Shown here: in pieces, positions 1-56,499 of the stretch | Numbering within the stretch: position 1 is the stretch's first letter | Layout of the letters: each line of letters starts with the position of its first letter | Source of the DNA: a virus | Length of the DNA stretch: 56,499 bases | Direction: 5' to 3' (one strand) | IMG/VR virus record: IMGVR_UViG_3300023179_000129 | Span: 1 to 56,499 of that record | Program-made: the position numbers and the translations under genes | Notes under the pieces: generated by a model | What the model was told of the DNA's origin: nothing | The model's database searches: none | What the model saw: only the letters and a program-made list of their open reading frames with translations

Positions 1-258
1 TTTCAAGAAACTAAACTAGAGAATAATATATTTATAAGAGAGTTCAGTCATGACACTGACTCTGGTGAATTTGTTTGGCACAGAGACCGCGAATCTCGTA
101 TAATAGAACCTATTGGTGAAACAGATTGGTTAATACAGTTAGATGATGAACTTCCAAAAAAGATTGAAGGTAAAATATTCATCCCAGTCGGAATTTATCA
201 CAGATTAATAAAGGGGACTGGTGATTTACAGATTAAACTGGAAAAGAAGAATGACTGA
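1..258 (+). CDS. Cupin-like protein, C-terminal fragment (start outside window)
   Basis: The reading frame is open from the first base and ends at TGA 256-258, giving the last 85 residues of a protein that begins left of the window. Visible features are a W-H-R-D-R-E segment (about residues 26-31), a run of short beta-like hydrophobic stretches, and I-F-I-P-x-G-x-Y-H-R near residues 59-68. This is the pattern of a double-stranded beta-helix (cupin or 2OG-oxygenase-like) barrel with His residues at the metal site. Small proteins of this shape are common in T4-like phages of marine bacteria, with no settled role. The end overlaps by 26 bases the end of the convergent small gene at 233-421. The fold assignment is by pattern only. 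Confidence 0.6.
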   Translation, partial: FQETKLENNIFIREFSHDTDSGEFVWHRDRESRIIEPIGETDWLIQLDDELPKKIEGKIFIPVGIYHRLIKGTGDLQIKLEKKND

Positions 259-421
259 ATCTAAGTTTGATAAACTTATTTAGTTCAATACACTTTTCGA
301 ACTCCTCCAACATTTCAAGTTCTTTAACGACCTTTCTTAGATATTTTTCTGTATAGATTTTAAGTTCTTTTGAATATGGTTTATCACCCATGCACCTTTC
401 AAATACCTCAATTGCATTCAT
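233..421 (-). CDS. Small helical protein of unknown function, downstream of gp47
   Basis: This 62-residue acidic/basic helical protein starts one base after the gp47 stop, so the two are probably translated from one mRNA. Residues 27-52 (K-Y-L-R-K then E-M-L-E-E-F-E-K-C-I-E-L) resemble the helical hairpin of UvrB/UvrC-type UVR motifs, in which a short Leu/Phe/Glu-rich helix pair mediates protein contacts. That resemblance is weak. Short helical proteins next to recombination genes are frequent in T4-like phages. The last 26 bases overlap the convergent cupin-like gene. The tight coupling to gp47 and a codon choice like its neighbours argue that it is real. Confidence 0.6.
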   Translation of the reverse strand: MNAIEVFERCMGDKPYSKELKIYTEKYLRKVVKELEMLEEFEKCIELNKFIKLRFSHSSFPV

Positions 422-422
422 T

Positions 423-1541
423 TTAATCGTTTTGTGTGTTATAATTTTCTTTGTATATCTTTATTATCTCTTCATACTCTAAAACTACCCCGGATTTAAA
501 TTTTTCATTGTCATAGTTTTGTTTTAGAATATATTCTTTAACATAATCTTCATAATCTAAGGCAATTGATATTTCATTAGGCTCTACTTGCTTTTCTAAG
601 ACACCTGGGTCTTCCCCATCAACTAATTCTTTTGTAATATCATCGATGTACTCAACCGAAGCAAAATTACTCTTTTCAAGAATTATCTCTAACTTTCTTC
701 TCAACTTTCTATTTGATATTAACAGATTATTCGAAATTGAAATATCAATGTAGTCTTTTGATGTTTTTAAATCATCTAACTTATCTATATCTTCTTCATT
801 GATGACTCTGAATTTTCTAAATATAGGGGAGTATGTATTTGGTATAAAATCAATTTCATCCGTATTTAGATCCAATACAGTAATTCCCTTTTGGTCACCC
901 ATATCATTTCTATCCATTTGATAAAGTGAACCGATAAACTCGAAGTTTGAATTAATTTGCCTAATATGCACATGACCTGAGAAAACACGTTTAAATCTAC
1001 TAAATTCATCCACATCTATTTTATCAGGATTTCTGTGAGCTACTGAATTCAAGTGCATTCTACACCCGTTTAAGTCAGAGTGACAAAATAAATAATCACC
1101 AGTATTTGACTGTATCTCTTTAATCATATCAAGTCTTTTCTCTACCCAAGGCATTAATATTAAATCTTTATCATTTATTGTTATCTTAGTTGTTTTTTCA
1201 AAAACACTTATTCTATCATTTAAGTAACTATAAATTCTAACGGAATTTACCTCATTACTTCCTTTATTAAACAAGTCATGATTACCAACCATTATATACA
1301 TTGGTATAACTTCTGATATATCTTTTAATATCTTCTCTACTTTATTCAAAACGTTTATAGGAATCGATGTTCTATTATCAAATAGATCACCAAGGTGTAT
1401 TAGTATATCACCTTCTTTTACATTTTTTTTCAACTCTGGTATTAAAAAGTTATACATAGTTGATTCCATCATTTTCAACCATCTATCCAAATTATTTAAA
1501 TAGATACCGAAGTGGGTATCTGTTATCATATATACTTTCAT
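423..1541 (-). CDS. 47: gp47-like recombination endonuclease subunit (SbcD/Mre11 family)
   Basis: This is the nuclease subunit of the phage gp46/gp47 complex, which resects DNA ends for recombination-dependent replication. The calcineurin-like metallophosphoesterase signature is complete: D-T-H at residues 8-10, G-D-L-F-D at 51-55, G-N-H-D at 86-89, C-H-S-D near 153-156 and S-G-H-V-H near 189-193. These supply the two-metal site. The length of 372 residues is near T4 gp47 (339). The partner ATPase gp46 is not in the window. A GIY-YIG homing endonuclease remnant lies 8 bases upstream and the small helical gene follows immediately, so the recombination locus appears to have been a homing target. 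Identification is firm at family level. Confidence 0.93.
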   Translation of the reverse strand: MKVYMITDTHFGIYLNNLDRWLKMMESTMYNFLIPELKKNVKEGDILIHLGDLFDNRTSIPINVLNKVEKILKDISEVIPMYIMVGNHDLFNKGSNEVNSVRIYSYLNDRISVFEKTTKITINDKDLILMPWVEKRLDMIKEIQSNTGDYLFCHSDLNGCRMHLNSVAHRNPDKIDVDEFSRFKRVFSGHVHIRQINSNFEFIGSLYQMDRNDMGDQKGITVLDLNTDEIDFIPNTYSPIFRKFRVINEEDIDKLDDLKTSKDYIDISISNNLLISNRKLRRKLEIILEKSNFASVEYIDDITKELVDGEDPGVLEKQVEPNEISIALDYEDYVKEYILKQNYDNEKFKSGVVLEYEEIIKIYKENYNTQND

Positions 1542-1549
1542 TTTAAATA

Positions 1550-2280
1550 TTAATTTTTATATTTCCATCTAAAACCATTTGATGATTTTCTTTGACCTTT
1601 ACAAACTTGAACAATTTTACCATTATGAGTTTTTGTTAATTCTGCGGCCTCTTTTATTGATTTAAATTCAGCAATAAAGTTACCATCAATATCCATTTGT
1701 ATTATCTCTCGTTCATAGTTACCAAAGTGCATCATTTTTTCTATAAAATCAATTGGTATTTTCTCCAGATAACCATCTTTTTTATATCTCCATATAAACT
1801 TACCAGCGGTTTTTCTAACACCTCGACAACAAGGGCCTACATTTATAACACCAGTGTTAGCAACAGCTTCTCCAACTGAGGAAAATTCTTTAATGAAAAC
1901 ACCATCCAATCCATATTGCAAAACAGGTACATCAGAGTACCCTTGACCACCTTCAACCACATTTGATAATGGCCCATTACCCTCTGTTACCCTACCAATT
2001 TTAGAAATCACATACTTTTCATATTCAAATGCCTCACTCTCTGATAAATTCTCTTTAATTTTTAAAGATTTAATTTCCATATTGTTTTGGTGGATTTTAT
2101 TTATTATATTGTTTTTAATACTATTGTTTTTTATATCTTTTAAAGATGATTTAATTCTATCATTAATTCCCTTACCAACATAAAAGGTTGATAGTTAAAA
2201 TATAACCCATCAGCATAATCAAATATTCCCGGTTTATCTCCTCTTAAAAAGATATATACATAAAAATTATTAGTAAGCGT
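1550..2280 (-). pseudogene. GIY-YIG homing endonuclease with NUMOD1 repeats, frameshifted and lacking a normal start
   Basis: The intact part reads from ATG 2080 to the stop at 1550 (176 residues). It holds the end of a GIY-YIG nuclease domain (E-A-F-E-Y-E-K then I-S-K-I-G-R) followed by two NUMOD1 DNA-binding units, each with a Y/M-D/G-x-x-G then F-x-S-x-x-E-A core and a C-x-G-x-R segment. Upstream, 2081-2185 continues in frame as F-Y-V-G-K-G…, the nuclease core. The first beta strand (F-Y-V-Y-I-F-L at about 2245-2268) lies in another frame. The two frames meet at the A4 run at 2182-2185 (T4 on the coding strand), so one missing base explains the break. No ATG, GTG or TTG opens the upstream frame; an ACG at 2278-2280 sits where the start is expected. 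It is either a decayed mobile gene or a sequencing indel. Confidence 0.8.
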
Positions 2281-2309
2281 GATTTTTATATAAAAAAGGT
2301 CGTGATTAC

Positions 2310-2651
2310 CTATTCATTTTGTTTTCTCTTTGCTTCTCTAGCACACTTTTCACATCCACTCCCGGCATAAAGGTGAGCATTAGGAGTCTGGCTAAATTCA
2401 CCGTGGTGAGGACACATTATTATGACTTTAGTTCTACAATTTTGATAAATTACTAATTCATAATTATATTTGAAATTATGAATAATGTTAGACCTATAGA
2501 TAAAGTCTCTGCTTTTTTTACTCTTTCTATTTAATGATTTCAATTCTTTAGATATTGAAGCTTCTTTTGACTTACAACTTTTATTGCAGTATTTTCTGTC
2601 CGGTCTTCCCCAATTTATCTTTTTTCCACAATATCTATAATGGCAGTTCAT
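2310..2651 (-). CDS. Zinc-finger protein with homing-endonuclease-type C-terminal domain
   Basis: From the internal Met at 2651 the protein is 113 residues. An ATG 30 bases earlier is possible, but the Cys-rich domain begins right after this one. The N-terminus holds C-x4-C then C-x3-C (residues 3-26), a zinc knuckle. Residues 75-103 hold C-P-H-H-G-E-F-x-Q-T-P-x2-H-L followed by C-E-K-C, a second zinc-binding module. That second module is typical of phage Vsr/HNH-type homing endonucleases and their solitary relatives (DUF723-like). No nuclease catalytic core is visible, so this is either a stand-alone DNA-binding protein or the remains of a homing gene. It sits beside the GIY-YIG remnant, just outside the tail tube gene. 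Confidence 0.6.
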   Translation of the reverse strand: MNCHYRYCGKKINWGRPDRKYCNKSCKSKEASISKELKSLNRKSKKSRDFIYRSNIIHNFKYNYELVIYQNCRTKVIIMCPHHGEFSQTPNAHLYAGSGCEKCAREAKRKQNE

Positions 2652-2729
2652 AGTATTATTTATTAAAAGTGGAAATGGCATTTTTTACAACATAATTTAA
2701 AAATTGCCATATAAAGAGAATTATGTAAG

Positions 2730-2740
2730 TAATATATAAA
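2730..2740 (+). promoter_or_regulatory. AT-rich late-type promoter element before tail tube gene
   Basis: The sequence taatatataaa lies about 24 bases upstream of the tail tube ATG. The same element recurs before many transcription units in this window. It resembles the T4 late promoter core (TATAAATA) read by gp55-type sigma factors. The assignment is by recurrence only. Confidence 0.5.
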
Positions 2741-2764
2741 GTACAAAAAAAAATAATTACTACT

Positions 2765-3382
2765 ATGCCACTACCACATTTTGCAAACGTTATAAACGCC
2801 GGAGCACCAGGGGGACCAGGAACTAACCCAGATGAAGTTGTGTATTTGAACCTTTTTGAAATTACGTTCATTTTACCAGTTGCTTTACAAGCTAACAGAA
2901 ATGCTATTTTGCTTCTTCAAAATGCAACTAAAATTGACTTAAACTTAACAGAGTTTGACGTTCAAGCTAAGCCTCAGAGATTTAAATATTCTACTAGAAT
3001 GTTTATGACACCTCCAAACAAGACAGATATACTTTTCTCAATTCCATTTCAAGTAAATGTTAATCAGTCTGGTTCGATGGAAACTTGGAACACTCTTAAA
3101 GCTTGGTATGACCTGGTGTTTAATTCACAAAACGGTTCTACTTTTTACAAGTCCGATATCATTGGAACTATTATTGTAAACCAACACGACAAAAAGGGTG
3201 TTGTTCTAAGAAGAGTGACTTTCCAAAATGTTCAGATAACTAAAATTGGTGGATTCTCACTTGACTGGTCATCTAACAATATTCAAGAAAACGTGCAAGC
3301 CGATTTTGTTGCTGACTACTTTATCGACGAATATATCGATAATGGATATGCTATCAATCCGGGTATTATCTCTGGATATTAA
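2765..3382 (+). CDS. 19: Tail tube protein, gp19 family
   Basis: This is the major protein of the inner tail tube through which DNA passes. The C-terminal region has the hallmark order of T4 gp19: V-T-F-Q-N-V-Q-I-T-K-I-G-G-F-x-L-D-W-S-S-N-N (about residues 150-171), followed by a strand ending in A-D-F-V-A-D-Y. T4 gp19 has the matching L-x-L-D-W-D-S-N-N…T-L-A-L-D-Y. The length is 205 residues against 163 in T4, mainly because of an N-terminal Gly/Pro-rich extension. It is transcribed alone on the plus strand, with an AT-rich promoter element before it and a hairpin terminator after it. The tail sheath that surrounds it is encoded on the opposite strand. Confidence 0.85.
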   Translation: MPLPHFANVINAGAPGGPGTNPDEVVYLNLFEITFILPVALQANRNAILLLQNATKIDLNLTEFDVQAKPQRFKYSTRMFMTPPNKTDILFSIPFQVNVNQSGSMETWNTLKAWYDLVFNSQNGSTFYKSDIIGTIIVNQHDKKGVVLRRVTFQNVQITKIGGFSLDWSSNNIQENVQADFVADYFIDEYIDNGYAINPGIISGY

Positions 3383-3407
3383 TAATTTTGAAAATTTCAA
3401 TTTACAA

Positions 3408-3433
3408 AAAAACCCATCTTTTAGATGGGTTTT
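3408..3433. terminator. Bidirectional rho-independent terminator
   Basis: AAAACCCATCT and AGATGGGTTTT form an 11-bp stem around a TTT loop. The flanking A and T runs allow it to work on both strands. It lies between the convergent tail tube gene and the small baseplate-associated gene. Confidence 0.85.
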
Positions 3434-3438
3434 GTTTT

Positions 3439-3645
3439 TTAGAGTGATGGCATGTTAAAGTTTGGCATTTTGAAGTTGTTGGCCACTGAATTGTAATCGG
3501 GTAATTTTTGGTCTCCTTCCTGTTTTTTTCTATCTTTCTCTTCTTCTTCAATTAGTTCATTGACAAGTTTAATATTTTCTTCAAACAACCAGAATGGCCA
3601 TAAATCGATTGACCATTCTTGAAGTCTCCAATGTTTTTGCAACAT
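3439..3645 (-). CDS. Small baseplate-associated protein following gp26
   Basis: The start chosen is the ATG at 3645, four bases after the gp26-like stop; longer starts would overlap that gene by about 100 bases. The 68-residue product has an aromatic N-terminal helix (H-W-R-L-Q-E-W then W-P-F-W-L-F), a helix E-N-I-K-L-V-N-E-L-I, a charged stretch E-E-E-E-K-D-R-K-K and a polar tail rich in Asn, Pro and Met. In contractile injection systems a gp26-like protein is often followed by a small Trp-rich helical partner (DUF6760-like). The position and composition fit that pattern, but the function is inferred from context alone. Confidence 0.6.
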   Translation of the reverse strand: MLQKHWRLQEWSIDLWPFWLFEENIKLVNELIEEEEKDRKKQEGDQKLPDYNSVANNFKMPNFNMPSL

Positions 3646-3649
3646 TAAT

Positions 3650-4597
3650 TTATTCTTTAATAAATGAGTCAAAGGCATCTGAAATAACGAAAACACCTGA
3701 GGCTCCGTCGGGAAATTGCATGTCAGTGCGGACCTCCTGACCACACTCGCAAAGTGATTTTATTTCTGAAATACCGATTGTCATTTTATTTACCGCTGCG
3801 TTCAAAAATTGAAAAGAAATGTCATCGATTTCTTCAAATTCCCGCAATTTAGCTTTAATTCCGTCATAGGTAATTGATGACCTACCAGCTAACATAAAAG
3901 GAATTATTTTCAAAAAAGAAAGATTTGGTGTTCGTTTCTCCTGGTTTTCTTTAACGATATAATCAGTAAATGCTTTTTGAAGACCAATATTAGGTGGTGT
4001 CAATTCAAAATATTTTCCATTTACAGTGCTAAAATTAAAAGTTCTAGATGATAGGCTGAAGTATTTTTCTAACTTAGCATCTTGTTCGTGAAAAACAAAG
4101 TTCTTTCGGGTTAGTTCGATTTTGACTTCAGAACCACAGGAGCATTTCGTAGTAACTGCTAGAGCATTTCCCTGTTGAAAAGTTAACTCTCTGATAAGAA
4201 ATATTAAAAATAATCTATCTTGATCTTTAATTTCGAGATAGGAAGCAATTTTTCCATCTGGATATTTTACTCGGACACATGCTTGTAACATATCATTCAT
4301 TTTTTCAACGATGTCGTAAAAGTTTGTGTCATCGACCATTGAATAGGCTTGTATCTCTCTAACTTGAGCCGGTCTAACCATAAATAAAGTTCCAGTTGGA
4401 TAGTATTTACCACAGGGTAATTCTCTAATGTCCATGTTGAAAAATTGTAAATCAGAAGTTCTCGAAGTCGTGTTTTGCTCCACAAAAGGTAGATCATCTG
4501 TTTCTATTCCATTTTTTACATTATTAGCGTGGTCTAAGTCCTGAAGATGTCTTTTTAGATACTCTTCTTCGGTCATTTCGTTTTTTTTATTTGACAT
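3650..4597 (-). CDS. 26: Baseplate protein, T4 gp26 family
   Basis: This is a baseplate hub component or assembly factor. The conserved core begins near residue 55 (F-x-M-D-I-R-E-L-P-C-G-K-Y-Y-P then V-R-P-A-Q-V-R-E-I), which is how T4_baseplate (gp26) family members start. Two C-x-C-G pairs, C-S-C-G near residue 153 and C-E-C-G near 284, can form a zinc-binding site, a known trait of the family. It has 315 residues against 208 in T4, including a charged N-terminal extension. An AT-rich promoter element lies about 20 bases upstream, and the small Trp-rich gene follows four bases after the stop. Confidence 0.8.
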   Translation of the reverse strand: MSNKKNEMTEEEYLKRHLQDLDHANNVKNGIETDDLPFVEQNTTSRTSDLQFFNMDIRELPCGKYYPTGTLFMVRPAQVREIQAYSMVDDTNFYDIVEKMNDMLQACVRVKYPDGKIASYLEIKDQDRLFLIFLIRELTFQQGNALAVTTKCSCGSEVKIELTRKNFVFHEQDAKLEKYFSLSSRTFNFSTVNGKYFELTPPNIGLQKAFTDYIVKENQEKRTPNLSFLKIIPFMLAGRSSITYDGIKAKLREFEEIDDISFQFLNAAVNKMTIGISEIKSLCECGQEVRTDMQFPDGASGVFVISDAFDSFIKE

Positions 4598-4617
4598 ATT
4601 TTTGATAAATTAATTTT

Positions 4618-4629
4618 TTTATATATAAG
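4618..4629 (-). promoter_or_regulatory. AT-rich late-type promoter element before gp26
   Basis: On the minus strand this reads tcttatatataaa, about 20 bases upstream of the gp26 ATG. It is the same element that recurs at transcription-unit starts through the window. Confidence 0.45.
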
Positions 4630-4710
4630 ATATATTATCTTCTCTATTATAGAATTTTATTATTGATAGTTTAATAAATTAAAAAAATATTTCAAACCTA
4701 AAAAATGAAT

Positions 4711-4736
4711 AAACCCCCAAAGTTTTTGGGGGTTTT
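4711..4736. terminator. Bidirectional terminator after tail sheath gene
   Basis: AAACCCCCAAA pairs with the downstream TTGGGGGTTT around a short loop, and T or A runs lie on both sides. It lies just past the sheath stop on the minus strand. Confidence 0.85.
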
Positions 4737-4754
4737 ATAATTTTTATGTCAAGA

Positions 4755-7700
4755 CTATCCGTTGATGAATCCACCGGCTTCAATAGCCCCTGTCCTAAGA
4801 ATTGTGATATTATTTACAATAATACCCATGCCTTTAATTGGCTCGACGAAAGTGTCCAGAACACCTATTTGATTATCAATTAATTCTGCGGTATTATTTT
4901 CTTCATCCATCTTATTAAAGTAGTTGTAGAGTCCATTTCTAGAAACATATGTTTCGCAGATAGTGTCGGCTCTCAACTTAATTTCTGCTCTAATATCAGC
5001 TGTGTTAAATCTCCACTGGAAGTCTAACAACATTCTTGATAATTCTCTTTCAAGTTCTATTAACACTTCTCTAACATGAATGTAAGAAAGAGCGGATTTA
5101 ACAAGTGTTTGAGCTGTATTTTCTGTCTCGATTACAAATCCTCTGTTTCTTTTGAAAACCAGGGGATTAATCTGCGCCTGGTTCAAAAATTCAATATCTT
5201 CAGCAGTAAAGTCCATTTCAAGTGAATTTATTCCCGAGATTCGACCATTAGTGACACCAGCCGCAATTGTCCAAGGCGTAACATTGCCAATGTTTGAAAT
5301 GTGCTTAGCCATATAAGTAGTAGCAACAAACGGTGCAGGTGGGTGTTCCAAAGGTCTACCATTGTCACTAACAATGACATATGGAAAGAAGTACCCAACC
5401 GAAGTGTTACCTGTTCCATTTGCAAAGGAGTAGAAGAAAGCCGGGCTGCTCTCAGGATCCCCACCCTTTGCTACATACTCTATTTGTAAAACATTCTCAT
5501 TGTTTACAAATGTAGGGGAAGATGAGTTTCTATAATCTCTGGCAGAGGGCATATTGATAAATCCAAAACAATCTAATCTTGTTCCACAGATGTCCGCAAG
5601 AGGTTGTTTACTGAACTCAGTCAATCCCAGTCCAAATGAGTCTATCAAATATCTAAAATCGATAGCCTCTTTATTTGTGATAGCTTTGAAAAGCGGAGTA
5701 CCTCTTGATACAGTGTTCAAAATTGCAGTTTGTCTAGTTTCGGTTCCGTCTGGCATAGAAGCGGTTCTTACTCTGAACCCCTTTAACGAGATGGTCTTTA
5801 GCGTCGTAGCATACTGGTCTACGGTGACATATCTGTTTGTTTGAATAGCATCACCAGAAAATCTAGTAAGAATTCTCGAATCACAAGTAATTTCAGTCAA
5901 AGTCAAATCTCCAGAGTATCTTCTTTTTGATAAAATTCTTGTCAATTTTCTTGGATACTGACCAATTGCTAAAGTTGTTGGGTCATAGTATGCTTCTAAG
6001 AAATCACCAACTTTAACTTCGGTGTATCTAGCACTGTTAATTAAAATTTTGTTTGGAGCCTGAACATAACCAGTCGGAAGTTCACATTCTATAGTTTGTT
6101 TATAATTAGACTTTTCTGATTTAATGTAGAAATCATTATTTGCTTTGTGCGCAACATAGCTTGGTGTTTCAAGATCTGACTCTACAAAATCTGTGTAGAG
6201 ATTTTTTGAGCCATCTAAATACATTTTCAAATAGTGTCTGACTAAATAATCATTTACTCTAGTTTGAGCGTATAATTCTTCATAAACAACTTCTTCTGAA
6301 ACTGTGTAAGCATAAGAACCAGTTCCATACCCAAGTGATGTAGCAATCTGATGAGGTGTATAACCATTGAACTCGTCAACAGGATTCACAATTAGAGTGA
6401 ATGACCCCTTGTTCAAAGAGGAACCAGGAAACTGTAGTTGTTCAAAAGTTTGTAGGTCAATTTCAGTGTCCCAGTTTGCAACATCAGAACGAAAAACTAT
6501 ATAGTTGTAACCAGCATATGCTTGTGTTAATCCACCATTTGGTGCTTCCTCTCCATCTACAAAATAAACGTCTACTCCATTATTTAACAGGTTAGTCGCG
6601 CTATAAGTAGCCCCGGAGTATGGTAAGAACATTCTATTACTAAAGAAATAATCCCCAGTGTTTACAAGTCCATCTTCAAATTTTTGATGTAAAGTTGAAT
6701 ACTTACCAGAAACACCCACTGAATTAAAATCAGCTATAGTTGATTTTGATTCAACACCATCAGTTCCTAAGATGATTTCGTTATCTGATGTGTAAACACA
6801 GAAGAAACCAGCTAAAATATCACTTAACTGAGCCGATGTTAATCCTGTTTTGAGTCTAAAAGATTTGTTGAAAAGTGAACTTTGAACAATATTTGAAATA
6901 GTAATATTTTCAAAGCTATACTTTTCATAAGTATTAGGGTTAAGAACCAATGACATTTGGTTTTTATTTGAATTATCAATTAAATTAACCAATCTATTGA
7001 ACAATTTTATTTTTCTATATTGCTCATAGTTTGAGGTATCAGCAACTGCGTTAGTTCCAGGGAATTCAATAACTATTTCATCTCCATATCCAGGTAGCAC
7101 CTCATAGATGTAATAATCATCTGTTGAGTTAGTTCCAAAACTATAATCTTTGAATCCGTTTGTGTCAACGCTAATGTTTTCTACTGTAAAGTTTTGTGGT
7201 GCAACAAACGATTGAGAAGCTATGCCAAGGTCTAAATAACCCAACACTGTATCTGATGCATTCAATGATGGATTAACATCAGATGCGTATGTAGCGACGG
7301 TTTTGATTTCTCCGGTTGTATCAACAACAAAAGCCACAGAATAAGTTGCAATTGAAGTATTGAAAGGATAGTCAGTTGAATTAAGTGTCAATGTAGCTGT
7401 CGCTGAGATTGGAACGTATTGATTTCCAACAATCACATAAGCTCCATTAGGATTAACGTCATAAGTAATACTGATTGAAGTCGTAGCGGTTACGATACTA
7501 GGAGTGGCTGAATGTAATGAAACATTATAAACTGAACTCTCAGCAAACCATGCTGTTCTTTCCGCGTTCTCTACCACACCAGAAGTTAGTGGTTTGTCAC
7601 TCAAGAAACCAGACCAGTTATATGCATGATCCGCCTGGTTATTAAATGAGTAAGTTCCAAGCATCGCTGTGACATTTCCTGGTAAATCTAATGGTGTAGA

Positions 7701-8711
7701 CTCAATTAGAACGTCTTCGGTGATTGTTTCTTTATAGGAAAGAAAATTAATTTGGTTATCACCACCATCAGAGATAGTATTTCCGATTAAGTCTATCAAA
7801 CCATTTGGATAATCTTTTTCGATTAATTCGTTATTAAATGCGCAAAAAACGCCAGTTCTGTCTGTATCTCTGTTTATTGTAGTTTCTATGAATATGTTTC
7901 TACCATTTAAGTCTCTAAAGTAAGGTATCAAAGATAATCCCTCATAAAAAGCGAGAGCTGTAACATTTCTATCATTTGCAAAATTTCTAACTTGACCTTT
8001 TCTTAAACCAGAAGCACTAAAGTAATTTACCCATCTTGGATCAACTGCTAATTCTTGGTAATTTGACCAATCACCCGCAACAATCAAAACATCAACTAAG
8101 TAGTCAGAAGCAAAATCCAATCCATTAACATATGTTGGTAGTTTTTCAATTGAACCATACCACTCAAGTAATGTTCTATCGAATCCAGTAACAGTAGATT
8201 TGAAAATAAATACCGATACATATCTATCAGACAAGTTTGTAATACTAAATGCTCTTTCTGAGTATCCACTAGTATTTTTTGTTAGATTGATAAATGACTC
8301 TGTGTCTCTTTTCCAAAAACCAGTGGTATCAAAAAATCTTCTATACGGCCCTTCTCTCTCTATATCGTTTAGATAAGCAGCAGATGTAGAAAGTGATTGA
8401 TATTCTAACGTATCTAAATTATCGTCTGTTAATAACAAATTCATTGCAAAAACTGGAGAAGTTTCCAGCATTTTGTTTATAGTTCTGTGAAAGAATGATT
8501 TTTTTCTTTCTAAACCTCTATCTAATTGACCAAATATTGATTCGAGCTCATTTGAGTTTGTTATTCGTATAGGGGTATTGACAGGTCCTTTTTTAGAAAC
8601 TCCAATTACTAAATTGGTTATTCCCTCAGTTGTTGGACTTGTGATAACCGACTTGTCGAATTCTTCGATAAAGATTCCTGGTCTTTTGTATTTTCCAATT
8701 TGAATTGCCAT
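4755..8711 (-). CDS. 18: Tail sheath protein, gp18 family, about twice the usual length
   Basis: This is the subunit of the contractile sheath. The N-terminus (P-G-I-F-I-E-E-F-D then T-T-E-G-I-T-N-L-V-I-G, residues 12-36) and the C-terminal domain are characteristic. The latter includes R-T-A-S-M-P-D-G-T, Y-R-N-S-S near residue 1060, L-E-R-E-L-S-R-M-L-L-D-F-Q-W-R-F-N-T near 1218-1235, and a final beta arm G-M-G-I-I-V-N-N-I-T-I-L-R-T-G. At 1318 residues it is about double T4 gp18 (659). The excess lies in the middle (roughly residues 330-930), which is rich in Ser, Thr, Asn and Gly and probably forms extra surface domains on the sheath. It is transcribed alone, with an AT-rich promoter element before it and a terminator after it. 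Confidence 0.92.
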   Translation of the reverse strand: MAIQIGKYKRPGIFIEEFDKSVITSPTTEGITNLVIGVSKKGPVNTPIRITNSNELESIFGQLDRGLERKKSFFHRTINKMLETSPVFAMNLLLTDDNLDTLEYQSLSTSAAYLNDIEREGPYRRFFDTTGFWKRDTESFINLTKNTSGYSERAFSITNLSDRYVSVFIFKSTVTGFDRTLLEWYGSIEKLPTYVNGLDFASDYLVDVLIVAGDWSNYQELAVDPRWVNYFSASGLRKGQVRNFANDRNVTALAFYEGLSLIPYFRDLNGRNIFIETTINRDTDRTGVFCAFNNELIEKDYPNGLIDLIGNTISDGGDNQINFLSYKETITEDVLIESTPLDLPGNVTAMLGTYSFNNQADHAYNWSGFLSDKPLTSGVVENAERTAWFAESSVYNVSLHSATPSIVTATTSISITYDVNPNGAYVIVGNQYVPISATATLTLNSTDYPFNTSIATYSVAFVVDTTGEIKTVATYASDVNPSLNASDTVLGYLDLGIASQSFVAPQNFTVENISVDTNGFKDYSFGTNSTDDYYIYEVLPGYGDEIVIEFPGTNAVADTSNYEQYRKIKLFNRLVNLIDNSNKNQMSLVLNPNTYEKYSFENITISNIVQSSLFNKSFRLKTGLTSAQLSDILAGFFCVYTSDNEIILGTDGVESKSTIADFNSVGVSGKYSTLHQKFEDGLVNTGDYFFSNRMFLPYSGATYSATNLLNNGVDVYFVDGEEAPNGGLTQAYAGYNYIVFRSDVANWDTEIDLQTFEQLQFPGSSLNKGSFTLIVNPVDEFNGYTPHQIATSLGYGTGSYAYTVSEEVVYEELYAQTRVNDYLVRHYLKMYLDGSKNLYTDFVESDLETPSYVAHKANNDFYIKSEKSNYKQTIECELPTGYVQAPNKILINSARYTEVKVGDFLEAYYDPTTLAIGQYPRKLTRILSKRRYSGDLTLTEITCDSRILTRFSGDAIQTNRYVTVDQYATTLKTISLKGFRVRTASMPDGTETRQTAILNTVSRGTPLFKAITNKEAIDFRYLIDSFGLGLTEFSKQPLADICGTRLDCFGFINMPSARDYRNSSSPTFVNNENVLQIEYVAKGGDPESSPAFFYSFANGTGNTSVGYFFPYVIVSDNGRPLEHPPAPFVATTYMAKHISNIGNVTPWTIAAGVTNGRISGINSLEMDFTAEDIEFLNQAQINPLVFKRNRGFVIETENTAQTLVKSALSYIHVREVLIELERELSRMLLDFQWRFNTADIRAEIKLRADTICETYVSRNGLYNYFNKMDEENNTAELIDNQIGVLDTFVEPIKGMGIIVNNITILRTGAIEAGGFING

Positions 8712-8733
8712 AATGTTTTGTACTTTATTTTTA

Positions 8734-8746
8734 AGTATATATAAAA
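8734..8746 (-). promoter_or_regulatory. AT-rich late-type promoter element before tail sheath
   Basis: The minus strand reads ttttatatatact about 23 bases upstream of the sheath ATG. It shares the TATATATA core with other late-type elements here. Confidence 0.5.
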
Positions 8747-8781
8747 GTCGAAAAATGAATTTTTTTCGATTTTTATATTGA

Positions 8782-9330
8782 TTAGATTTTATTTTTCAAC
8801 TCATCAAGCTCTTTTTTTGCACTTTTCATGAGATCTTCGTGTTGTTTAAGCACCATCTTGATTTGTTTTTCTTTTTCAGCCAATGTCACCAAAATAGTAG
8901 ATCGATCGTCGTTGTTTTGTTTTAATTGGTTTTCAATATTTTTAAGTGAGGTAAGTTTGTTTTTGTTTAATCGTTTTCTATCCAATAACTCGGCGTTTTT
9001 GTTATTTTTTTCTTCTCGGTTTTTTACCAATTCTTTGATTTCATTTTCTAGTCGACATAATTTCATATAATCAACAATAAATCTATTTCTGCCCTTTTTT
9101 TTTGGCATCATTTTTTCGATTTCCTGAGAAATCTCTTCATCATTTTTTGTAGAAGCATAGAGTTGTTCAATTTTAGATTTTAAGGAATTATACTGATTTA
9201 AATCGTCTTCCAAGCCACCTAAGTCTTCTTTGGCCTCCTCTTTTTCTATTTTCTTATCAGTTGTCTCAGGTTCTAATTCTTCATTTAGCCCAAATCGTGT
9301 AATAAAATGACTAAATTTTTTTATTATCAT
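8782..9330 (-). CDS. Coiled-coil protein with capsid-targeting-like N-terminus
   Basis: This 182-residue, highly charged protein begins M-I-I-K-K-F-S-H-F-I-T-R-F-G-L-N-E-E, the shared N-terminal motif of this window, with a possible (L)-x-E cleavage site at L-N-E (residues 15-17). The rest (about residues 30-182) is nearly continuous heptad-like Leu/Ile/Lys/Glu coiled coil with no enzyme motif. Its start overlaps the stop of the 898-residue gene by four bases (ATGA), so the two are translationally coupled. It may be an internal head protein or scaffold-like core component, which is inference from the N-terminus and composition. Confidence 0.75.
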   Translation of the reverse strand: MIIKKFSHFITRFGLNEELEPETTDKKIEKEEAKEDLGGLEDDLNQYNSLKSKIEQLYASTKNDEEISQEIEKMMPKKKGRNRFIVDYMKLCRLENEIKELVKNREEKNNKNAELLDRKRLNKNKLTSLKNIENQLKQNNDDRSTILVTLAEKEKQIKMVLKQHEDLMKSAKKELDELKNKI

Positions 9331-12023
9331 GACACTTTAATAGTTGCTGTGAAATCTTTCTTTTCACCATCACCATATTTTTCTGTTTCTATATCAGATA
9401 TTCTTGGTAATAAGGATTTTACACCCTTAACAGCTAAATCATTTTTATCACCATCATCAGCTTTAAACAAATACATCTCACCAGGAGATTTACCCTCTTT
9501 GACCAAATAACTGGGTGTTTTTATTTGACTAAGCGAAAAAGTGTTTGTTTTTGATTTTCCTTCTTCTAAAAATACAGAGTTTATTTCTATATTTTTTATA
9601 TTTCCACTTGTTAACTTTACTAAGTTATCAGTAGAAATCATAGTCTGTAGAACTGGATAAGGTCCAGATCCGGATTTTTCCATCAAATTAATAGATGCTA
9701 AATCACCCTTATCTAACTTCATAGATGGCTTATATGATCTTGCTATTCGTTGTAAGTGAAACATTGATTTTGAGGCGTAAATAAAGTAATTTGCCCCCTT
9801 TCCACTATGAACAAAAAAGTAAACAGTATCAATTTTACCGGTAGAATTTTTACCAGATACTGCAAAGATAGTTCCTCTAAAATGTTTTTCTTTAAATGAT
9901 TCCCTTAGCTGGAGAGCAGAGGCAAATTTTAACTTTGCGGTGTTTATCTCATTAGCAACTGGATTGATTTCTTCTAAATCAGTTTTACCATCGGCGCCTG
10001 TATATGACAATGCTGTGGGGGTTTGATTTTTTTCAAAGAAGTCCTCGGCGAGTTCACCAAAGTATTTATTTAGGGCTCTTTTTTGAACACCTCCGGCATT
10101 TTCTCTACTGCCGTCATCCCCTTTATAAAGTTCATCGCCGTCAAGGAAGTCAAGCATCAATTGTCTAAGAGCTACCCCGGCTCCTTCTCTTATATTTCCA
10201 CTACCATCATCTATCTTTGTTTGAGCGGCAAAAATCGGAGCATATTTAGTATTTGCTAAAACATCCATCACCGCGTCTTCCCACATATTAAAAATTTTAT
10301 TGTTTCGATATGGTCCGTCTTCGGTTGCTGAAGGCTTCCCTGAGCTGTGACCAAATGCGGTATACTCTGACCAAGTTGATGCTTTTACTGTCCCATCAGT
10401 AGTCCCTACTGGAATAATAGATGTTGTGTGGAGTTTGTAAGCACGGTTGAATATTCTAACTATTTCAATTATTGGATTCATTCCTCTAATAACTAAAAAC
10501 TTTGGAGATTGAACATCCTTTTCAATTTCGGATTCAATTTTCTTTGCCTCTTCTTCTAATATAAGATAATCATCTATCTCTAAATTTTCTTTGAAATATG
10601 TTTTTATTTTTTTAGAAACAGACTCTCCACCCTCTTCATTCCCATCTGCCTCTTTTATTAGTTTTACAAATCTGTCGTATTTAAATAAAATTGATTCCTG
10701 TTTCTTTTCCGGGTTAAGTTGTGATGGTTCAACTTTCATTAGCATTTTTAGACTTTCAACAAAATCTTTAAGAGGTGTAGACAAGTCTCCATAGCTACCA
10801 TAAAGACCTTCACCATCAAATTGCAGAGCTCTTCTACAAAATCTTGCTATTTTTTCAGCAACTACAATCTTCTTATTTTTGTCTGATATGATTTCGATAC
10901 TTTCTTTATATAAGGGATCTGTTGGCGCGTTTAGTGTTGCCTTTTTGTCACCAACTAAATATCTAAGAATTTCTCTATAAAGACTCACTATCACTTTTTT
11001 CGATTCGTCATCGTCTTTTTTAGACAAAATTTCATTTAAGAAGGTATTGGTCACCGCTATTCCTTTTTCTTTAGGACTTTCAAGAATTTGAATTGATGTT
11101 TTTAGCTTAGCAAAAGCCTGATTCGCATGGGATTCACCGGAACTTGTCTGATTTCTCTCTGATTCAAAAATAAAACTTTCTTTTTTTAGTTTCACAAAAT
11201 TAAGTTTAAGACCCTTACGTAAGGTCATCTTTGATATCGGAATTTTATCCTTCGCAGCCTGAGTAATATAGGGTTGTAGTGCTATTTTGTTTTGTTCTAT
11301 GATATCATCCAATGTAAGACCAGATTTATTTACCTCCTTATTCAATAGAAGTGTTTCTATTGTCTCACCACCCTTTAATTCATGTGCGATTCCCTGTTGA
11401 GAAGATAGTTGAGTTGGTGTAGTTCCAATTTTGACCTTTTTGTAGTTCAATAAGACTAGAGAAAGTGAGCTTAAATTCTTTATCATAAGCTCACAATATG
11501 AACTAAGTGATTTTTCTGATTTTTCACCATCTGAATCTTTGAATTGATTAAGAAATTCTAAAAACTTCTTTAGTTTTTCGATTATCTCTTTCTTTTTTTC
11601 CTCTGACTCTTTTTCCACTCTCAGACTCTCTATCTGAGAGGTAGTGTCGGCGGTCATCTGTTTTAATACATCGACTTTTTCTTCTTCTTCAACCGCATTT
11701 GCTAAACTTTTTAAAACCTCGGAAATTTGAATGTTACTAATCTGAGTTTTCTGTTTTTCAGGCAAATCATAATACGATCCTTCACCTATCAAATTATCAA
11801 ATTGTTCTTTAAGTGAATTTATAACAAAAGGCATTTTTGTCATTTTTGCCCCAATGCCAATCTTTCTAACCACCCAATTAACTAATTTACCCAAAAGTGA
11901 ATCACCCCAAGTAATTTCATTTTTAAATGCCTCGTTTAAATGTTGCGTTTTTTTATAAGATTCAAATTGTCTTCTTTCGTGTGAATTTTGTAGATAGTCA
12001 TCTCTTTTTTTAAGGTATTTCAT
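9327..12023 (-). CDS. Large protein of unknown function, possible internal virion protein
   Basis: This 898-residue protein matches no family I can name. The N-terminus is basic and hydrophobic (M-K-Y-L-K-K-R-D-D-Y-L), and L-N-E-A at about residues 29-32 matches the T4 prohead protease consensus. Residues about 100-165 are a Glu/Lys-rich coiled coil. The remainder looks globular, with a Gly/Ser-rich stretch near 545-570 and a beta-rich C-terminus from about 690. No membrane segment or clear catalytic motif is seen. The four-base overlap with the coiled-coil gene suggests a shared role. Size, position among structural genes and the candidate cleavage site suggest a protein packaged in the head, comparable in principle to T4 Alt, though no sequence likeness to Alt is claimed. 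Confidence 0.7.
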   Translation of the reverse strand: MKYLKKRDDYLQNSHERRQFESYKKTQHLNEAFKNEITWGDSLLGKLVNWVVRKIGIGAKMTKMPFVINSLKEQFDNLIGEGSYYDLPEKQKTQISNIQISEVLKSLANAVEEEEKVDVLKQMTADTTSQIESLRVEKESEEKKKEIIEKLKKFLEFLNQFKDSDGEKSEKSLSSYCELMIKNLSSLSLVLLNYKKVKIGTTPTQLSSQQGIAHELKGGETIETLLLNKEVNKSGLTLDDIIEQNKIALQPYITQAAKDKIPISKMTLRKGLKLNFVKLKKESFIFESERNQTSSGESHANQAFAKLKTSIQILESPKEKGIAVTNTFLNEILSKKDDDESKKVIVSLYREILRYLVGDKKATLNAPTDPLYKESIEIISDKNKKIVVAEKIARFCRRALQFDGEGLYGSYGDLSTPLKDFVESLKMLMKVEPSQLNPEKKQESILFKYDRFVKLIKEADGNEEGGESVSKKIKTYFKENLEIDDYLILEEEAKKIESEIEKDVQSPKFLVIRGMNPIIEIVRIFNRAYKLHTTSIIPVGTTDGTVKASTWSEYTAFGHSSGKPSATEDGPYRNNKIFNMWEDAVMDVLANTKYAPIFAAQTKIDDGSGNIREGAGVALRQLMLDFLDGDELYKGDDGSRENAGGVQKRALNKYFGELAEDFFEKNQTPTALSYTGADGKTDLEEINPVANEINTAKLKFASALQLRESFKEKHFRGTIFAVSGKNSTGKIDTVYFFVHSGKGANYFIYASKSMFHLQRIARSYKPSMKLDKGDLASINLMEKSGSGPYPVLQTMISTDNLVKLTSGNIKNIEINSVFLEEGKSKTNTFSLSQIKTPSYLVKEGKSPGEMYLFKADDGDKNDLAVKGVKSLLPRISDIETEKYGDGEKKDFTATIKVS

Positions 12024-12046
12024 GGTAAAATATTATAAAATTTTTT

Positions 12047-12059
12047 TTATATATTAAAA
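12047..12059 (-). promoter_or_regulatory. AT-rich late-type promoter element before the 898-residue gene
   Basis: The minus strand reads ttttaatatataa about 24 bases upstream of ATG 12023. It is a close match to the recurrent element. Confidence 0.5.
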
Positions 12060-12187
12060 AAAATATAGTTGAATTTTAAATAAAAAAAAATTAATGCCAA
12101 TTTCTAAAAAATTTAAGAAAAATCCAAAGTTTGTTTTTTTTAATGAATTTTTTTTGTATATATATCATATAAAATTATTACTATGTA

Positions 12188-12502
12188 ATGGGTATTTCAG
12201 AACTGGTCTTTAATAAAAAGGCACTAAAATCAAAAAAAGATATTTTAGACGTACTCAGAAAACTAGAACTTTATTGGCTTATTGATTCAGAATGTGAAGG
12301 AGCATGTATTGAGATTGAAAAGAATACAGTTATCTGGCATTCTGGACTATACTTAACCGGCGATTGGAACTTCGGTATTTTCTTAAACGGTGACTTTAGG
12401 GGTAACTGGATAAATGGTATTTGGGGTGATGGTTTATTCGATGATGATATTTATCAGAAAATTGAAATATCAAAAAACGTATTTACGTTAAAAAGAAAAT
12501 AA
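12188..12502 (+). CDS. Small protein with Trp-Gly (MORN-like) repeats
   Basis: This 104-residue protein has an unremarkable helical first half. Residues about 49-85 are built of short repeats of the form W-x-x-G-x-F/W-x-N/G-G (L-T-G-D-W-N-F-G-I-F, N-G-D-F-R-G-N-W, N-G-I-W-G-D-G-L-F). Such W/F-G ladders form flat beta sheets as in MORN or pentapeptide-like repeat proteins, and recur in phages of marine bacteria. The function is unknown. It heads a plus-strand run of small genes reaching 14110. Confidence 0.65.
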   Translation: MGISELVFNKKALKSKKDILDVLRKLELYWLIDSECEGACIEIEKNTVIWHSGLYLTGDWNFGIFLNGDFRGNWINGIWGDGLFDDDIYQKIEISKNVFTLKRK

Positions 12503-12542
12503 ACATAACCCAATCAACGGTCCAAAAAATAATTTATTCACT

Positions 12543-12992
12543 ATGAAACGAAAAAAATTATTGACCGATGAATGTCACACGATTCTCTATCAAAATACAA
12601 AAACCACTATTAACCAAACAACAGATGGTTATGTCTTTGAAATTGGTTCAGAAATAACAAATGACTTAGGCGAAGGCGTTGCGATTTTAATGTTTTATGG
12701 AGAGTCAGACCAGAAAATCTGGGATTTAGAGATACAAAACCGAAACAGTGATATCATACCAGCTAAGACGCTATACTGGCTCACCGGTGGCCCAACAGAG
12801 TGGAAAACTATGAACAATTATAAAATTCCGTGGTGCGAGTGCCATTTGGATTTTCAACAGGAGTTTGGTCTTTTAATATTAAAAATTATCAGAAATTCTA
12901 AAAAACTATCCGATATCAAAGAAGGATTTACTCAATATACTAATTTACCAATTCTATATGATTGGGCATTAAGTAAAGAAATTATTTACTAA
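12543..12992 (+). CDS. Protein of unknown function
   Basis: This 149-residue soluble protein has mixed alpha/beta character and no motif I recognise. It contains an aromatic segment W-L-T-G-G-P-T-E-W (about residues 79-87) and a single W-C-E-C pair near 98-101, too little to claim a metal site. It follows the Trp-Gly repeat gene by 40 bases and precedes a zinc-ribbon gene, all on the plus strand and probably one operon. It is an accessory phage gene of unknown role. Confidence 0.65.
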   Translation: MKRKKLLTDECHTILYQNTKTTINQTTDGYVFEIGSEITNDLGEGVAILMFYGESDQKIWDLEIQNRNSDIIPAKTLYWLTGGPTEWKTMNNYKIPWCECHLDFQQEFGLLILKIIRNSKKLSDIKEGFTQYTNLPILYDWALSKEIIY

Positions 12993-13009
12993 TACTCTAG
13001 AAATTTAAT

Positions 13010-13022
13010 TAATATATATTAA
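13010..13022 (+). promoter_or_regulatory. AT-rich late-type promoter element
   Basis: taatatatattaa lies immediately upstream of the ATG at 13026. The very short leader matches other units in the window. Confidence 0.45.
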
Positions 13023-13025
13023 ATT

Positions 13026-13265
13026 ATGGAGAATTTATCAACGGTTTGTAGAAATCCTTGGTGTAAAGCTACGTTTTTCTATACAGAAAATGACATGATC
13101 GACGAAGGAGAATCAAAAGTCCCGCCACAGGTGTGTAAAAAATGTAATAGTTTCAACTCAGAATTGAGTGGTGGCGTTGAATGGATTGATAGAGAATACC
13201 CAAAAGATTACCCAAACATGAGATATCACCAAATTAAATACAAAGTTACAAACTATAGACAATGA
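13026..13265 (+). CDS. Small zinc-ribbon protein
   Basis: This is a 79-residue protein. C-x4-C at residues 8-13 (C-R-N-P-W-C) and C-K-K-C at about 37-40 form a four-Cys zinc ribbon, followed by a charged/aromatic tail. The role is unknown; small zinc ribbons in phages often bind nucleic acid or RNA polymerase. The stop overlaps the start of the next gene by four bases, indicating coupled translation with the HAD-like protein. Confidence 0.7.
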   Translation: MENLSTVCRNPWCKATFFYTENDMIDEGESKVPPQVCKKCNSFNSELSGGVEWIDREYPKDYPNMRYHQIKYKVTNYRQ

Positions 13266-14110
13266 ATGCTCTTTTTTTTGATATTGATTCTATAATAAAA
13301 GTAGAAAGCAAGGTTTGGGTTGTTTCAAAAAAATATCCCAATAGACCTTTAATCAAACTTAGCGAATCTGAATTTAATTTGATACAAACTGGAATTTTCA
13401 AAACCAAAGGTGTAGAGCTTAACATATCAGGCAAGAATCAATGGATTAGCGAAGAGACTTATAATCTAATAAAATCAGCTTGTAAAAAAAACTCGGTTGA
13501 TATAACTGCCCTTGCTTTTTCAATGAAAGAATTTAATGACCCAGAAATAATTGATAGTTTAGAATATCATATCTTTAAAGAGCACCTAATCGATTGTAAA
13601 AATTACACCGGTCATATTTATCTACTTTGTTCAAAAAATACACTTAGAAACTACGAAAAAATTATACAAAAGGTGAAAAGTTACTTAGAATCAATTGGTG
13701 TAGAGTTATTTGGACACTATGCCTTATCGGAAACTTTTTTCAATAGAGATGAAGATAAAATAGTGCAATCTAAGAACAAACTTTTGATACAACACTTAGT
13801 TGGATACAAAACCGATGATGATAAATTTACAGACAATCAAATTCAGCAGTATAAAAACATCACCTATTATGATAGCGACTCCAAATCAATTGATTTTTCA
13901 AAAAGTATAAATAATCTACTAAAAATTCTTTATGATAATTCAACCGATTCGATTAAAGATGAAATTAAGACCAAAGTTGATAACTCAGAAATAAAATTAC
14001 TTTCAAACTTTGTAACCTACAATTTAAGTAACCCCTTTGTAAAGTTTGAGACAAAAATTAGCCTATATAATTTAGTAAAATCTTTTGAGAGTTTTAAGTG
14101 GAGAGACTAA
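13262..14110 (+). CDS. HAD-like conserved phage protein
   Basis: This 282-residue protein starts N-A-L-F-F-D-I-D-S (residues 2-10), like motif I of HAD phosphatases (D-x-D). A later I-T-Y-Y-D-S-D-S (about residues 198-205) could be the acidic motif IV. Between them lies I-Y-L-L-C-S-K-N-T, resembling the motif II strand ending in Ser/Thr. No clear motif III Lys is assigned. The pattern suggests a HAD-fold enzyme or a degenerate relative acting on a phosphorylated substrate. The last four bases overlap the convergent gene at 14107. Confidence 0.6.
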   Translation: MNALFFDIDSIIKVESKVWVVSKKYPNRPLIKLSESEFNLIQTGIFKTKGVELNISGKNQWISEETYNLIKSACKKNSVDITALAFSMKEFNDPEIIDSLEYHIFKEHLIDCKNYTGHIYLLCSKNTLRNYEKIIQKVKSYLESIGVELFGHYALSETFFNRDEDKIVQSKNKLLIQHLVGYKTDDDKFTDNQIQQYKNITYYDSDSKSIDFSKSINNLLKILYDNSTDSIKDEIKTKVDNSEIKLLSNFVTYNLSNPFVKFETKISLYNLVKSFESFKWRD

Positions 14111-14733
14111 CCCCGTTTATCACTGTCTTTATTTAACATAGCCTTTTTTATCAACTCATTTAGATCCCTGTTACTTGTTATCACACCATCTTTAACCGAC
14201 TGACCACCAACATCATCTGTTTTTATATCAGGATTTTCAATTTCGTTATATCCCATATCCTTTCTTAGCGTTTTATAAAACTTTTCCAAATCAGTTCTTT
14301 GACCCGAAAGGAATTTAGCATTTTCTCGTATTTGACCAATAGTTTGATTGACTACCTCGTGCATTCTAGCTGAATTATCACCGTTGTCTATTTGCCTAAG
14401 CTGTGATAAGAAGTTTTTTCTAGTCATTTTAGTTAAAAATATTGCCTCGGCATAAACCATAGCATCTTCTTTCATTTTGTTTTTAATGTAGGGGTGGTCT
14501 TTCAATTGTGGTATATCACTTAGATAAAGATCTACTAAGGACTCTAAAACACCCATTGATTGTTGAGAAGAAGTAGTTAAGTCAGAATCGTAGTCATAGA
14601 TTTCGATTTCTCCTAAATTAGGAAGGTCTTCCGGTTTTGCTAGGTGTTTTGAAATATCAAAGTCGGTCCCCTCAGACTGAATCTGTTCGAATTCATCTTG
14701 TAATCTATTTCTTTCATTTTCGGACTTAGACAT
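14107..14733 (-). CDS. Helical protein, candidate small terminase subunit
   Basis: This 208-residue, mostly helical, acidic protein lies divergently next to the large terminase gene, with 44 bases between the two starts. Helices near residues 58-105 and 120-160 and a disordered polar N-terminus fit the general build of a T4 gp16-like small terminase subunit, which selects DNA for packaging. There is no diagnostic motif for that family, and the assignment rests on position and architecture. An alternative is a head-assembly accessory protein. An AT-rich promoter element in the shared intergenic space could serve either gene. Confidence 0.45.
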   Translation of the reverse strand: MSKSENERNRLQDEFEQIQSEGTDFDISKHLAKPEDLPNLGEIEIYDYDSDLTTSSQQSMGVLESLVDLYLSDIPQLKDHPYIKNKMKEDAMVYAEAIFLTKMTRKNFLSQLRQIDNGDNSARMHEVVNQTIGQIRENAKFLSGQRTDLEKFYKTLRKDMGYNEIENPDIKTDDVGGQSVKDGVITSNRDLNELIKKAMLNKDSDKRG

Positions 14734-14749
14734 GGAGGCGGTTTTTTAC

Positions 14750-14763
14750 AATATATATTAAAA
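14750..14763 (+). promoter_or_regulatory. AT-rich late-type promoter element before terminase
   Basis: caatatatattaaa lies 15 bases upstream of the terminase N-half start and within the divergent intergenic region. Confidence 0.45.
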
Positions 14764-14777
14764 ATAAAGTCTCCGTG

Positions 14778-15302
14778 ATGGCAAAACAAGGTGAAGAATT
14801 AGAAAGGCAAATGATATTTACCACCAATGTCGTGAATGAATCGACAGATAAGATTAATGATGGTATTGTCATTAAAAGATATCAAAATCCCTGGTTAAAA
14901 AGTGAAGTGGGTGTAAGAAGAGCGGGTGTGGCCTTTAAGATGACACAAGATGAACAACAGGAGTATATAAATTGTGCTTTGGATATACACTACTTTGTAG
15001 AAAAATACTGCAAAGTGAAAAGAGAAGATGGTTCAATTGGTAACATAAGTCTCAGGGATTATCAAAATGAAATACTTGATAATTTGGTAAATAGTCGATT
15101 TAATATAATAATGGCGAGTCGGCAAGTTGGAAAATGCTTTTCTTTTAACACAATAATATCGATTGAAAAAAATGATATCCAATACGATGTTAGAATAGGA
15201 AAGCTCTATTATTCAATGATTTCCAAAGAAAGAAAGCTTACAATTTTAGAAAAAATTAAGATTAAGTTATATGACTATCTATACAGATTAGAAAATCTCT
15301 AA
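14778..15302 (+). CDS. 17: Large terminase gp17, N-terminal half fused to N-intein
   Basis: This is the first piece of the ATP-driven DNA packaging motor, broken inside its ATP site. The ATG at 14778 is preferred over the GTG one codon earlier. The N-extein is about 119 residues and ends D-Y-Q-N-E-I-L…N-I-I-M-A-S-R-Q-V-G-K, the adenine-binding region and first part of Walker A. The Cys codon at 15135 then opens an intein (C-F-S-F-N-T-I-I-S-I, block A), which runs only 55 residues to TAA at 15300. The rest of the intein and of the terminase is encoded by the next gene. The tail of the N-intein (about 26 residues rich in Lys, Leu, Ile and Tyr) looks like an amphipathic helix. A functional terminase would require trans-splicing. 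Confidence 0.9.
   Translation: MAKQGEELERQMIFTTNVVNESTDKINDGIVIKRYQNPWLKSEVGVRRAGVAFKMTQDEQQEYINCALDIHYFVEKYCKVKREDGSIGNISLRDYQNEILDNLVNSRFNIIMASRQVGKCFSFNTIISIEKNDIQYDVRIGKLYYSMISKERKLTILEKIKIKLYDYLYRLENL
15135..15299 (+). other. N-terminal half of split intein (N-intein)
   Basis: This 55-residue N-intein starts with catalytic Cys1 directly after the terminase sequence A-S-R-Q-V-G-K. Only block A is present. Block B (the T/S-x-x-H region) is in the other gene, so the split lies much earlier than in usual split inteins, which break between blocks B and F. The AceL-TerL type, with an N-part of about 25 residues in terminase, is the known class with such an early break. Confidence 0.88.
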
Positions 15303-15336
15303 ACAATATGGTTGTGTATTCAGAAGATAACATAAT

Positions 15337-15347
15337 CTATATATAAA
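15337..15347 (+). promoter_or_regulatory. AT-rich element before the terminase C-half
   Basis: ctatatataaa ends two bases before the ATG at 15350, in the 47-base gap between the terminase halves. It matches the recurrent late-type element, so the second half seems to have its own expression signal. Confidence 0.5.
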
Positions 15348-15349
15348 AT

Positions 15350-15787
15350 ATGATTAAATCTGTTTTAATAAGGATAATAAAGTTTTTAATAACTTTTATT
15401 GAAAGAGTAGAACTGAGAAATTCTTCACTAGACGAAAATGACATCAATAAAAAAATACTAAATTCTATTAATGTTTTCGGGTTTAAAGTTAGAACTGATG
15501 CAGGATATGAAAAATTAACAGATTTGCATATAACCCAACCATATAGGCACTATGTTCTTAAAACAGATGGTTATGAATTGTCATGTGCTGATAATCATAT
15601 AGTCTTTGATAAGGACTATAATGAAGTATTTGTAAAAGATTTGGTGCTGGATGACATAATACAAACAGAGTCAGGATTACAAAGAGTAATATCTTTAAAG
15701 CAGGATAACTTTAAATCATCTATGTTTGATGCAACCGTTAATCATCAAAACCACAGATTTTACACAAATGGCATACTTTCACACAAT
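15350..15787 (+). other. C-terminal part of split intein (C-intein, blocks B, F and G)
   Basis: The 146-residue C-intein begins with a hydrophobic/basic helix (M-I-K-S-V-L-I-R-I-I-K-F-L-I), then an Asn/Asp-rich linker. Block B is E-L-S-C-A-D-N-H (about residues 76-83). Blocks F and G are M-F-D-A-T-V-N-H-Q-N-H-R-F-Y-T-N-G-I-L-S-H-N (split over 125-146), with the penultimate His and terminal Asn needed for cleavage. The +1 residue is Thr. No homing endonuclease domain is present. Confidence 0.88.
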
Positions 15788-17566
15788 ACAATCTCATCGG
15801 CAATTTTCATGTTACATAAAATACTATTTGATAATGACAAAAACATTATGATAGTTGCAAACAAAGGTGACACAGCTGTCGAGATTGTTGATAAAATCAA
15901 ATCAATTTATTCACTACTGCCATTTTTTCTAAAACCCGGTGTCAAAACTTGGAATCAAAAATCTTTAACTTTTGAAAACGGTTGTCGTATCAAAACTTCA
16001 GCTAGAACAAAAACACCAGCGATTGGTTTTACCATTGACGTGCTCTATCTGGATGAGTTTGCCCATATTCCATCAAATATCATTGAACCATACTATACGG
16101 CAGCTTTTCCAACTACAGCAGCAGTTCAGAACTCAAAAATAATTATAACATCAACTCCAAATGGAATGAATCTATTTCACAGGCTACTTACAGATGCTGA
16201 AAGACCAGAAGGTGATCCGCAAAAAAACAACTATAAACCAATGCGGGTTTATTGGTACCAAGTTCCTGGAAGATTCGTTACCTACATTAGATTAAATTCA
16301 CATAAACTATGGGATAACAAATTAACAAAAGAAGATGTGTTAGAACAATGTAGGGAAAAATTTGAAATGCGGACAAAAGTAGAAATGATTTGGAATTCTG
16401 ACCTACAAAAAGACATCATTTGTGTCTACAACAATGAGCACTGCTCTGACGACGAAGTAAAATCAACTATGATAAAGACCGAGAACAGAGAAATTTCAAT
16501 TAGGTCAATTTCAGAAGTCACTACCTGGAAAGAAGAAGCTATCAAGGATATTGGGGGCGAAGACGCCTTTAATCAGGAATATGGTCTAAGGTTTATAAAC
16601 GAATCTAAATCCTTATTAAATGAATCCATTATTGATGATCTATTGAGGAGTAAGAAAAATTATATTTTTGAGGAGATTGCTGAATTTGAGAGGATTAAGT
16701 TTGATTATTCAGACTTAAAATGGATAGATGATGAAGAAATTTACATACCAATAAAAAGAAAGGGTTACAAAATTGTAATATCTGTTGACTTAGCCGAAGG
16801 CCTAGGTCAGGATTACTCCGTAATTAACATTTTCAAAGTTGGCGTAAAACCAACGGATTTAATAGAACTTCAAAAGGCTAAATACGAATCGATTGTTGAT
16901 TTTTTTAGATTAGAACAAATTGGAATTTATCGAAGCAATATTATTTCAATAAAACAAGTAGCAGAACTTCTTTATCTACTAGCCTTCGAATTTTTTAATC
17001 CAGAAAATGTCAAAATTGTTTTAGAGTTAAACAACTATGGCAATACGCTGCTTGCAGAAATGCCCCACGTCTTTGAAGGAAATAATGATTACGGTTCTTC
17101 AATTTTTATGAGATATAAACACAGAATTGATTCAAATGAAGAAAAAGTAGGTCTCAAAGTCGGTGAGAATAAAAATATTTTAGTCAAAGACTATCAGGAC
17201 CTTATGTTGTCAAAATCATTTTATATAAACAACGAAGACACTATTAGAGAAATAACAACTTTTGTCAAGCACACAACCACTGCTGGAAATACAAGATATG
17301 CAGCAGATCACGGTCATGATGATTGTGTTATGACGATAGTCAACTCAACTTCGGTGTTCAAAAAACCAGAGTTTAGAGAAATCGTTGATGAATGGGCATC
17401 AAAAAATTTAGATAGAGAAACATTAGACCACATTAATGAAATTCTGAAAAAAATTGACTTTGTAGAAGGCGTTGATTATTCAACATTTATAGAGACTAAA
17501 AATGAAATTAGATTAAAAAAATCTATGAGTAACCCAAATATAAATAACTGGTTTAAAAGGGATTAA
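15350..17566 (+). CDS. 17: Large terminase gp17, C-intein fused to C-terminal part
   Basis: This 738-residue protein opens with a 146-residue C-intein ending G-I-L-S-H-N. It continues as terminase from Thr147, which completes Walker A as G-K-T. Terminase landmarks are Walker B L-Y-L-D-E-F-A-H (codons near 16047-16070), the coupling motif I-I-T-S-T-P-N-G, and the RNase H-like nuclease domain with V-D-L-A-E-G and D-H-G-H-D-D near the end. After splicing, the terminase would be about 711 residues against 610 in T4. About 85 extra residues lie between Y-W-Y-Q-V-P-G-R and T-W-K-E-E-A, a region that varies among T4-like terminases. The final four bases overlap the convergent clpS gene. Confidence 0.92.
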   Translation: MIKSVLIRIIKFLITFIERVELRNSSLDENDINKKILNSINVFGFKVRTDAGYEKLTDLHITQPYRHYVLKTDGYELSCADNHIVFDKDYNEVFVKDLVLDDIIQTESGLQRVISLKQDNFKSSMFDATVNHQNHRFYTNGILSHNTISSAIFMLHKILFDNDKNIMIVANKGDTAVEIVDKIKSIYSLLPFFLKPGVKTWNQKSLTFENGCRIKTSARTKTPAIGFTIDVLYLDEFAHIPSNIIEPYYTAAFPTTAAVQNSKIIITSTPNGMNLFHRLLTDAERPEGDPQKNNYKPMRVYWYQVPGRFVTYIRLNSHKLWDNKLTKEDVLEQCREKFEMRTKVEMIWNSDLQKDIICVYNNEHCSDDEVKSTMIKTENREISIRSISEVTTWKEEAIKDIGGEDAFNQEYGLRFINESKSLLNESIIDDLLRSKKNYIFEEIAEFERIKFDYSDLKWIDDEEIYIPIKRKGYKIVISVDLAEGLGQDYSVINIFKVGVKPTDLIELQKAKYESIVDFFRLEQIGIYRSNIISIKQVAELLYLLAFEFFNPENVKIVLELNNYGNTLLAEMPHVFEGNNDYGSSIFMRYKHRIDSNEEKVGLKVGENKNILVKDYQDLMLSKSFYINNEDTIREITTFVKHTTTAGNTRYAADHGHDDCVMTIVNSTSVFKKPEFREIVDEWASKNLDRETLDHINEILKKIDFVEGVDYSTFIETKNEIRLKKSMSNPNINNWFKRD

Positions 17567-17847
17567 GAATTAGCTTCCATAGTCGCAGAAAGACCACTAT
17601 TTCTTAATTTAGACTTCATTTCTGAAATTGTATCAAAGTCTCCATATTTTACGTCGCACTTACCTTTAAAATGTACAATATGGGCACATTGATTAGCCTG
17701 TTCATATTCGTGTCCGCAGTGTTTTACCAGACAATTAATAACGTGGTCAAAGGTATTGTAGTCATCATTGTGTAAAACCAATCGATAAGGCTTAGAAAGT
17801 ATCTCGTCTACTTTACTCTGTGATTTCTTTTTTGTGATCGTTTCCAT
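17563..17847 (-). CDS. clpS: ClpS, adaptor of the Clp protease
   Basis: This 94-residue protein covers the complete ClpS fold: Y-R-L-V-L-H-N-D-D-Y-N-T-F-D-H-V (residues 21-36), then the C-G-H-E-Y-E-Q-A helix, I-V-H-F-K-G-K (about 57-63) and the final strand. H-N-D-D and the downstream His are the residues that cradle N-terminal degron side chains. ClpS delivers N-degron substrates to ClpAP-type unfoldases, and in cells lacking ClpA to ClpC-like partners. A phage copy could redirect host proteolysis towards new substrates or sequester the chaperone. Its end overlaps the terminase stop convergently. An AT-rich promoter element lies about 10 bases upstream. Confidence 0.9.
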   Translation of the reverse strand: METITKKKSQSKVDEILSKPYRLVLHNDDYNTFDHVINCLVKHCGHEYEQANQCAHIVHFKGKCDVKYGDFDTISEMKSKLRNSGLSATMEANS

Positions 17848-17855
17848 GCTTTTTT

Positions 17856-17867
17856 TATATATTTTAG
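17856..17867 (-). promoter_or_regulatory. AT-rich late-type promoter element before clpS
   Basis: The minus strand reads taaaatatataa just upstream of the clpS ATG and overlaps the stop region of the preceding HAD gene. Confidence 0.45.
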
Positions 17868-18406
17868 TTATTAAAAGTTTTAGTTATTTTAGAGACCACG
17901 TCAACAATAGTAACTTGGCAATTTTGAGATAAAGCCCACTCTTCAAACCTGGGCAAATGTGCCTCTCTATCGTCATACATCACAAATATTTCGGGTTTAA
18001 TCCTTTCTATTAGGTTTTCAAAAAGGCGTGTTTTAAATAAAAACGTATCTGTGCCAAAGTTAAGATAAATTTCATCAAAAGACAAATTATGACTGTCTAA
18101 AATTAACTGAACTTGTTTTCTTAAGGGTTCAATTCTACCAGTCGCCATAATTAGATAAGTAGAATCTTTTGAAACTTCCTCTAGATATTTCTGATAAACC
18201 CATTCATTTACCGGTATATCAAACACCGATAAATCCAGGCTTTCAGGCTTAGACCACCAACCGGTGTATGGCCAGTTCCACTTTTCTGGATTATTCGGAT
18301 ATCGAGTAATCATTTTTTCTCTCCATATTCTTCGTCCACTTTCTTCCGTTGGAGTAAGGCAAAGAGTATCATCGAAATCAAAAGAAACCAGTCGTCTATA
18401 GTTCAT
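17864..18406 (-). CDS. HAD-superfamily phosphatase, SAK-like (PF10307 type)
   Basis: This 180-residue protein shows HAD motif I F-D-F-D-D-T-L-C (residues 9-16), motif II M-A-T-G-R (about 91-95), and the acidic motif M-Y-D-D-R (about 142-146). The segment between motif I and motif II, with W-P-Y-T-G-W-W-S (about 45-52), is characteristic of the HAD_SAK_1 (Swiss Army Knife) family, which is associated with RNA repair modules. The product may remove phosphates from RNA ends or nucleotides. No ligase partner is in the window. It lies 16 bases upstream of clpS and probably shares a transcript with it. Confidence 0.78.
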   Translation of the reverse strand: MNYRRLVSFDFDDTLCLTPTEESGRRIWREKMITRYPNNPEKWNWPYTGWWSKPESLDLSVFDIPVNEWVYQKYLEEVSKDSTYLIMATGRIEPLRKQVQLILDSHNLSFDEIYLNFGTDTFLFKTRLFENLIERIKPEIFVMYDDREAHLPRFEEWALSQNCQVTIVDVVSKITKTFNN

Positions 18407-18438
18407 ATAAATTTTTATTTAAAAAGAGAATCTTTTTT

Positions 18439-18450
18439 CTATATATAATA
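18439..18450 (+). promoter_or_regulatory. AT-rich late-type promoter element before spanin-like pair
   Basis: ctatatataata lies 15 bases upstream of the ATG at 18466, in the divergent intergenic region. Confidence 0.5.
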
Positions 18451-18465
18451 AAAAAAGAAAGTTTT

Positions 18466-18888
18466 ATGTCTGTAAAAATTGATTTAAAGACCGGTTTAAT
18501 TTTATTATTACTTCTGTTTTGCATTGTTTTCTTTTCAATGTGGTATCTCAAAGGTAGTGATTCGGCTTCTAAAAGAGAACTTAAAAGGCTCAAAACGGAA
18601 TATAAAAATCTCCAAAAAAGTAGAGATTCATTGGATCAAGTAAATATCATGTTAAAAGATAATTTCAATGATTATCAAAATAAAATTGACCAAAGGGATT
18701 CAAGAATTCAATCAATAGAATATCAATTATCCCAAGCTAAAATCGATTTGTCTCAATCTAAAAAAGATCTCAGTGATATGAAAACTGAATTAACAAAGAC
18801 TAGAAAAAGAGTTGAAGACTTAAAGAAAAATCCAATTAATAGGGAAGGGGATAATCTAATTGAATCATTAAAAGAAAAATTAAAATAA
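18466..18888 (+). CDS. Membrane-anchored coiled-coil protein, candidate inner-membrane spanin
   Basis: This 140-residue protein has one N-terminal transmembrane segment (about residues 10-28, L-I-L-L-L-L-L-F-C-I-V-F-F-S-M-W-Y-L) preceded by a short cytoplasmic end. A long coiled coil follows from about residue 35 to 125. This N-in, single-pass, periplasmic coiled-coil build is that of an i-spanin (Rz), which helps disrupt the outer membrane at lysis. The next gene starts one base after its stop and encodes an exported partner, also in keeping with spanin pairs. No endolysin or holin is recognised nearby, so the lysis role is an inference. Confidence 0.6.
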   Translation: MSVKIDLKTGLILLLLLFCIVFFSMWYLKGSDSASKRELKRLKTEYKNLQKSRDSLDQVNIMLKDNFNDYQNKIDQRDSRIQSIEYQLSQAKIDLSQSKKDLSDMKTELTKTRKRVEDLKKNPINREGDNLIESLKEKLK

Positions 18889-18889
18889 T

Positions 18890-19387
18890 ATGAGAAAGAT
18901 ATTTACAATAGTTTTAATACTTTTTAGTTTTGTCTCTTTTAGCCAAAACGTTTACCCAAAATTATCGACCGACTCCACTGGGAAAAAAATTGTTATTTTT
19001 TCTTATGAACAGGCTCAGAAAATAGACAATAACCTAGAAATTATCAAATTATTAGAAAAAGCAGGAACAGAATGTGATAGTTTGAACCTAAAATATATCA
19101 AAGTCATTAATGAACTTGAAAACCAAAATAAACTACTTAACTCAGGTTCCGATCTGTTAAAGAGTCAAATAGTGGATAAAAATTCTCAAATTGAAAATTT
19201 AAAACAACAGATTTCCAATTGCGAAACAAACAGTAAAGACTGTGATTCTCAAATAAAACTAAAAGAGGATCAAATATTGACACTAAAAGATGAACTAAAA
19301 ACCGTTAAAAGGAAAAGAAATATAACCTATGGGGCTGGTATACTTGGAGTTTTAGCTACTACTTTTCTGTTTTTTGCATTGAAATAA
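18890..19387 (+). CDS. Exported coiled-coil protein with C-terminal membrane segment
   Basis: This 165-residue protein has a signal peptide at residues 1-19 (M-R-K-I-F-T-I-V-L-I-L-F-S-F-V-S-F-S-Q) with no lipobox Cys. A globular part follows, then a coiled coil with Cys pairs (about residues 85-140) and a C-terminal transmembrane segment (about 146-164). It follows the membrane-anchored gene by one base. Paired with that gene, it could act as an outer-membrane or envelope-spanning partner, but classical o-spanins are lipoproteins and this is not one. It may therefore be an atypical spanin or an envelope protein with another role. Confidence 0.6.
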   Translation: MRKIFTIVLILFSFVSFSQNVYPKLSTDSTGKKIVIFSYEQAQKIDNNLEIIKLLEKAGTECDSLNLKYIKVINELENQNKLLNSGSDLLKSQIVDKNSQIENLKQQISNCETNSKDCDSQIKLKEDQILTLKDELKTVKRKRNITYGAGILGVLATTFLFFALK

Positions 19388-19400
19388 AATTGGTTTTTTT

Positions 19401-19414
19401 ATTTAATATATAAA
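19401..19414 (+). promoter_or_regulatory. AT-rich late-type promoter element
   Basis: atttaatatataaa lies 25 bases upstream of the ATG at 19439. Confidence 0.5.
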
Positions 19415-19438
19415 ACATAAAAAAATTACAAATAGAGA

Positions 19439-20140
19439 ATGAAACACATTAGAACATTTGAAAGTTATCGTATCAGAAAAAACAGAGAAGAAATAATCAA
19501 AGAATCTGTTATCGAAGTGAATGATGTATATAAAGTAAAAACCATGGTTGATATACCACAGTCTTTGATTAATGCTTATGTTAAAAAAGTGAAAGATACC
19601 ACTGGAAAAAATCTTCGTCAATTCTTTGGAGATGTCGACATAGCTGAGGAGATTATTAAGTATATAAACATGAATAATTTAGATGTTGATAAAATTCCAG
19701 CCCACATTTTGATGGGAGGTGCTCAAGGACAAGGTCAAGCACAAGGACAGGGTCAAAAACAAGCACAAGGACAGGGTCAAAAACAAGGTCAAGGTCAAGC
19801 TCAAGGTCAGGCGCAAACTCAAGGTCAAGGTCAAACTCAAGGTCAAGGTCAAACTCAAGGTCAAGGTCAAACTCAAGGTCAAGGTCAAACTCAAGGTCAA
19901 GGTCAAACTCAAGGTCAAGGTCAAACTCAAGGTCAAGGTCAAAAGACTCAAGGACAGGGTCAAGGACAAGGTCAATCCCAAGGCCAGGGTCAATTTGAAG
20001 AGCCTAAAGTTCAAGCTCAAGCACAAGGTCAAGCAAAGACTCAAGGACAAGGTCAAGCACAGACTCAAGGACAAGGTCAAGCACAGACTCAAGGACAAGG
20101 TCAAGCACAGGCTCAAGGCAATGAAGAACTTCCAAAATAA
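19439..20140 (+). CDS. Gly-Gln repeat protein with capsid-targeting-like N-terminus
   Basis: This 233-residue protein has two parts. Residues 1-92 look folded and begin M-K-H-I-R-T-F-E-S-Y, the shared N-terminal motif, with I-K-E-S at about 20-23 as a possible cleavage site. From about residue 94 the chain is almost only Gln, Gly, Ala, Thr and Lys in G-Q-G-Q-x-Q units, a low-complexity disordered domain encoded by an 18-base tandem repeat. Gln/Gly-rich disordered domains can phase-separate or bind surfaces; no function is known here. A hairpin followed by T residues lies about 25 bases after the stop. Confidence 0.75.
   Translation: MKHIRTFESYRIRKNREEIIKESVIEVNDVYKVKTMVDIPQSLINAYVKKVKDTTGKNLRQFFGDVDIAEEIIKYINMNNLDVDKIPAHILMGGAQGQGQAQGQGQKQAQGQGQKQGQGQAQGQAQTQGQGQTQGQGQTQGQGQTQGQGQTQGQGQTQGQGQTQGQGQKTQGQGQGQGQSQGQGQFEEPKVQAQAQGQAKTQGQGQAQTQGQGQAQTQGQGQAQAQGNEELPK
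19721..20120 (+). repeat. Tandem 18-base coding repeat (Gly-Gln-Gly-Gln-Thr-Gln units)
   Basis: The core 19810-19945 is a near-perfect array of ggtcaaggtcaaactcaa units, flanked by more diverged copies. All copies stay in frame with the host gene. The array is likely to vary in copy number between isolates. Confidence 0.9.
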
Positions 20141-20165
20141 TTTTAGATGAAGTATTGGATTAATT

Positions 20166-20188
20166 AAATGATCTGATTCATTTTTTTT
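20166..20188 (+). terminator. Possible weak terminator
   Basis: AAATGA and TCATTT form a 6-bp AT-rich stem around TCTGAT and are followed by a run of T. It lies after the Gly-Gln repeat gene. The stem is weak, so the call is tentative. Confidence 0.4.
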
Positions 20189-20210
20189 CTTATTGTTTTA
20201 TTTTTAAAAA

Positions 20211-20220
20211 TAATATATAA
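20211..20220 (+). promoter_or_regulatory. AT-rich late-type promoter element
   Basis: taatatataa ends three bases before the ATG at 20224, one of the clearest copies and one with almost no leader. Confidence 0.5.
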
Positions 20221-20223
20221 ATT

Positions 20224-20610
20224 ATGAGAAAAATAAAACTTTTTGAAGCTTTTCTTGATGCTATAGAACTTATTGAAAATAGACGTAAAGGCGAGTGTAA
20301 TCTCTACAAAATATGGACGGATTTAGGCGGTAAGTTCAAGTGGAATGGAGAAGAAATTAATTTAACAGAATTTACCGGTCAAAATATTTTTTCAAAACCC
20401 GAGATACCGGTAGTTATTAGCAAAGATTTCGAACATAAACACTGCACATTAGACTCGATATCTATCCAGGATGGCGAAATAGTTGGCTGTGTTAACATTG
20501 AATCAGCTAAGAGAAGATATCAAGATTTTTTTCCACTAAACACGATAAATTTAGATAGATCTGAGGAACATTTATTTACAACTGGTCAAAAGTTTAAAAA
20601 ATACTCTTAA
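20224..20610 (+). CDS. Protein of unknown function with capsid-targeting-like N-terminus
   Basis: This 128-residue protein begins M-R-K-I-K-L-F-E-A-F-L-D-A-I-E, the shared N-terminal motif. The remainder is a small mixed alpha/beta domain with several Cys and His (C-N-L near residue 26, H-K-H-C near 70-73) but no spacing that defines a metal site. It precedes the isochorismatase-fold gene by three bases, in the same operon. If the N-terminal motif is a head-targeting signal, this would be a minor internal virion protein. Confidence 0.65.
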   Translation: MRKIKLFEAFLDAIELIENRRKGECNLYKIWTDLGGKFKWNGEEINLTEFTGQNIFSKPEIPVVISKDFEHKHCTLDSISIQDGEIVGCVNIESAKRRYQDFFPLNTINLDRSEEHLFTTGQKFKKYS

Positions 20611-20613
20611 AAA

Positions 20614-21246
20614 ATGAGGTGGATAAAGACATTCGAAAACTATAAAACAAATATTTTACTCATAGTAGATGTTCAGAAATCATTTAAAAAATATTTCATA
20701 AATAATCGTATAAACTGGAATATTGAACAATATTTGAAAGAGTTAAATAATTATTGCTCTTATTTTAAAAGTGTCTATCAGATATGGGATAATCATATCA
20801 ATGGGAAAAATGTAGACAGGTCGTACCTATATCATGATAACCCAGTACAAAATGAATTAGATGATATTTACGATTTTCCGAATCAAGTAGATTTAATAGA
20901 AAAAAGATATAATTATGATGTGGATGTAGACTTCTATGTCAACATTTTAGAGAAAGAAATTCATGAAAAAATAAAAGAATTAGAAGATCAAAAATTACTC
21001 AAAAAAGGAGATATTTTTCCCACCACAGAGGGCACAATAATAGTTTACATCGGAAACAACCACAATTGGTTTCATTGCCCAAAAAAACTTTACATTCTAT
21101 TTAAAGGCTTAACTAATCAGGAAGTAATAGTCGTAGGTGGAGCTGATAATGAATGTTTAGAAGATATAGTGATTTGCGGTAGATCTTTAGGGGTTAACAT
21201 TAATATAAACAAAGATTTTGTTTATTCCGCAAACCCATATTATTAA
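20614..21246 (+). CDS. Isochorismatase-fold cysteine hydrolase with capsid-targeting-like N-terminus
   Basis: This 210-residue protein begins M-R-W-I-K-T-F-E-N-Y-K-T, the shared motif, and enters the isochorismatase fold at once: I-L-L-I-V-D-V-Q-K-S-F (residues 14-24), with the catalytic Asp in D-V-Q. The nucleophile region is V-I-V-V-G-G-A-D-N-E-C-L-E-D (about 171-184), with Cys181. A Lys at the expected position between them is not assigned. Family members hydrolyse amides or isochorismate, including nicotinamide. The substrate here is unknown. The tag-like N-terminus placed directly on the catalytic fold suggests a virion-packaged enzyme. Confidence 0.75.
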   Translation: MRWIKTFENYKTNILLIVDVQKSFKKYFINNRINWNIEQYLKELNNYCSYFKSVYQIWDNHINGKNVDRSYLYHDNPVQNELDDIYDFPNQVDLIEKRYNYDVDVDFYVNILEKEIHEKIKELEDQKLLKKGDIFPTTEGTIIVYIGNNHNWFHCPKKLYILFKGLTNQEVIVVGGADNECLEDIVICGRSLGVNININKDFVYSANPYY

Positions 21247-21251
21247 ATTTA

Positions 21252-21626
21252 TTATGTTATCACCGCACTGACCTCGTATCCAGCGATTGTAAAGTCTATT
21301 GTCATATATTCTTCATGTTTTTCTGGATGTTCAAAAAAGTCAACTACCACAGAATATTCTATATCATTTATTTCTGGTATAAATTCTCGTATTTGTTCAA
21401 TCAAGTCTGATTCTATTGCCTCGGCTGACAGTCTTGTTTCGTGTAGAAGCTCAACTAAATCGGAACCCAAGTTAGGGTTCGCCAACACGTCTCCTTTGTT
21501 AGTGAACAAAATCATTTCCCACTTTTGAATAATTACTCTAACAACATCATCTTCGATTATTTCGGTGTTTCGAAATTTAGGATGACCTTTGTATCTAATA
21601 TAAAAATCTATAAAACTTGATTCCAT
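21252..21626 (-). CDS. 25: Baseplate wedge protein gp25 family
   Basis: This 124-residue protein shows the GPW/gp25 core: T-N-K-G-D-V-L-A-N-P-N-L-G-S-D-L (about residues 42-57), then L-L-H-E-T-R and the helix I-E-S-D-L-I-E-Q-I-R-E-F-I-P. The last strand ends near the C-terminus. gp25 forms part of the inner baseplate wedge that nucleates the sheath. The length is close to T4 gp25 (132). It is 19 bases downstream of the clamp loader gene on the same strand. Confidence 0.88.
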   Translation of the reverse strand: MESSFIDFYIRYKGHPKFRNTEIIEDDVVRVIIQKWEMILFTNKGDVLANPNLGSDLVELLHETRLSAEAIESDLIEQIREFIPEINDIEYSVVVDFFEHPEKHEEYMTIDFTIAGYEVSAVIT

Positions 21627-21630
21627 TAAG

Positions 21631-21641
21631 TTATATATAAA
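21631..21641 (-). promoter_or_regulatory. AT-rich late-type promoter element before gp25
   Basis: The minus strand reads tttatatataa within the last bases before the gp25 ATG. It overlaps the junction with the clamp loader gene, allowing separate late expression of gp25. Confidence 0.45.
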
Positions 21642-21645
21642 TATA

Positions 21646-22617
21646 CTAACTCTCAGATACTGCTTCTCGGAGTTTTCCTATTACACTCATCGCCAGAACT
21701 ATTGGGTCTAATGAAGTTTCGATTTTTGGATGATATTCAGAGACAATAAAATTACACTGGAATAGTTTATCTATTTTGACACCTCTTTCAATAGCATGGT
21801 CTATAAAAGGCTTTCCTAAAATATTTAACATATCGTCAATTTTTTCTGGTCCAAATTTTGAGTTAACAAAATGGTATATTTTTTCGTAATCGTTTTGATT
21901 GTCGAATATGGCCGAGAATAACTCTTCTTTTAATCGGTTTGACACGCTGGTGCCCAAAGAATCTTGGTGTCCAGTTGTCAAGAAATCCTGTAAGTGAACT
22001 AATGTTTTTCTTAAATCTGGGAAGTTTTTTTTAACAATATTGACAATGTCCTGTTTTGGTAAAGTTTTATTTTCATCTATTAGTATAACATCTCTTATTC
22101 TTAAAAAAATTTGTTGTTGAATATATTTTTCTTCTTCGACATTTAGACAATCAAAATTAATCTGAGGAATTCTGGACTTTATACCATCGGAAATCTTATG
22201 AATGTGATTAGTGGTTATTATAAATCGAACATTTTTATTGTATTTCTCGATGAAGGCCTTAAAGGCATCTTGAAACTGAGCAGACACTCTTTCAAACTCA
22301 TCTAAAAAAACATATTTCATATCTGATTCAGCGTCCATAATAGAAGAGAACTTGCAAAAATCGTCAATTTTATTTCTTAAAACATCTATTGATGTAAATA
22401 GTGAAGAATTTAACTCAAGATGTGGTTTACTTTTATCATACTTACCAATAAGAATTCGAGCTAAAGTCGTTTTACCAGTACCATAGTGGCCATAAAATAT
22501 AAAATTATTCGGCACGCCGTTTGTGAAATACTCACGAATTCTTGGCAGCAAAACCATATCGTCTAACGTTTTTGGTCGCCATTTTTCCCATAAAAGTAAC
22601 TGGTTTACTGAACTCAT
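21646..22617 (-). CDS. 44: Sliding clamp loader large subunit, gp44 family
   Basis: The start is the ATG at 22617 (M-S-S-V-N-Q-L); a TTG 15 bases earlier is less likely. The 323-residue product is an AAA+ clamp loader: W-E-K-W-R-P-K-T-L-D-D near the start, Walker A G-H-Y-G-T-G-K-T (about residues 43-50), Walker B V-F-L-D-E-F-E (about 103-109), sensor 1 I-I-T-T-N (about 132-136) and an S-R-I-P arginine-finger motif (about 148-151). With gp62 it loads the gp45 clamp for phage replication and late transcription. The size matches T4 gp44 (319). Neither gp62 nor gp45 is in the window. Confidence 0.92.
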   Translation of the reverse strand: MSSVNQLLLWEKWRPKTLDDMVLLPRIREYFTNGVPNNFIFYGHYGTGKTTLARILIGKYDKSKPHLELNSSLFTSIDVLRNKIDDFCKFSSIMDAESDMKYVFLDEFERVSAQFQDAFKAFIEKYNKNVRFIITTNHIHKISDGIKSRIPQINFDCLNVEEEKYIQQQIFLRIRDVILIDENKTLPKQDIVNIVKKNFPDLRKTLVHLQDFLTTGHQDSLGTSVSNRLKEELFSAIFDNQNDYEKIYHFVNSKFGPEKIDDMLNILGKPFIDHAIERGVKIDKLFQCNFIVSEYHPKIETSLDPIVLAMSVIGKLREAVSES

Positions 22618-22669
22618 AATGTTTATATACAAATAAATTACAAAAGTTAAATTTAGAAGACCTCTGAAA

Positions 22670-22678
22670 TTATATATA
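22670..22678 (+). promoter_or_regulatory. AT-rich late-type promoter element before gp15
   Basis: ttatatata lies six bases upstream of ATG 22684. Confidence 0.45.
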
Positions 22679-22683
22679 GTTCA

Positions 22684-23823
22684 ATGATTGGTGAAAGGTT
22701 TAATTTTGAAGATGTTTTTTTTAGAGACCTTACTGTTTGTGTATTGGACACTTTTGAAGGTCAAATAAAATGGGTGAATCGATTCAGCTCAGGTGATGTA
22801 AATGTGAACGTGCCTTTTTACTATTCGTTAACAGGAGATGAGAGGTTTTTACTAGACTCATTTAGCGATGATATTGTATCTGAAAATCGTTTTGTTGAAT
22901 TAAACACTGATATTATTCCGAGAGGCCATTTGACGATGACAGGATTTAATATTAGGTCTGACGAATTTGCAAATCCGAATGTTTGGCTTAGAATGGTAGT
23001 AGAGAACGAAGTTGAAATTAGAAAGGTACTGGCTAAGGTTAGAAGCGTTCCGATTACAGTAAATTATGATCTAACAATTTTACTCTCTTCAGAAGTTGAT
23101 ACATTTAAGTGTTCTCAAGCTATTATGGACACACTTTGGATGTATAAGTATATGTATTTTGAGTATAATTTTATGAATATAGATGCTATAATATTGATGC
23201 CGGATACGAGCACAATTACAATTGGCAGAGAAAAAAATCTTACATCAGATAATAATATCACTCTGAAAGCCACCTTTGAAGTTCATACCTATTACCCAGC
23301 AATGAGAAAAGATCGAGTTAACATGGAAGGGTATCCTAGATTTTACGGCGATGGATCAACCTTTGAAGAGATCACTGGGGAACCGCCGACATTTTTTCCA
23401 ATTGGCCAGTGGCCAGCAAGAGCAACCTCTCCTGTCGGTCCCCCTTTCGATGGGGTTCTTACTTCAGAGTTGGAACCACCATTCAACGAACATCCATTTC
23501 CACCTATGACCGGGACCAATGGAGGTGGAGCAAATGGAGGCACAGGCACAACTGGAGGTGGAGCAACTGGAGGCACAGGCACAACTGGCGGCGGCACACG
23601 ACCAATCAATTCAATTTTCCCGGAGGATTTTCCTAGAAAAGAAAGAAATCCAAGTCTTTTTAATGATCCAGATTATTTTGTAGTAGCCCCTAAAAGAACA
23701 AGGTGGTTCAACAATATACTACAAGCTCGTGAAAAAAATGCTAGACTAAATAATCCAAATGCCAACTCTAAACCAACTCCACCATCAGGTGGGCCAAACC
23801 CGCCAAAAAATCCTAATGCGTAA
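22684..23823 (+). CDS. 15: Tail completion / sheath stabiliser protein, gp15-like, with low-complexity tail
   Basis: Residues 1-205 form the folded part. It matches the gp15 scheme: short N-terminal aromatic segment, V-P-F-Y-Y-S-L strand, I-I-P-R-G-H-L, a Y-D-L-T-I-L-L strand, a long helix near Q-A-I-M-D-T-L-W, and the closing strand L-K-A-T-F-E-V-H-T-Y-Y-P. T4 gp15 caps the tail tube and sheath and joins head to tail. From about residue 280 a repeat of Gly, Thr and Asn follows, then a Pro/Asn-rich end, making 379 residues against 272 in T4. The gp15 call is by pattern and is moderately sure; another neck protein is possible. Confidence 0.68.
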   Translation: MIGERFNFEDVFFRDLTVCVLDTFEGQIKWVNRFSSGDVNVNVPFYYSLTGDERFLLDSFSDDIVSENRFVELNTDIIPRGHLTMTGFNIRSDEFANPNVWLRMVVENEVEIRKVLAKVRSVPITVNYDLTILLSSEVDTFKCSQAIMDTLWMYKYMYFEYNFMNIDAIILMPDTSTITIGREKNLTSDNNITLKATFEVHTYYPAMRKDRVNMEGYPRFYGDGSTFEEITGEPPTFFPIGQWPARATSPVGPPFDGVLTSELEPPFNEHPFPPMTGTNGGGANGGTGTTGGGATGGTGTTGGGTRPINSIFPEDFPRKERNPSLFNDPDYFVVAPKRTRWFNNILQAREKNARLNNPNANSKPTPPSGGPNPPKNPNA

Positions 23824-23878
23824 ACTAAAATTATTATTACCTAACTAAACAAAATTGGTAAAAATTGACTTTTTGGTA

Positions 23879-23888
23879 ATAATATATA
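23879..23888 (+). promoter_or_regulatory. AT-rich late-type promoter element
   Basis: ataatatata lies 34 bases upstream of ATG 23923. Confidence 0.4.
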
Positions 23889-23922
23889 GAGTAATAAACT
23901 AAAAAAAATATTTTAAAAAAAT

Positions 23923-25206
23923 ATGAAGAATCTTAAATTAGAATTGTTCAATTTCAAAAGGAGTCTAACATTAGACCAATCAGAAATTTGTCAAATTGTG
24001 GAAGGTCATATGAATGCTTGTGATGAACATTCAGAAAAAAACATTGTTATTTCATTGAACGAAAAGTTAAAACCATACACTTATGACAAGTCTGTAAAGT
24101 TCTTACTCGAATCGCTAAATAATGACATGTCAAACTACGAGTTGTTATATGAGTTAAAGAATTTATACAATGTTATTAACTCAAAAAACCAAGGTGAACT
24201 CTATAGACAACCTATCAATGTAATTTTACAGACAATTAATTTAGATTCCGACCAAGATAGACTATCAAAGGTTCTGAATGAATTAGCCGTTTACGATTGG
24301 GTTCCCGAAATCAAACTTTTTGTTCATAATTTAACAAAATCTCCCGAGAAAAGATCAAATTTACTAAGTGGTGGTAAGTCAGAGTCGGTATACACGCTCG
24401 TAGAGACGGTCCAGGATGGCCACATAGCATTGATTAAAGATTCTTGGTTTCTTTTAACTGAAAATTCTATTGAAAAAACTCTTTTAGAAAACAACACCGG
24501 AAATGAAGAAGAATTGATGACACTACGAACTCTACAAACAGCTATGAGTTATGCGACAATCTTTGAAGATAGGATAAACTTCAGAATTTCAGAATATCTA
24601 ACACTTGGTATGTCTGTGTCAAAAAAGGGTTTACTTTATGTAAACGATGATGAATTGAACGAAGAAACTACTCTGGAGTCTCTATTCTCTTCCCCTATTG
24701 TTCCGATTGTAAACAAAAATTTCTACCCAATGCTACAAACAGTATCTGAAAACTTAGATAAATTTGTTGAATTAGATGTAGTCAAAAGAGTTTCAAACCT
24801 AATAAATCCGTTTTTAGAGTGTTTTGCATTTAACTATAGAAATAATGTATACTTATACAGATGTGATGAAAGATATGGCAATTCATTCTTTAAATACGAG
24901 TCGGCTTTGGAACTAGTTAACGAAACTAAAAATGAGCTGAACTATGATTTAACATATTTCTTTGAAGACAAACTTTCTAAAGAATTAGTTGTTAAGAGAA
25001 AACTTGAAGATAAAGAAAGAGAAGTTACACTTAAATTAGAAGACGTTAATTTCAATATTGAGAAGGTCAAAAGTTCAATTAGATTGATTGGTGAATCACA
25101 AGTTTTAAACACCGCTCTGTCAAACTTAGAAAAAAGAGCTAAAGTTTTAGAAATTGAATTACTATCAATTAAAGAAACTCAATACAGAGAAAGAACATCA
25201 CTTTAA
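23923..25206 (+). CDS. Large protein of unknown function
   Basis: This 427-residue protein is mostly helical in residues 1-150, then a mixed region, and ends with a coiled coil (about residues 330-427, rich in Lys, Glu and Leu). It has no signal peptide, membrane segment or known motif. It is expressed alone, with its own AT-rich promoter element and a strong terminator 18 bases after the stop. Abundant proteins in such isolated units are often structural, so a virion role is plausible but unproven. Confidence 0.7.
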   Translation: MKNLKLELFNFKRSLTLDQSEICQIVEGHMNACDEHSEKNIVISLNEKLKPYTYDKSVKFLLESLNNDMSNYELLYELKNLYNVINSKNQGELYRQPINVILQTINLDSDQDRLSKVLNELAVYDWVPEIKLFVHNLTKSPEKRSNLLSGGKSESVYTLVETVQDGHIALIKDSWFLLTENSIEKTLLENNTGNEEELMTLRTLQTAMSYATIFEDRINFRISEYLTLGMSVSKKGLLYVNDDELNEETTLESLFSSPIVPIVNKNFYPMLQTVSENLDKFVELDVVKRVSNLINPFLECFAFNYRNNVYLYRCDERYGNSFFKYESALELVNETKNELNYDLTYFFEDKLSKELVVKRKLEDKEREVTLKLEDVNFNIEKVKSSIRLIGESQVLNTALSNLEKRAKVLEIELLSIKETQYRERTSL

Positions 25207-25223
25207 TATTGTACATAGCTTAG

Positions 25224-25248
25224 AAAACCCTCTTACGAGGGTTTTTTT
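25224..25248 (+). terminator. Rho-independent terminator
   Basis: AAAACCCTC and GAGGGTTTT form a 9-bp stem with a TTAC loop, followed by a T run. It follows the 427-residue gene. Confidence 0.88.
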
Positions 25249-25307
25249 CATTTTAATAAACTTTTTTTTGACATAAGTATATAACATGAAAAATATTAGA
25301 TTTTAAC

Positions 25308-25415
25308 ATGATTCGTTTAGTGAGAAAATTCAAAAAAATTCTAAAATCAAAACTAAATAAAAAATACTTTTCTAATTTTTTATTCGAAAAAATAATCCCA
25401 AAGCCATTTATCTAA
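25308..25415 (+). CDS. Small, very basic peptide upstream of the sigma factor (possible)
   Basis: ATG 25308 to TAA 25415 gives 35 residues. It begins M-I-R-L-V-R-K-F-K-K-I-L-K and ends I-I-P-K-P-F-I, with about ten Lys/Arg and no acidic residue except one Glu. The initiation context (ttttaacATG) is like others here. A TTGACA-like sequence at 25268-25273 and AT-rich DNA precede it. It could be a short regulator, a leader peptide for the sigma gene 29 bases downstream, or chance. Confidence 0.35.
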   Translation: MIRLVRKFKKILKSKLNKKYFSNFLFEKIIPKPFI

Positions 25416-25424
25416 ATAATAAAG

Positions 25425-25440
25425 ATCTCTTCGTAGAGAT
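25425..25440 (+). promoter_or_regulatory. Hairpin immediately before the sigma-factor start
   Basis: ATCTCT and AGAGAT form a perfect 6-bp stem around the loop TCGT, ending four bases before the GTG start at 25445. It could modulate initiation at this weak start codon. No T run follows, so it is not a typical terminator. Confidence 0.45.
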
Positions 25441-25444
25441 TATC

Positions 25445-25771
25445 GTGTCTAAAGCACAAGGAAAATTAACAAGAAACGCAGAAAAAATGCTCGAGCTTCT
25501 AGCAAAGAAAACTGTAAAAAAAATGAGATACTGGTCAAATGACGACAAATTAGATTGTTATCAATCGGGCCTGTTAGATATGTTTCAAAACTGGTATAAT
25601 TTCAATGAAGAAAAATCGACTAACGCATTTGCCTACTTCACCGAGATATTTAAACGCGGCTTGGCCAAGGGATTTAACCAAATATACCTAAAGAAAGGAG
25701 ACAGCGATAATCAAATAAAACTGCTCTCTATTGAAGGATCTAATGAAGGACAAGGTCTACACTCAATTTAG
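25445..25771 (+). CDS. 55: Late sigma factor, gp55-like
   Basis: This 108-residue protein starts at GTG 25445; the frame is open for 23 codons upstream but has no ATG. The recognisable part is sigma region 2: W-S-N-D-D-K-L-D-C-Y-Q-S-G-L-L-D-M-F (about residues 30-47), then F-N-E-E-K-S-T-N-A-F-A-Y-F-T-E-I-F-K-R (about 53-71). T4 gp55 and related phage sigmas carry the same F-D-x-x-K-x-x-N-P-x-A-Y-x-T segment. gp55 recruits host RNA polymerase to late promoters of the TATAAATA type, and the AT-rich elements here are the obvious candidates. It is shorter than T4 gp55 (185). Confidence 0.78.
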   Translation: MSKAQGKLTRNAEKMLELLAKKTVKKMRYWSNDDKLDCYQSGLLDMFQNWYNFNEEKSTNAFAYFTEIFKRGLAKGFNQIYLKKGDSDNQIKLLSIEGSNEGQGLHSI

Positions 25772-25829
25772 GAAAATAAACTCACCAAAAGCGATAAAAT
25801 GCACTAAATATCTCTAAGAGATTAGACAT

Positions 25830-26936
25830 CTAGTTGGAGTAAACAGTGGTTATCATTCTATGAGCGACTAGGTAAGGGTCGCAGTTAGAAGCTGGTCTTC
25901 TATCTTCAAAATATCCCCGGCCTTGAATTGTTGCCTGAGCGGGTATTCGAATTGAGGTATCACGGGTGCTATAGCCAAAACTAAAATCGTTGATTCCAGA
26001 AGTTTCATGGTGACCAGTTAATCTTTCTTCGTTGAATAGGCCATAAACATTAATGTGGTCTAAATGGTGTCTTTCTAGTTTTTTCATAGTCTCTTGAATT
26101 ACTTCAAAACCACCCTGTTCTCTCATCTCTTTTGTTGAGAAATTGACATGACATCCGGTTCCGTTCCAATCACCTTTTAATGGTTTAGGATGTAACGAAA
26201 CGTTGACGGTGTATAACTCAGCCACTCGCTGTAAAATATATCGTGAAATCCAAAGTTGGTCAGAGCCATTTAGTGATGTGACCGGGCCAATTTGATATTC
26301 CCACTGACCAAGTAAAACTTCGGCATTTATTCCAGAAATATCGAGTCCAATTTCCATGCACATGTTCATGTGTTTTTCAACAATTTCTCTACCGATGACG
26401 GTGTCGGCTCCTATGCCACAATAGTAATCTCCCTGTGGTCTAGGTGTTTTAGTTGGATCGTCTTCTACAAATCCGAGAGGGATTCCAACGCCATCAGAAA
26501 ACGGTCTCTGTGGCTTGTGAGTGAGGGTATATTCCTGTTCCCAGCCAAACCAGGGGAGGTCGTTTTTTTTACCAGTTTCGAGCAATTCTAACTCATTTAA
26601 TTTTTCTTCCAGTCTTCTTCTATTATTTGAGACATGTGGTGAACCATCAGGGTTCAAAACCTCGCAAAGTATTAGTTTGTCTCCAAATTCTCTAAACGGA
26701 TCATTAACTACAAAAACCGGTTTAAGTAGACAATCTGTATTTTCTCCACGGCCGGCTTTAGCCTGATTTGTAGAACTTCCATCAAAAGACCACAATTCGT
26801 AGTCATCCGGTTTATTTGAATTTTTATACAATTTTTCACCGCTTTGTAAAAAATTTGATTCGATAATTTTAGTTTTGCTTCTGAGCTTTTGGGGATTTGA
26901 ACCGTCAAGCCAGATATATTCCAATTTATATTTCAT
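25830..26936 (-). CDS. glnA: Type II glutamine synthetase (beta-grasp family)
   Basis: The start is taken at ATG 26936 (M-K-Y-K-L-E-Y-I-W-L-D-G), because 15 further upstream residues are hydrophobic and absent from the family. The 368-residue enzyme makes glutamine from glutamate, ammonia and ATP. Active-site signatures are intact: W-S-F-D-G-S-S-T (about residues 49-56), W-F-G-W-E-Q-E-Y (about 127-134), G-I-N-A-E-V-L-L-G-Q-W-E-Y-Q (about 200-213), D-W-N-G-T-G-C-H-V-N-F-S (about 252-263), G-H-H-E-T-S-G-I-N-D-F-S-F-G and R-R-P-A-S-N-C-D-P-Y near the end. GSII occurs in eukaryotes and some bacteria including Bacteroidota. Inside a phage it is an auxiliary metabolic gene, presumably gained from a host. 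Confidence 0.93.
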   Translation of the reverse strand: MKYKLEYIWLDGSNPQKLRSKTKIIESNFLQSGEKLYKNSNKPDDYELWSFDGSSTNQAKAGRGENTDCLLKPVFVVNDPFREFGDKLILCEVLNPDGSPHVSNNRRRLEEKLNELELLETGKKNDLPWFGWEQEYTLTHKPQRPFSDGVGIPLGFVEDDPTKTPRPQGDYYCGIGADTVIGREIVEKHMNMCMEIGLDISGINAEVLLGQWEYQIGPVTSLNGSDQLWISRYILQRVAELYTVNVSLHPKPLKGDWNGTGCHVNFSTKEMREQGGFEVIQETMKKLERHHLDHINVYGLFNEERLTGHHETSGINDFSFGYSTRDTSIRIPAQATIQGRGYFEDRRPASNCDPYLVAHRMITTVYSN

Positions 26937-27000
26937 AACAAAGTATATATTAATTTCAAAACAAATGTTTATCAAAACCATATATTTTTTTGATTATTAT

Positions 27001-27279
27001 ATGAAACTATCTTATATTCAACTTTGGGAAATATTACTAACAGATAACTCCATACAATCTGATGGCTGTTCTTTGCATCTTACTATAGCAGATAGAGATT
27101 TTTTTTTAGATAAGATGTCACAAAGCAATGATGAAAGACCCTGTGGCATTTACGAAAAAGTTTTTGTCAGCGATTTGATTTGGGAGATTGTGAAAAAAGA
27201 AAAAAGTGTGCGAATATCAGAAGTTGAATTTAATAATTCATTAAATCTTAAAAATATTAAAGTTTACGAAAATGTTTAA
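27001..27279 (+). CDS. Small protein of unknown function
   Basis: From ATG 27001 the product is 92 residues (M-K-L-S-Y-I-Q-L-W-E-I-L-L); longer starts would run into the glutamine synthetase gene. The protein is helical at the start, has a C-S-L-H-L-T-I strand near residue 24, and is acidic overall with no known motif. Its end overlaps by eight bases the start of a small membrane protein gene, so the two are probably coupled. Confidence 0.6.
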   Translation: MKLSYIQLWEILLTDNSIQSDGCSLHLTIADRDFFLDKMSQSNDERPCGIYEKVFVSDLIWEIVKKEKSVRISEVEFNNSLNLKNIKVYENV

Positions 27280-27592
27280 TCTTATTTCACTACTTTTTAT
27301 CTTCTCTAATTTTTATTTTATCTACCATTATAAAAGACTAGATGAACCGATAAGGGTCAGAGATTACAGTAAAAAATTGGACTTAGTTTATTATATTTCA
27401 AAGCCGGTTTTTTTTATTTGGGTGTTGGTTGGTATCATGTTTTCTATTTCCAATATCTACCTTTATCTTGGTCTAATAAGTTTTCTGCGTATTCCAATTT
27501 ATTACACCAATAAATCAATTTACTCACGTTATCACAGACTTATTCCAGTGTTGAATTTGGCGCTCTTAATTTTGTTATTATTTGGGTTATAA
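27272..27592 (+). CDS. Small multi-span membrane protein
   Basis: This 106-residue protein has three or four hydrophobic segments: residues 3-18, about 45-62 (V-F-F-I-W-V-L-V-G-I-M-F-S-I), 63-73 and 91-105. Short basic loops lie between them. It is an integral inner-membrane protein of unknown role. Small phage membrane proteins include holins, superinfection-exclusion proteins and lysis regulators; nothing in the sequence decides among them. The final six bases overlap the convergent gp4 gene. Confidence 0.6.
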   Translation: MFNLISLLFIFSNFYFIYHYKRLDEPIRVRDYSKKLDLVYYISKPVFFIWVLVGIMFSISNIYLYLGLISFLRIPIYYTNKSIYSRYHRLIPVLNLALLILLLFGL

Positions 27593-28114
27593 ATTAAATT
27601 TTTTTAAGTGGTCTTCTGTTATTATTATAAACTCAAATCCTTTTTTTTGACACCAAGAAATCATAGTGTCCCATTTTTGTTTATTTTTATAAGCCATTTT
27701 TAGATCGTATTCAAAGTTTTTGAGTTTCTTTCCCCGGTTTTCAGGAATCTCTAATCTACCTTCATTCAGGGCTAACACCATGTTATATTCTTTTTGAGGT
27801 TTGACTTCAACTACTACCTTTTTTGTTAGAGTCTCATTAATTTTCATTTCATAATAAAAGTCAGGATAGTACGAGTGTTCTTTTATTTTAGTATCACCTT
27901 TATCAAAGTGTGTCATCTGGTATGGAATTTTCAAACATTCCGCGCCCCAAATAGATATTTTATCATTGTGGTCTAACCAAGTCATTATCTTTTTCTCCCA
28001 ACTGCTTCGAAAAAATACGCCTCCAAGTGAATTTAATTTCAGCACTTTTTCTTTAAACTTTGGAATATAATTGCCCTGGTTATAGTTTGAATTATTAGGT
28101 TTAGCGTTTAACAT
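27587..28114 (-). CDS. 4: Head completion protein gp4 family
   Basis: This 175-residue protein carries the gp4/gp50 core, which is a restriction-endonuclease-like fold: F-F-R-S-S-W-E-K-K-I-M-T-W-L-D (about residues 34-48), W-G-A-E-C-L-K-I-P-Y, Y-Y-P-D-F-Y (about 82-87) and V-V-V-E-V-K-P (about 99-105). The last two form the P-D…E-x-K catalytic pattern. In T4, gp4 completes filled heads before tail joining. The length is near T4 gp4 (150). It is expressed divergently from the next gene through a shared AT-rich element. Confidence 0.85.
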   Translation of the reverse strand: MLNAKPNNSNYNQGNYIPKFKEKVLKLNSLGGVFFRSSWEKKIMTWLDHNDKISIWGAECLKIPYQMTHFDKGDTKIKEHSYYPDFYYEMKINETLTKKVVVEVKPQKEYNMVLALNEGRLEIPENRGKKLKNFEYDLKMAYKNKQKWDTMISWCQKKGFEFIIITEDHLKKFNL

Positions 28115-28118
28115 ATTT

Positions 28119-28130
28119 TTATATATAAAT
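28119..28130. promoter_or_regulatory. Shared AT-rich element between divergent gp4 and the 236-residue gene
   Basis: ttatatataaat sits in the 22-base gap between two divergent start codons. It reads as the recurrent element in both directions. Confidence 0.45.
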
Positions 28131-28136
28131 AAAATA

Positions 28137-28847
28137 ATGCTTGGCTATATGGGTGAATTATATGATAGATTTAAACTAAATAAATTGGTTAATTCTGACG
28201 ACCCGGTAAGTTATTTCAAAGAAAACTCAATAGATTTTTATAAATCTTACACCAAATCAACTGAACAAATAAAAGCAATTCCCGTAAGACTGATGATACC
28301 GGGAAAATTTTATTTTCTACATTACAAAGATGATACAAACTGGATTAAATGGTCACCTGTATTTGTTGTAGAAGAAAAAAAATCTTATGGTTTTCACTGT
28401 ATGAATTTGAATTTTATGCCTCTTGAGATTAGAATTTTATTTTTTGATAAATACATTACTGATAAAGATTTTGAGTCAGACGCGGAAAAAAAAGGAAATC
28501 ACTTTATCAAAGTCAAGCCAGATATGGTTCAGAATGAACTAAAGAAAATTAGAATGAATCACTGTATGAAATTTTATAATTCTTCACAAATTGTTACTTG
28601 TCACCGTATCATGTTTGATGACTTACCTAATTTTTTATTTTCTTCTCATCCAATGTTTAAATATGACCCTAAAAAATTAATTCAAATATGGAAGAAACAA
28701 GCTTCTGAATCTGAGAGAAGAGGTGATGAGATGATGAAGTTAACAATAGAAGACTTATATAATTTTGACAAAGAATTTAAACATCGTTTTGATGTGTTAA
28801 AAGGTCACATTGATAGATTTAGAAAAAGTGTTCAAAAATGGGGATAA
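28137..28847 (+). CDS. Conserved-type phage protein of unknown function, probably virion-associated
   Basis: This 236-residue protein contains a beta-rich segment P-G-K-F-Y-F-L-H-Y-K (about residues 52-61) followed by W-S-P-V-F-V-V-E-E-K-K-S-Y-G-F-H-C-M-N-L-N-F-M (divided across about 71-93). A helical C-terminus follows. This G-K-x-Y-x-F-x-Y…P…G-x-N-x-x-Y/F scheme recurs in proteins encoded among structural genes of marine T4-like phages. No enzyme motif is seen. I infer a structural or assembly role from that recollection and from its placement opposite gp4. Confidence 0.6.
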   Translation: MLGYMGELYDRFKLNKLVNSDDPVSYFKENSIDFYKSYTKSTEQIKAIPVRLMIPGKFYFLHYKDDTNWIKWSPVFVVEEKKSYGFHCMNLNFMPLEIRILFFDKYITDKDFESDAEKKGNHFIKVKPDMVQNELKKIRMNHCMKFYNSSQIVTCHRIMFDDLPNFLFSSHPMFKYDPKKLIQIWKKQASESERRGDEMMKLTIEDLYNFDKEFKHRFDVLKGHIDRFRKSVQKWG

Positions 28848-28848
28848 T

Positions 28849-29208
28849 CTATTCAAAGATTGAATCAATCATATTGTCTCGATAAATTTGTTTAGTGATG
28901 TCTCCCAGTATAGAATCAACCAACTTGTCATAAACATCATCAGAGTTATTGAATTCATATTCTTTAAGAATAGACAAATTTCTATTATACCAACCATAAA
29001 AATAATCACAACAACATTCAATTAATTCTTCAAATGTTAAATCATCTCTTAAAAAATAACTACAATGAAGTATTTTAAATCCAAACGGTTGATGAAGATT
29101 TGTTCCCCAGTCGTCATTTTCGTATGAAATTATAAAACAACGGTTCCAACCTATTTCTATTGTGAATCCCAGTTCCTGTATTTTATCTAAGTGGTCGGTA
29201 AATTGCAT
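28849..29208 (-). CDS. Protein of unknown function
   Basis: The start is ATG 29208, two bases after the cupin gene's stop. The 119-residue protein is acidic, with aromatic/Cys-rich stretches (I-E-C-C-C-D-Y-F-Y-G-W-Y near residues 60-71). The Cys residues are clustered in one helix and do not form a zinc pattern. There is no recognisable family. It is translated after the cupin protein in the same minus-strand operon. Confidence 0.6.
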   Translation of the reverse strand: MQFTDHLDKIQELGFTIEIGWNRCFIISYENDDWGTNLHQPFGFKILHCSYFLRDDLTFEELIECCCDYFYGWYNRNLSILKEYEFNNSDDVYDKLVDSILGDITKQIYRDNMIDSIFE

Positions 29209-29210
29209 AA

Positions 29211-29543
29211 TTAATTTGTTCTCTCGTATGATTGGAAAACACACACAAAAACTAAATCTTGGTTTCCAGTATTAAAGACCTTATGAAAAGCGCCATCTGG
29301 TATTAGGATAATATCTTCAGATTTTACTTCTATTTTTTCATCATCTAACTGAATGATACCCGTTCCACTTTTAAAGAAATAGACTTCCTCTAATCCAGGG
29401 TGTGAATGACCAGAAGTTTCTTTACCAGGGTGTAGAATTGTCTTTGATACACAAAGATTACTTAGAAATCTATTATCTTCAACTACATATACTTCTGTGT
29501 CTCTGATAATCTTTCCCAGTATAACATCACTATTAATTTTCAT
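29211..29543 (-). CDS. Small cupin-domain protein
   Basis: This 110-residue single cupin has motif 1 G-H-S-H-P-G-L-E-E-V-Y-F-F-K-S-G-x-G (about residues 45-62), giving two His and one Glu, and motif 2 I-L-I-P-D-G-A-F-H-K-V-F-N (about 79-91), giving the third His. Together these complete a metal site. The domain resembles small sugar- or amino-acid-binding cupins and mannose-6-phosphate isomerase-like barrels. The substrate is unknown. It lies between an adenine methyltransferase and an unknown gene on the minus strand. Confidence 0.8.
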   Translation of the reverse strand: MKINSDVILGKIIRDTEVYVVEDNRFLSNLCVSKTILHPGKETSGHSHPGLEEVYFFKSGTGIIQLDDEKIEVKSEDIILIPDGAFHKVFNTGNQDLVFVCVFQSYERTN

Positions 29544-29560
29544 ATTTAGTTTGTATTTTT

Positions 29561-30508
29561 TTATAATTTTTGACCAGTGATTGGATCATAATTTAGAATC
29601 AATAGTTCCACTCCTTTTTCAGCTTTACCCTTTGACTCATGATTGTTACCGCCGTTTGCAGAGCTTCTGTTGACTTCTTTTTCAAACCAAAGATATTTAT
29701 CTTTCGGTAATAACTCTTCTAAGAGTGGAAAATAATAGTATGATAATGACCATCTACTTTCAATACCCTTAATCAATTCTAAAAGTCTTCTGTGTGAGGC
29801 AGGTCCAAATACACCCTCTGCATCAGACCCATACCAGAAAAGCCTCTTAGCATCGTCTTCGCCCTTTGATTCGTCAAATCTAGCATAAGGAGGGTCTAAA
29901 TAAATGTAAGTTTCTGGGCTATCCCATTTTAAGATTAGTTCTTGAAAATCAATATTGTTGAACTCGGTGATAGATTGTAGTTTCTGTGTATATTTATTTT
30001 TCTTTAATTTAGATATTAAAGATTCTAATTTAAGTTTATCCGTATCTTTTTTATACCCAGTAAATCCACCGCCTCGTGGATAGACACTGGAAAAACTTGA
30101 AGTGATAAGAAATGCGTAAATTGCAGCTCTTTTAAAGTCACCCATTTCAAAGTCATTGTTGTCTAAAAAATCATTGTCTACATACTTTCTATAGATAGAT
30201 TTATAGAAATCCCATTTTTTTTGGGGATCCGTTTCGGTTGTATTAAGAATTGTTTGTTTCAATTTTTCTAAAACATATAAAAACTTTTCTGGCTCAGCGC
30301 AACACTTCATTAGATTGACTTGGTGTCTATTTTTATCGTTATAAACCACATTTTCAAAATTTAATGTATCATCGTCCATGTAGGTAGCAAAAGAACCCGA
30401 AAACGGCTCGAGGTAATTTTTGACGCCTGTTTTGGGTATTTTTTTGTTAATGAAGTCAAGAAAAACGGAAGAACTCTTTCCTCCAAAATAAGAAATAACA
30501 GCGCACAT
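29561..30508 (-). CDS. DNA adenine methyltransferase, D12 class (Dam-like)
   Basis: This 315-residue protein shows the SAM-binding motif Y-F-G-G-K-S (residues 7-12) followed by Y-L-E-P-F-S-G-S (about 32-39). The catalytic D-P-P-Y is near residues 201-204, preceded by Y-I-Y-L. This order places it in the D12 class that methylates N6 of adenine. Phage Dam enzymes commonly protect DNA from host restriction or mark strands during replication. The recognition site cannot be read from the sequence. It is upstream of the cupin gene in the same direction. Confidence 0.88.
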   Translation of the reverse strand: MCAVISYFGGKSSSVFLDFINKKIPKTGVKNYLEPFSGSFATYMDDDTLNFENVVYNDKNRHQVNLMKCCAEPEKFLYVLEKLKQTILNTTETDPQKKWDFYKSIYRKYVDNDFLDNNDFEMGDFKRAAIYAFLITSSFSSVYPRGGGFTGYKKDTDKLKLESLISKLKKNKYTQKLQSITEFNNIDFQELILKWDSPETYIYLDPPYARFDESKGEDDAKRLFWYGSDAEGVFGPASHRRLLELIKGIESRWSLSYYYFPLLEELLPKDKYLWFEKEVNRSSANGGNNHESKGKAEKGVELLILNYDPITGQKL

Positions 30509-30586
30509 TTTATTTAAATTTAGTTAAGGTTTATTTTATATTCTAAAAATTAATATTGTTTCTTTTTTTGAGTAGACCACAATTTG

Positions 30587-31087
30587 CTACAACTGGTCTT
30601 CTAATGAGGGTCTTGTTTTTTTAATCAGTTCTAATCTAACTTTCATTAAAATTTTACCTAAATTATTCTCACCAGTGTTGCCGCATTTTAGACAATTACA
30701 ATTTCCCCAAAAATTATCATGCCACCAGTTTTCTTCGACTAATTCAAAACCAACAGTGTCAATTAGTTGTTCGGCTAAAGATTCATCAGAGAACTTTTGT
30801 GTTATTGCTAAATTCATAAAATCTAATTTTTTTTCACCCCAATCTGTTCGGAGTGTGACTCTTTGTCCTATTTTTTTAACATCTTGGGCTAGTGGAATTT
30901 TTGAAATAAGTTCTCGTAAATCCGGAGCAGTGTAGTATTTTCCATCTATAAATTGCAAAGTGTTTACTTTTAGGGCAACATAGAAGTGCTCTACAGATGG
31001 GTAAATGATTCCTTGGTGTTCTATTTTACACGGGTAGAAATTAGAAAGAAAGTAATATCGACCTTGAAATTTCGTTATCTTTGACAT
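30587..31087 (-). CDS. NADAR-domain protein (YbiA-like)
   Basis: The start is ATG 31087; an open frame continues upstream into the tmRNA terminator and must be ignored. The 166-residue product matches NADAR: F-Q-G-R-Y-Y-F-L-S-N-F-Y-P-C (about residues 6-19), Y-P-S-V-E-H-F-Y-V-A-L-K (about 29-40), W-W-H-D-N-F-W-G-N-C (about 119-128) and a closing G-K-I-L-M-K-V-R. Some NADAR proteins remove ADP-ribose from guanine in DNA and act as antitoxins to DarT-type toxins; others act on riboflavin intermediates. In a phage, reversal of host ADP-ribosylation defence is a plausible role. The C-N-C-x2-C cluster could bind a metal. Confidence 0.85.
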   Translation of the reverse strand: MSKITKFQGRYYFLSNFYPCKIEHQGIIYPSVEHFYVALKVNTLQFIDGKYYTAPDLRELISKIPLAQDVKKIGQRVTLRTDWGEKKLDFMNLAITQKFSDESLAEQLIDTVGFELVEENWWHDNFWGNCNCLKCGNTGENNLGKILMKVRLELIKKTRPSLEDQL

Positions 31088-31110
31088 ATAGATTATATAT
31101 TGTAAAAAGT

Positions 31111-31134
31111 AAAAGTCCACTCTAGGTGGACTTT
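31111..31134 (-). terminator. Terminator of the tmRNA gene
   Basis: On the minus strand AAAGTCCAC and GTGGACTTT form a 9-bp stem around CTAGA (loop/closing bases), followed by a T-rich run. It lies six bases after the tmRNA CCA end. Confidence 0.85.
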
Positions 31135-31139
31135 CTAAT

Positions 31140-31506
31140 TGGTGGAGATGACGTTGCACTGCCCAACGTGTCTTCTTTAGTTGATAATAACTATTCGTTC
31201 ACAAGCTTAGTCACTTTTTCTAAAGTGGCAAAATAGATGGTTTTTTTGAAAAAACTTCTAAAAACTAACAAAAACCGGTTCCAAATTTACTGTCTGGTTC
31301 AGTTGTAGATTTTTTACAATTAAGCAAATTGTAGCTCTTCTACTTTGAGCAGGTTGTTTTGTAGGGCCGCTACTAAATCTTCACGAGTTCCTACTTGATT
31401 TGTGTTGCCATTTACAACAGTGTTATCTAATTTATTAGTCGGATATTTAACAAGCCGACACTTGCATAAAAACCACCTGACTACGAATCTATTCTATGAC
31501 ATCCCC
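31140..31506 (-). ncRNA. ssrA: Transfer-messenger RNA (tmRNA) with long, non-canonical tag
   Basis: Read on the minus strand, the 367-base gene begins GGGGATG and ends CATCTCCACCA. The ends pair in a 7-bp acceptor with one G-U, and CCA is encoded. AGATTCG near the 5' end matches the conserved tmRNA D-loop region. CAAG/CTTG with GTCGG/CCGAC (about 31450-31480) forms the first pseudoknot. A reading frame from GGC at 31409 to TAA at 31320 encodes a 29-residue tag that starts G-N-T-N and ends E-E-L-Q-F-A. This is far longer than the usual 8-12 residues, and its end is not L-A-A. The T-arm would be ACGTTG/CAACGT with a GGCAGTG loop, lacking the usual TTCRA. tmRNA frees stalled ribosomes and tags the nascent chain; SmpB would come from the host. 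Confidence 0.88.
31320..31409 (-). other. tmRNA tag reading frame (29 residues)
   Basis: The frame is GGC-AAC-ACA-AAT… to TAA. Residues 1-4 are G-N-T-N; residues 10-20 are E-D-L-V-A-A-L-Q-N-N-L; the last six are E-E-L-Q-F-A. The exact resume codon is inferred from the G-x-x-N opening shared with Bacteroidota tags; the frame is open for several codons upstream. Confidence 0.7.
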
Positions 31507-31518
31507 AAATGTGTTTCA

Positions 31519-31536
31519 ATATATATATCATATATT
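31519..31536 (-). promoter_or_regulatory. AT-rich promoter element before tmRNA
   Basis: An uninterrupted run of alternating A and T (minus strand atatgatatatatattga) ends about 13 bases before the first tmRNA base, at a suitable distance for a promoter core. Confidence 0.45.
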
Positions 31537-31554
31537 ACAAACCAAAAAAAGTTG

Positions 31555-32109
31555 TTAAAAAGGAAGTCTGCTAGAATTGCTTTCATCACCTATATAGAAT
31601 TCAAAAACAAGAACCCCGGTAGAAGCACTTTGCCAAATATCAAAATCACACTCGTATTCAGATAGAACATCTTTTTTAAGTTTGTTAGCTACATCTAAAG
31701 CCGAAATAACGGCTTTAAGCGTTGTCGTTTTTGGCAAATGGCATTCTATAATAATTTCTTCGTGTTTTTTTGATGTCACTCTGACGTCTTTTAATCCGGC
31801 GTTTCTAAACATTTGTCTAAGTAGTGAGTGTAGGTTTTCTAGATCGTCTTTGTCATCTTCTTCGTAATCTGGGTAATCATCGTAATCGTTATCTGAATTA
31901 AACTTAGGATTGGAAGATTTACCTAATTTCTCAAAATCGCTCTCATCATACCAATCATCGTAGTAACCATAATCTTTTGTAGAATCGTCTTCATAATCAT
32001 ACCCACCTTTGTCATTTTGGTTATTAGCAGGTAGATCATCGTTTAAGTGACTCAGGTCATCTTTTCGAATAGCCTCTTTAATAAATGTATTAAATTGTTT
32101 AATTTTCAT
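31555..32109 (-). CDS. Acidic Asp/Tyr-rich protein with capsid-targeting-like N-terminus
   Basis: This 184-residue protein begins M-K-I-K-Q-F-N-T-F-I-K-E-A, which is very close in form to the T4 internal-protein leader M-K-T-Y-Q-E-F-I-A-E-A and includes an I-K-E site. Residues about 35-85 are strongly acidic (Asp, Glu, Tyr repeats), and the C-terminal 85 residues form a compact alpha/beta domain. The one-base overlap of its ATG with the stop of the peptidase gene shows coupling. An internal head protein is the best guess. Its acidic part might occupy positively charged partners or mimic DNA; this is inference. Confidence 0.7.
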   Translation of the reverse strand: MKIKQFNTFIKEAIRKDDLSHLNDDLPANNQNDKGGYDYEDDSTKDYGYYDDWYDESDFEKLGKSSNPKFNSDNDYDDYPDYEEDDKDDLENLHSLLRQMFRNAGLKDVRVTSKKHEEIIIECHLPKTTTLKAVISALDVANKLKKDVLSEYECDFDIWQSASTGVLVFEFYIGDESNSSRLPF

Positions 32110-33599
32110 TATTTTAATTCTATTTTAAGGTATGTTTTGTCGAATGAACAAGCATCTGACAATTTATATTTTGTTAAAATATCCTGGATATTAGCAATAC
32201 CCATATATACATAATCTAAATTTGGTTCTTCTAAGTCTATTCTAATAAAAACTTTATCCAACTCACCAATCACTTTTACTTCGAGCACTGATTTACTATT
32301 TTTTATTTCACTGATTAAGTCTTTATATTTAGCTAAAATTTCTTGATTAAAACCTACTTTTCTAACGGTAGGTAATGAGTCCCAATCTACTTTGGTTGAA
32401 GCTATGGCTAACTTTTCTAAGAATGTTATATTTATCATCTCAGAATTTCTGTGTTCGTTATAATATCCAACTGATATGTTGGTGCATTCGGCAATATCGT
32501 CCATAAAAGACGCCGAATCAGTGTAGACTCCGGTAGTATCGAGTGACAAACTAACTCCACCTTTTGAGAATTCTTTAGCCAGAGCTTGTCCAAACTCGTT
32601 AGAACAGCACTGTCTACCTAATTGATGTGTGATAACCGAAGTAGTCCTCCTTCTATCAAAAGAAACGCATCTTTTAATATTCTGTAGGTAATCAACGCTG
32701 GTAAAAATACCAGAAAGAGCATTTGAGCCAATTCCTCCTCTTTCTTCGCCTATAAAAAAGTAATATAAACCTGGGACATTATTTGCAATCATATATAACA
32801 TAACCGTTGTGCCAGCTTTGTCGTCTGCTCCAAGTATTGACTTACCATCTGTATGTATGATTTCATCACCAGATCCAGTTTTTATAAGCCTAAAAGAATA
32901 TCCTTCTTCACTAACTCTACCTCTGACAGATAGTAAGTTTATATCAACTTGCTCTCTATCTGCTGTATCTAAGTGACAGGTAAACATAGTTTGTGGATTA
33001 CTCGGACCAACTATCTTGTAGTAATTTCCAATTTCATCTCTTTTAAGATCACTTGGTAAAAACTGCAACACCTCTTTTTCATGTCTACAATCTGGAAAGT
33101 GTGGGTATGTTTTTGTAGTAAGTGATATAAATGTTCTACGAACATCTTTTGGTGTAAAAGAGAAATTTGGAACTTCAATTTTTTCAGACTTTATTTGTTC
33201 ACCAGAGTCTCCTTCATATGCGATTTCATTGTACAGTGTGATAAAATCTCTTATATCTGCTTCGGTAAATAGGCTTGGCCAGTAGTATCTTAAAAATTTT
33301 CCAATTTTCATATCATATTTTTTGTCTTCTACAGTCACTAAAAAGCAAAAAGGTTTAGTCGACACATCAACGTAAGAAATTCCAAGTCCATTAAAATATT
33401 TAGAAGTAGGTTCACCCAGCCACATCATTTCAAAGGCTAAGTATTCATTATTTTCTTCCATTGTAATAAGAATTTCTTCTAATTTTTCAGAATACACAAT
33501 TCTTGGTGGTGTCCCTTTGCCGAAGCCAAAGTTTTTGTCATTAGGGGTGATAGATTGTGTTGCTGATTCGAAAAATTGTCCGAACTTGAATAATTTCAT
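32109..33599 (-). CDS. Zinc metallopeptidase (M28/M20 fold) with capsid-targeting-like N-terminus
   Basis: This 496-residue protein has an N-terminus M-K-L-F-K-F-G-Q-F-F-E-S-A that fits the shared motif. The peptidase domain starts near residue 200: T-C-H-L-D-T-A (first zinc His and associated Asp), I-L-G-A-D-D-K-A-G-T-T (bridging Asp), F-I-G-E-E-R-G-G-I-G-S (catalytic Glu pair) and a later Y-Y-N-E-H (final zinc His). These are the di-zinc aminopeptidase residues. The N-terminal 160 residues are an extra domain of unknown role. Substrates could be phage head peptides or host proteins. Head packaging is inferred from the N-terminus. Confidence 0.82.
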   Translation of the reverse strand: MKLFKFGQFFESATQSITPNDKNFGFGKGTPPRIVYSEKLEEILITMEENNEYLAFEMMWLGEPTSKYFNGLGISYVDVSTKPFCFLVTVEDKKYDMKIGKFLRYYWPSLFTEADIRDFITLYNEIAYEGDSGEQIKSEKIEVPNFSFTPKDVRRTFISLTTKTYPHFPDCRHEKEVLQFLPSDLKRDEIGNYYKIVGPSNPQTMFTCHLDTADREQVDINLLSVRGRVSEEGYSFRLIKTGSGDEIIHTDGKSILGADDKAGTTVMLYMIANNVPGLYYFFIGEERGGIGSNALSGIFTSVDYLQNIKRCVSFDRRRTTSVITHQLGRQCCSNEFGQALAKEFSKGGVSLSLDTTGVYTDSASFMDDIAECTNISVGYYNEHRNSEMINITFLEKLAIASTKVDWDSLPTVRKVGFNQEILAKYKDLISEIKNSKSVLEVKVIGELDKVFIRIDLEEPNLDYVYMGIANIQDILTKYKLSDACSFDKTYLKIELK

Positions 33600-33603
33600 A
33601 GAG

Positions 33604-33613
33604 TATATATTAA
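33604..33613 (-). promoter_or_regulatory. AT-rich late-type promoter element before the metallopeptidase
   Basis: The minus strand reads taatatatac five bases upstream of ATG 33599. Confidence 0.45.
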
Positions 33614-33615
33614 AT

Positions 33616-34191
33616 TTAAATATAGATTATATTTCTGTTAATAGTGTCTATGAAAGCCCTGCCTGTTGCGGGTTTATTACTTTCAATAAAATCAACATCT
33701 TCATCGTTTAATGATTTGTTAGATAATTCTCTTATTTTTGTCAAAATTTCCTGGTTTGGTGTAGTTGAAACATTTTTAGAATAACACCACACTATTGGGG
33801 TGTTTGTTTGACTTTTTGCTTTACTATTTTTTTTAGCAATTTCTGCCGCTCTTTTTAACACAAACTCTGGTATTATGTCATCTTTAAGTGCCTTAACAAG
33901 AACGTGGCTACCAGGAAATCCAGCGGCATGCAACCAAATATCTTTTTCACTGGGGTAGACACCACCTATTGGATTAGCATTAGTGCCACAAAATTTTGAC
34001 GTTAGAAAGTGATTTGATTCTTTGTTTCTACCCCAATAAACATCATAGATGTTATTTGGATTAAATTCGTCTACAATTTTTTGATGTTTAATATCAACGT
34101 TATTTTTTTGTAATTCTTTTAACTGAATTGATATTAAATTTTCTAAAACTTGGTTTTTTGAAAAGTTATGAAACTTCTTTATTTTTTTCAT
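33616..34191 (-). CDS. NFACT-R domain protein (RqcH/Tae2-like RNA-binding domain)
   Basis: This 191-residue protein begins M-K-K-I-K-K-F-H-N-F, the shared motif. Residues about 45-160 match the NFACT-R (DUF814) domain: W-G-R-N-K-E-S-N, then D-I-W-L-H-A-A-G-F-P-G-S-H-V (84-97) and A-A-E-I-A-K-K-N-S-K-A-K (about 115-126). In RqcH and NEMF this domain sits on stalled 60S/50S subunits and contacts tRNA during C-terminal tailing. The NFACT-N and coiled-coil parts of full RqcH are absent, so this is a stand-alone NFACT-R protein. A role in stalled-ribosome handling is inferred and is interesting beside the tmRNA 2 kb away. Confidence 0.8.
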   Translation of the reverse strand: MKKIKKFHNFSKNQVLENLISIQLKELQKNNVDIKHQKIVDEFNPNNIYDVYWGRNKESNHFLTSKFCGTNANPIGGVYPSEKDIWLHAAGFPGSHVLVKALKDDIIPEFVLKRAAEIAKKNSKAKSQTNTPIVWCYSKNVSTTPNQEILTKIRELSNKSLNDEDVDFIESNKPATGRAFIDTINRNIIYI

Positions 34192-34193
34192 AG

Positions 34194-34206
34194 ATTATAT
34201 ATTAAA
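34194..34206 (-). promoter_or_regulatory. AT-rich late-type promoter element before NFACT-R gene
   Basis: The minus strand reads tttaatatataat three bases upstream of ATG 34191, another near-leaderless unit. Confidence 0.5.
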
Positions 34207-34218
34207 TTATTTAAAAAC

Positions 34219-34246
34219 AAAAAAGACCCATTAATGGGTCTTTTTT
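34219..34246. terminator. Terminator after major capsid gene
   Basis: AAAAAAGACCCATT and its exact complement AATGGGTCTTTTTT form a perfect palindrome with A/T runs at both ends. It lies 23 bases past the capsid stop on the minus strand. Confidence 0.88.
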
Positions 34247-34269
34247 GTAAGTTTTAAGTAGTAGAACTA

Positions 34270-35967
34270 TTAGTTCAAGTACTGACCAGCGTCAGTAACT
34301 TGGATAGTCATAAACTGTTTTTGTGGGAACCAACCAACTTCTGTTACAGCATATCTTGATCTCAATAACATTCTTGGAGCAAATGTAGCCTCAGAGATGA
34401 TAGAGATTGATTGTGCCATCAAGTAAGGAACGAAGATGATACCTGGTTGATCAGGATTGTTCTTTCTTCCTAAAACGATTCTGTTGTCGTTATATCTCAT
34501 ATAAGGGTCAACGTAGATAGAAATATCACCGATTGAACCTACTGGGTATAATTGACCAGAAGCATTCATTTTTGATTTAACAGGGTTAATAGTATATCCA
34601 GCGATATCAGAAAGAGCAGCAGCAAGACCTCCATTTGTGATAAGGTATTGAGCAGGACCTACACGACCTTCAGTAGCGATGAAGTTAGAAGCGTGAACAA
34701 TCTTAGTGATTAATTTACGCTGAATAGCGTGAGTTGTTTCACCACCAGGACCTGTAGATGTAGCATAAGATGTATCTAAGTCGAAGATAGGATTACCACC
34801 AGCATTTAATGGAGCTGATGTTCTGTTCAAAGTTCCTAATTCGAAGACTTTAGCAACGATTTGTTTTGAAATTGTTTGAGACAATTCGTTAACAAGAATA
34901 GATTCCATTTTTTGAACGATGTCCATACCTGTGTTAGCTTTGATATCTTCGATTTCGGTTCTTCTAAGTGCTGAAGATACTTCGATAGTACCAACTGCTA
35001 CAGTTTTAGAAGAAATTTTAGGACCGATAACTCCTGGGTAGCTATCATCATCAGCACCTCTATCCATTGGATACTGTCCGTTAAATCCTGAACCATACTG
35101 AGCCCAGTTAGCAGAGAATCCAGGGATGTGGTCTTCAAGAGCCGAAACTAAATCAACTGATGGGTTAATTGTATTTTGACCAGCAACTGATGTAATTTGA
35201 GAAAGCATAGAAGACGTTCCAGTAAAGGTGTTTCTATTTTGGTCGAAAGCGAAAACAGATCCAGCAGAACCAACTGCAGTGTGAGCAGTGTTGAACTGTC
35301 TGAAAGCTCTAAACATTGGGAATCCGTCGATTCTTGAGAATCCTAAAAACTCAACGATACCTTGTTTAGAAGCTGTTCCAGGTATAGTTTGAGAAGCAGT
35401 TGCATTTAATCCACTTTGACCAGTTCCGTTAATTGAATAATAGAATGGTCCATTTTGTAAACCTCCTGTTGATTGGTTGATAGAAGCACCAGCACCAGTC
35501 AACATTGCAGATTTAATAGTGCTGATGTTTGTAGCATTCAATTTGAATACTTGTGGTCTTTCATCTGCATCACCTAATCTTGCGTCATCATAACGGAAGT
35601 CGATAAAAAGAAGGTCGATTTTTGGACCAGGAGTTGGTTTAACAGCAACAAGGTCAAGACCGATTGTTTGAGCTGCGATTTTCATCGCAACTGGAAGTAG
35701 GTTTTGACCTACATCACCTGAACCAGCAGCTCCGGTCCAGTTAGCACCTTGAATGGTACCTGTTGGGTTACCAACACCGATTACAGGGTTAAGGACAGCA
35801 CCCATACCTGTAACGTTAGAAGCGTTTACATAAGCATTCTCGTTGATTGAGTGGAACTCAGCATATTCTGACATCCATTCTACTCTATCACCTTCAACTC
35901 CCATGTTTTCCAAAACTGGAGACCACTTCTTAATAGCTTTTTGTTTGTCTATTCTAATGTGTGACAT
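34270..35967 (-). CDS. 23: Major capsid protein gp23
   Basis: This 565-residue HK97-fold capsid protein is recognised by M-G-A-V-L-N-P (about residues 55-61), L-L-P-V-A-M-K-I-A-A-Q-T-I-G-L-D-L-V-A-V-K-P near 89-110, L-L-F-I-D-F-R-Y, and the C-terminal segments I-Y-V-D-P-Y and P-Y-L-M-A-Q-S. The N-terminal 43 residues are charged and end in I-N-E, a match to the prohead protease consensus, so the mature protein may start at Asn44. T4 gp23 (521) is likewise trimmed at its N-terminus. A strong terminator follows the gene, and the protease/scaffold gene lies directly upstream, as in T4 head clusters. Confidence 0.95.
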   Translation of the reverse strand: MSHIRIDKQKAIKKWSPVLENMGVEGDRVEWMSEYAEFHSINENAYVNASNVTGMGAVLNPVIGVGNPTGTIQGANWTGAAGSGDVGQNLLPVAMKIAAQTIGLDLVAVKPTPGPKIDLLFIDFRYDDARLGDADERPQVFKLNATNISTIKSAMLTGAGASINQSTGGLQNGPFYYSINGTGQSGLNATASQTIPGTASKQGIVEFLGFSRIDGFPMFRAFRQFNTAHTAVGSAGSVFAFDQNRNTFTGTSSMLSQITSVAGQNTINPSVDLVSALEDHIPGFSANWAQYGSGFNGQYPMDRGADDDSYPGVIGPKISSKTVAVGTIEVSSALRRTEIEDIKANTGMDIVQKMESILVNELSQTISKQIVAKVFELGTLNRTSAPLNAGGNPIFDLDTSYATSTGPGGETTHAIQRKLITKIVHASNFIATEGRVGPAQYLITNGGLAAALSDIAGYTINPVKSKMNASGQLYPVGSIGDISIYVDPYMRYNDNRIVLGRKNNPDQPGIIFVPYLMAQSISIISEATFAPRMLLRSRYAVTEVGWFPQKQFMTIQVTDAGQYLN

Positions 35968-36020
35968 AATTTTTTTTATTTTTTTTTATTATCTATAGAA
36001 GCCCAATTGAGACTTTTAGA

Positions 36021-38183
36021 TTAAATGTTTTTGAATCTTTCTAAGATAGCCTTAGCTTCTTTGTCTGAAATTTTTTCTTCTTGGATTAACATTTCATGAG
36101 AAACTAATTGTTTCGTATAGGATTCGTTTTTTTTGAGATTTCTAGTAGACCAGAAATGCTCAACTTGTGATTCAGTCATTAGGACTTCAGCAGGGTACAA
36201 TCTAGCTTGTGAAAGAATAGATTTTTTGCTTGAGTCTGTTAACTGTTCCCAGATTGGCTTAATGTTTTCAGGCATCAATCTGATAACTCTTGATTCAAGA
36301 GATTCATTTTTAGCTGACAGTGATTCCGCGATTAGACTCAGAACTTCTTTCTGAGAGAAATAACTTCTTTCGTTTATGTGAAGTTTAACAGATTCTTGTT
36401 CTTCGTCAGATAGTGCGTAGAAACTGTCTACTTGTGACTTGTTTAAGAACTTCAAGAAGTTCAAATCAGTCGATTCAGAAACTTTTCGTTTTTTAGCTTC
36501 TTCAATAAGTTTATTTATAGATTCTGATAATTCAGAATCGTCTTTTCCAGATACCAAGTAATCCCTTTCATTGTCTTCATCTTCTTCGTCTTTGTTTTTC
36601 CAAGCCTCTTTGTTTTTTGACGGGATTCCATTATACTCATAACCGTGATTTCGTCCTTTACCTTCTTCTTCTTCTACATTTTCAAAACCAGCAGCCGATA
36701 AAGAAGGAAACTCATGGCTCATTCCGCCATTTTCAAAAAGTCTCCCAGTTTTCGAATTCAATTTTTCAACAATCATACCTTGGTAGGAAATAGATTTATC
36801 TAGATTTTCAGCGATATACTCAGAATAAGCAATGTTGTCATCTAAGTGTTCTGCGATGTACTCAGAGTAAGCGATGTTCCCTTCAACGTGTTCCGCTAAG
36901 TATTCAGAGTAAGCGATTGAATTATCAACATGTTCTGCGATATATTCTGAATAAGCAATGTTTTTGTCTAAGTGTTCTGCGATATACTCAGAGTAAGCAA
37001 TGTTTTTGTCTAAGTGTTCTGCGATATACTCAGAGTAAGCAATGTTTTTGTCTAAGTTTTCTGCGATATACTCAGAGTAAGCAATGTTTTTGTCTAAGTT
37101 TTCTGCTAAATATTCTGAGTAAGAAATATTCTTATCTAAATTTTCAGCAATATACTCCGAATAAGAAATGTTTTTGTCTAAGTTTTCAGCAACATATTCT
37201 GAATAAGAAATGTTTCTGTCTAAGTTTTCTGCTAAGTACTCAGAATACTCGATATTCTTGTCTAGGTTTTCTGCGACATACTCTGTATAATTGATTGCTT
37301 TTTCAAGATTTTCCGCTAAATAGTCGTTGTGTCTAGCTAATTTTTGGGTTGTAGATTTAAGAGATTTATTTTCATTAACTACAACTTGAATTTTTTCAGC
37401 TAAATAATCTAAGTATTTAACTACTTGTGAATTAGTTGAATTTAATTCTTCGTAGTATTCTAATAACTGTTCCATTTTTCTTGGCGTCAAATTACCTTTT
37501 GATAAAGCAGTTTTAACTTCTTTTTTAGTTGAAGCCAACTCGTTGACTAGATATTGTGAATAATCAGTCAATTGTTTTTTGGTGACAAAATCGTTTGTGT
37601 TCATATTAAATAATTCATTTATTTTTGACTCGTCGGACATTTCATATATCCTAAAGTTGGTATTTTTGCTAAATCCTAAAGATTCATTCAGTGGTTTGAC
37701 ACTCATTCTAGCCGAAGCAAATCCTGGGTCAGCTACTATGTCGTAAGTAAAAAGTTTTTTTAATGAGACCGATCCATCTGATTCAGTCACCCCAGCCGCT
37801 CTGGAAGAAACAAAAACTGGACATCCGTCGTCAACTAACGCTCTGGCTTCTCTACCCCAGTAGGTGGTAAGTAATCTGATTTCACCCTCTACTTTATTTG
37901 AGTGTTTAACATAATTAACTTTTTCAATTATGTGAGATGCTCTAGCAAGTGATGTATCAAAAACATCCGGATGGTCAAATTCACCATAAACTGCACCAAG
38001 CGTGTTCATTCGCTCTTTCAACTCATCAAGCGCAGGTAAAAATTTATCAGCAGTATAGATTCTTTCGTTTCTATTTTTTATACCGAACTCTGTAAAAGTT
38101 CCACCCATAACGTATTCTTTTTTAGAAGAATTTTCCCTGATAAGAGATGATGTCGAATTTTCAACTATTAATACTGGTTTCAT
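36021..38183 (-). CDS. 21: Prohead protease fused to scaffold (gp21-gp22 type)
   Basis: This 720-residue fusion has a protease domain in residues 1-165, with G-E-F-D-H-P-D holding the catalytic His71 and V-F-V-S-S-R-A-A-G holding the catalytic Ser (126 or 127). From about 170 the chain is helical and scaffold-like. Residues 285-466 are 13 tandem 14-residue units of the form Y-S-E-Y-I-A-E-N-L-D-K-N-I-A. The C-terminus is acidic, then helical. Each unit contains a (I/L/V)-A-E site, close to the (L/I)-x-E consensus cut by T4 gp21. L-N-E-S (165-168) could release the protease. In T4 the protease (gp21) and scaffold (gp22) are separate genes. Confidence 0.88.
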   Translation of the reverse strand: MKPVLIVENSTSSLIRENSSKKEYVMGGTFTEFGIKNRNERIYTADKFLPALDELKERMNTLGAVYGEFDHPDVFDTSLARASHIIEKVNYVKHSNKVEGEIRLLTTYWGREARALVDDGCPVFVSSRAAGVTESDGSVSLKKLFTYDIVADPGFASARMSVKPLNESLGFSKNTNFRIYEMSDESKINELFNMNTNDFVTKKQLTDYSQYLVNELASTKKEVKTALSKGNLTPRKMEQLLEYYEELNSTNSQVVKYLDYLAEKIQVVVNENKSLKSTTQKLARHNDYLAENLEKAINYTEYVAENLDKNIEYSEYLAENLDRNISYSEYVAENLDKNISYSEYIAENLDKNISYSEYLAENLDKNIAYSEYIAENLDKNIAYSEYIAEHLDKNIAYSEYIAEHLDKNIAYSEYIAEHVDNSIAYSEYLAEHVEGNIAYSEYIAEHLDDNIAYSEYIAENLDKSISYQGMIVEKLNSKTGRLFENGGMSHEFPSLSAAGFENVEEEEGKGRNHGYEYNGIPSKNKEAWKNKDEEDEDNERDYLVSGKDDSELSESINKLIEEAKKRKVSESTDLNFLKFLNKSQVDSFYALSDEEQESVKLHINERSYFSQKEVLSLIAESLSAKNESLESRVIRLMPENIKPIWEQLTDSSKKSILSQARLYPAEVLMTESQVEHFWSTRNLKKNESYTKQLVSHEMLIQEEKISDKEAKAILERFKNI
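36786..37331 (-). repeat. 42-base coding tandem repeat (13 units) in the scaffold part
   Basis: Thirteen in-frame 42-base units with gradual divergence from end to end; the central ones (about 36950-37080) are nearly identical at the DNA level. They encode 14-residue helical units, each with a candidate protease site. Confidence 0.88.
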
Positions 38184-38243
38184 TTAAAATAATTATTTTT
38201 GTGGTTCGATATTATATATTCATACCTCTTTGGCTATATTTCA

Positions 38244-38280
38244 CAAAGGTGGATTTTTTATAGTTCAATGGAGACCTTTG
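38244..38280 (+). other. Inverted repeat in the protease-to-zinc-protein intergenic region
   Basis: CAAAGGT (38244-38250) and ACCTTTG (38274-38280) can form a 7-bp stem with a 23-base loop. It lies in the leader region between divergent genes. No T run follows; a regulatory role is possible but unsupported. Confidence 0.3.
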
Positions 38281-38357
38281 AGAATAAAAAGCCATGTAAA
38301 TTATAACACAGAGGTTATTTTAATTTTAATAAATAAAAAAAAATTACTGGATTTTTT

Positions 38358-38768
38358 ATGATTTTAACACGCGAAATTGGAGTGAGAATTACTGAGTCAA
38401 ATTTTTCATATTACGAAGACTTAGGTTATGAGGTATTTATAGGCGAAAACCTTATCATACCAATCGAGTTATTGTCAAAGGGTTCTCATTATAAGATTTT
38501 ATGTAAGTGTGATGGCTGTGCTATTGAAAAAGAAGTCATTTTCAAAAACTATATAAGTTATAATAATAATTGGGGGGAGTACTACTGCCGTAAATGTTCA
38601 GAATATAAAAGAAAAAACACGCTCAAGAAAAACTTAGGTGTCGAATATCCCATTCAAAATCTAAAGATAATGAAGAAAATGAAAAAAACTTTGGTGGAAA
38701 AATATGGGGTTGATAATATTTCAAAGATCTCAGAAAAAAAATATAAAAAGTCGATTAATCGCCAATGA
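38358..38768 (+). CDS. Zinc-binding protein related to homing-endonuclease N-terminal domains
   Basis: This 136-residue protein contains C-K-C-D-G-C (about residues 49-54) and C-R-K-C (about 77-80), a four-Cys zinc site. Repeats of the type K-K-N-L-G-V-E-Y-P-I-Q-N and V-E-K-Y-G-V-D-N-I-S follow. The same layout forms the DNA-recognition N-terminus of large phage Vsr-type or HNH homing endonucleases, in which several K-Y-G-V-x-N units continue towards a nuclease. Here the chain stops after two units with no nuclease, so it is a truncated or domesticated derivative. Its stop overlaps the next gene's ATG by four bases. Confidence 0.62.
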   Translation: MILTREIGVRITESNFSYYEDLGYEVFIGENLIIPIELLSKGSHYKILCKCDGCAIEKEVIFKNYISYNNNWGEYYCRKCSEYKRKNTLKKNLGVEYPIQNLKIMKKMKKTLVEKYGVDNISKISEKKYKKSINRQ

Positions 38769-39208
38769 TCAATCAGGTGCCCTTTTATATAAATTGTGAA
38801 AATTTGAGAATTGAAAATTATAATAAATTTCTTTCTAAATTCGACGAATGGTCGAAATTTAAAAGGGAAATAAACCTAAATTTTTTACTTAATTCACAAA
38901 CGAAGTTAGAATTTGAGGTAGAATTAGATAATAGTTCTTCTGTTTATTATGTTGGATTTTATGAGAACCCCCTTTTCACCAACACAGTTTTATTACAGAA
39001 ATCAGCGGCTATCATATCTAGTTTGAAGTTTATACTGGCCAAAAACTCTATAGAATCATTAGTTGTGAATTTAAATATACTTAGCACTACTTGGGGAAAA
39101 ACTCTAAAAGAAATGATAGAATCCGAGAATAAACCAGATCTTTTACAACAAATAGTAGATGGAGAGTTAGTCAACTTTTATTTTTTAGTAAATAAAAATA
39201 TTTCATGA
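38765..39208 (+). CDS. Protein of unknown function
   Basis: This 147-residue soluble protein has mixed alpha/beta segments and no recognised motif. It is coupled at both ends by four-base overlaps (ATGA) with the zinc protein before it and the unknown gene after it, so the three form one translational unit. The short operon sits between head genes transcribed from the opposite strand, which marks it as an insertion of accessory genes. Confidence 0.6.
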   Translation: MINQVPFYINCENLRIENYNKFLSKFDEWSKFKREINLNFLLNSQTKLEFEVELDNSSSVYYVGFYENPLFTNTVLLQKSAAIISSLKFILAKNSIESLVVNLNILSTTWGKTLKEMIESENKPDLLQQIVDGELVNFYFLVNKNIS

Positions 39209-39642
39209 AATTTTACAAATTTGAAACCAATCACACCCAAACCCAGTTTGATAAAATCGTACTTAAAATGACTCTGGTTGAGGCAGAACAGGTAGAGAAA
39301 TTATTCAAAAACATTGATTGTATTGAGTATACCAATAAATTAGGCAATGAGTGTTTGTTTGCTTCGCTAAATGATTCTGATTTTAGAATCATTTGTGAAC
39401 TATATGATAGATACTCTATTAAGTTCGATTTTTTAGATTTAACGGAGTCCGTTCTGTTTGACCTTCCAATTGATACTAAATTCAAGAACTCAAATGGTTC
39501 CCCTGTGTCCCTAAAAATAAAAAGATTAATGAAAAACTACAGAAAAAATTGGTTAAACTCTGACGTAGTTTTAGATAAAATCCTGGCATTGGGAATCAAA
39601 AGTTTGAATGAATTAGATTATACTATACTAAAACGTCACTAA
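39205..39642 (+). CDS. Protein of unknown function
   Basis: This 145-residue protein begins M-K-F-Y-K-F-E-T, only loosely like the shared N-terminal motif. The first 75 residues form a small alpha/beta domain and the C-terminus is a basic helical region (K-I-K-R-L-M-K-N-Y-R-K-N-W near residues 107-119). The final helix (K-I-L-A-L-G-I-K-S-L-N-E-L-D) resembles helix-hairpin-helix endings, which is not enough to assign a role. It is the last gene of a three-gene operon and ends five bases before the convergent portal gene. Confidence 0.58.
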   Translation: MKFYKFETNHTQTQFDKIVLKMTLVEAEQVEKLFKNIDCIEYTNKLGNECLFASLNDSDFRIICELYDRYSIKFDFLDLTESVLFDLPIDTKFKNSNGSPVSLKIKRLMKNYRKNWLNSDVVLDKILALGIKSLNELDYTILKRH

Positions 39643-39647
39643 AATCG

Positions 39648-41297
39648 TCAGAACTCAAACTCTCCACCACCGCCTGCTTCATCAGCAGGGGCTTCTTCTG
39701 CAGCAGGAGCCTCCTCTGTTGGTGCTTCGGCACCGGCTTCGGCACCGGCTTCGGCACCGGCTTCGGCACCGGCTTCGGCGCCGGCTTCAGCTGAACCAGC
39801 ACCAGAAGCATCTTTAGCCCAATATTTTTGGTTTTCGGCTTTTTCTTCAGGTGTCAACTTAAACACATTATCCATAATCCACTCAATATGGAAGTAAGGT
39901 TTTTCTCCATTCATAATACCAGTTAAAGTAGTTATAGCCTCTGCTCTTTTTGCAAGTGTGTTTATTTTCTTCCACTCTTCAAAGACTTGGTTAGTATAAA
40001 ATATCACATCAACAGAATTTAGAAATATCTCATCATCCTTTAGCTCTGGAAATTCTATTAACATCTGTAGCTTCAGTGGTTTTACTATCAGTTCTTTAAA
40101 TATTGTTCTAAGTCTCATAATGAAATTGTGAAATTTAATTTCATCTCTGGTCATTTCAGCAGCATCTGTGATTAAGTTTCCACCACCACCTTCAGCCTCA
40201 AGTCTTGTAAGAGGAATTTTAGAAGCTCTTTTAAGTGCCTGGTGAAACCATTTTAACATTGTTTCTTCATTTAAGTCATGTCCTTGTGGACCAACTAATT
40301 CCATTTGAGGCGTTCCAGCGTCCCCTTCAGGAAACCAAACTTGCTTGTTATAAGGTAAGTGTTTTGACCCGTTGATTGACAGAGTTCCAAGAGTATCATC
40401 CCATTCAACTTCTTCAGAATAGTCCTGTATCAGCTGGCCAATTTGTTCTTCGGCTCGTTGTCTCGAGAGTCCTTTTACTGGAATGACAAATTTTTGATAG
40501 ATAGTGGCATTAATCACATTATACATAATTCTTGTTTGTTCAAGAATTTTAAGTTGGTTGTAGGGTTTGATTAACCCCTCAACATAAGAGGTTTCAGAAT
40601 AATCGTTTTGTGTTGAGTAAGATATAAAAACTATTTGCGAATCTAAAAATATTCTTCTTAATTGGGGATCTTCTGGAAACTGAATCCAAAGATGACCAAC
40701 ATTGGGCTCATAAGCCGGTACTAATGTCTCAGGTCGTAATCTATTGAATCCTAAGATATTTTTCTTTTTATCGTCATAAATAAACTCAACAGCGATAAAA
40801 CCGTCTATTAAAAAATCTCTCATCATTTGCCAAGCTGTGATACTATCAGCAAAACCATACTTATTATAAAGTTTTTCAAAATATTCTATATACTTATCTT
40901 GAATTTCTTGTGGATAATCAGTTGGTAGAGGCCTTGGTGAGCAAAAGTCTCGTGTGTCGTTATAAACGATGGACTCGTCTGAGATAGAACTGACAAAGTC
41001 TCTTATTTCATCTTTAATTGAATATTCTCTTAGTATTCTTCTTTTATCAGCGTAAGCTTTATCTAAGTAAGGAATGGATTTCCTGTTAAGAACCGAAGCA
41101 ACAGCTCTCTGAGAAAAAAAATCATACATTGAATTTCCACGAGCTGAATAAGGATCTTCGTTGATTCCTATACCTACTTGATTTCTAATAATCATGTCGT
41201 CGTAGTTCATACCGTAGTTAGAAAGAGTTCTAAGGATTCTACTAAATAAACCCTTATTTTCTACAGGAGAGTTTAATCCTAAGTTATTATCAGCCAT
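39648..41297 (-). CDS. 20: Portal protein gp20
   Basis: This 549-residue portal forms the dodecameric ring at the head vertex. Typical gp20 landmarks are a central W-Q-M-M-R-D-F-L-I-D-G-F-I-A-V-E (about residues 161-176), R-L-R-P-E-T-L-V-P (about 192-200), the stem helices around P-L-T-R-L-E-A-E-G-G-G-G (about 361-372), and T-R-D-E-I-K-F-H-N-F-I-M-R-L-R (about 381-395). Residues about 499-549 are a low-complexity Ala-Glu-Gly repeat ending in E-F-E-F, absent from T4 gp20 (524). A promoter element lies about 23 bases upstream. Confidence 0.94.
   Translation of the reverse strand: MADNNLGLNSPVENKGLFSRILRTLSNYGMNYDDMIIRNQVGIGINEDPYSARGNSMYDFFSQRAVASVLNRKSIPYLDKAYADKRRILREYSIKDEIRDFVSSISDESIVYNDTRDFCSPRPLPTDYPQEIQDKYIEYFEKLYNKYGFADSITAWQMMRDFLIDGFIAVEFIYDDKKKNILGFNRLRPETLVPAYEPNVGHLWIQFPEDPQLRRIFLDSQIVFISYSTQNDYSETSYVEGLIKPYNQLKILEQTRIMYNVINATIYQKFVIPVKGLSRQRAEEQIGQLIQDYSEEVEWDDTLGTLSINGSKHLPYNKQVWFPEGDAGTPQMELVGPQGHDLNEETMLKWFHQALKRASKIPLTRLEAEGGGGNLITDAAEMTRDEIKFHNFIMRLRTIFKELIVKPLKLQMLIEFPELKDDEIFLNSVDVIFYTNQVFEEWKKINTLAKRAEAITTLTGIMNGEKPYFHIEWIMDNVFKLTPEEKAENQKYWAKDASGAGSAEAGAEAGAEAGAEAGAEAGAEAPTEEAPAAEEAPADEAGGGGEFEF
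39729..39800 (-). repeat. Short tandem repeat in the portal C-terminus (Ala-Glu-Ala-Gly)
   Basis: About six copies of the 12-base unit gccggcttcggc, in frame, encode an Ala-Glu-Ala-Gly string. The GC content is far above the surrounding DNA. Confidence 0.85.
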
Positions 41298-41319
41298 CTA
41301 GGTTAGTCAAAATTTAAGA

Positions 41320-41332
41320 TTATATATAAAAA
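41320..41332 (-). promoter_or_regulatory. AT-rich late-type promoter element before portal
   Basis: The minus strand reads tttttatatataa about 23 bases upstream of ATG 41297. Confidence 0.5.
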
Positions 41333-41348
41333 AGAGATGTTCCCAAAA

Positions 41349-41537
41349 TTAATTTTTAGGTGTAATTGTTATAACAGCTTGATACTCACCCTCAGTAATT
41401 GTTCTAAAACCTTCGAAAGAATATTCTATATCTAAATCTTTAATAGGAATCAACATCTCATCCAATTCCTCCTGAGAGAAGTCGCTGATATCTTGTGATT
41501 CATTTAAATGTTGTAAAAATTTGTGTAAATATTTCAT
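41349..41537 (-). CDS. Small protein with capsid-targeting-like N-terminus
   Basis: This 62-residue protein starts M-K-Y-L-H-K-F-L-Q-H-L-N-E-S, matching the shared motif and carrying an L-N-E-S site at residues 11-14. The rest is an acidic linker and a short beta segment. Its ATG overlaps the previous stop by one base (TAATG). Size and N-terminus are like T4 internal proteins IPI-IPIII or gp68-type core proteins, in which the leader is removed by gp21. Confidence 0.7.
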   Translation of the reverse strand: MKYLHKFLQHLNESQDISDFSQEELDEMLIPIKDLDIEYSFEGFRTITEGEYQAVITITPKN

Positions 41538-42235
41538 TATTTATTCTTGAGTTTTTTATCAAGTAGTTTCGCCAAATGGTCTCCAATAAAATAGTGCATG
41601 TTCTTTAATGTATCGGTCTCAAAAGTCACTATCTCATCCATAAATTTAAATTGGTATTTATAGGCATCAACTTCTTCTTCTTCACCTCGTTCTACTTTCC
41701 AAATAGTCAACTCTACATCGTAATTATTGTTGATGTTTATTTTAAAATCAAAAGTAGTTTTATCACACGGGGTAGTCTTAAACTTAGGTTGGTATTGGAC
41801 TTCAAAAATAGAATAATCAGTAATTTTTGCCCTTCTCATATAGTAATTAAGAAACATAGCAGGTGCTTCAACGAAGTCAGATAATATCTGTATATCTTCA
41901 CCAAAGTCTCGAGATTTAATTATATCCAACACTTTTTCTTTAAGATTTATTAGATTTTTAAATTCAATTTTGTGATAGACACAGTTAATGTCAAAAAGGT
42001 AAATAAAGTCATTTTCAATCAATAACTTTTTATCTATATCAACTTTAAATATAAACTTTGTATGTATGATAGAAACGTCTTCAGTTTCTAATCCCTGTAT
42101 AGAAACCACCATTTTGTAAAATTTCTGGTCTGAGCTAACTTCATAAACTATGTCAACCGACGAGGCTCTAGCATCTTCGTCTTCTGAAAACATATCTCTG
42201 AAAACTTCCTGAACTTCACTAACTTTTAACTCCAT
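41537..42235 (-). CDS. Protein of unknown function
   Basis: This 232-residue acidic protein has a high content of beta-type segments and no recognised motif. The start (M-E-L-K-V-S-E-V-Q) follows the nucleotidyltransferase stop by four bases, and its own stop overlaps the next ATG by one base. It thus sits in a tight four-gene minus-strand operon with the nucleotidyltransferase, a small tagged protein and probably the portal. Confidence 0.65.
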   Translation of the reverse strand: MELKVSEVQEVFRDMFSEDEDARASSVDIVYEVSSDQKFYKMVVSIQGLETEDVSIIHTKFIFKVDIDKKLLIENDFIYLFDINCVYHKIEFKNLINLKEKVLDIIKSRDFGEDIQILSDFVEAPAMFLNYYMRRAKITDYSIFEVQYQPKFKTTPCDKTTFDFKININNNYDVELTIWKVERGEEEEVDAYKYQFKFMDEIVTFETDTLKNMHYFIGDHLAKLLDKKLKNK

Positions 42236-42239
42236 AATC

Positions 42240-43004
42240 TTATTTAAATTGACTATCGTATAATTTTCTTTTAAGTTCCATAAAGCGGTCTATATAACCG
42301 TTTCTTCTTAGTAATTTAAAAATTAGATTACCAATTGAGAACTCACCACTTTCTGATTCAAGTCCGCTTTTTCTATAATCTTTGATTTTGTTCCAGACCT
42401 TTTTTATTCTATTTTCTAATTGACTGAATTCTTTGGTTTTCGAGTCTTCCTCAATTTCATCAATTAACATCATTAGTACTTTGGACTTTTCTTTTATCAT
42501 TCGTTCATTGGGTTTGAATTCAATTTTTTCAGGTATCTTTATCCATTTATTATTTTTTAGTGAAAAAACACCACCCATTTTTCCATCTTCGATTTCTTGT
42601 AGCATAACATCAGAATCTTGAATAGCAATCTCAACATCATATCCTTTTATTTTAATCTGATGAAGTGTATTCCACATTTTTTTTGCCAAATCACATAAAT
42701 TTTCTACTAATTCATATTCATCATCAACATCGATGAAGTCAATAATTATATGTAAATCAAAGTCAGAATATTTTTCAGACCAATTATAATTACAAAGAGA
42801 ACCACAAAGCACAATATCTTTTATTTTGGCTTGTAGATCGCATCCTTCATAAAAGTCTTTTGCAATAGTTATTAATTGCTTTCTTACCAGGTTATCAATC
42901 TCGAAGTCGTTCCATAACTTAGGGTTAAGGTCGTCTTGTAACCTAAATGATTTAATTGGAACAAATGCTCCTCTTTTTAGCTCATTAATCTTACTTATTC
43001 GCAT
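42240..43004 (-). CDS. Nucleotidyltransferase-fold protein
   Basis: This 254-residue protein has the Pol-beta/MNT nucleotidyltransferase core: V-L-C-G-S-L-C-N-Y-N-W (about residues 65-75) followed by K-Y-S-D-F-D-L-H (about 78-85). This is the G-S…D-x-D pattern, and V-E-I-A-I-Q-D (about 122-128) is a plausible third acidic strand. It may transfer NMP groups to a protein, RNA or small molecule. The N-terminus M-R-I-S-K-I-N-E-L carries an I-N-E site like other candidates for head targeting, though the motif is weaker. Related stand-alone enzymes occur in many large phages without a known substrate. Confidence 0.78.
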   Translation of the reverse strand: MRISKINELKRGAFVPIKSFRLQDDLNPKLWNDFEIDNLVRKQLITIAKDFYEGCDLQAKIKDIVLCGSLCNYNWSEKYSDFDLHIIIDFIDVDDEYELVENLCDLAKKMWNTLHQIKIKGYDVEIAIQDSDVMLQEIEDGKMGGVFSLKNNKWIKIPEKIEFKPNERMIKEKSKVLMMLIDEIEEDSKTKEFSQLENRIKKVWNKIKDYRKSGLESESGEFSIGNLIFKLLRRNGYIDRFMELKRKLYDSQFK

Positions 43005-43023
43005 AGTTATATGGTATTTGTAA

Positions 43024-43036
43024 GATATATATTAAA
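43024..43036 (-). promoter_or_regulatory. AT-rich late-type promoter element before nucleotidyltransferase
   Basis: The minus strand reads ttttaatatatat, about 20 bases upstream of ATG 43004. Confidence 0.5.
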
Positions 43037-43038
43037 AA

Positions 43039-44172
43039 TCAATATATGATTTTGTTAATCTGTTCTATAACCATATCAGAAGTAATGGCCTTTGTACATT
43101 CAAATTGCCTTTGTGTGCCTTTGTGAATTGGACACCAGTTCCAATCAGAAGCATTTAGTCGGTGGCTATTAAAGCATGAATTACAAACCGACTTATTTAT
43201 CACCCGAAGGGTTTTATCGGTGGTTTCAGAGTAAGTGTCGCTAAATCCTGAAATCAAAATGACTGGTAAATCACAAGCCCACGCTAACCAACTAAGTCCT
43301 GATCCAAGACCAATAAAAAATTGGCAAGTTTCTAAGTCAGATATCAATTGGTCCAAACTTTGAGCTGCGAATTTTTTTGCTCGTAGTGGTTGCTTATTTC
43401 CCATATAACCGTCTTCTTCTCGTGAGTAAATAACAACTTCATACCCTAAGGAATTTAAGTAATCCACTACCTGTTGCCAACCGTCGGGGTTGTTCCAATA
43501 TTTAGCCTGTGCGGTGGAATGAATTCCGATTCCTACTTTTTTAAGTTTCTGTGGACGTTTTAAATTTAACACCGGTCTAATTTCTTGTTGATCTAAACCC
43601 AAAATATCAGATGCGGTTTGTTGAAGTGAAGTTTTTCTAAAATCTTTTGGATTTTTATTGAAGTCCGGTTCATCGCCGTCATAAAACCAACCAATTCTAT
43701 ACTGAGCATAAATATTATGAACAACTTCTCCAGGGTTGACAAATTCAATATACGAGTAGTCTAATTTAAATAATTCGTTCAAAAATGTTGAAACTACCAC
43801 CTGACAATTATGTTTTTTTCTAAACTCTTCGACATATGGAAACCAGGCTATTGTGTCTCCAAGTGATTTTGATTCCAGACTGATAAATATTTTTTTATCT
43901 GTTAGATCTTGTTTGTAACTCCAGACTACTTCACCAGATGCATTCTCCAACTTAAGAGTCCATATCGCAAAGTATTTTTTATTGGCCTTAGCCCACATAC
44001 CGTTTGATATTTTTGTTCTAAAAAGAAGAATATCACCACTGAACATGTTAATAAAATATTCCGAATCAGGAAAATTATTTATCTCGACAAAAGGACCATC
44101 TACAAAGTTTATATTTACAGACGGACTGGGAAGCCTTATTATGTCGTCTTTTTTTTGGATATTGTTATACAT
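43039..44172 (-). CDS. Glycosyltransferase, TibC-like heptosyltransferase family
   Basis: This 377-residue GT-B enzyme resembles the autotransporter (strand-loop-strand) O-heptosyltransferases. It has F-I-S-L-E-S-K-S-L-G-D-T-I-A-W (about residues 95-109), N-P-G-E-V…Y-R-I-G-W, G-I-G-I-H-S-T-A-Q-A-K-Y-W-N (about 214-227), and an acceptor/nucleotide-site segment G-L-G-S-G-L-S-W-L-A-W-A. Near the C-terminus C-N-S-C…W-C…F-E-C gives four Cys in the order used for the iron finger of TibC. TibC-type enzymes put heptose on Ser/Thr of repeat proteins. Two genes upstream is a fibre with hundreds of Thr/Ser in Gly-Thr-Ser repeats, a natural substrate candidate. Confidence 0.85.
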   Translation of the reverse strand: MYNNIQKKDDIIRLPSPSVNINFVDGPFVEINNFPDSEYFINMFSGDILLFRTKISNGMWAKANKKYFAIWTLKLENASGEVVWSYKQDLTDKKIFISLESKSLGDTIAWFPYVEEFRKKHNCQVVVSTFLNELFKLDYSYIEFVNPGEVVHNIYAQYRIGWFYDGDEPDFNKNPKDFRKTSLQQTASDILGLDQQEIRPVLNLKRPQKLKKVGIGIHSTAQAKYWNNPDGWQQVVDYLNSLGYEVVIYSREEDGYMGNKQPLRAKKFAAQSLDQLISDLETCQFFIGLGSGLSWLAWACDLPVILISGFSDTYSETTDKTLRVINKSVCNSCFNSHRLNASDWNWCPIHKGTQRQFECTKAITSDMVIEQINKIIY

Positions 44173-44187
44173 GAGTTATTTATTTTT

Positions 44188-45129
44188 TTAGATTTCTAAT
44201 ACGTTACAAATATTTGTAAGATTTTGATGTTGGTCTGTTGTTATTTGATTTGTTTGTTCCATAAGACTTTCACTATAAGTTGGTAATTGTTTTAGAAATA
44301 TTGGTAATTTAAAACTTTGGGCTTCTTTAACCGAAATCGGATTTAACTCTAAATTAGAGGGGAAATAAAATAAATCAGCCGCTTTATAAAAGTCATCGAC
44401 ATCATTTCTCTCGCCGTGTATAACGCAGTTCCCTGGTAATTGGTGCATCAACGGTCGCCAATATTCACTGAAGTTGACTGCTTGATTTCCAACAAAGTGA
44501 AACTGTATTGGTAATTCTTTAATCTGGGATAATCTTGCCAGTTCTATGAGTTCAGATTGATTTTTACCAGGAGTAAATAGACCAACGTTAAGCACATGTT
44601 TTATTTTAGGGTTAAAGTTGAGTTTTTCTTTGAAGGAATTTTTATCAAAATCTATATGTTGTATTGGATATTCCCAAACTTCAGCGTCAATATCCTGAAC
44701 TTCAGTCTTAAACTTTTTTAATGACCACTCCGATACTAATATGAATTTATCTGCTAAGTAGGTTAGTGTCTTAAAATCCGTTTGTGATGAGTGTGTGGTT
44801 ACAACAATTTTCCAAGTTCTGTTTTGGTCATATATTGAATTTAGTATGTCTCTATTTATAAATGTCTCTGGTATCTCTTCGAAGTGGATTACATCAGGAT
44901 TTATCAAGGATATAATGTTTAAAACATCAGATTTTTGACTACTTAGTGAGTAAAAATTTTGTTGTAATAAGTTTTTTATTCTATCTCTTTGAACAACATA
45001 CTTACCGCCGGTGATATCAGTCCACTCAACCACAGAAAATTGTATATCTTTTAGTGTCTCTAATTTTTTTAGAAGATACTGAGGTTGTCCTCCAGTTGAT
45101 AAATGCGGAGTAATAATTAAGACCTTCAT
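44188..45129 (-). CDS. Glycosyltransferase family 4-like
   Basis: This 313-residue GT-B protein begins V-L-I-I-T-P-H-L-S-T-G-G (residues 3-14), a donor-domain start typical of GT4. It has H-V-L-N-V-G-L-F-T-P-G-K-N-Q (about 184-197), F-H-F-V-G-N (about 220-225) and the sugar-nucleotide E-x7-E region Y-F-P-S-N-L-E-L-N-P-I-S-V-K-E-A. These are the R/K…E-x7-E features of retaining transferases. It lies between the repeat fibre (56 bases upstream) and the TibC-like enzyme (15 bases downstream), suggesting sequential sugar addition to one acceptor. The donor sugar is unknown. Confidence 0.85.
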   Translation of the reverse strand: MKVLIITPHLSTGGQPQYLLKKLETLKDIQFSVVEWTDITGGKYVVQRDRIKNLLQQNFYSLSSQKSDVLNIISLINPDVIHFEEIPETFINRDILNSIYDQNRTWKIVVTTHSSQTDFKTLTYLADKFILVSEWSLKKFKTEVQDIDAEVWEYPIQHIDFDKNSFKEKLNFNPKIKHVLNVGLFTPGKNQSELIELARLSQIKELPIQFHFVGNQAVNFSEYWRPLMHQLPGNCVIHGERNDVDDFYKAADLFYFPSNLELNPISVKEAQSFKLPIFLKQLPTYSESLMEQTNQITTDQHQNLTNICNVLEI

Positions 45130-45185
45130 TTTTTATCTCTTATACAAAAAAACAAAGTTAGTGTTTAGTAATATATTGATTTTTT

Positions 45186-48100
45186 CTAAGACCAAATTTG
45201 AATGTAGCCAAGAAGCGAGGTGAAGTCGTTAGACGTTGTGCTATCCATTATCAATTGGAAATCCCCACCAGTAAACGAAGTAACATCAATTGGTGTTGAT
45301 GCATCAGATAACGCGTATCTGTAGTATGTACCACTATTTGAGCACCACCCTATCGAATAGCAACAATAAGCGTTTCCCGCAGTTATAAAAATTTCCCCAA
45401 AAATTTCAGCTGTATGTCCATTTGATTGATCACCCGTAGTTGTGGTGGTAGTAAGAGTATCTGTGCCAAATTTTGTTGTTATTGAGACAGTAGGAGTATT
45501 ATCAGCGGATCCCCATTTCCCAGTGACTCTAAAATGGATGATTTTAGCGTTGTAGTTGATACTATCAGTAAAGAATTGAAGTGGGAAGTTTCTTGTGCCA
45601 AAATTTGATAAACCATCCATTAAATCTTTTGAAACTCCAATAGTATAGTTAATTAAGTTTGTTCTAGAATACATCGTTCTCATAGCAACGGTATGCAAAG
45701 TATCGACATTGGGAGTTGAAGAATTTAAAGAAGCACTTGTTCCACTTGTTCCGTTGGTGCCAGAAGTCCCAGAAGTACCAGAAGTGCCAGAAGTACCAGA
45801 AGTGCCAGAAATACCAGAAGTACCAGAAGTACCAGAAGTGCCAGAAATACCAGAAGTGCCAGAAATACCAGAAGTACCAGAAGTGCCAGAAATACCAGAA
45901 GTGCCAGAAGTACCAGAAGTGCCAGAAGTACCAGAAGTGCCAGAAATACCAGAAGTGCCAGAGGTGGAACCTGTCAATTGTGTTATCTGGCTAACTTGTA
46001 AAGAAACTGATGGATTCTCCGGTCTTGCGGGATTAGATTGAGTTCCTGAAGTATATAAAACGAAGTTTATGTTTTGAGAGGACCAATACACCTCAAGGTA
46101 GTCATTTGAGTTGCATTGAACTAACCAATTAAGTGATGTTATATTCTGTTGGTTAGCATTTGAAACGGTTAATTCGGATCTGGACCAGGTAACACCGACT
46201 CCATTTTTTTCTAACCAGAATTCTATATTACCTAAACCTGGTAGCAGTTTTGTAAGTTGTAAAACTATTTCTAACTGGTATGTTCCATCATTTACTAAGG
46301 TCACTTCCGTGTTATTATTAATATAAACACCATTAGAAAACTCGGTTGAATTATAAGATATCACATTAGCGGCGGTAGCACCTGCATTTGTTTGGGTAGT
46401 TGTATCGAAGAATCTTCCACAATATCCGTCAATTCCAGAAAAAGACGTTCCGGAAGAACCAGAGGTTCCTGACGTGCCAGATGTTCCTATACCTGAAGTC
46501 CCGGAGGTACCAGATGAACCTATCCCTGAAGTTCCAGATGTAGCAGAGGTTCCTGAGGTTCCTGAAGTGCCCGAGGTTCCTGACGTTCCTGATGTCCCGC
46601 TAAGTCCAGAAGTACCCGATAATCCAGAAGAACCTGAGGTGCCAGATGAGCCTATCCCAGAAGTTCCGGATGTAGCAGATGTTCCTGATGAACCAGAAGT
46701 TCCTGAAGTGGCGGAAGTGCCAGAAGTGCCCGATAATCCAGAAGACCCCGAGGTTCCGCTTGTAGTACCTTGTAGTAGATAGGTTACTTGTGAAACTCGT
46801 AGTGAAGCAGATGGATTCTCCGGTCTCGCGGGACCAGATTGAGTTCCTGAAGTATATAAAACGAAGTTTATGTTTTGAGAGGACCAATACACCTCAAGGT
46901 AGTCATTTGAGTTGCATTGAACTAACCAATTAAGTGATGTTATATTCTGTTGGTTAGCATTTGAAACGGTTAATTCGGATCTGGACCAGGTAACACCGAC
47001 TCCATTTTTTTCTAACCAGAATTCTATATTACCTAAACCTGGTAGCAGTTTTGTAAGTTGTAACTCAAGTGTTAACTCGTAAGTACCACCGTTAGATATT
47101 AAAACCTGTGAGTTGTTTGTAATTGAGACACCGTTTGAGAATTCTGTAGAGTTGAATGATATCACGTTTGCAGCAGTAGCGCCAGCATTACTTTGAACAG
47201 TGGTATCAAAGAAATGACCGTAATAAGCGTCTATCGGAACCCCAGATGTTCCTGAAGAACCTGATGTGCCATTTACACCGGAAGTTCCAGAGGTTCCACT
47301 TACTCCCGAAGTGCCGTTACCTGAAGTTCCTGAAGTTCCCGATGTTCCATTTATTCCAGAAGTTCCACTTATTCCAGATGTTCCATTTATTCCAGATGTT
47401 CCATTTATTCCAGAAGTTCCACTTATTCCAGATGTTCCATTTATTCCAGATGTTCCATTTATTCCAGAAGTTCCTGATGTGCCACTTATTCCAGAAGTTC
47501 CACTTATTCCAGATGTTCCATTTATTCCAGAAGTTCCTGATGTGCCACTTATTCCAGAAGTTCCACTTATTCCAGATGTTCCATTCACCCCGGAAGTTCC
47601 ATTTATTCCAGAAGTTCCTGATGTGCCACTTATTCCAGAAGTTCCTGATGTGCCACTTATTCCAGAAGTTCCACTTATTCCAGAAGTTCCTGATGTGCCA
47701 TTTATTCCAGAAGTTCCTGATGTGCCATTTATTCCAGAAGTTCCACTTATTCCAGAAGTTCCTGATGTGCCATTTATTCCAGAAGTTCCTGATGTGCCAT
47801 TTATTCCAGAAGTCCCAGACGAACCAGAAACACCCGAAGTTCCTGATGTTCCACTGATACCGGTGCCACCAGTTCCGATTAGCGCTATTTGAGAATCAAC
47901 ATAGAATTTGGTTATTAAAGACTGTGAAACAAAAGTTCCCGTGTAATCCTGTGTATATTCTAAACCTCTCAGATTACCAACTGTGATAGAGGCAGTTTGC
48001 GAGGATATCGAAAAATTGTTATTTGATGTTAAATCTAGACTATCAAAACTTATTAAATCAATAGAATCTCCGTATAAGTCTATATTTCCAGAGTTGGAAT

Positions 48101-49538
48101 CAACTAAAAAGACACCACCATCTAATTGAACATCGACTACAGATCCAGTCATTGATAGGTTAGAAAAGTCATTAATATTTAAGTCATATCCATTTGCATT
48201 TATTGTAGTATTTTGGGATAAAGTGCCTCCTAAAATAATTCGGCCTGAATCAAGAGATAATCCATTATCTATGTCTATCCATTGAAAATCTCCCGACCCG
48301 TCGTTAGATAACAGATAACCCGCTGTAGCACCTCCATTTAATCCAGTATTTAATTTAGAAGCAGTTAGAGAGCCGTCTATGACCTGTGCAGAAGCCGAAG
48401 GTCCAAAGATTGTATTAGATTGGGTAAATTGAATTGTAGTAGTGTTTGCAAATTGCGTGTTAGAAGGAGTTCCAGTAGTAAGTGAAATTAGAGCCAAGCT
48501 CCCAAAGTTAGAAAAGGTCCCTCCACTCATAACTAAATTTCCATTAGCAATCACAACTTGTCCATAATTAACCAATGTTCCAACTATCTCTAAATCAGCG
48601 TAAACCCAATACTGATAATGAGGTGGCACAACGATATAGTCAAAAGAATCTACATAGTATTTTACATTAAAAAGGTCTTCATTATTATAGGGTCTATTTA
48701 ACTGAAAATAAGTTCCATCGTAAACCAAACTATAGACTACATTAGCAACGATATCATAAGGATTTAGCGAAACAAGTCCACTCTGAGAGGGTTTTTTTAT
48801 AATAACTGGTCCTAAGTTATTAACATTCAAGGAAGCCGTCATTCCTACGTTTGTAGCAGAGAACTTTGTGAAAAAAAGAACATCCTTAGTGTAATTATCA
48901 AATATCGGAGATGAGTTAGCCGAATAAGTAGCCCCATTTGAGGTAGTGGCTACGATATCTCTGTTTTGACCCACTAACTCTTTATTCCAGGTTCCAAAAG
49001 GGAAAGGATATAAACCACCATAGGTTTCATATCTGTAAATAGAATTGTCTTCGTTATCAACTCTTACCGACATACCATCTGTTGGTGTTGTTCCAACCCA
49101 CTGACTAAGTGTAGAATTCCACTCCACTACATAGCCTGATGAGAAACTGCCCCAGTTTGGACCAGTTGGTAGGTTCCCTAAAATGTATCTATCTCCGTTT
49201 GACGGAGAGAGTGGTTCGGCATTTAGAACAGAAAGAACCGAATCAATCCATTCGCCACTACCACCCGACCCAGAGCCATTAAACTGAGTCCAGTTCAAAT
49301 TATCAACAATATTAGTATTAGCGAGATTATATTTTAACTGATATGTTTTATCTTGAGAAGTGACATAAACTAACATACCCCACTCGCGACGCTCTTGTAT
49401 AATGTTGTTTCTACCAGAGATTGAATTAACAGTATGCAAACCTCCTTTTATTTCATAAGCATAAGCGGTAGCAATTCTATCATTTGAATCTGCTGGTCTT
49501 ATTGAAGAGGTTATTAAAGTTCCTGTGTTTAAGCTCAT
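45186..49538 (-). CDS. Large fibre protein with collagen-like Gly-Thr-Ser repeats
   Basis: This 1450-residue protein has an N-terminal region (about residues 90-185) resembling DUF2793-type fibre domains (S-N-G-D-R-Y-I-L…W-V-G-T-T-P-T-D-G). A beta-helix-like stretch follows to about 545. Three arrays of G-x-S/N triplets, mostly G-T-S, G-I-S, G-I-N and G-S-S, lie at about 554-768, 923-1033 and 1191-1264. They are separated by two nearly identical 140-residue beta-sandwich domains (C1q/TNF-like; F-D-T-T…[10 protein letters not shown]). A distinct C-terminal beta domain ends the chain. It is probably a trimeric tail or head fibre for host binding. The Thr/Ser-rich arrays are candidates for glycosylation by the enzymes just downstream. 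Confidence 0.85.
45745..45965 (-). repeat. Gly-x-Ser coding repeat array 3
   Basis: A tandem array of 9-base units (minus strand ggyacttct-type) encodes Gly-Thr-Ser triplets near the fibre C-terminus. The plus strand shows a long antisense Pro-Glu-Val frame that is not a gene. Confidence 0.9.
46035..46262 (-). repeat. Direct repeat copy 1 (228 bases) in fibre gene
   Basis: By eye, identical to 46836-47063, offset by 801 bases. It encodes the C-terminal half of the second beta-sandwich domain. Flanking parts of the domains differ at many sites, so the identity has been kept by recent copying. Confidence 0.85.
46440..46770 (-). repeat. Gly-x-Ser coding repeat array 2
   Basis: Tandem Gly-Thr-Ser, Gly-Ser-Ser and Ala-Thr-Ser triplets between the two beta-sandwich domains. 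The units are more diverged than in array 3. Confidence 0.9.
46836..47063 (-). repeat. Direct repeat copy 2 (228 bases) in fibre gene
   Basis: Copy of 46035-46262, in the first beta-sandwich domain. Confidence 0.85.
47235..47875 (-). repeat. Gly-x-Ser/Asn coding repeat array 1
   Basis: The longest array (about 214 residues). A higher-order DNA unit of 18-27 bases is visible (plus strand attccagaagttcc…), encoding Gly-Thr-Ser-Gly-Ile-Asn/Ser periods. Confidence 0.9.
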
Positions 49539-49549
49539 ATTCTTATTTA

Positions 49550-50569
49550 TTAAATTATTTCAACGTCTACTGGTGAATTATATGCAGTGTTAGTAACCCA
49601 AACCTCATAGTCTGTTCCACTAAAACCGTGTGAATTAACAAAAGGTGATGATGTGCGAACCTTAGTAAACGCCGTATTAATAACTCCATTAACTTTGAAT
49701 ATAGGAGAGGTTGCTTGAGGAACTGTCGAAGGCCATGCAAATATTAAATACTGACCATTTCCATTTATTGATTTATAGGTTTTTGATTTACTAACTGAAA
49801 ATTCTTCTCCATATAAAACCCCATTGGCTCCTGCTCCAGTAAGTGATAATATAGCAGAATCAGTACATAAAGAGGCTACAGAAGAAGCCGAGCCTGGATA
49901 AAGTGTTAGATTTGGATTTCCAATTGGAGTAAGATTTATCTTCCCCCAATATATTTTATTTTGCCAATATAAAGTTTGTGTTCCGGTAACAACATTAACA
50001 CCGTCTGAAACAGAAATTATAAAAGAATTGCTCTCTGAGGCTGTAATTGGACTGAGACTATGAGTAGCCGACGAGACGTGCGTCCCAGAGTATGGAGGAA
50101 ACGACTTTGCCACAGAATCAACAGTCAATGTACCAGGGATAAGAGCTACAGACCCAAGAGTCACATTATAGTTAAGAGTAACTGACAAAGGAGAACCAAA
50201 CTCCAACACACCACTACCTATTGGAGAAATAGAAGGTGCGGGTCGAACATAGGGGTAAAAAACACGGTCTAAAAGTTGTTGAATAGTACCACTAAAAGTA
50301 GAACCCTGAGATACACCACCAACATTACCAGTGTAATATGACGGCGTTGGAGAATTATAAGTAACAGAGGCACTTCCCAATCCGGCCAAACTCGCCGAAA
50401 AAGAATCAATTTTTTGCCACAGAGTATAAGTGACATCTCGAACATTGAAAGCATCAATAGCCCCTGAATTATTATCTAACAAACCAAGTAATAACTCATC
50501 TACGGTCGAAAATTCATGACTCACTGAAACAGTAGAACCAGAAACAGAATATGTGCTAATTATTGCCAT
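49550..50569 (-). CDS. Structural protein of unknown type, upstream of the repeat fibre
   Basis: This 339-residue protein is almost entirely beta-type: rich in Ser, Thr, Gly, Val and Asn, with few charged residues. It has Ig-like spacing in the middle (about residues 110-210) and a C-terminal domain with Y-L-I-F-A-W-P. It has no signal peptide. It precedes the 1450-residue fibre by 11 bases in one operon, so it is probably another adhesin, fibre or baseplate-attached part. No named family is recognised. Confidence 0.75.
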
Positions 50570-50645
50570 TTAAAGATAAGTTTTGAAATTATATATTAAA
50601 AATGGAAACCTCAATATAAGATATTATAACATGATGTTTCATGAA

Positions 50646-51344
50646 TTAAGAAACAAAAAGATAATAGTTGCCTGATTTTGCCACAAAATCCCACTCGTCG
50701 CCGAATTCTTTTGTCAGCACAGACGTTATAATTTCCTCGCTAAGATCGTTCTCGAGTTTTTCTTTTAGTTTTTCCTCGTCAATTATATCAGAAAATTTTA
50801 TTTTAATTCCCGGAAGTAACTCCTTAGTTTCTTCGATTGTTTTGGCCAATATCGACTCCATTAAGTTTAACTTAATCAGATCCATATCTTCTTGGTCAAA
50901 AACAATAACATATAAATCATTGCTATCCCAGTCTATAATCTTAAATAAATGCTTGCTAGGGTCTACTATATCTACTGCGCTTAGGTCAATATCAAAATAA
51001 TTGGAAATGCTTTTTTCATGACCAAGCTCCGAATTTTCTATTCCCTTGAATAAATTAAATTTTATATTACCGTCGATATCTTGTCTAAAATTAAAACTTT
51101 CAAATGTCAACACCCCATCTAATTCCATAGCGCACCTATCTTCTATCACGTCTCTTAAAATTTTATCAGCACCCGAAATTTCATTCATGCCATTTCTAGA
51201 TAAAAATTGTTTGAATCGTTTCCCATCAGGATTGAGGTAGTTTTTCAAAGAAGAAGGTTTTATTCCCCAGTCTGTGATATACTCATCGACTAATTGATTT
51301 ACCTTTTGATAGTATTCATTAGCTATTTCTCGATTGTTTATCAT
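50646..51344 (-). CDS. Protein of unknown function
   Basis: This 232-residue acidic protein has helical N- and C-terminal regions (E-E-K-L-K-E-K-L-E-N-D-L-S-E-E near the end) and a short central alpha/beta part. It has no recognised motif. It starts two bases after the stop of the small tagged zinc-ribbon gene, so the two form an operon on the minus strand. Confidence 0.65.
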   Translation of the reverse strand: MINNREIANEYYQKVNQLVDEYITDWGIKPSSLKNYLNPDGKRFKQFLSRNGMNEISGADKILRDVIEDRCAMELDGVLTFESFNFRQDIDGNIKFNLFKGIENSELGHEKSISNYFDIDLSAVDIVDPSKHLFKIIDWDSNDLYVIVFDQEDMDLIKLNLMESILAKTIEETKELLPGIKIKFSDIIDEEKLKEKLENDLSEEIITSVLTKEFGDEWDFVAKSGNYYLFVS

Positions 51345-51346
51345 TT

Positions 51347-51604
51347 TTACAAAAATAATTTTCGATATTCGAATGATTCTTGGATATCCTGAATCTCCGA
51401 CTCCTGTAGAGATTCAAATTCTTCCTTACTCAACTCCTCTATATTTGTTGAATTGCAATCCGGGCAGTTAGTTAACGAGGCGTTAGCCTCGCTGAAATTA
51501 TTATCGCAATCATCACAGTGATAATACATTAAATTCTGGTAATCTGTTTTACTATAGTCAACATTTCCAAATTCGAATGTTTCAAAAGTTTTAATCCATT
51601 TCAT
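51347..51604 (-). CDS. Zinc-ribbon protein with capsid-targeting-like N-terminus
   Basis: The start is ATG 51604 (M-K-W-I-K-T-F-E-T-F-E), which aligns the protein with the shared N-terminal motif; seven residues upstream are dropped. The 85-residue product has C-D-D-C (about residues 30-33) and C-P-D-C (about 47-50), a four-Cys zinc ribbon like those of rubredoxin-type or RNA-polymerase-associated small proteins, and an acidic C-terminus. If the motif is a head signal, this zinc protein would enter the cell with the DNA. Confidence 0.7.
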   Translation of the reverse strand: MKWIKTFETFEFGNVDYSKTDYQNLMYYHCDDCDNNFSEANASLTNCPDCNSTNIEELSKEEFESLQESEIQDIQESFEYRKLFL

Positions 51605-51607
51605 AAC

Positions 51608-51618
51608 ATATATATTAA
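51608..51618 (-). promoter_or_regulatory. AT-rich late-type promoter element
   Basis: The minus strand reads taatatatatg directly upstream of ATG 51604. Confidence 0.4.
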
Positions 51619-51650
51619 TAATCATAAATGTCTTTTACACTCGGACAATT

Positions 51651-51660
51651 TTAATATATA
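51651..51660 (+). promoter_or_regulatory. AT-rich late-type promoter element
   Basis: ttaatatata lies four bases before ATG 51665, a close match to the recurrent element. Confidence 0.5.
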
Positions 51661-51664
51661 AGAA

Positions 51665-52567
51665 ATGAATTTATCTCAACTAAAAGATTTTTATAATAAA
51701 AAACCAGTCGAGTTTGTCATTAAAGAAAATTATGATTTAATTGAAGATAACGAATACATACCAAGATTTTCCCTAAAAAATATAAAAGAAATTGCAAATA
51801 TTCCAATAAATAGTCCTATAAAATACACAGATGACATTATATCAAAAGCCATTAAATATGGCATGATATTTCTTATTAATTATAAAGGCGAAGAAGACAC
51901 CCATTTTGCTGGCCACGAACGAGTTATTTACCCTATGGTTCTTGGAAAGTCGTCTAAAGGAAAAAACTTACTTAGGGGCTGGCATTTAAATGGTTGGTCA
52001 GTCTCAAATAAAAGACATATTAATAAAATCTGGAGATTATTTAGAACAGACAGAATTTTATCACTAACTTTTACCGGGTCATTTTACAGATTACCACCGG
52101 CAGGGTATAATATGAATGACAGGGGAATGCGGGGCGGAATTATTGCAAAAGCCGATTTTAATGAAATTAGAAGAAATCAACAAAACCTAGTCAAGCAAAA
52201 TAAAATTCAAAATAGAGAAGAAGTCGAAATGGGAACTCCCGAAAGAACGTTTGTTTCAATCAGAGTCAAAGATACAAAATCAGAAGTCGACTTATTGAAT
52301 CCCTTTCAAAATGCTTATATAACCAGTGTTAAAGACAGGGCTGGTCTTAGAATCTCGTTTTTGCGTTCCATTTTTGGAAATAAATTTATAGCCGTGCTAG
52401 GTGCAATGGGTCAACCAGGAAACACTGTTAAGGTCTTCAGTGATGACGGAACTCAAGTTGGAGTATTTAAGGTTTTAGATTCTATCACCGGTGACGTGCT
52501 TAAGAGTATAAAAAATGTTAAAGGAAATTCAAAATATCAGCTTTACCTATTTGATAAGAAGATATAA
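51665..52567 (+). CDS. WYL-like domain protein
   Basis: In this 300-residue protein, residues about 70-140 follow the WYL domain pattern: F-L-I-N-Y-K-G-E-E, then H-E-R-V-I-Y-P-M-V-L-G, L-R-G-W-H-L-N-G and I-W-R-L-F-R-T-D-R-I-L-S-L. WYL domains bind nucleic acid or small ligands and occur in bacterial regulators and in small phage proteins. The basic stretch after it (R-R-N-Q-Q-N-L-V-K-Q-N-K) and a C-terminal beta domain (about 195-300) are unassigned. It is transcribed alone, with its own promoter element and terminator. Confidence 0.55.
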   Translation: MNLSQLKDFYNKKPVEFVIKENYDLIEDNEYIPRFSLKNIKEIANIPINSPIKYTDDIISKAIKYGMIFLINYKGEEDTHFAGHERVIYPMVLGKSSKGKNLLRGWHLNGWSVSNKRHINKIWRLFRTDRILSLTFTGSFYRLPPAGYNMNDRGMRGGIIAKADFNEIRRNQQNLVKQNKIQNREEVEMGTPERTFVSIRVKDTKSEVDLLNPFQNAYITSVKDRAGLRISFLRSIFGNKFIAVLGAMGQPGNTVKVFSDDGTQVGVFKVLDSITGDVLKSIKNVKGNSKYQLYLFDKKI

Positions 52568-52596
52568 AAAAACCCAAACTTCATTCGGGTTTTTCA
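52566..52596. terminator. Terminator between convergent genes
   Basis: AAAAACCC and GGGTTTTT form a stem around an 11-base loop, with A/T runs at both ends. It separates the WYL-like gene from the converging tagged gene. Confidence 0.75.
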
Positions 52597-52621
52597 AAAA
52601 TTTCTATTACTATGTAAATTA

Positions 52622-53341
52622 TTATCTAAAATTTCTAAATCTCCTCAAGCTTTCTTTTTGAATTTCTTCTTTCATTCTGTTGCCATCTGGTTCTAGATCA
52701 CCATCTTCTATTTCATCGTCTTCATCTGACATGTTATGATCCATTTTGTGATTGTGGTGGTGAGGATCTTCGTGTGTTGCAAAGAAGTTGAATACATGTT
52801 CAATGTTTTCGGCTGCTACAGAAATATGATCTGAAGCCCAGTCATGCTCACTTAAAATATGGTCTAACATCTCTTCATCCATTTCTAGTAATTCATCCAC
52901 TAATCTTTTAATAGTTTCTAAATTTGAAAAAAACATATAGTTTTGAGTCTCTTGGTGTTCCTTCAAACTCTTAAGCGTTTTTGCCAAATTGGCTCTTTTT
53001 TTCATCAAAGCTGTAATAGTTTTCTCTTCACCTTTTACTTTAATTTTAGTTCCAACTTCCCCGTTTACAATCTTTTTTAGAATACCATCAGGAATTTTTT
53101 CATCCATATCATACCCCAATTGGCGATGCAGGGCACCTTTCTTCATTTTAGTTTCTTTAATCCAGTCGTTATTTTTTTTCTCAGAATGTGGCATCATTTG
53201 GTCTTCCATTTCTCGGCACATCATTGATAATTCAGCATTAGAGCAGTTTACTAAGTCGCTCATAGAGTGACCGTTTCTACACAACATGCTACACATCTCT
53301 TCTCGAGACATATAATTTTCAAAAGTTTTTATAATTTTCAT
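52622..53341 (-). CDS. His-rich protein with capsid-targeting-like N-terminus
   Basis: This 239-residue protein starts M-K-I-I-K-T-F-E-N-Y-M-S-R-E-E, the shared motif. It contains a Met/Cys-rich segment (C-S-M-L-C-R-N-G-H-S-M, about residues 17-27), a helical middle, and a His-rich stretch H-E-D-P-H-H-H-N-H-K-M-D-H (about 190-202), followed by an acidic tail. The His/Met/Cys content suggests metal binding. The family is not recognised. It is expressed from its own AT-rich promoter, beside the PPK2 gene. Confidence 0.7.
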   Translation of the reverse strand: MKIIKTFENYMSREEMCSMLCRNGHSMSDLVNCSNAELSMMCREMEDQMMPHSEKKNNDWIKETKMKKGALHRQLGYDMDEKIPDGILKKIVNGEVGTKIKVKGEEKTITALMKKRANLAKTLKSLKEHQETQNYMFFSNLETIKRLVDELLEMDEEMLDHILSEHDWASDHISVAAENIEHVFNFFATHEDPHHHNHKMDHNMSDEDDEIEDGDLEPDGNRMKEEIQKESLRRFRNFR

Positions 53342-53356
53342 TTTGTTATTTTTTTT

Positions 53357-53370
53357 ATTATATATTAAAT
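53357..53370 (-). promoter_or_regulatory. AT-rich late-type promoter element
   Basis: The minus strand reads atttaatatataat about 16 bases upstream of ATG 53341. It also overlaps the end of the PPK2 gene's intergenic space. Confidence 0.5.
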
Positions 53371-53373
53371 AAT

Positions 53374-54522
53374 TTATATTAAAATATTCACTACTTCAGG
53401 ATAGTATCTACACACTTCTTCATTCTTATTATCATACTTGACAGCAGAAAGCACATATCTCATAGCATTTAATCTGCCAATTTTCTTGTCATTAGAATTT
53501 ATCACAACCCAAGGATTTTTGGTAGTTGATGTCTGTTGAAACATTTGCCTTTTGAAGTTTCCAATAATCTCAAATTTATCTAAAACCTTTGCGTCGTTTG
53601 GAGAAAACTTCCAATATTTCAATGGCGATTGTTGCCGTAACTCAAACCTTTTAATTTGTTTATCCTGAGTAATAGAAAACCATAATTTTATTAAAATAAC
53701 ACCGCTTCTGTTTATTTTTTCTTCCCATTTGTTAACATTAGACATAAAATCTTGATATTGGTCTTCACTGCAATATCCCATAGCAGGTTCTACAACCGCT
53801 CTATTATACCAACTCCTATCAAAGAAAACTATCTCACCACTATTTGGTAGATGCTTTTCGTATCTTGAAAACCAGTTATTTTTTTCTTCTTCTGTTGGAA
53901 TCCCCAAAGCAACAACTCTAAAGCCCTTTGGGTCTAAATATTCTGTAAACCTCTTTATAGTTGAACCCTTACCGGCGGCATCCCTTCCTTCAAACACAAT
54001 TGCTATTTTCTTTCCGGTTTTTTTAACCCACTCTTGAAGTTTTAACAACTCAATTTGAATTTGATATTTTTCTGACTCGTATTTTTCTCTACCAATTATC
54101 GAACCCTCACCTTCAAATTCATCAAAGTGACCGGAGTTTCCACCCCTAAGCAGATTCACTCTTGCTTCTACCGAGGTGTAATATTCATCAAAAGTTTCTC
54201 TAATTTTACGTTTTGTGTTTCTATTTTTAAGTTCAAGAATTTGATTTACTTTTCTTAAAAAAGTTTCAACATTTAACTCTTCCACAAATTCCGGCGTGAA
54301 TTCATTATTTAACTCACGCATAATGACCGGAATATCAACTTTTTCTAAATCTCCAAAGTTTAGCTGCTGGGTTTCTTGATCGTAGATGATACTAGATAGA
54401 ATATAGGTTCTGTATTCAGTTAGTCTATGTAAAAAATTATCTTTCAACTTTTTAAGAGATTCTGGGTCTAGGTCAGAAACTCTGAGATCTTCTAAGATAA
54501 AGTTTTGAAATCGTTTTAACAT
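53374..54522 (-). CDS. ppk2: Polyphosphate kinase 2 (PPK2) with capsid-targeting-like N-terminus
   Basis: In this 382-residue protein, residues about 140-380 form the PPK2 domain: Walker A G-R-D-A-A-G-K-G-S (179-187), lid and Y-L-D-P-K-G-F-R-V (about 195-203), Walker B F-F-D-R-S-W-Y-N-R (233-241), and W-F-S-I-T-Q-D-K-Q…R-F-E-L-R (about 285-300). PPK2 enzymes phosphorylate nucleoside mono- or diphosphates using polyphosphate, so a phage copy could refill NTP pools from host stores. The N-terminus M-L-K-R-F-Q-N-F-I-L-E-D-L fits the shared motif with an I-L-E site; residues about 15-130 are an extra helical domain. Both imply possible packaging in the virion. Confidence 0.92.
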   Translation of the reverse strand: MLKRFQNFILEDLRVSDLDPESLKKLKDNFLHRLTEYRTYILSSIIYDQETQQLNFGDLEKVDIPVIMRELNNEFTPEFVEELNVETFLRKVNQILELKNRNTKRKIRETFDEYYTSVEARVNLLRGGNSGHFDEFEGEGSIIGREKYESEKYQIQIELLKLQEWVKKTGKKIAIVFEGRDAAGKGSTIKRFTEYLDPKGFRVVALGIPTEEEKNNWFSRYEKHLPNSGEIVFFDRSWYNRAVVEPAMGYCSEDQYQDFMSNVNKWEEKINRSGVILIKLWFSITQDKQIKRFELRQQSPLKYWKFSPNDAKVLDKFEIIGNFKRQMFQQTSTTKNPWVVINSNDKKIGRLNAMRYVLSAVKYDNKNEEVCRYYPEVVNILI

Positions 54523-54542
54523 GTAGAAAATATTGATTTTAG

Positions 54543-54553
54543 TTATATATAAA
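54543..54553 (-). promoter_or_regulatory. AT-rich late-type promoter element before PPK2
   Basis: The minus strand reads tttatatataa about 20 bases upstream of the PPK2 ATG. Confidence 0.5.
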
Positions 54554-54637
54554 TTTTATGAAACAGGAATTTTAAAATCCATTTGAGATAAACAAAAACA
54601 AAGATCTATGATAGAATAAAAAACTATCATGGTGTAA

Positions 54638-55048
54638 ATGGAAAAGGTAGATAAATTTATTGAATTTTTAATTGACAACAGGTCAGATAGTCGAATAAAA
54701 ATCAGTAAAAAAATCAAATATGGTTTTAGATGTTATTTTTTAGTTTTTGAAATTGATCCAGCACCAGATAAAAACACACCTTATCCTTACCGAGAAAGGA
54801 TGGAAATAATTTTTGATGGTAGAAATAGATGCATTGAAGTTTATAGAGAAGATGAAGAAAATCCGATAGTTATAGAAAACGATACACTACTTGACAAATG
54901 GTCTAATAAAATAGAAGAGATATTATCAGAAAATATTGAAGACAAAGTTTTAGAAGTATTTAATAACTCTCTAAATAAATGTTTTAATAAAAACTTATAC
55001 AGAGATCTGCAAATTTTAAAATTATTTAAACAAGATGACACCCTATAA
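54638..55048 (+). CDS. Protein of unknown function
   Basis: This 136-residue alpha/beta protein begins M-E-K-V-D-K-F-I-E-F-L, with strands around residues 30-75 (R-C-Y-F-L-V-F-E-I; M-E-I-I-F-D-G) and a helical C-terminus. There is no recognised motif. Its last 14 bases overlap the start of the UvsY-like gene, so the two are co-translated. A link to recombination is possible by context only. Confidence 0.6.
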   Translation: MEKVDKFIEFLIDNRSDSRIKISKKIKYGFRCYFLVFEIDPAPDKNTPYPYRERMEIIFDGRNRCIEVYREDEENPIVIENDTLLDKWSNKIEEILSENIEDKVLEVFNNSLNKCFNKNLYRDLQILKLFKQDDTL

Positions 55049-55529
55049 CCAAGAAGAGTTAGATAGAATTGCCAAAGCAAAAGAAACTAATGATAAATTA
55101 GAAGAATTTTTTAATGAAAAAAGACTTGAGTGGAACAAACAAATCGAACCCCTATTTTCTGTTATTAAAATAGACCTGACACAATCTACATCAGCAAATA
55201 AAATCTTAGAAGCACAGGCTTTAGCTCTTACATTTAGACAACAAATTGGTGAACAAATTAATTTTTTTCTAAATAAAAGGAGTCGAGAAACGACTAAAAT
55301 CAAAAGGCTACGACAAGATAAATTTATTTTCTATGCAACAGGATTTGGAATCAAAACCAACTTAGGAGAAAAAGGAATACTTATTGATGGTCATTTAGCC
55401 GAAAACGACCGTATTTTGGAATTGATTGAGTCATATATTGAATTTCTAAGAGACACCACAAAAAACTTAGAGTCATTAGGGTATTCAATAAAAAACATGA
55501 TAGAGTTGATGAACTACTTAGGTCGATAG
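55035..55529 (+). CDS. uvsY: UvsY-like recombination mediator
   Basis: This 164-residue helical protein is built like T4 UvsY (137). It has a helix with A-L-T-F-R-Q-Q-I-G-E-Q-I-N-F-F (about residues 64-78), a basic strand-loop, then the final helices I-L-E-L-I-E-S-Y-I-E-F-L-R-D-T-T-K-N-L-E, and a closing S-L-G-Y-S-I-K-N-M-I-E. In T4 the matching end is S-R-G-F-A-I-K-H-I-Q. UvsY loads the UvsX recombinase onto ssDNA coated by gp32. UvsX and gp32 are not in the window. The call rests on overall pattern and the C-terminal match. Confidence 0.62.
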   Translation: MTPYNQEELDRIAKAKETNDKLEEFFNEKRLEWNKQIEPLFSVIKIDLTQSTSANKILEAQALALTFRQQIGEQINFFLNKRSRETTKIKRLRQDKFIFYATGFGIKTNLGEKGILIDGHLAENDRILELIESYIEFLRDTTKNLESLGYSIKNMIELMNYLGR

Positions 55530-55533
55530 TCGA

Positions 55534-56499
55534 CTAAACTCTTTTATTCCATTTAGTCTCAACTCCAAGTTTCTTTAATTCTAAATGGCCGTCAGAACAA
55601 TCATCACACAACTCTTCTTTTCCACGATAAGAAACCAAAATGTCGCCATTACAGAATTCACACTTTTCTTTTTTACCCCAAACGTCTTTTAACTTGAAAC
55701 CCCTTTTTAGACTAACATTAGACAATTCATCTTTGTCTTTTGACAAAAAAGCCATAGTGTCCACATAAGGATATGTTGAAAAATCACCTTTAACCTTTAC
55801 GGTGCAAACACCGTTTACTTCAGAACCTTTATAAATAAACTGCACACTTTGATTGATATAAGAAACATTATATTTTTTATACATCCAATCATTTTCGTCT
55901 GCAAATTTTCTAAACTTTATGATATCAGAATCACGATTTGTATAAACGCGGTCCATTAAAAATTTTGTAGGGGCAGGAGATTCTTTTAACTTCCAAACAA
56001 GTGCTCTCCCGTGAATTTTCCCATCTACGTCAATTAAAATAAGTAGTTTTACTTTTGTTTCATTTTCTGTATAAAGTTTGAAAGTTTTTTTTCCTTCATA
56101 TTTCATACAAGATCCACCTAATGTGCCTCCACTGGAAAAATAGTTTTCTAATTTATAGTAGTTTGCAATTTCGTCTCCGGTGACCAATTTAAATTGCAGA
56201 CCAGACTCAGTAGTTGCTTTAAATGCATTTACAAAATCTTCTAAATCTTTATCACTGATAGTTACGCCAAGTTGTGTTAGCATGTATCTAATCGCTCTTC
56301 CTACTTTTAATTCTGACCTACCGGGCATCTCATAGGGAAGTGCCGGACTTTCATCTTCATTCCAGTCATCCCAGGGAATTCTATTGGAACTTATAAAGGT
56401 AACTTTATCGTCTTTATCACTTATATCAAAAAAGTTTTGAGATAACTCACCAACCTCTTTTTCACCGATAGCACTAAGTAAGATTTCAGCAATTTCACC
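55534..56499 (-). CDS. Protein of unknown function with C-terminal zinc finger (5' end outside window)
   Basis: The frame is open from the right edge of the window, so the start is missing; an internal Met at 56328 is not needed. The visible 321 residues contain G-R-A-I-R-Y-M-L-T-Q-L-G-V (about 67-79 of the visible part), a beta-rich middle with G-K-I-H-G-R-A-L-V-W, and a C-terminal C-E-F-C…C-D-D-C zinc finger. The combination occurs in hypothetical proteins of large phages, and I know no function for it. It ends four bases from the UvsY-like gene stop, convergent to it. Confidence 0.68.
   Translation of the reverse strand, partial: GEIAEILLSAIGEKEVGELSQNFFDISDKDDKVTFISSNRIPWDDWNEDESPALPYEMPGRSELKVGRAIRYMLTQLGVTISDKDLEDFVNAFKATTESGLQFKLVTGDEIANYYKLENYFSSGGTLGGSCMKYEGKKTFKLYTENETKVKLLILIDVDGKIHGRALVWKLKESPAPTKFLMDRVYTNRDSDIIKFRKFADENDWMYKKYNVSYINQSVQFIYKGSEVNGVCTVKVKGDFSTYPYVDTMAFLSKDKDELSNVSLKRGFKLKDVWGKKEKCEFCNGDILVSYRGKEELCDDCSDGHLELKKLGVETKWNKRV

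What the first reader, a model, noticed from the sequence alone, without database searches (positions are those of the whole stretch)
25830..26936. Glutamine synthetase type II carried by a phage
Seen: a 368-residue GSII with intact active-site segments, between the late sigma factor and a small unknown gene. Known: GSII is uncommon in bacteria but present in Bacteroidota. Inference: the phage supports glutamine supply for nucleotide synthesis during infection, a nitrogen-metabolism auxiliary gene, and the type points to its host lineage. I do not recall this as a common phage gene.
Basis: partly seen in the sequence, partly recalled or inferred. Interest (0 to 1): 0.66.

Follow-up and report, generated by a model that had tools for sequence, protein, structure and literature searches.

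The report
Glutamine-making enzyme in huge phages
A huge virus of (probably Bacteroidota) bacteria carries an intact type II glutamine synthetase gene, and uncultivated relatives carry it at one fixed place beside their virion genes and have lost it several times, which fits an optional metabolic helper gene and not a one-off oddity or an assembly error.

Summary
25830-26936 (minus strand) encodes a full-length 368-aa type II glutamine synthetase (GSII): it matches solved GSII structures over its whole length and keeps every catalytic and ammonium-site residue checked. The window is a 56-kb fragment of a Mahaphage-type huge phage; its capsid protein is 72% identical to those of the complete 635- and 642-kb phages. 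The gene is not an assembly error: all 80 closest viral loci have GSII at the same spot, between a head-closure gene and the late sigma factor. The GSII of this lineage and of a very distant second phage lineage (terminase about 30% identical) form one clade (support 100/99) with no close cellular relative found. Loci picked by a neighbouring gene show 48 of 66 with GSII; the rest lack it, implying several losses. dN/dS is about 0.15. Best reading: a catalytic auxiliary metabolic gene giving glutamine during infection, useful but dispensable. The nucleotide-supply purpose is unproven: the two nearest complete phages encode no glutamine amidotransferase, but one relative has carAB. Phage glutamine synthetase is already reported (moraphages, glnA surveys); the lineage, fixed site and losses are the added detail.

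The parts
25830..26936 (-). Type II glutamine synthetase (GSII), 368 aa, intact active site
26937..27015 (.). Upstream region of GSII; in relatives holds a quasi-palindrome TAAAC(AAA/TTT)GTTTA about 40-50 nt before the ATG, degenerate in the window itself
25445..25771 (+). Late sigma factor homologue (PHROG 234), convergent with GSII; conserved neighbour in relatives
23923..25206 (+). Conserved 427-aa unknown protein, used as anchor for GSII presence/absence
26875..27279 (+). Small fast-evolving gene divergent from GSII (true start probably downstream of this TTG)
27272..27592 (+). Second small fast-evolving gene; hydrophobic in relatives
27587..28114 (-). Head-closure / TnsA-like protein, conserved neighbour on the other side of GSII
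34270..35967 (-). Major capsid protein, 72% identical to the 635- and 642-kb huge phages
36021..38183 (-). Prohead protease
39648..41297 (-). Portal protein
14775..17566 (+). Terminase large subunit in two frames, split by an intein

Best explanation
The gene is a phage-borne auxiliary metabolic gene for a catalytically competent GSII. During infection it makes glutamine from glutamate, ammonium and ATP, in addition to the host's own glutamine synthetases and, being of type II, out of reach of adenylylation (which acts on type I enzymes; own knowledge). The extra glutamine feeds host amidotransferases (purine, CTP and carbamoyl-phosphate synthesis, amino sugars) and protein synthesis while a genome of several hundred kb and a large virion are made. 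It sits at one fixed place in the virion-gene region, was present in the ancestor of this lineage, is under purifying selection and has been lost several times, so it is useful only under some conditions. Shown: identity, fold, intact residues, phage location, selection, presence/absence pattern. Inferred: activity, timing, direction of the changes (loss), and the use made of the glutamine.
For: Full-length match to solved GSII. AlphaFold model with pLDDT 88.5 and pTM 0.91, best PDB matches all GSII with TM 0.81-0.92. D52, S55, E133, E135, Y172, E206, E213, N258, G259, H263, R305, E311, R325, R330, E344 and R346 are invariant in 29 sequences; these include the ammonium-site positions. Phage context: T4-like virion genes throughout the window, and synteny in all 80 closest viral loci. 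One clade of 36 de-replicated phage sequences, 100/99. Median dN/dS 0.148 in 88 pairs. Presence/absence: 48 of 66 informative loci have GSII, at least 4 state changes, Mantel r 0.60 with 0 of 1000 permutations as high. Glutamine users in relatives: carAB on a GSII-positive 204-kb contig and a GlmS-like protein beside GSII in L172.
Against: The two nearest complete phages (642 and 635 kb) encode no class I or class II glutamine amidotransferase and no asparagine synthetase or P-II protein, so no phage-encoded glutamine user is paired with the gene there. carAB was found on one contig only. The curated GlnII cut-off is missed (389 of 500 bits). Activity, oligomer and expression are untested. The 636-kb relative has no glutamine synthetase.
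Confidence: 0.75

Rival explanations
1. A gamma-glutamyl ligase that joins glutamate to an amine or to another molecule (polyamine, nucleotide, wall or DNA-modifying group) and not to ammonium.
For: Glutamine-synthetase-fold ligases with other acceptors exist, and phages carry many amidoligases. The phage GSII has clade-specific insertions and a long stem branch.
Against: The ammonium-site residues (D52, S55, Y172, E206, E311) are invariant and shared with bacterial GSII; the closest folds are ordinary GSII, whereas phage amidoligases match only at TM about 0.3.
Confidence: 0.1
2. A moonlighting or structural role: the protein works in virion assembly or as a regulator, which would explain its place among head genes.
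For: Fixed position next to head closure, and between a holin-like gene and the prohead protease in the second lineage, where it overlaps the next start codon.
Against: It is absent from many close relatives, mostly without a replacement gene, which an essential virion part would not allow; catalytic residues are invariant.
Confidence: 0.07
3. A counter-defence or stress role: the enzyme mainly removes ammonium set free by host breakdown, or alters host glutamine/2-oxoglutarate signalling so that nitrogen-starvation responses stay off.
For: Type II enzymes escape adenylylation (own knowledge); the window also holds a NADAR-family protein; presence is patchy, as for conditional traits.
Against: No direct evidence; no linked nitrogen regulator such as P-II in the huge phages searched.
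Confidence: 0.06
4. Host DNA joined to a phage contig by misassembly.
Against: All 80 closest loci from many metagenomes have the same neighbours; complete 635- and 642-kb genomes carry it.
Confidence: 0.01

Closest known systems
Cellular GSII (GlnII; eukaryotic-type glutamine synthetase), e.g. Streptomyces 4bax, yeast 3fky, maize 2d3a
   Same: Same fold (TM 0.85-0.92), same catalytic and ammonium-site residues, similar length
   Different: Only about 41-46% identical; own phage clade on a long stem; extra loops near residues 28-40 and 108-125; under the NCBIfam GlnII cut-off
Moraphage glutamine synthetases (Perez-Hernandez et al. 2025, PMC12619734)
   Same: Large aquatic phages, mostly predicted Bacteroidota hosts, 9 of 25 encode glutamine synthetase, read as an auxiliary metabolic gene
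Mahaphage huge phages (Al-Shayeb et al. 2020, PMC7162821), LR756502 and LR745206
   Same: Capsid protein 72% identical, GSII 67-70% identical at the same site
   Different: The main text of that paper does not mention glutamine enzymes; that these two accessions are its 642- and 634-kb genomes is inferred from their lengths
GSII of the 735-kb phage LR756501
   Same: A GSII in a related huge phage
   Different: 47% identical, other genomic place, groups with L168 and cellular Verrucomicrobiota/Pseudomonadota sequences: a separate origin
Viral glnA in surveys (e.g. PMC11944383, PMC13037316)
   Same: Phage contigs with glutamine synthetase genes
   Different: Reported as counts by annotation; type and lineage not resolved in the passages read

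Membership tests
Type II glutamine synthetase | Beta-grasp plus catalytic domain with GSII-type length and full-length similarity to GSII over type I/III | tested here: met
   PDB GSII E about 1e-95 versus about 1e-9 for type I; GSII folds best
Type II glutamine synthetase | Conserved metal, ATP, glutamate and ammonium site residues | tested here: met
   All invariant in 29 sequences
NCBIfam equivalog GlnII (NF041605) | Curated cut-off of 500 bits | tested here: not met
   389 bits; L082 passes with 551 but the other phage relatives tested score 395-446. The family-level GSII call rests on the rows above; the GlnII equivalog label is not claimed
Type II glutamine synthetase | Decameric assembly and glutamine synthesis in vitro | not testable with these tools
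   needs protein
Auxiliary metabolic gene | Metabolic gene inside a phage genome | tested here: met
Auxiliary metabolic gene | Not needed by every member of the lineage | tested here: met
   48 of 66 loci have it, others lack it
Auxiliary metabolic gene | Derived from a cellular gene | tested here: inconclusive
   No parent clade found; Bacteroidota GSII not sampled
Auxiliary metabolic gene | Expressed in infection and changing host metabolism | not testable with these tools
   no infection data
Mahaphage clade | Capsid and terminase group with the Mahaphage members | tested here: met
   Capsid 72%, next best 53-54% in the 636- and 735-kb phages; terminase 70%; by similarity, no tree built
Mahaphage clade | Genome of several hundred kb | tested here: inconclusive
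   The window is a 56-kb fragment; relatives lie on contigs up to 476 kb and complete genomes of 635-642 kb
Moraphage lineage | Groups with published moraphage genomes | not tested
   sequences not in the collections at hand

The most novel reading that the evidence does not exclude
A phage-specific GSII clade that has been inherited within the virion-gene region of two very distant T4-like large-phage lineages, perhaps with its own regulatory box, making these phages partly independent of host nitrogen control late in infection.
Probability: 0.35. Interest if true: 0.6.

Novelty: new member of a known kind. Interest (0 to 1): 0.42.

Why it matters
Nitrogen assimilation genes in phages are usually known as annotation counts. 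Here one can see a defined enzyme clade at a fixed locus with natural presence/absence pairs, so its value to a phage can be tested and its ecology (which waters and hosts keep it) can be asked. It also bears on how the largest phages meet the nitrogen demand of genomes above 600 kb.

Tried and rejected
Misassembly: rejected. Host parent of the gene: the scan of 84,980 species found only 44-46% relatives plus L082 (51%), whose contig has phage-like genes and which is the only hit in 297 genomes of its phylum, so it looks misbinned. The upstream TAAACAAAGTTTA box as a general phage promoter: rejected, its full form is found almost only at GSII. TAnnTTTG as a Bacteroidota promoter signal: not enriched over shuffles as a degenerate pattern (21 versus 16.4); TATATTTG is (13 versus 2), but the loci are homologous and the antisense count is equal, so it was not used. 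P-II, asparagine synthetase and class II amidotransferases as partners: none in eight huge-phage records. Wider spread of carAB: none found. An Rfam scan of the window gave nothing.

Full report
What is there. The window's minus strand 25830-26936 is an uninterrupted frame of 368 codons. Pfam gives the glutamine synthetase catalytic domain (58 bits, cut-off 24). phmmer against the PDB gives yeast and Streptomyces GSII at about 1e-94 and type I enzymes only at about 1e-9. The AlphaFold model (pLDDT 88.5, pTM 0.91) is closest to Streptomyces, human and maize GSII, with TM-scores of 0.85-0.92 for these. Among predicted structures of viral proteins nothing comparable is held; the best named hits are amidoligases at TM about 0.3. 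The NCBIfam GlnII model scores 389 bits, under its cut-off of 500.

Active site. In an alignment of 29 phage and bacterial sequences the residues that correspond to the metal, ATP, glutamate and ammonium positions of human GS (human assignments from my own knowledge) are all invariant: D52, S55, E133, E135, Y172, E206, E213, N258, G259, H263, R305, E311, R325, R330, E344, R346.

The carrier. The window record is an IMG/VR virus record of 56,499 bases with T4-like virion genes: tail tube, tail sheath, terminase, clamp loader, late sigma, head closure, capsid, prohead protease, portal. Its capsid protein is 72-73% identical to LR745206 (634,780 bp) and LR756502 (642,428 bp), 53-54% to the 636- and 735-kb phages, and 28-29% to Lak phages. 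Al-Shayeb et al. place their largest genomes in the Mahaphage clade and predict Bacteroidetes hosts for those over 634 kb. Gene starts in the window and relatives lack Shine-Dalgarno motifs (strong motif at 1 of 467), which agrees with a Bacteroidota host (own knowledge).

How widespread. All 80 loci kept have, as far as their flanks reach, the head-closure gene, the small genes or the late sigma gene beside GSII. A second group (most of L133-L157) has GSII 57-68% identical but terminase about 30% identical; in its representative L142 the order is terminase, portal, unknown, holin-like, GSII, unknown, prohead protease on one strand, with the GSII stop overlapping the next ATG.

Origin. In a careful tree of 62 sequences the 36 phage sequences of both groups are one clade, support 100/99, on a stem of 0.5 changes per site. 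Sampled Verrucomicrobiota, Pseudomonadota, Streptomyces and yeast lie outside, as do 13 other viral sequences of several kinds. The GSII of the 735-kb phage groups elsewhere, so GSII entered these huge phages at least twice. Bacteroidota GSII could not be sampled; what can be said is that the 84,980-species scan found no gene closer than about 51%, and that the 51% hit sits on a phage-like contig. That scan used exact peptide patterns and can miss relatives.

Presence and absence. Taking the neighbour 23923-25206 as an anchor without regard to GSII, 48 of 66 loci with enough flank have GSII and 18 do not; with the head-closure gene as anchor 62 of 64 have it, a set biased to close relatives. 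In most GSII-less loci the late sigma gene and the first small gene are separated by a spacer of roughly 90-350 nt; some hold other genes instead, for example a cyclase-like frame in L253 or other genes in L255 and L286. On the anchor tree the state needs 7 changes, at least 4 forced by well-supported branches, far fewer than with shuffled labels (14.6). GSII and anchor distances correlate (Mantel r 0.60, 0 of 1000 permutations as high). Because all copies sit at the same place, loss is likelier than repeated gain; that is inference. dN/dS is 0.148 (median of 88 pairs, not independent), near the 0.129 of the neighbour.

What it is for. The two nearest complete phages have no glutamine amidotransferase of class I or II, no asparagine synthetase and no P-II protein at the thresholds used, so the glutamine would be used by host enzymes. 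In one GSII-positive relative, a 204-kb contig, carA (439 bits, cut-off 307) and carB (1229 bits, cut-off 1027) form an overlapping pair next to a guanylate-kinase-like gene in surroundings of even, about 30%, GC. carB is read with 914 codons and covers model positions 2-930 of 1052, so it may be shortened. No second such contig was found. In a marine contig of another GSII type, L172, GSII lies near a GlmS-like amidotransferase and sugar-nucleotide enzymes. These are hints that phage-made glutamine is spent on nucleotides or amino sugars, not proof.

Regulation. GSII is divergent from the small gene upstream and convergent with the late sigma gene, so in the window's lineage it is probably its own transcription unit (inference from gene order). 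In 33 of 48 distinct relatives a box AAAC(A/T)3GTTT lies mostly 41-47 nt before the ATG (shuffled mean 0.08), and its full form is rare elsewhere in those loci. The sequences are related, so the count overstates independence, and the window has only a degenerate form.

Known or new. Phage glutamine synthetase is known: nine of 25 moraphages, jumbo-phage surveys, virome surveys. No held paper uses the phrase 'phage-encoded glutamine synthetase', and the passages read do not describe this GSII clade, its fixed site or its losses. Most subscription papers and all bioRxiv preprints were outside the library. I file it as a new member of a known kind.

Noticed in passing
14775-17566 (+): The terminase large subunit is interrupted at the P-loop (...ASRQVGK|CFSFNTIISI... 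and ...FYTNGILSHN|T...): an intein whose two halves lie in separate frames 47 nt apart, which looks like a natural split intein; LR756502 has an intact 712-aa terminase.
   Followed up: partly
26937-27015 and loci L002-L140: Quasi-palindrome TAAAC(AAA/TTT)GTTTA upstream of GSII in most relatives, almost absent elsewhere.
   Followed up: partly
53374-54522 (-): Polyphosphate kinase 2 homologue (TIGR03707, 310 bits, above the 302 cut-off); the 735-kb phage has a 43% relative near its GSII (L091 22443-23657).
   Followed up: no
30587-31159 (-): NADAR-family protein (TIGR02464 71 bits, just under cut-off; weak match to an anti-phage NADAR model).
   Followed up: no
4755-8711 (-): Tail sheath of 1318 aa, unusually long; only the last third matches sheath families well.
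   Followed up: no
45186-49538 (-): 1450-aa unannotated protein in a stretch of clearly higher GC (0.416 against about 0.33).
   Followed up: no
L036/G004 contig about 62260-66100; L368 6287-10098: Phage-borne carAB (glutamine-dependent carbamoyl-phosphate synthase) on a GSII-positive 204-kb contig, and a RelA/SpoT-like gene elsewhere on it (L216).
   Followed up: partly
L253 8075-8767; L238 between sigma and GSII: Class III nucleotidyl-cyclase-like frame next to the GSII site in some relatives; weak adenylate-cyclase match.
   Followed up: no
L082: The 'Desulfobacterales' MAG contig with the closest GSII outside IMG/VR and the huge phages carries phage-like genes at 2x coverage and is probably a misbinned phage.
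   Followed up: partly
L172 4268-9802: A different marine phage GSII beside a GlmS-like protein and a GDP-mannose dehydratase-type enzyme.
   Followed up: partly
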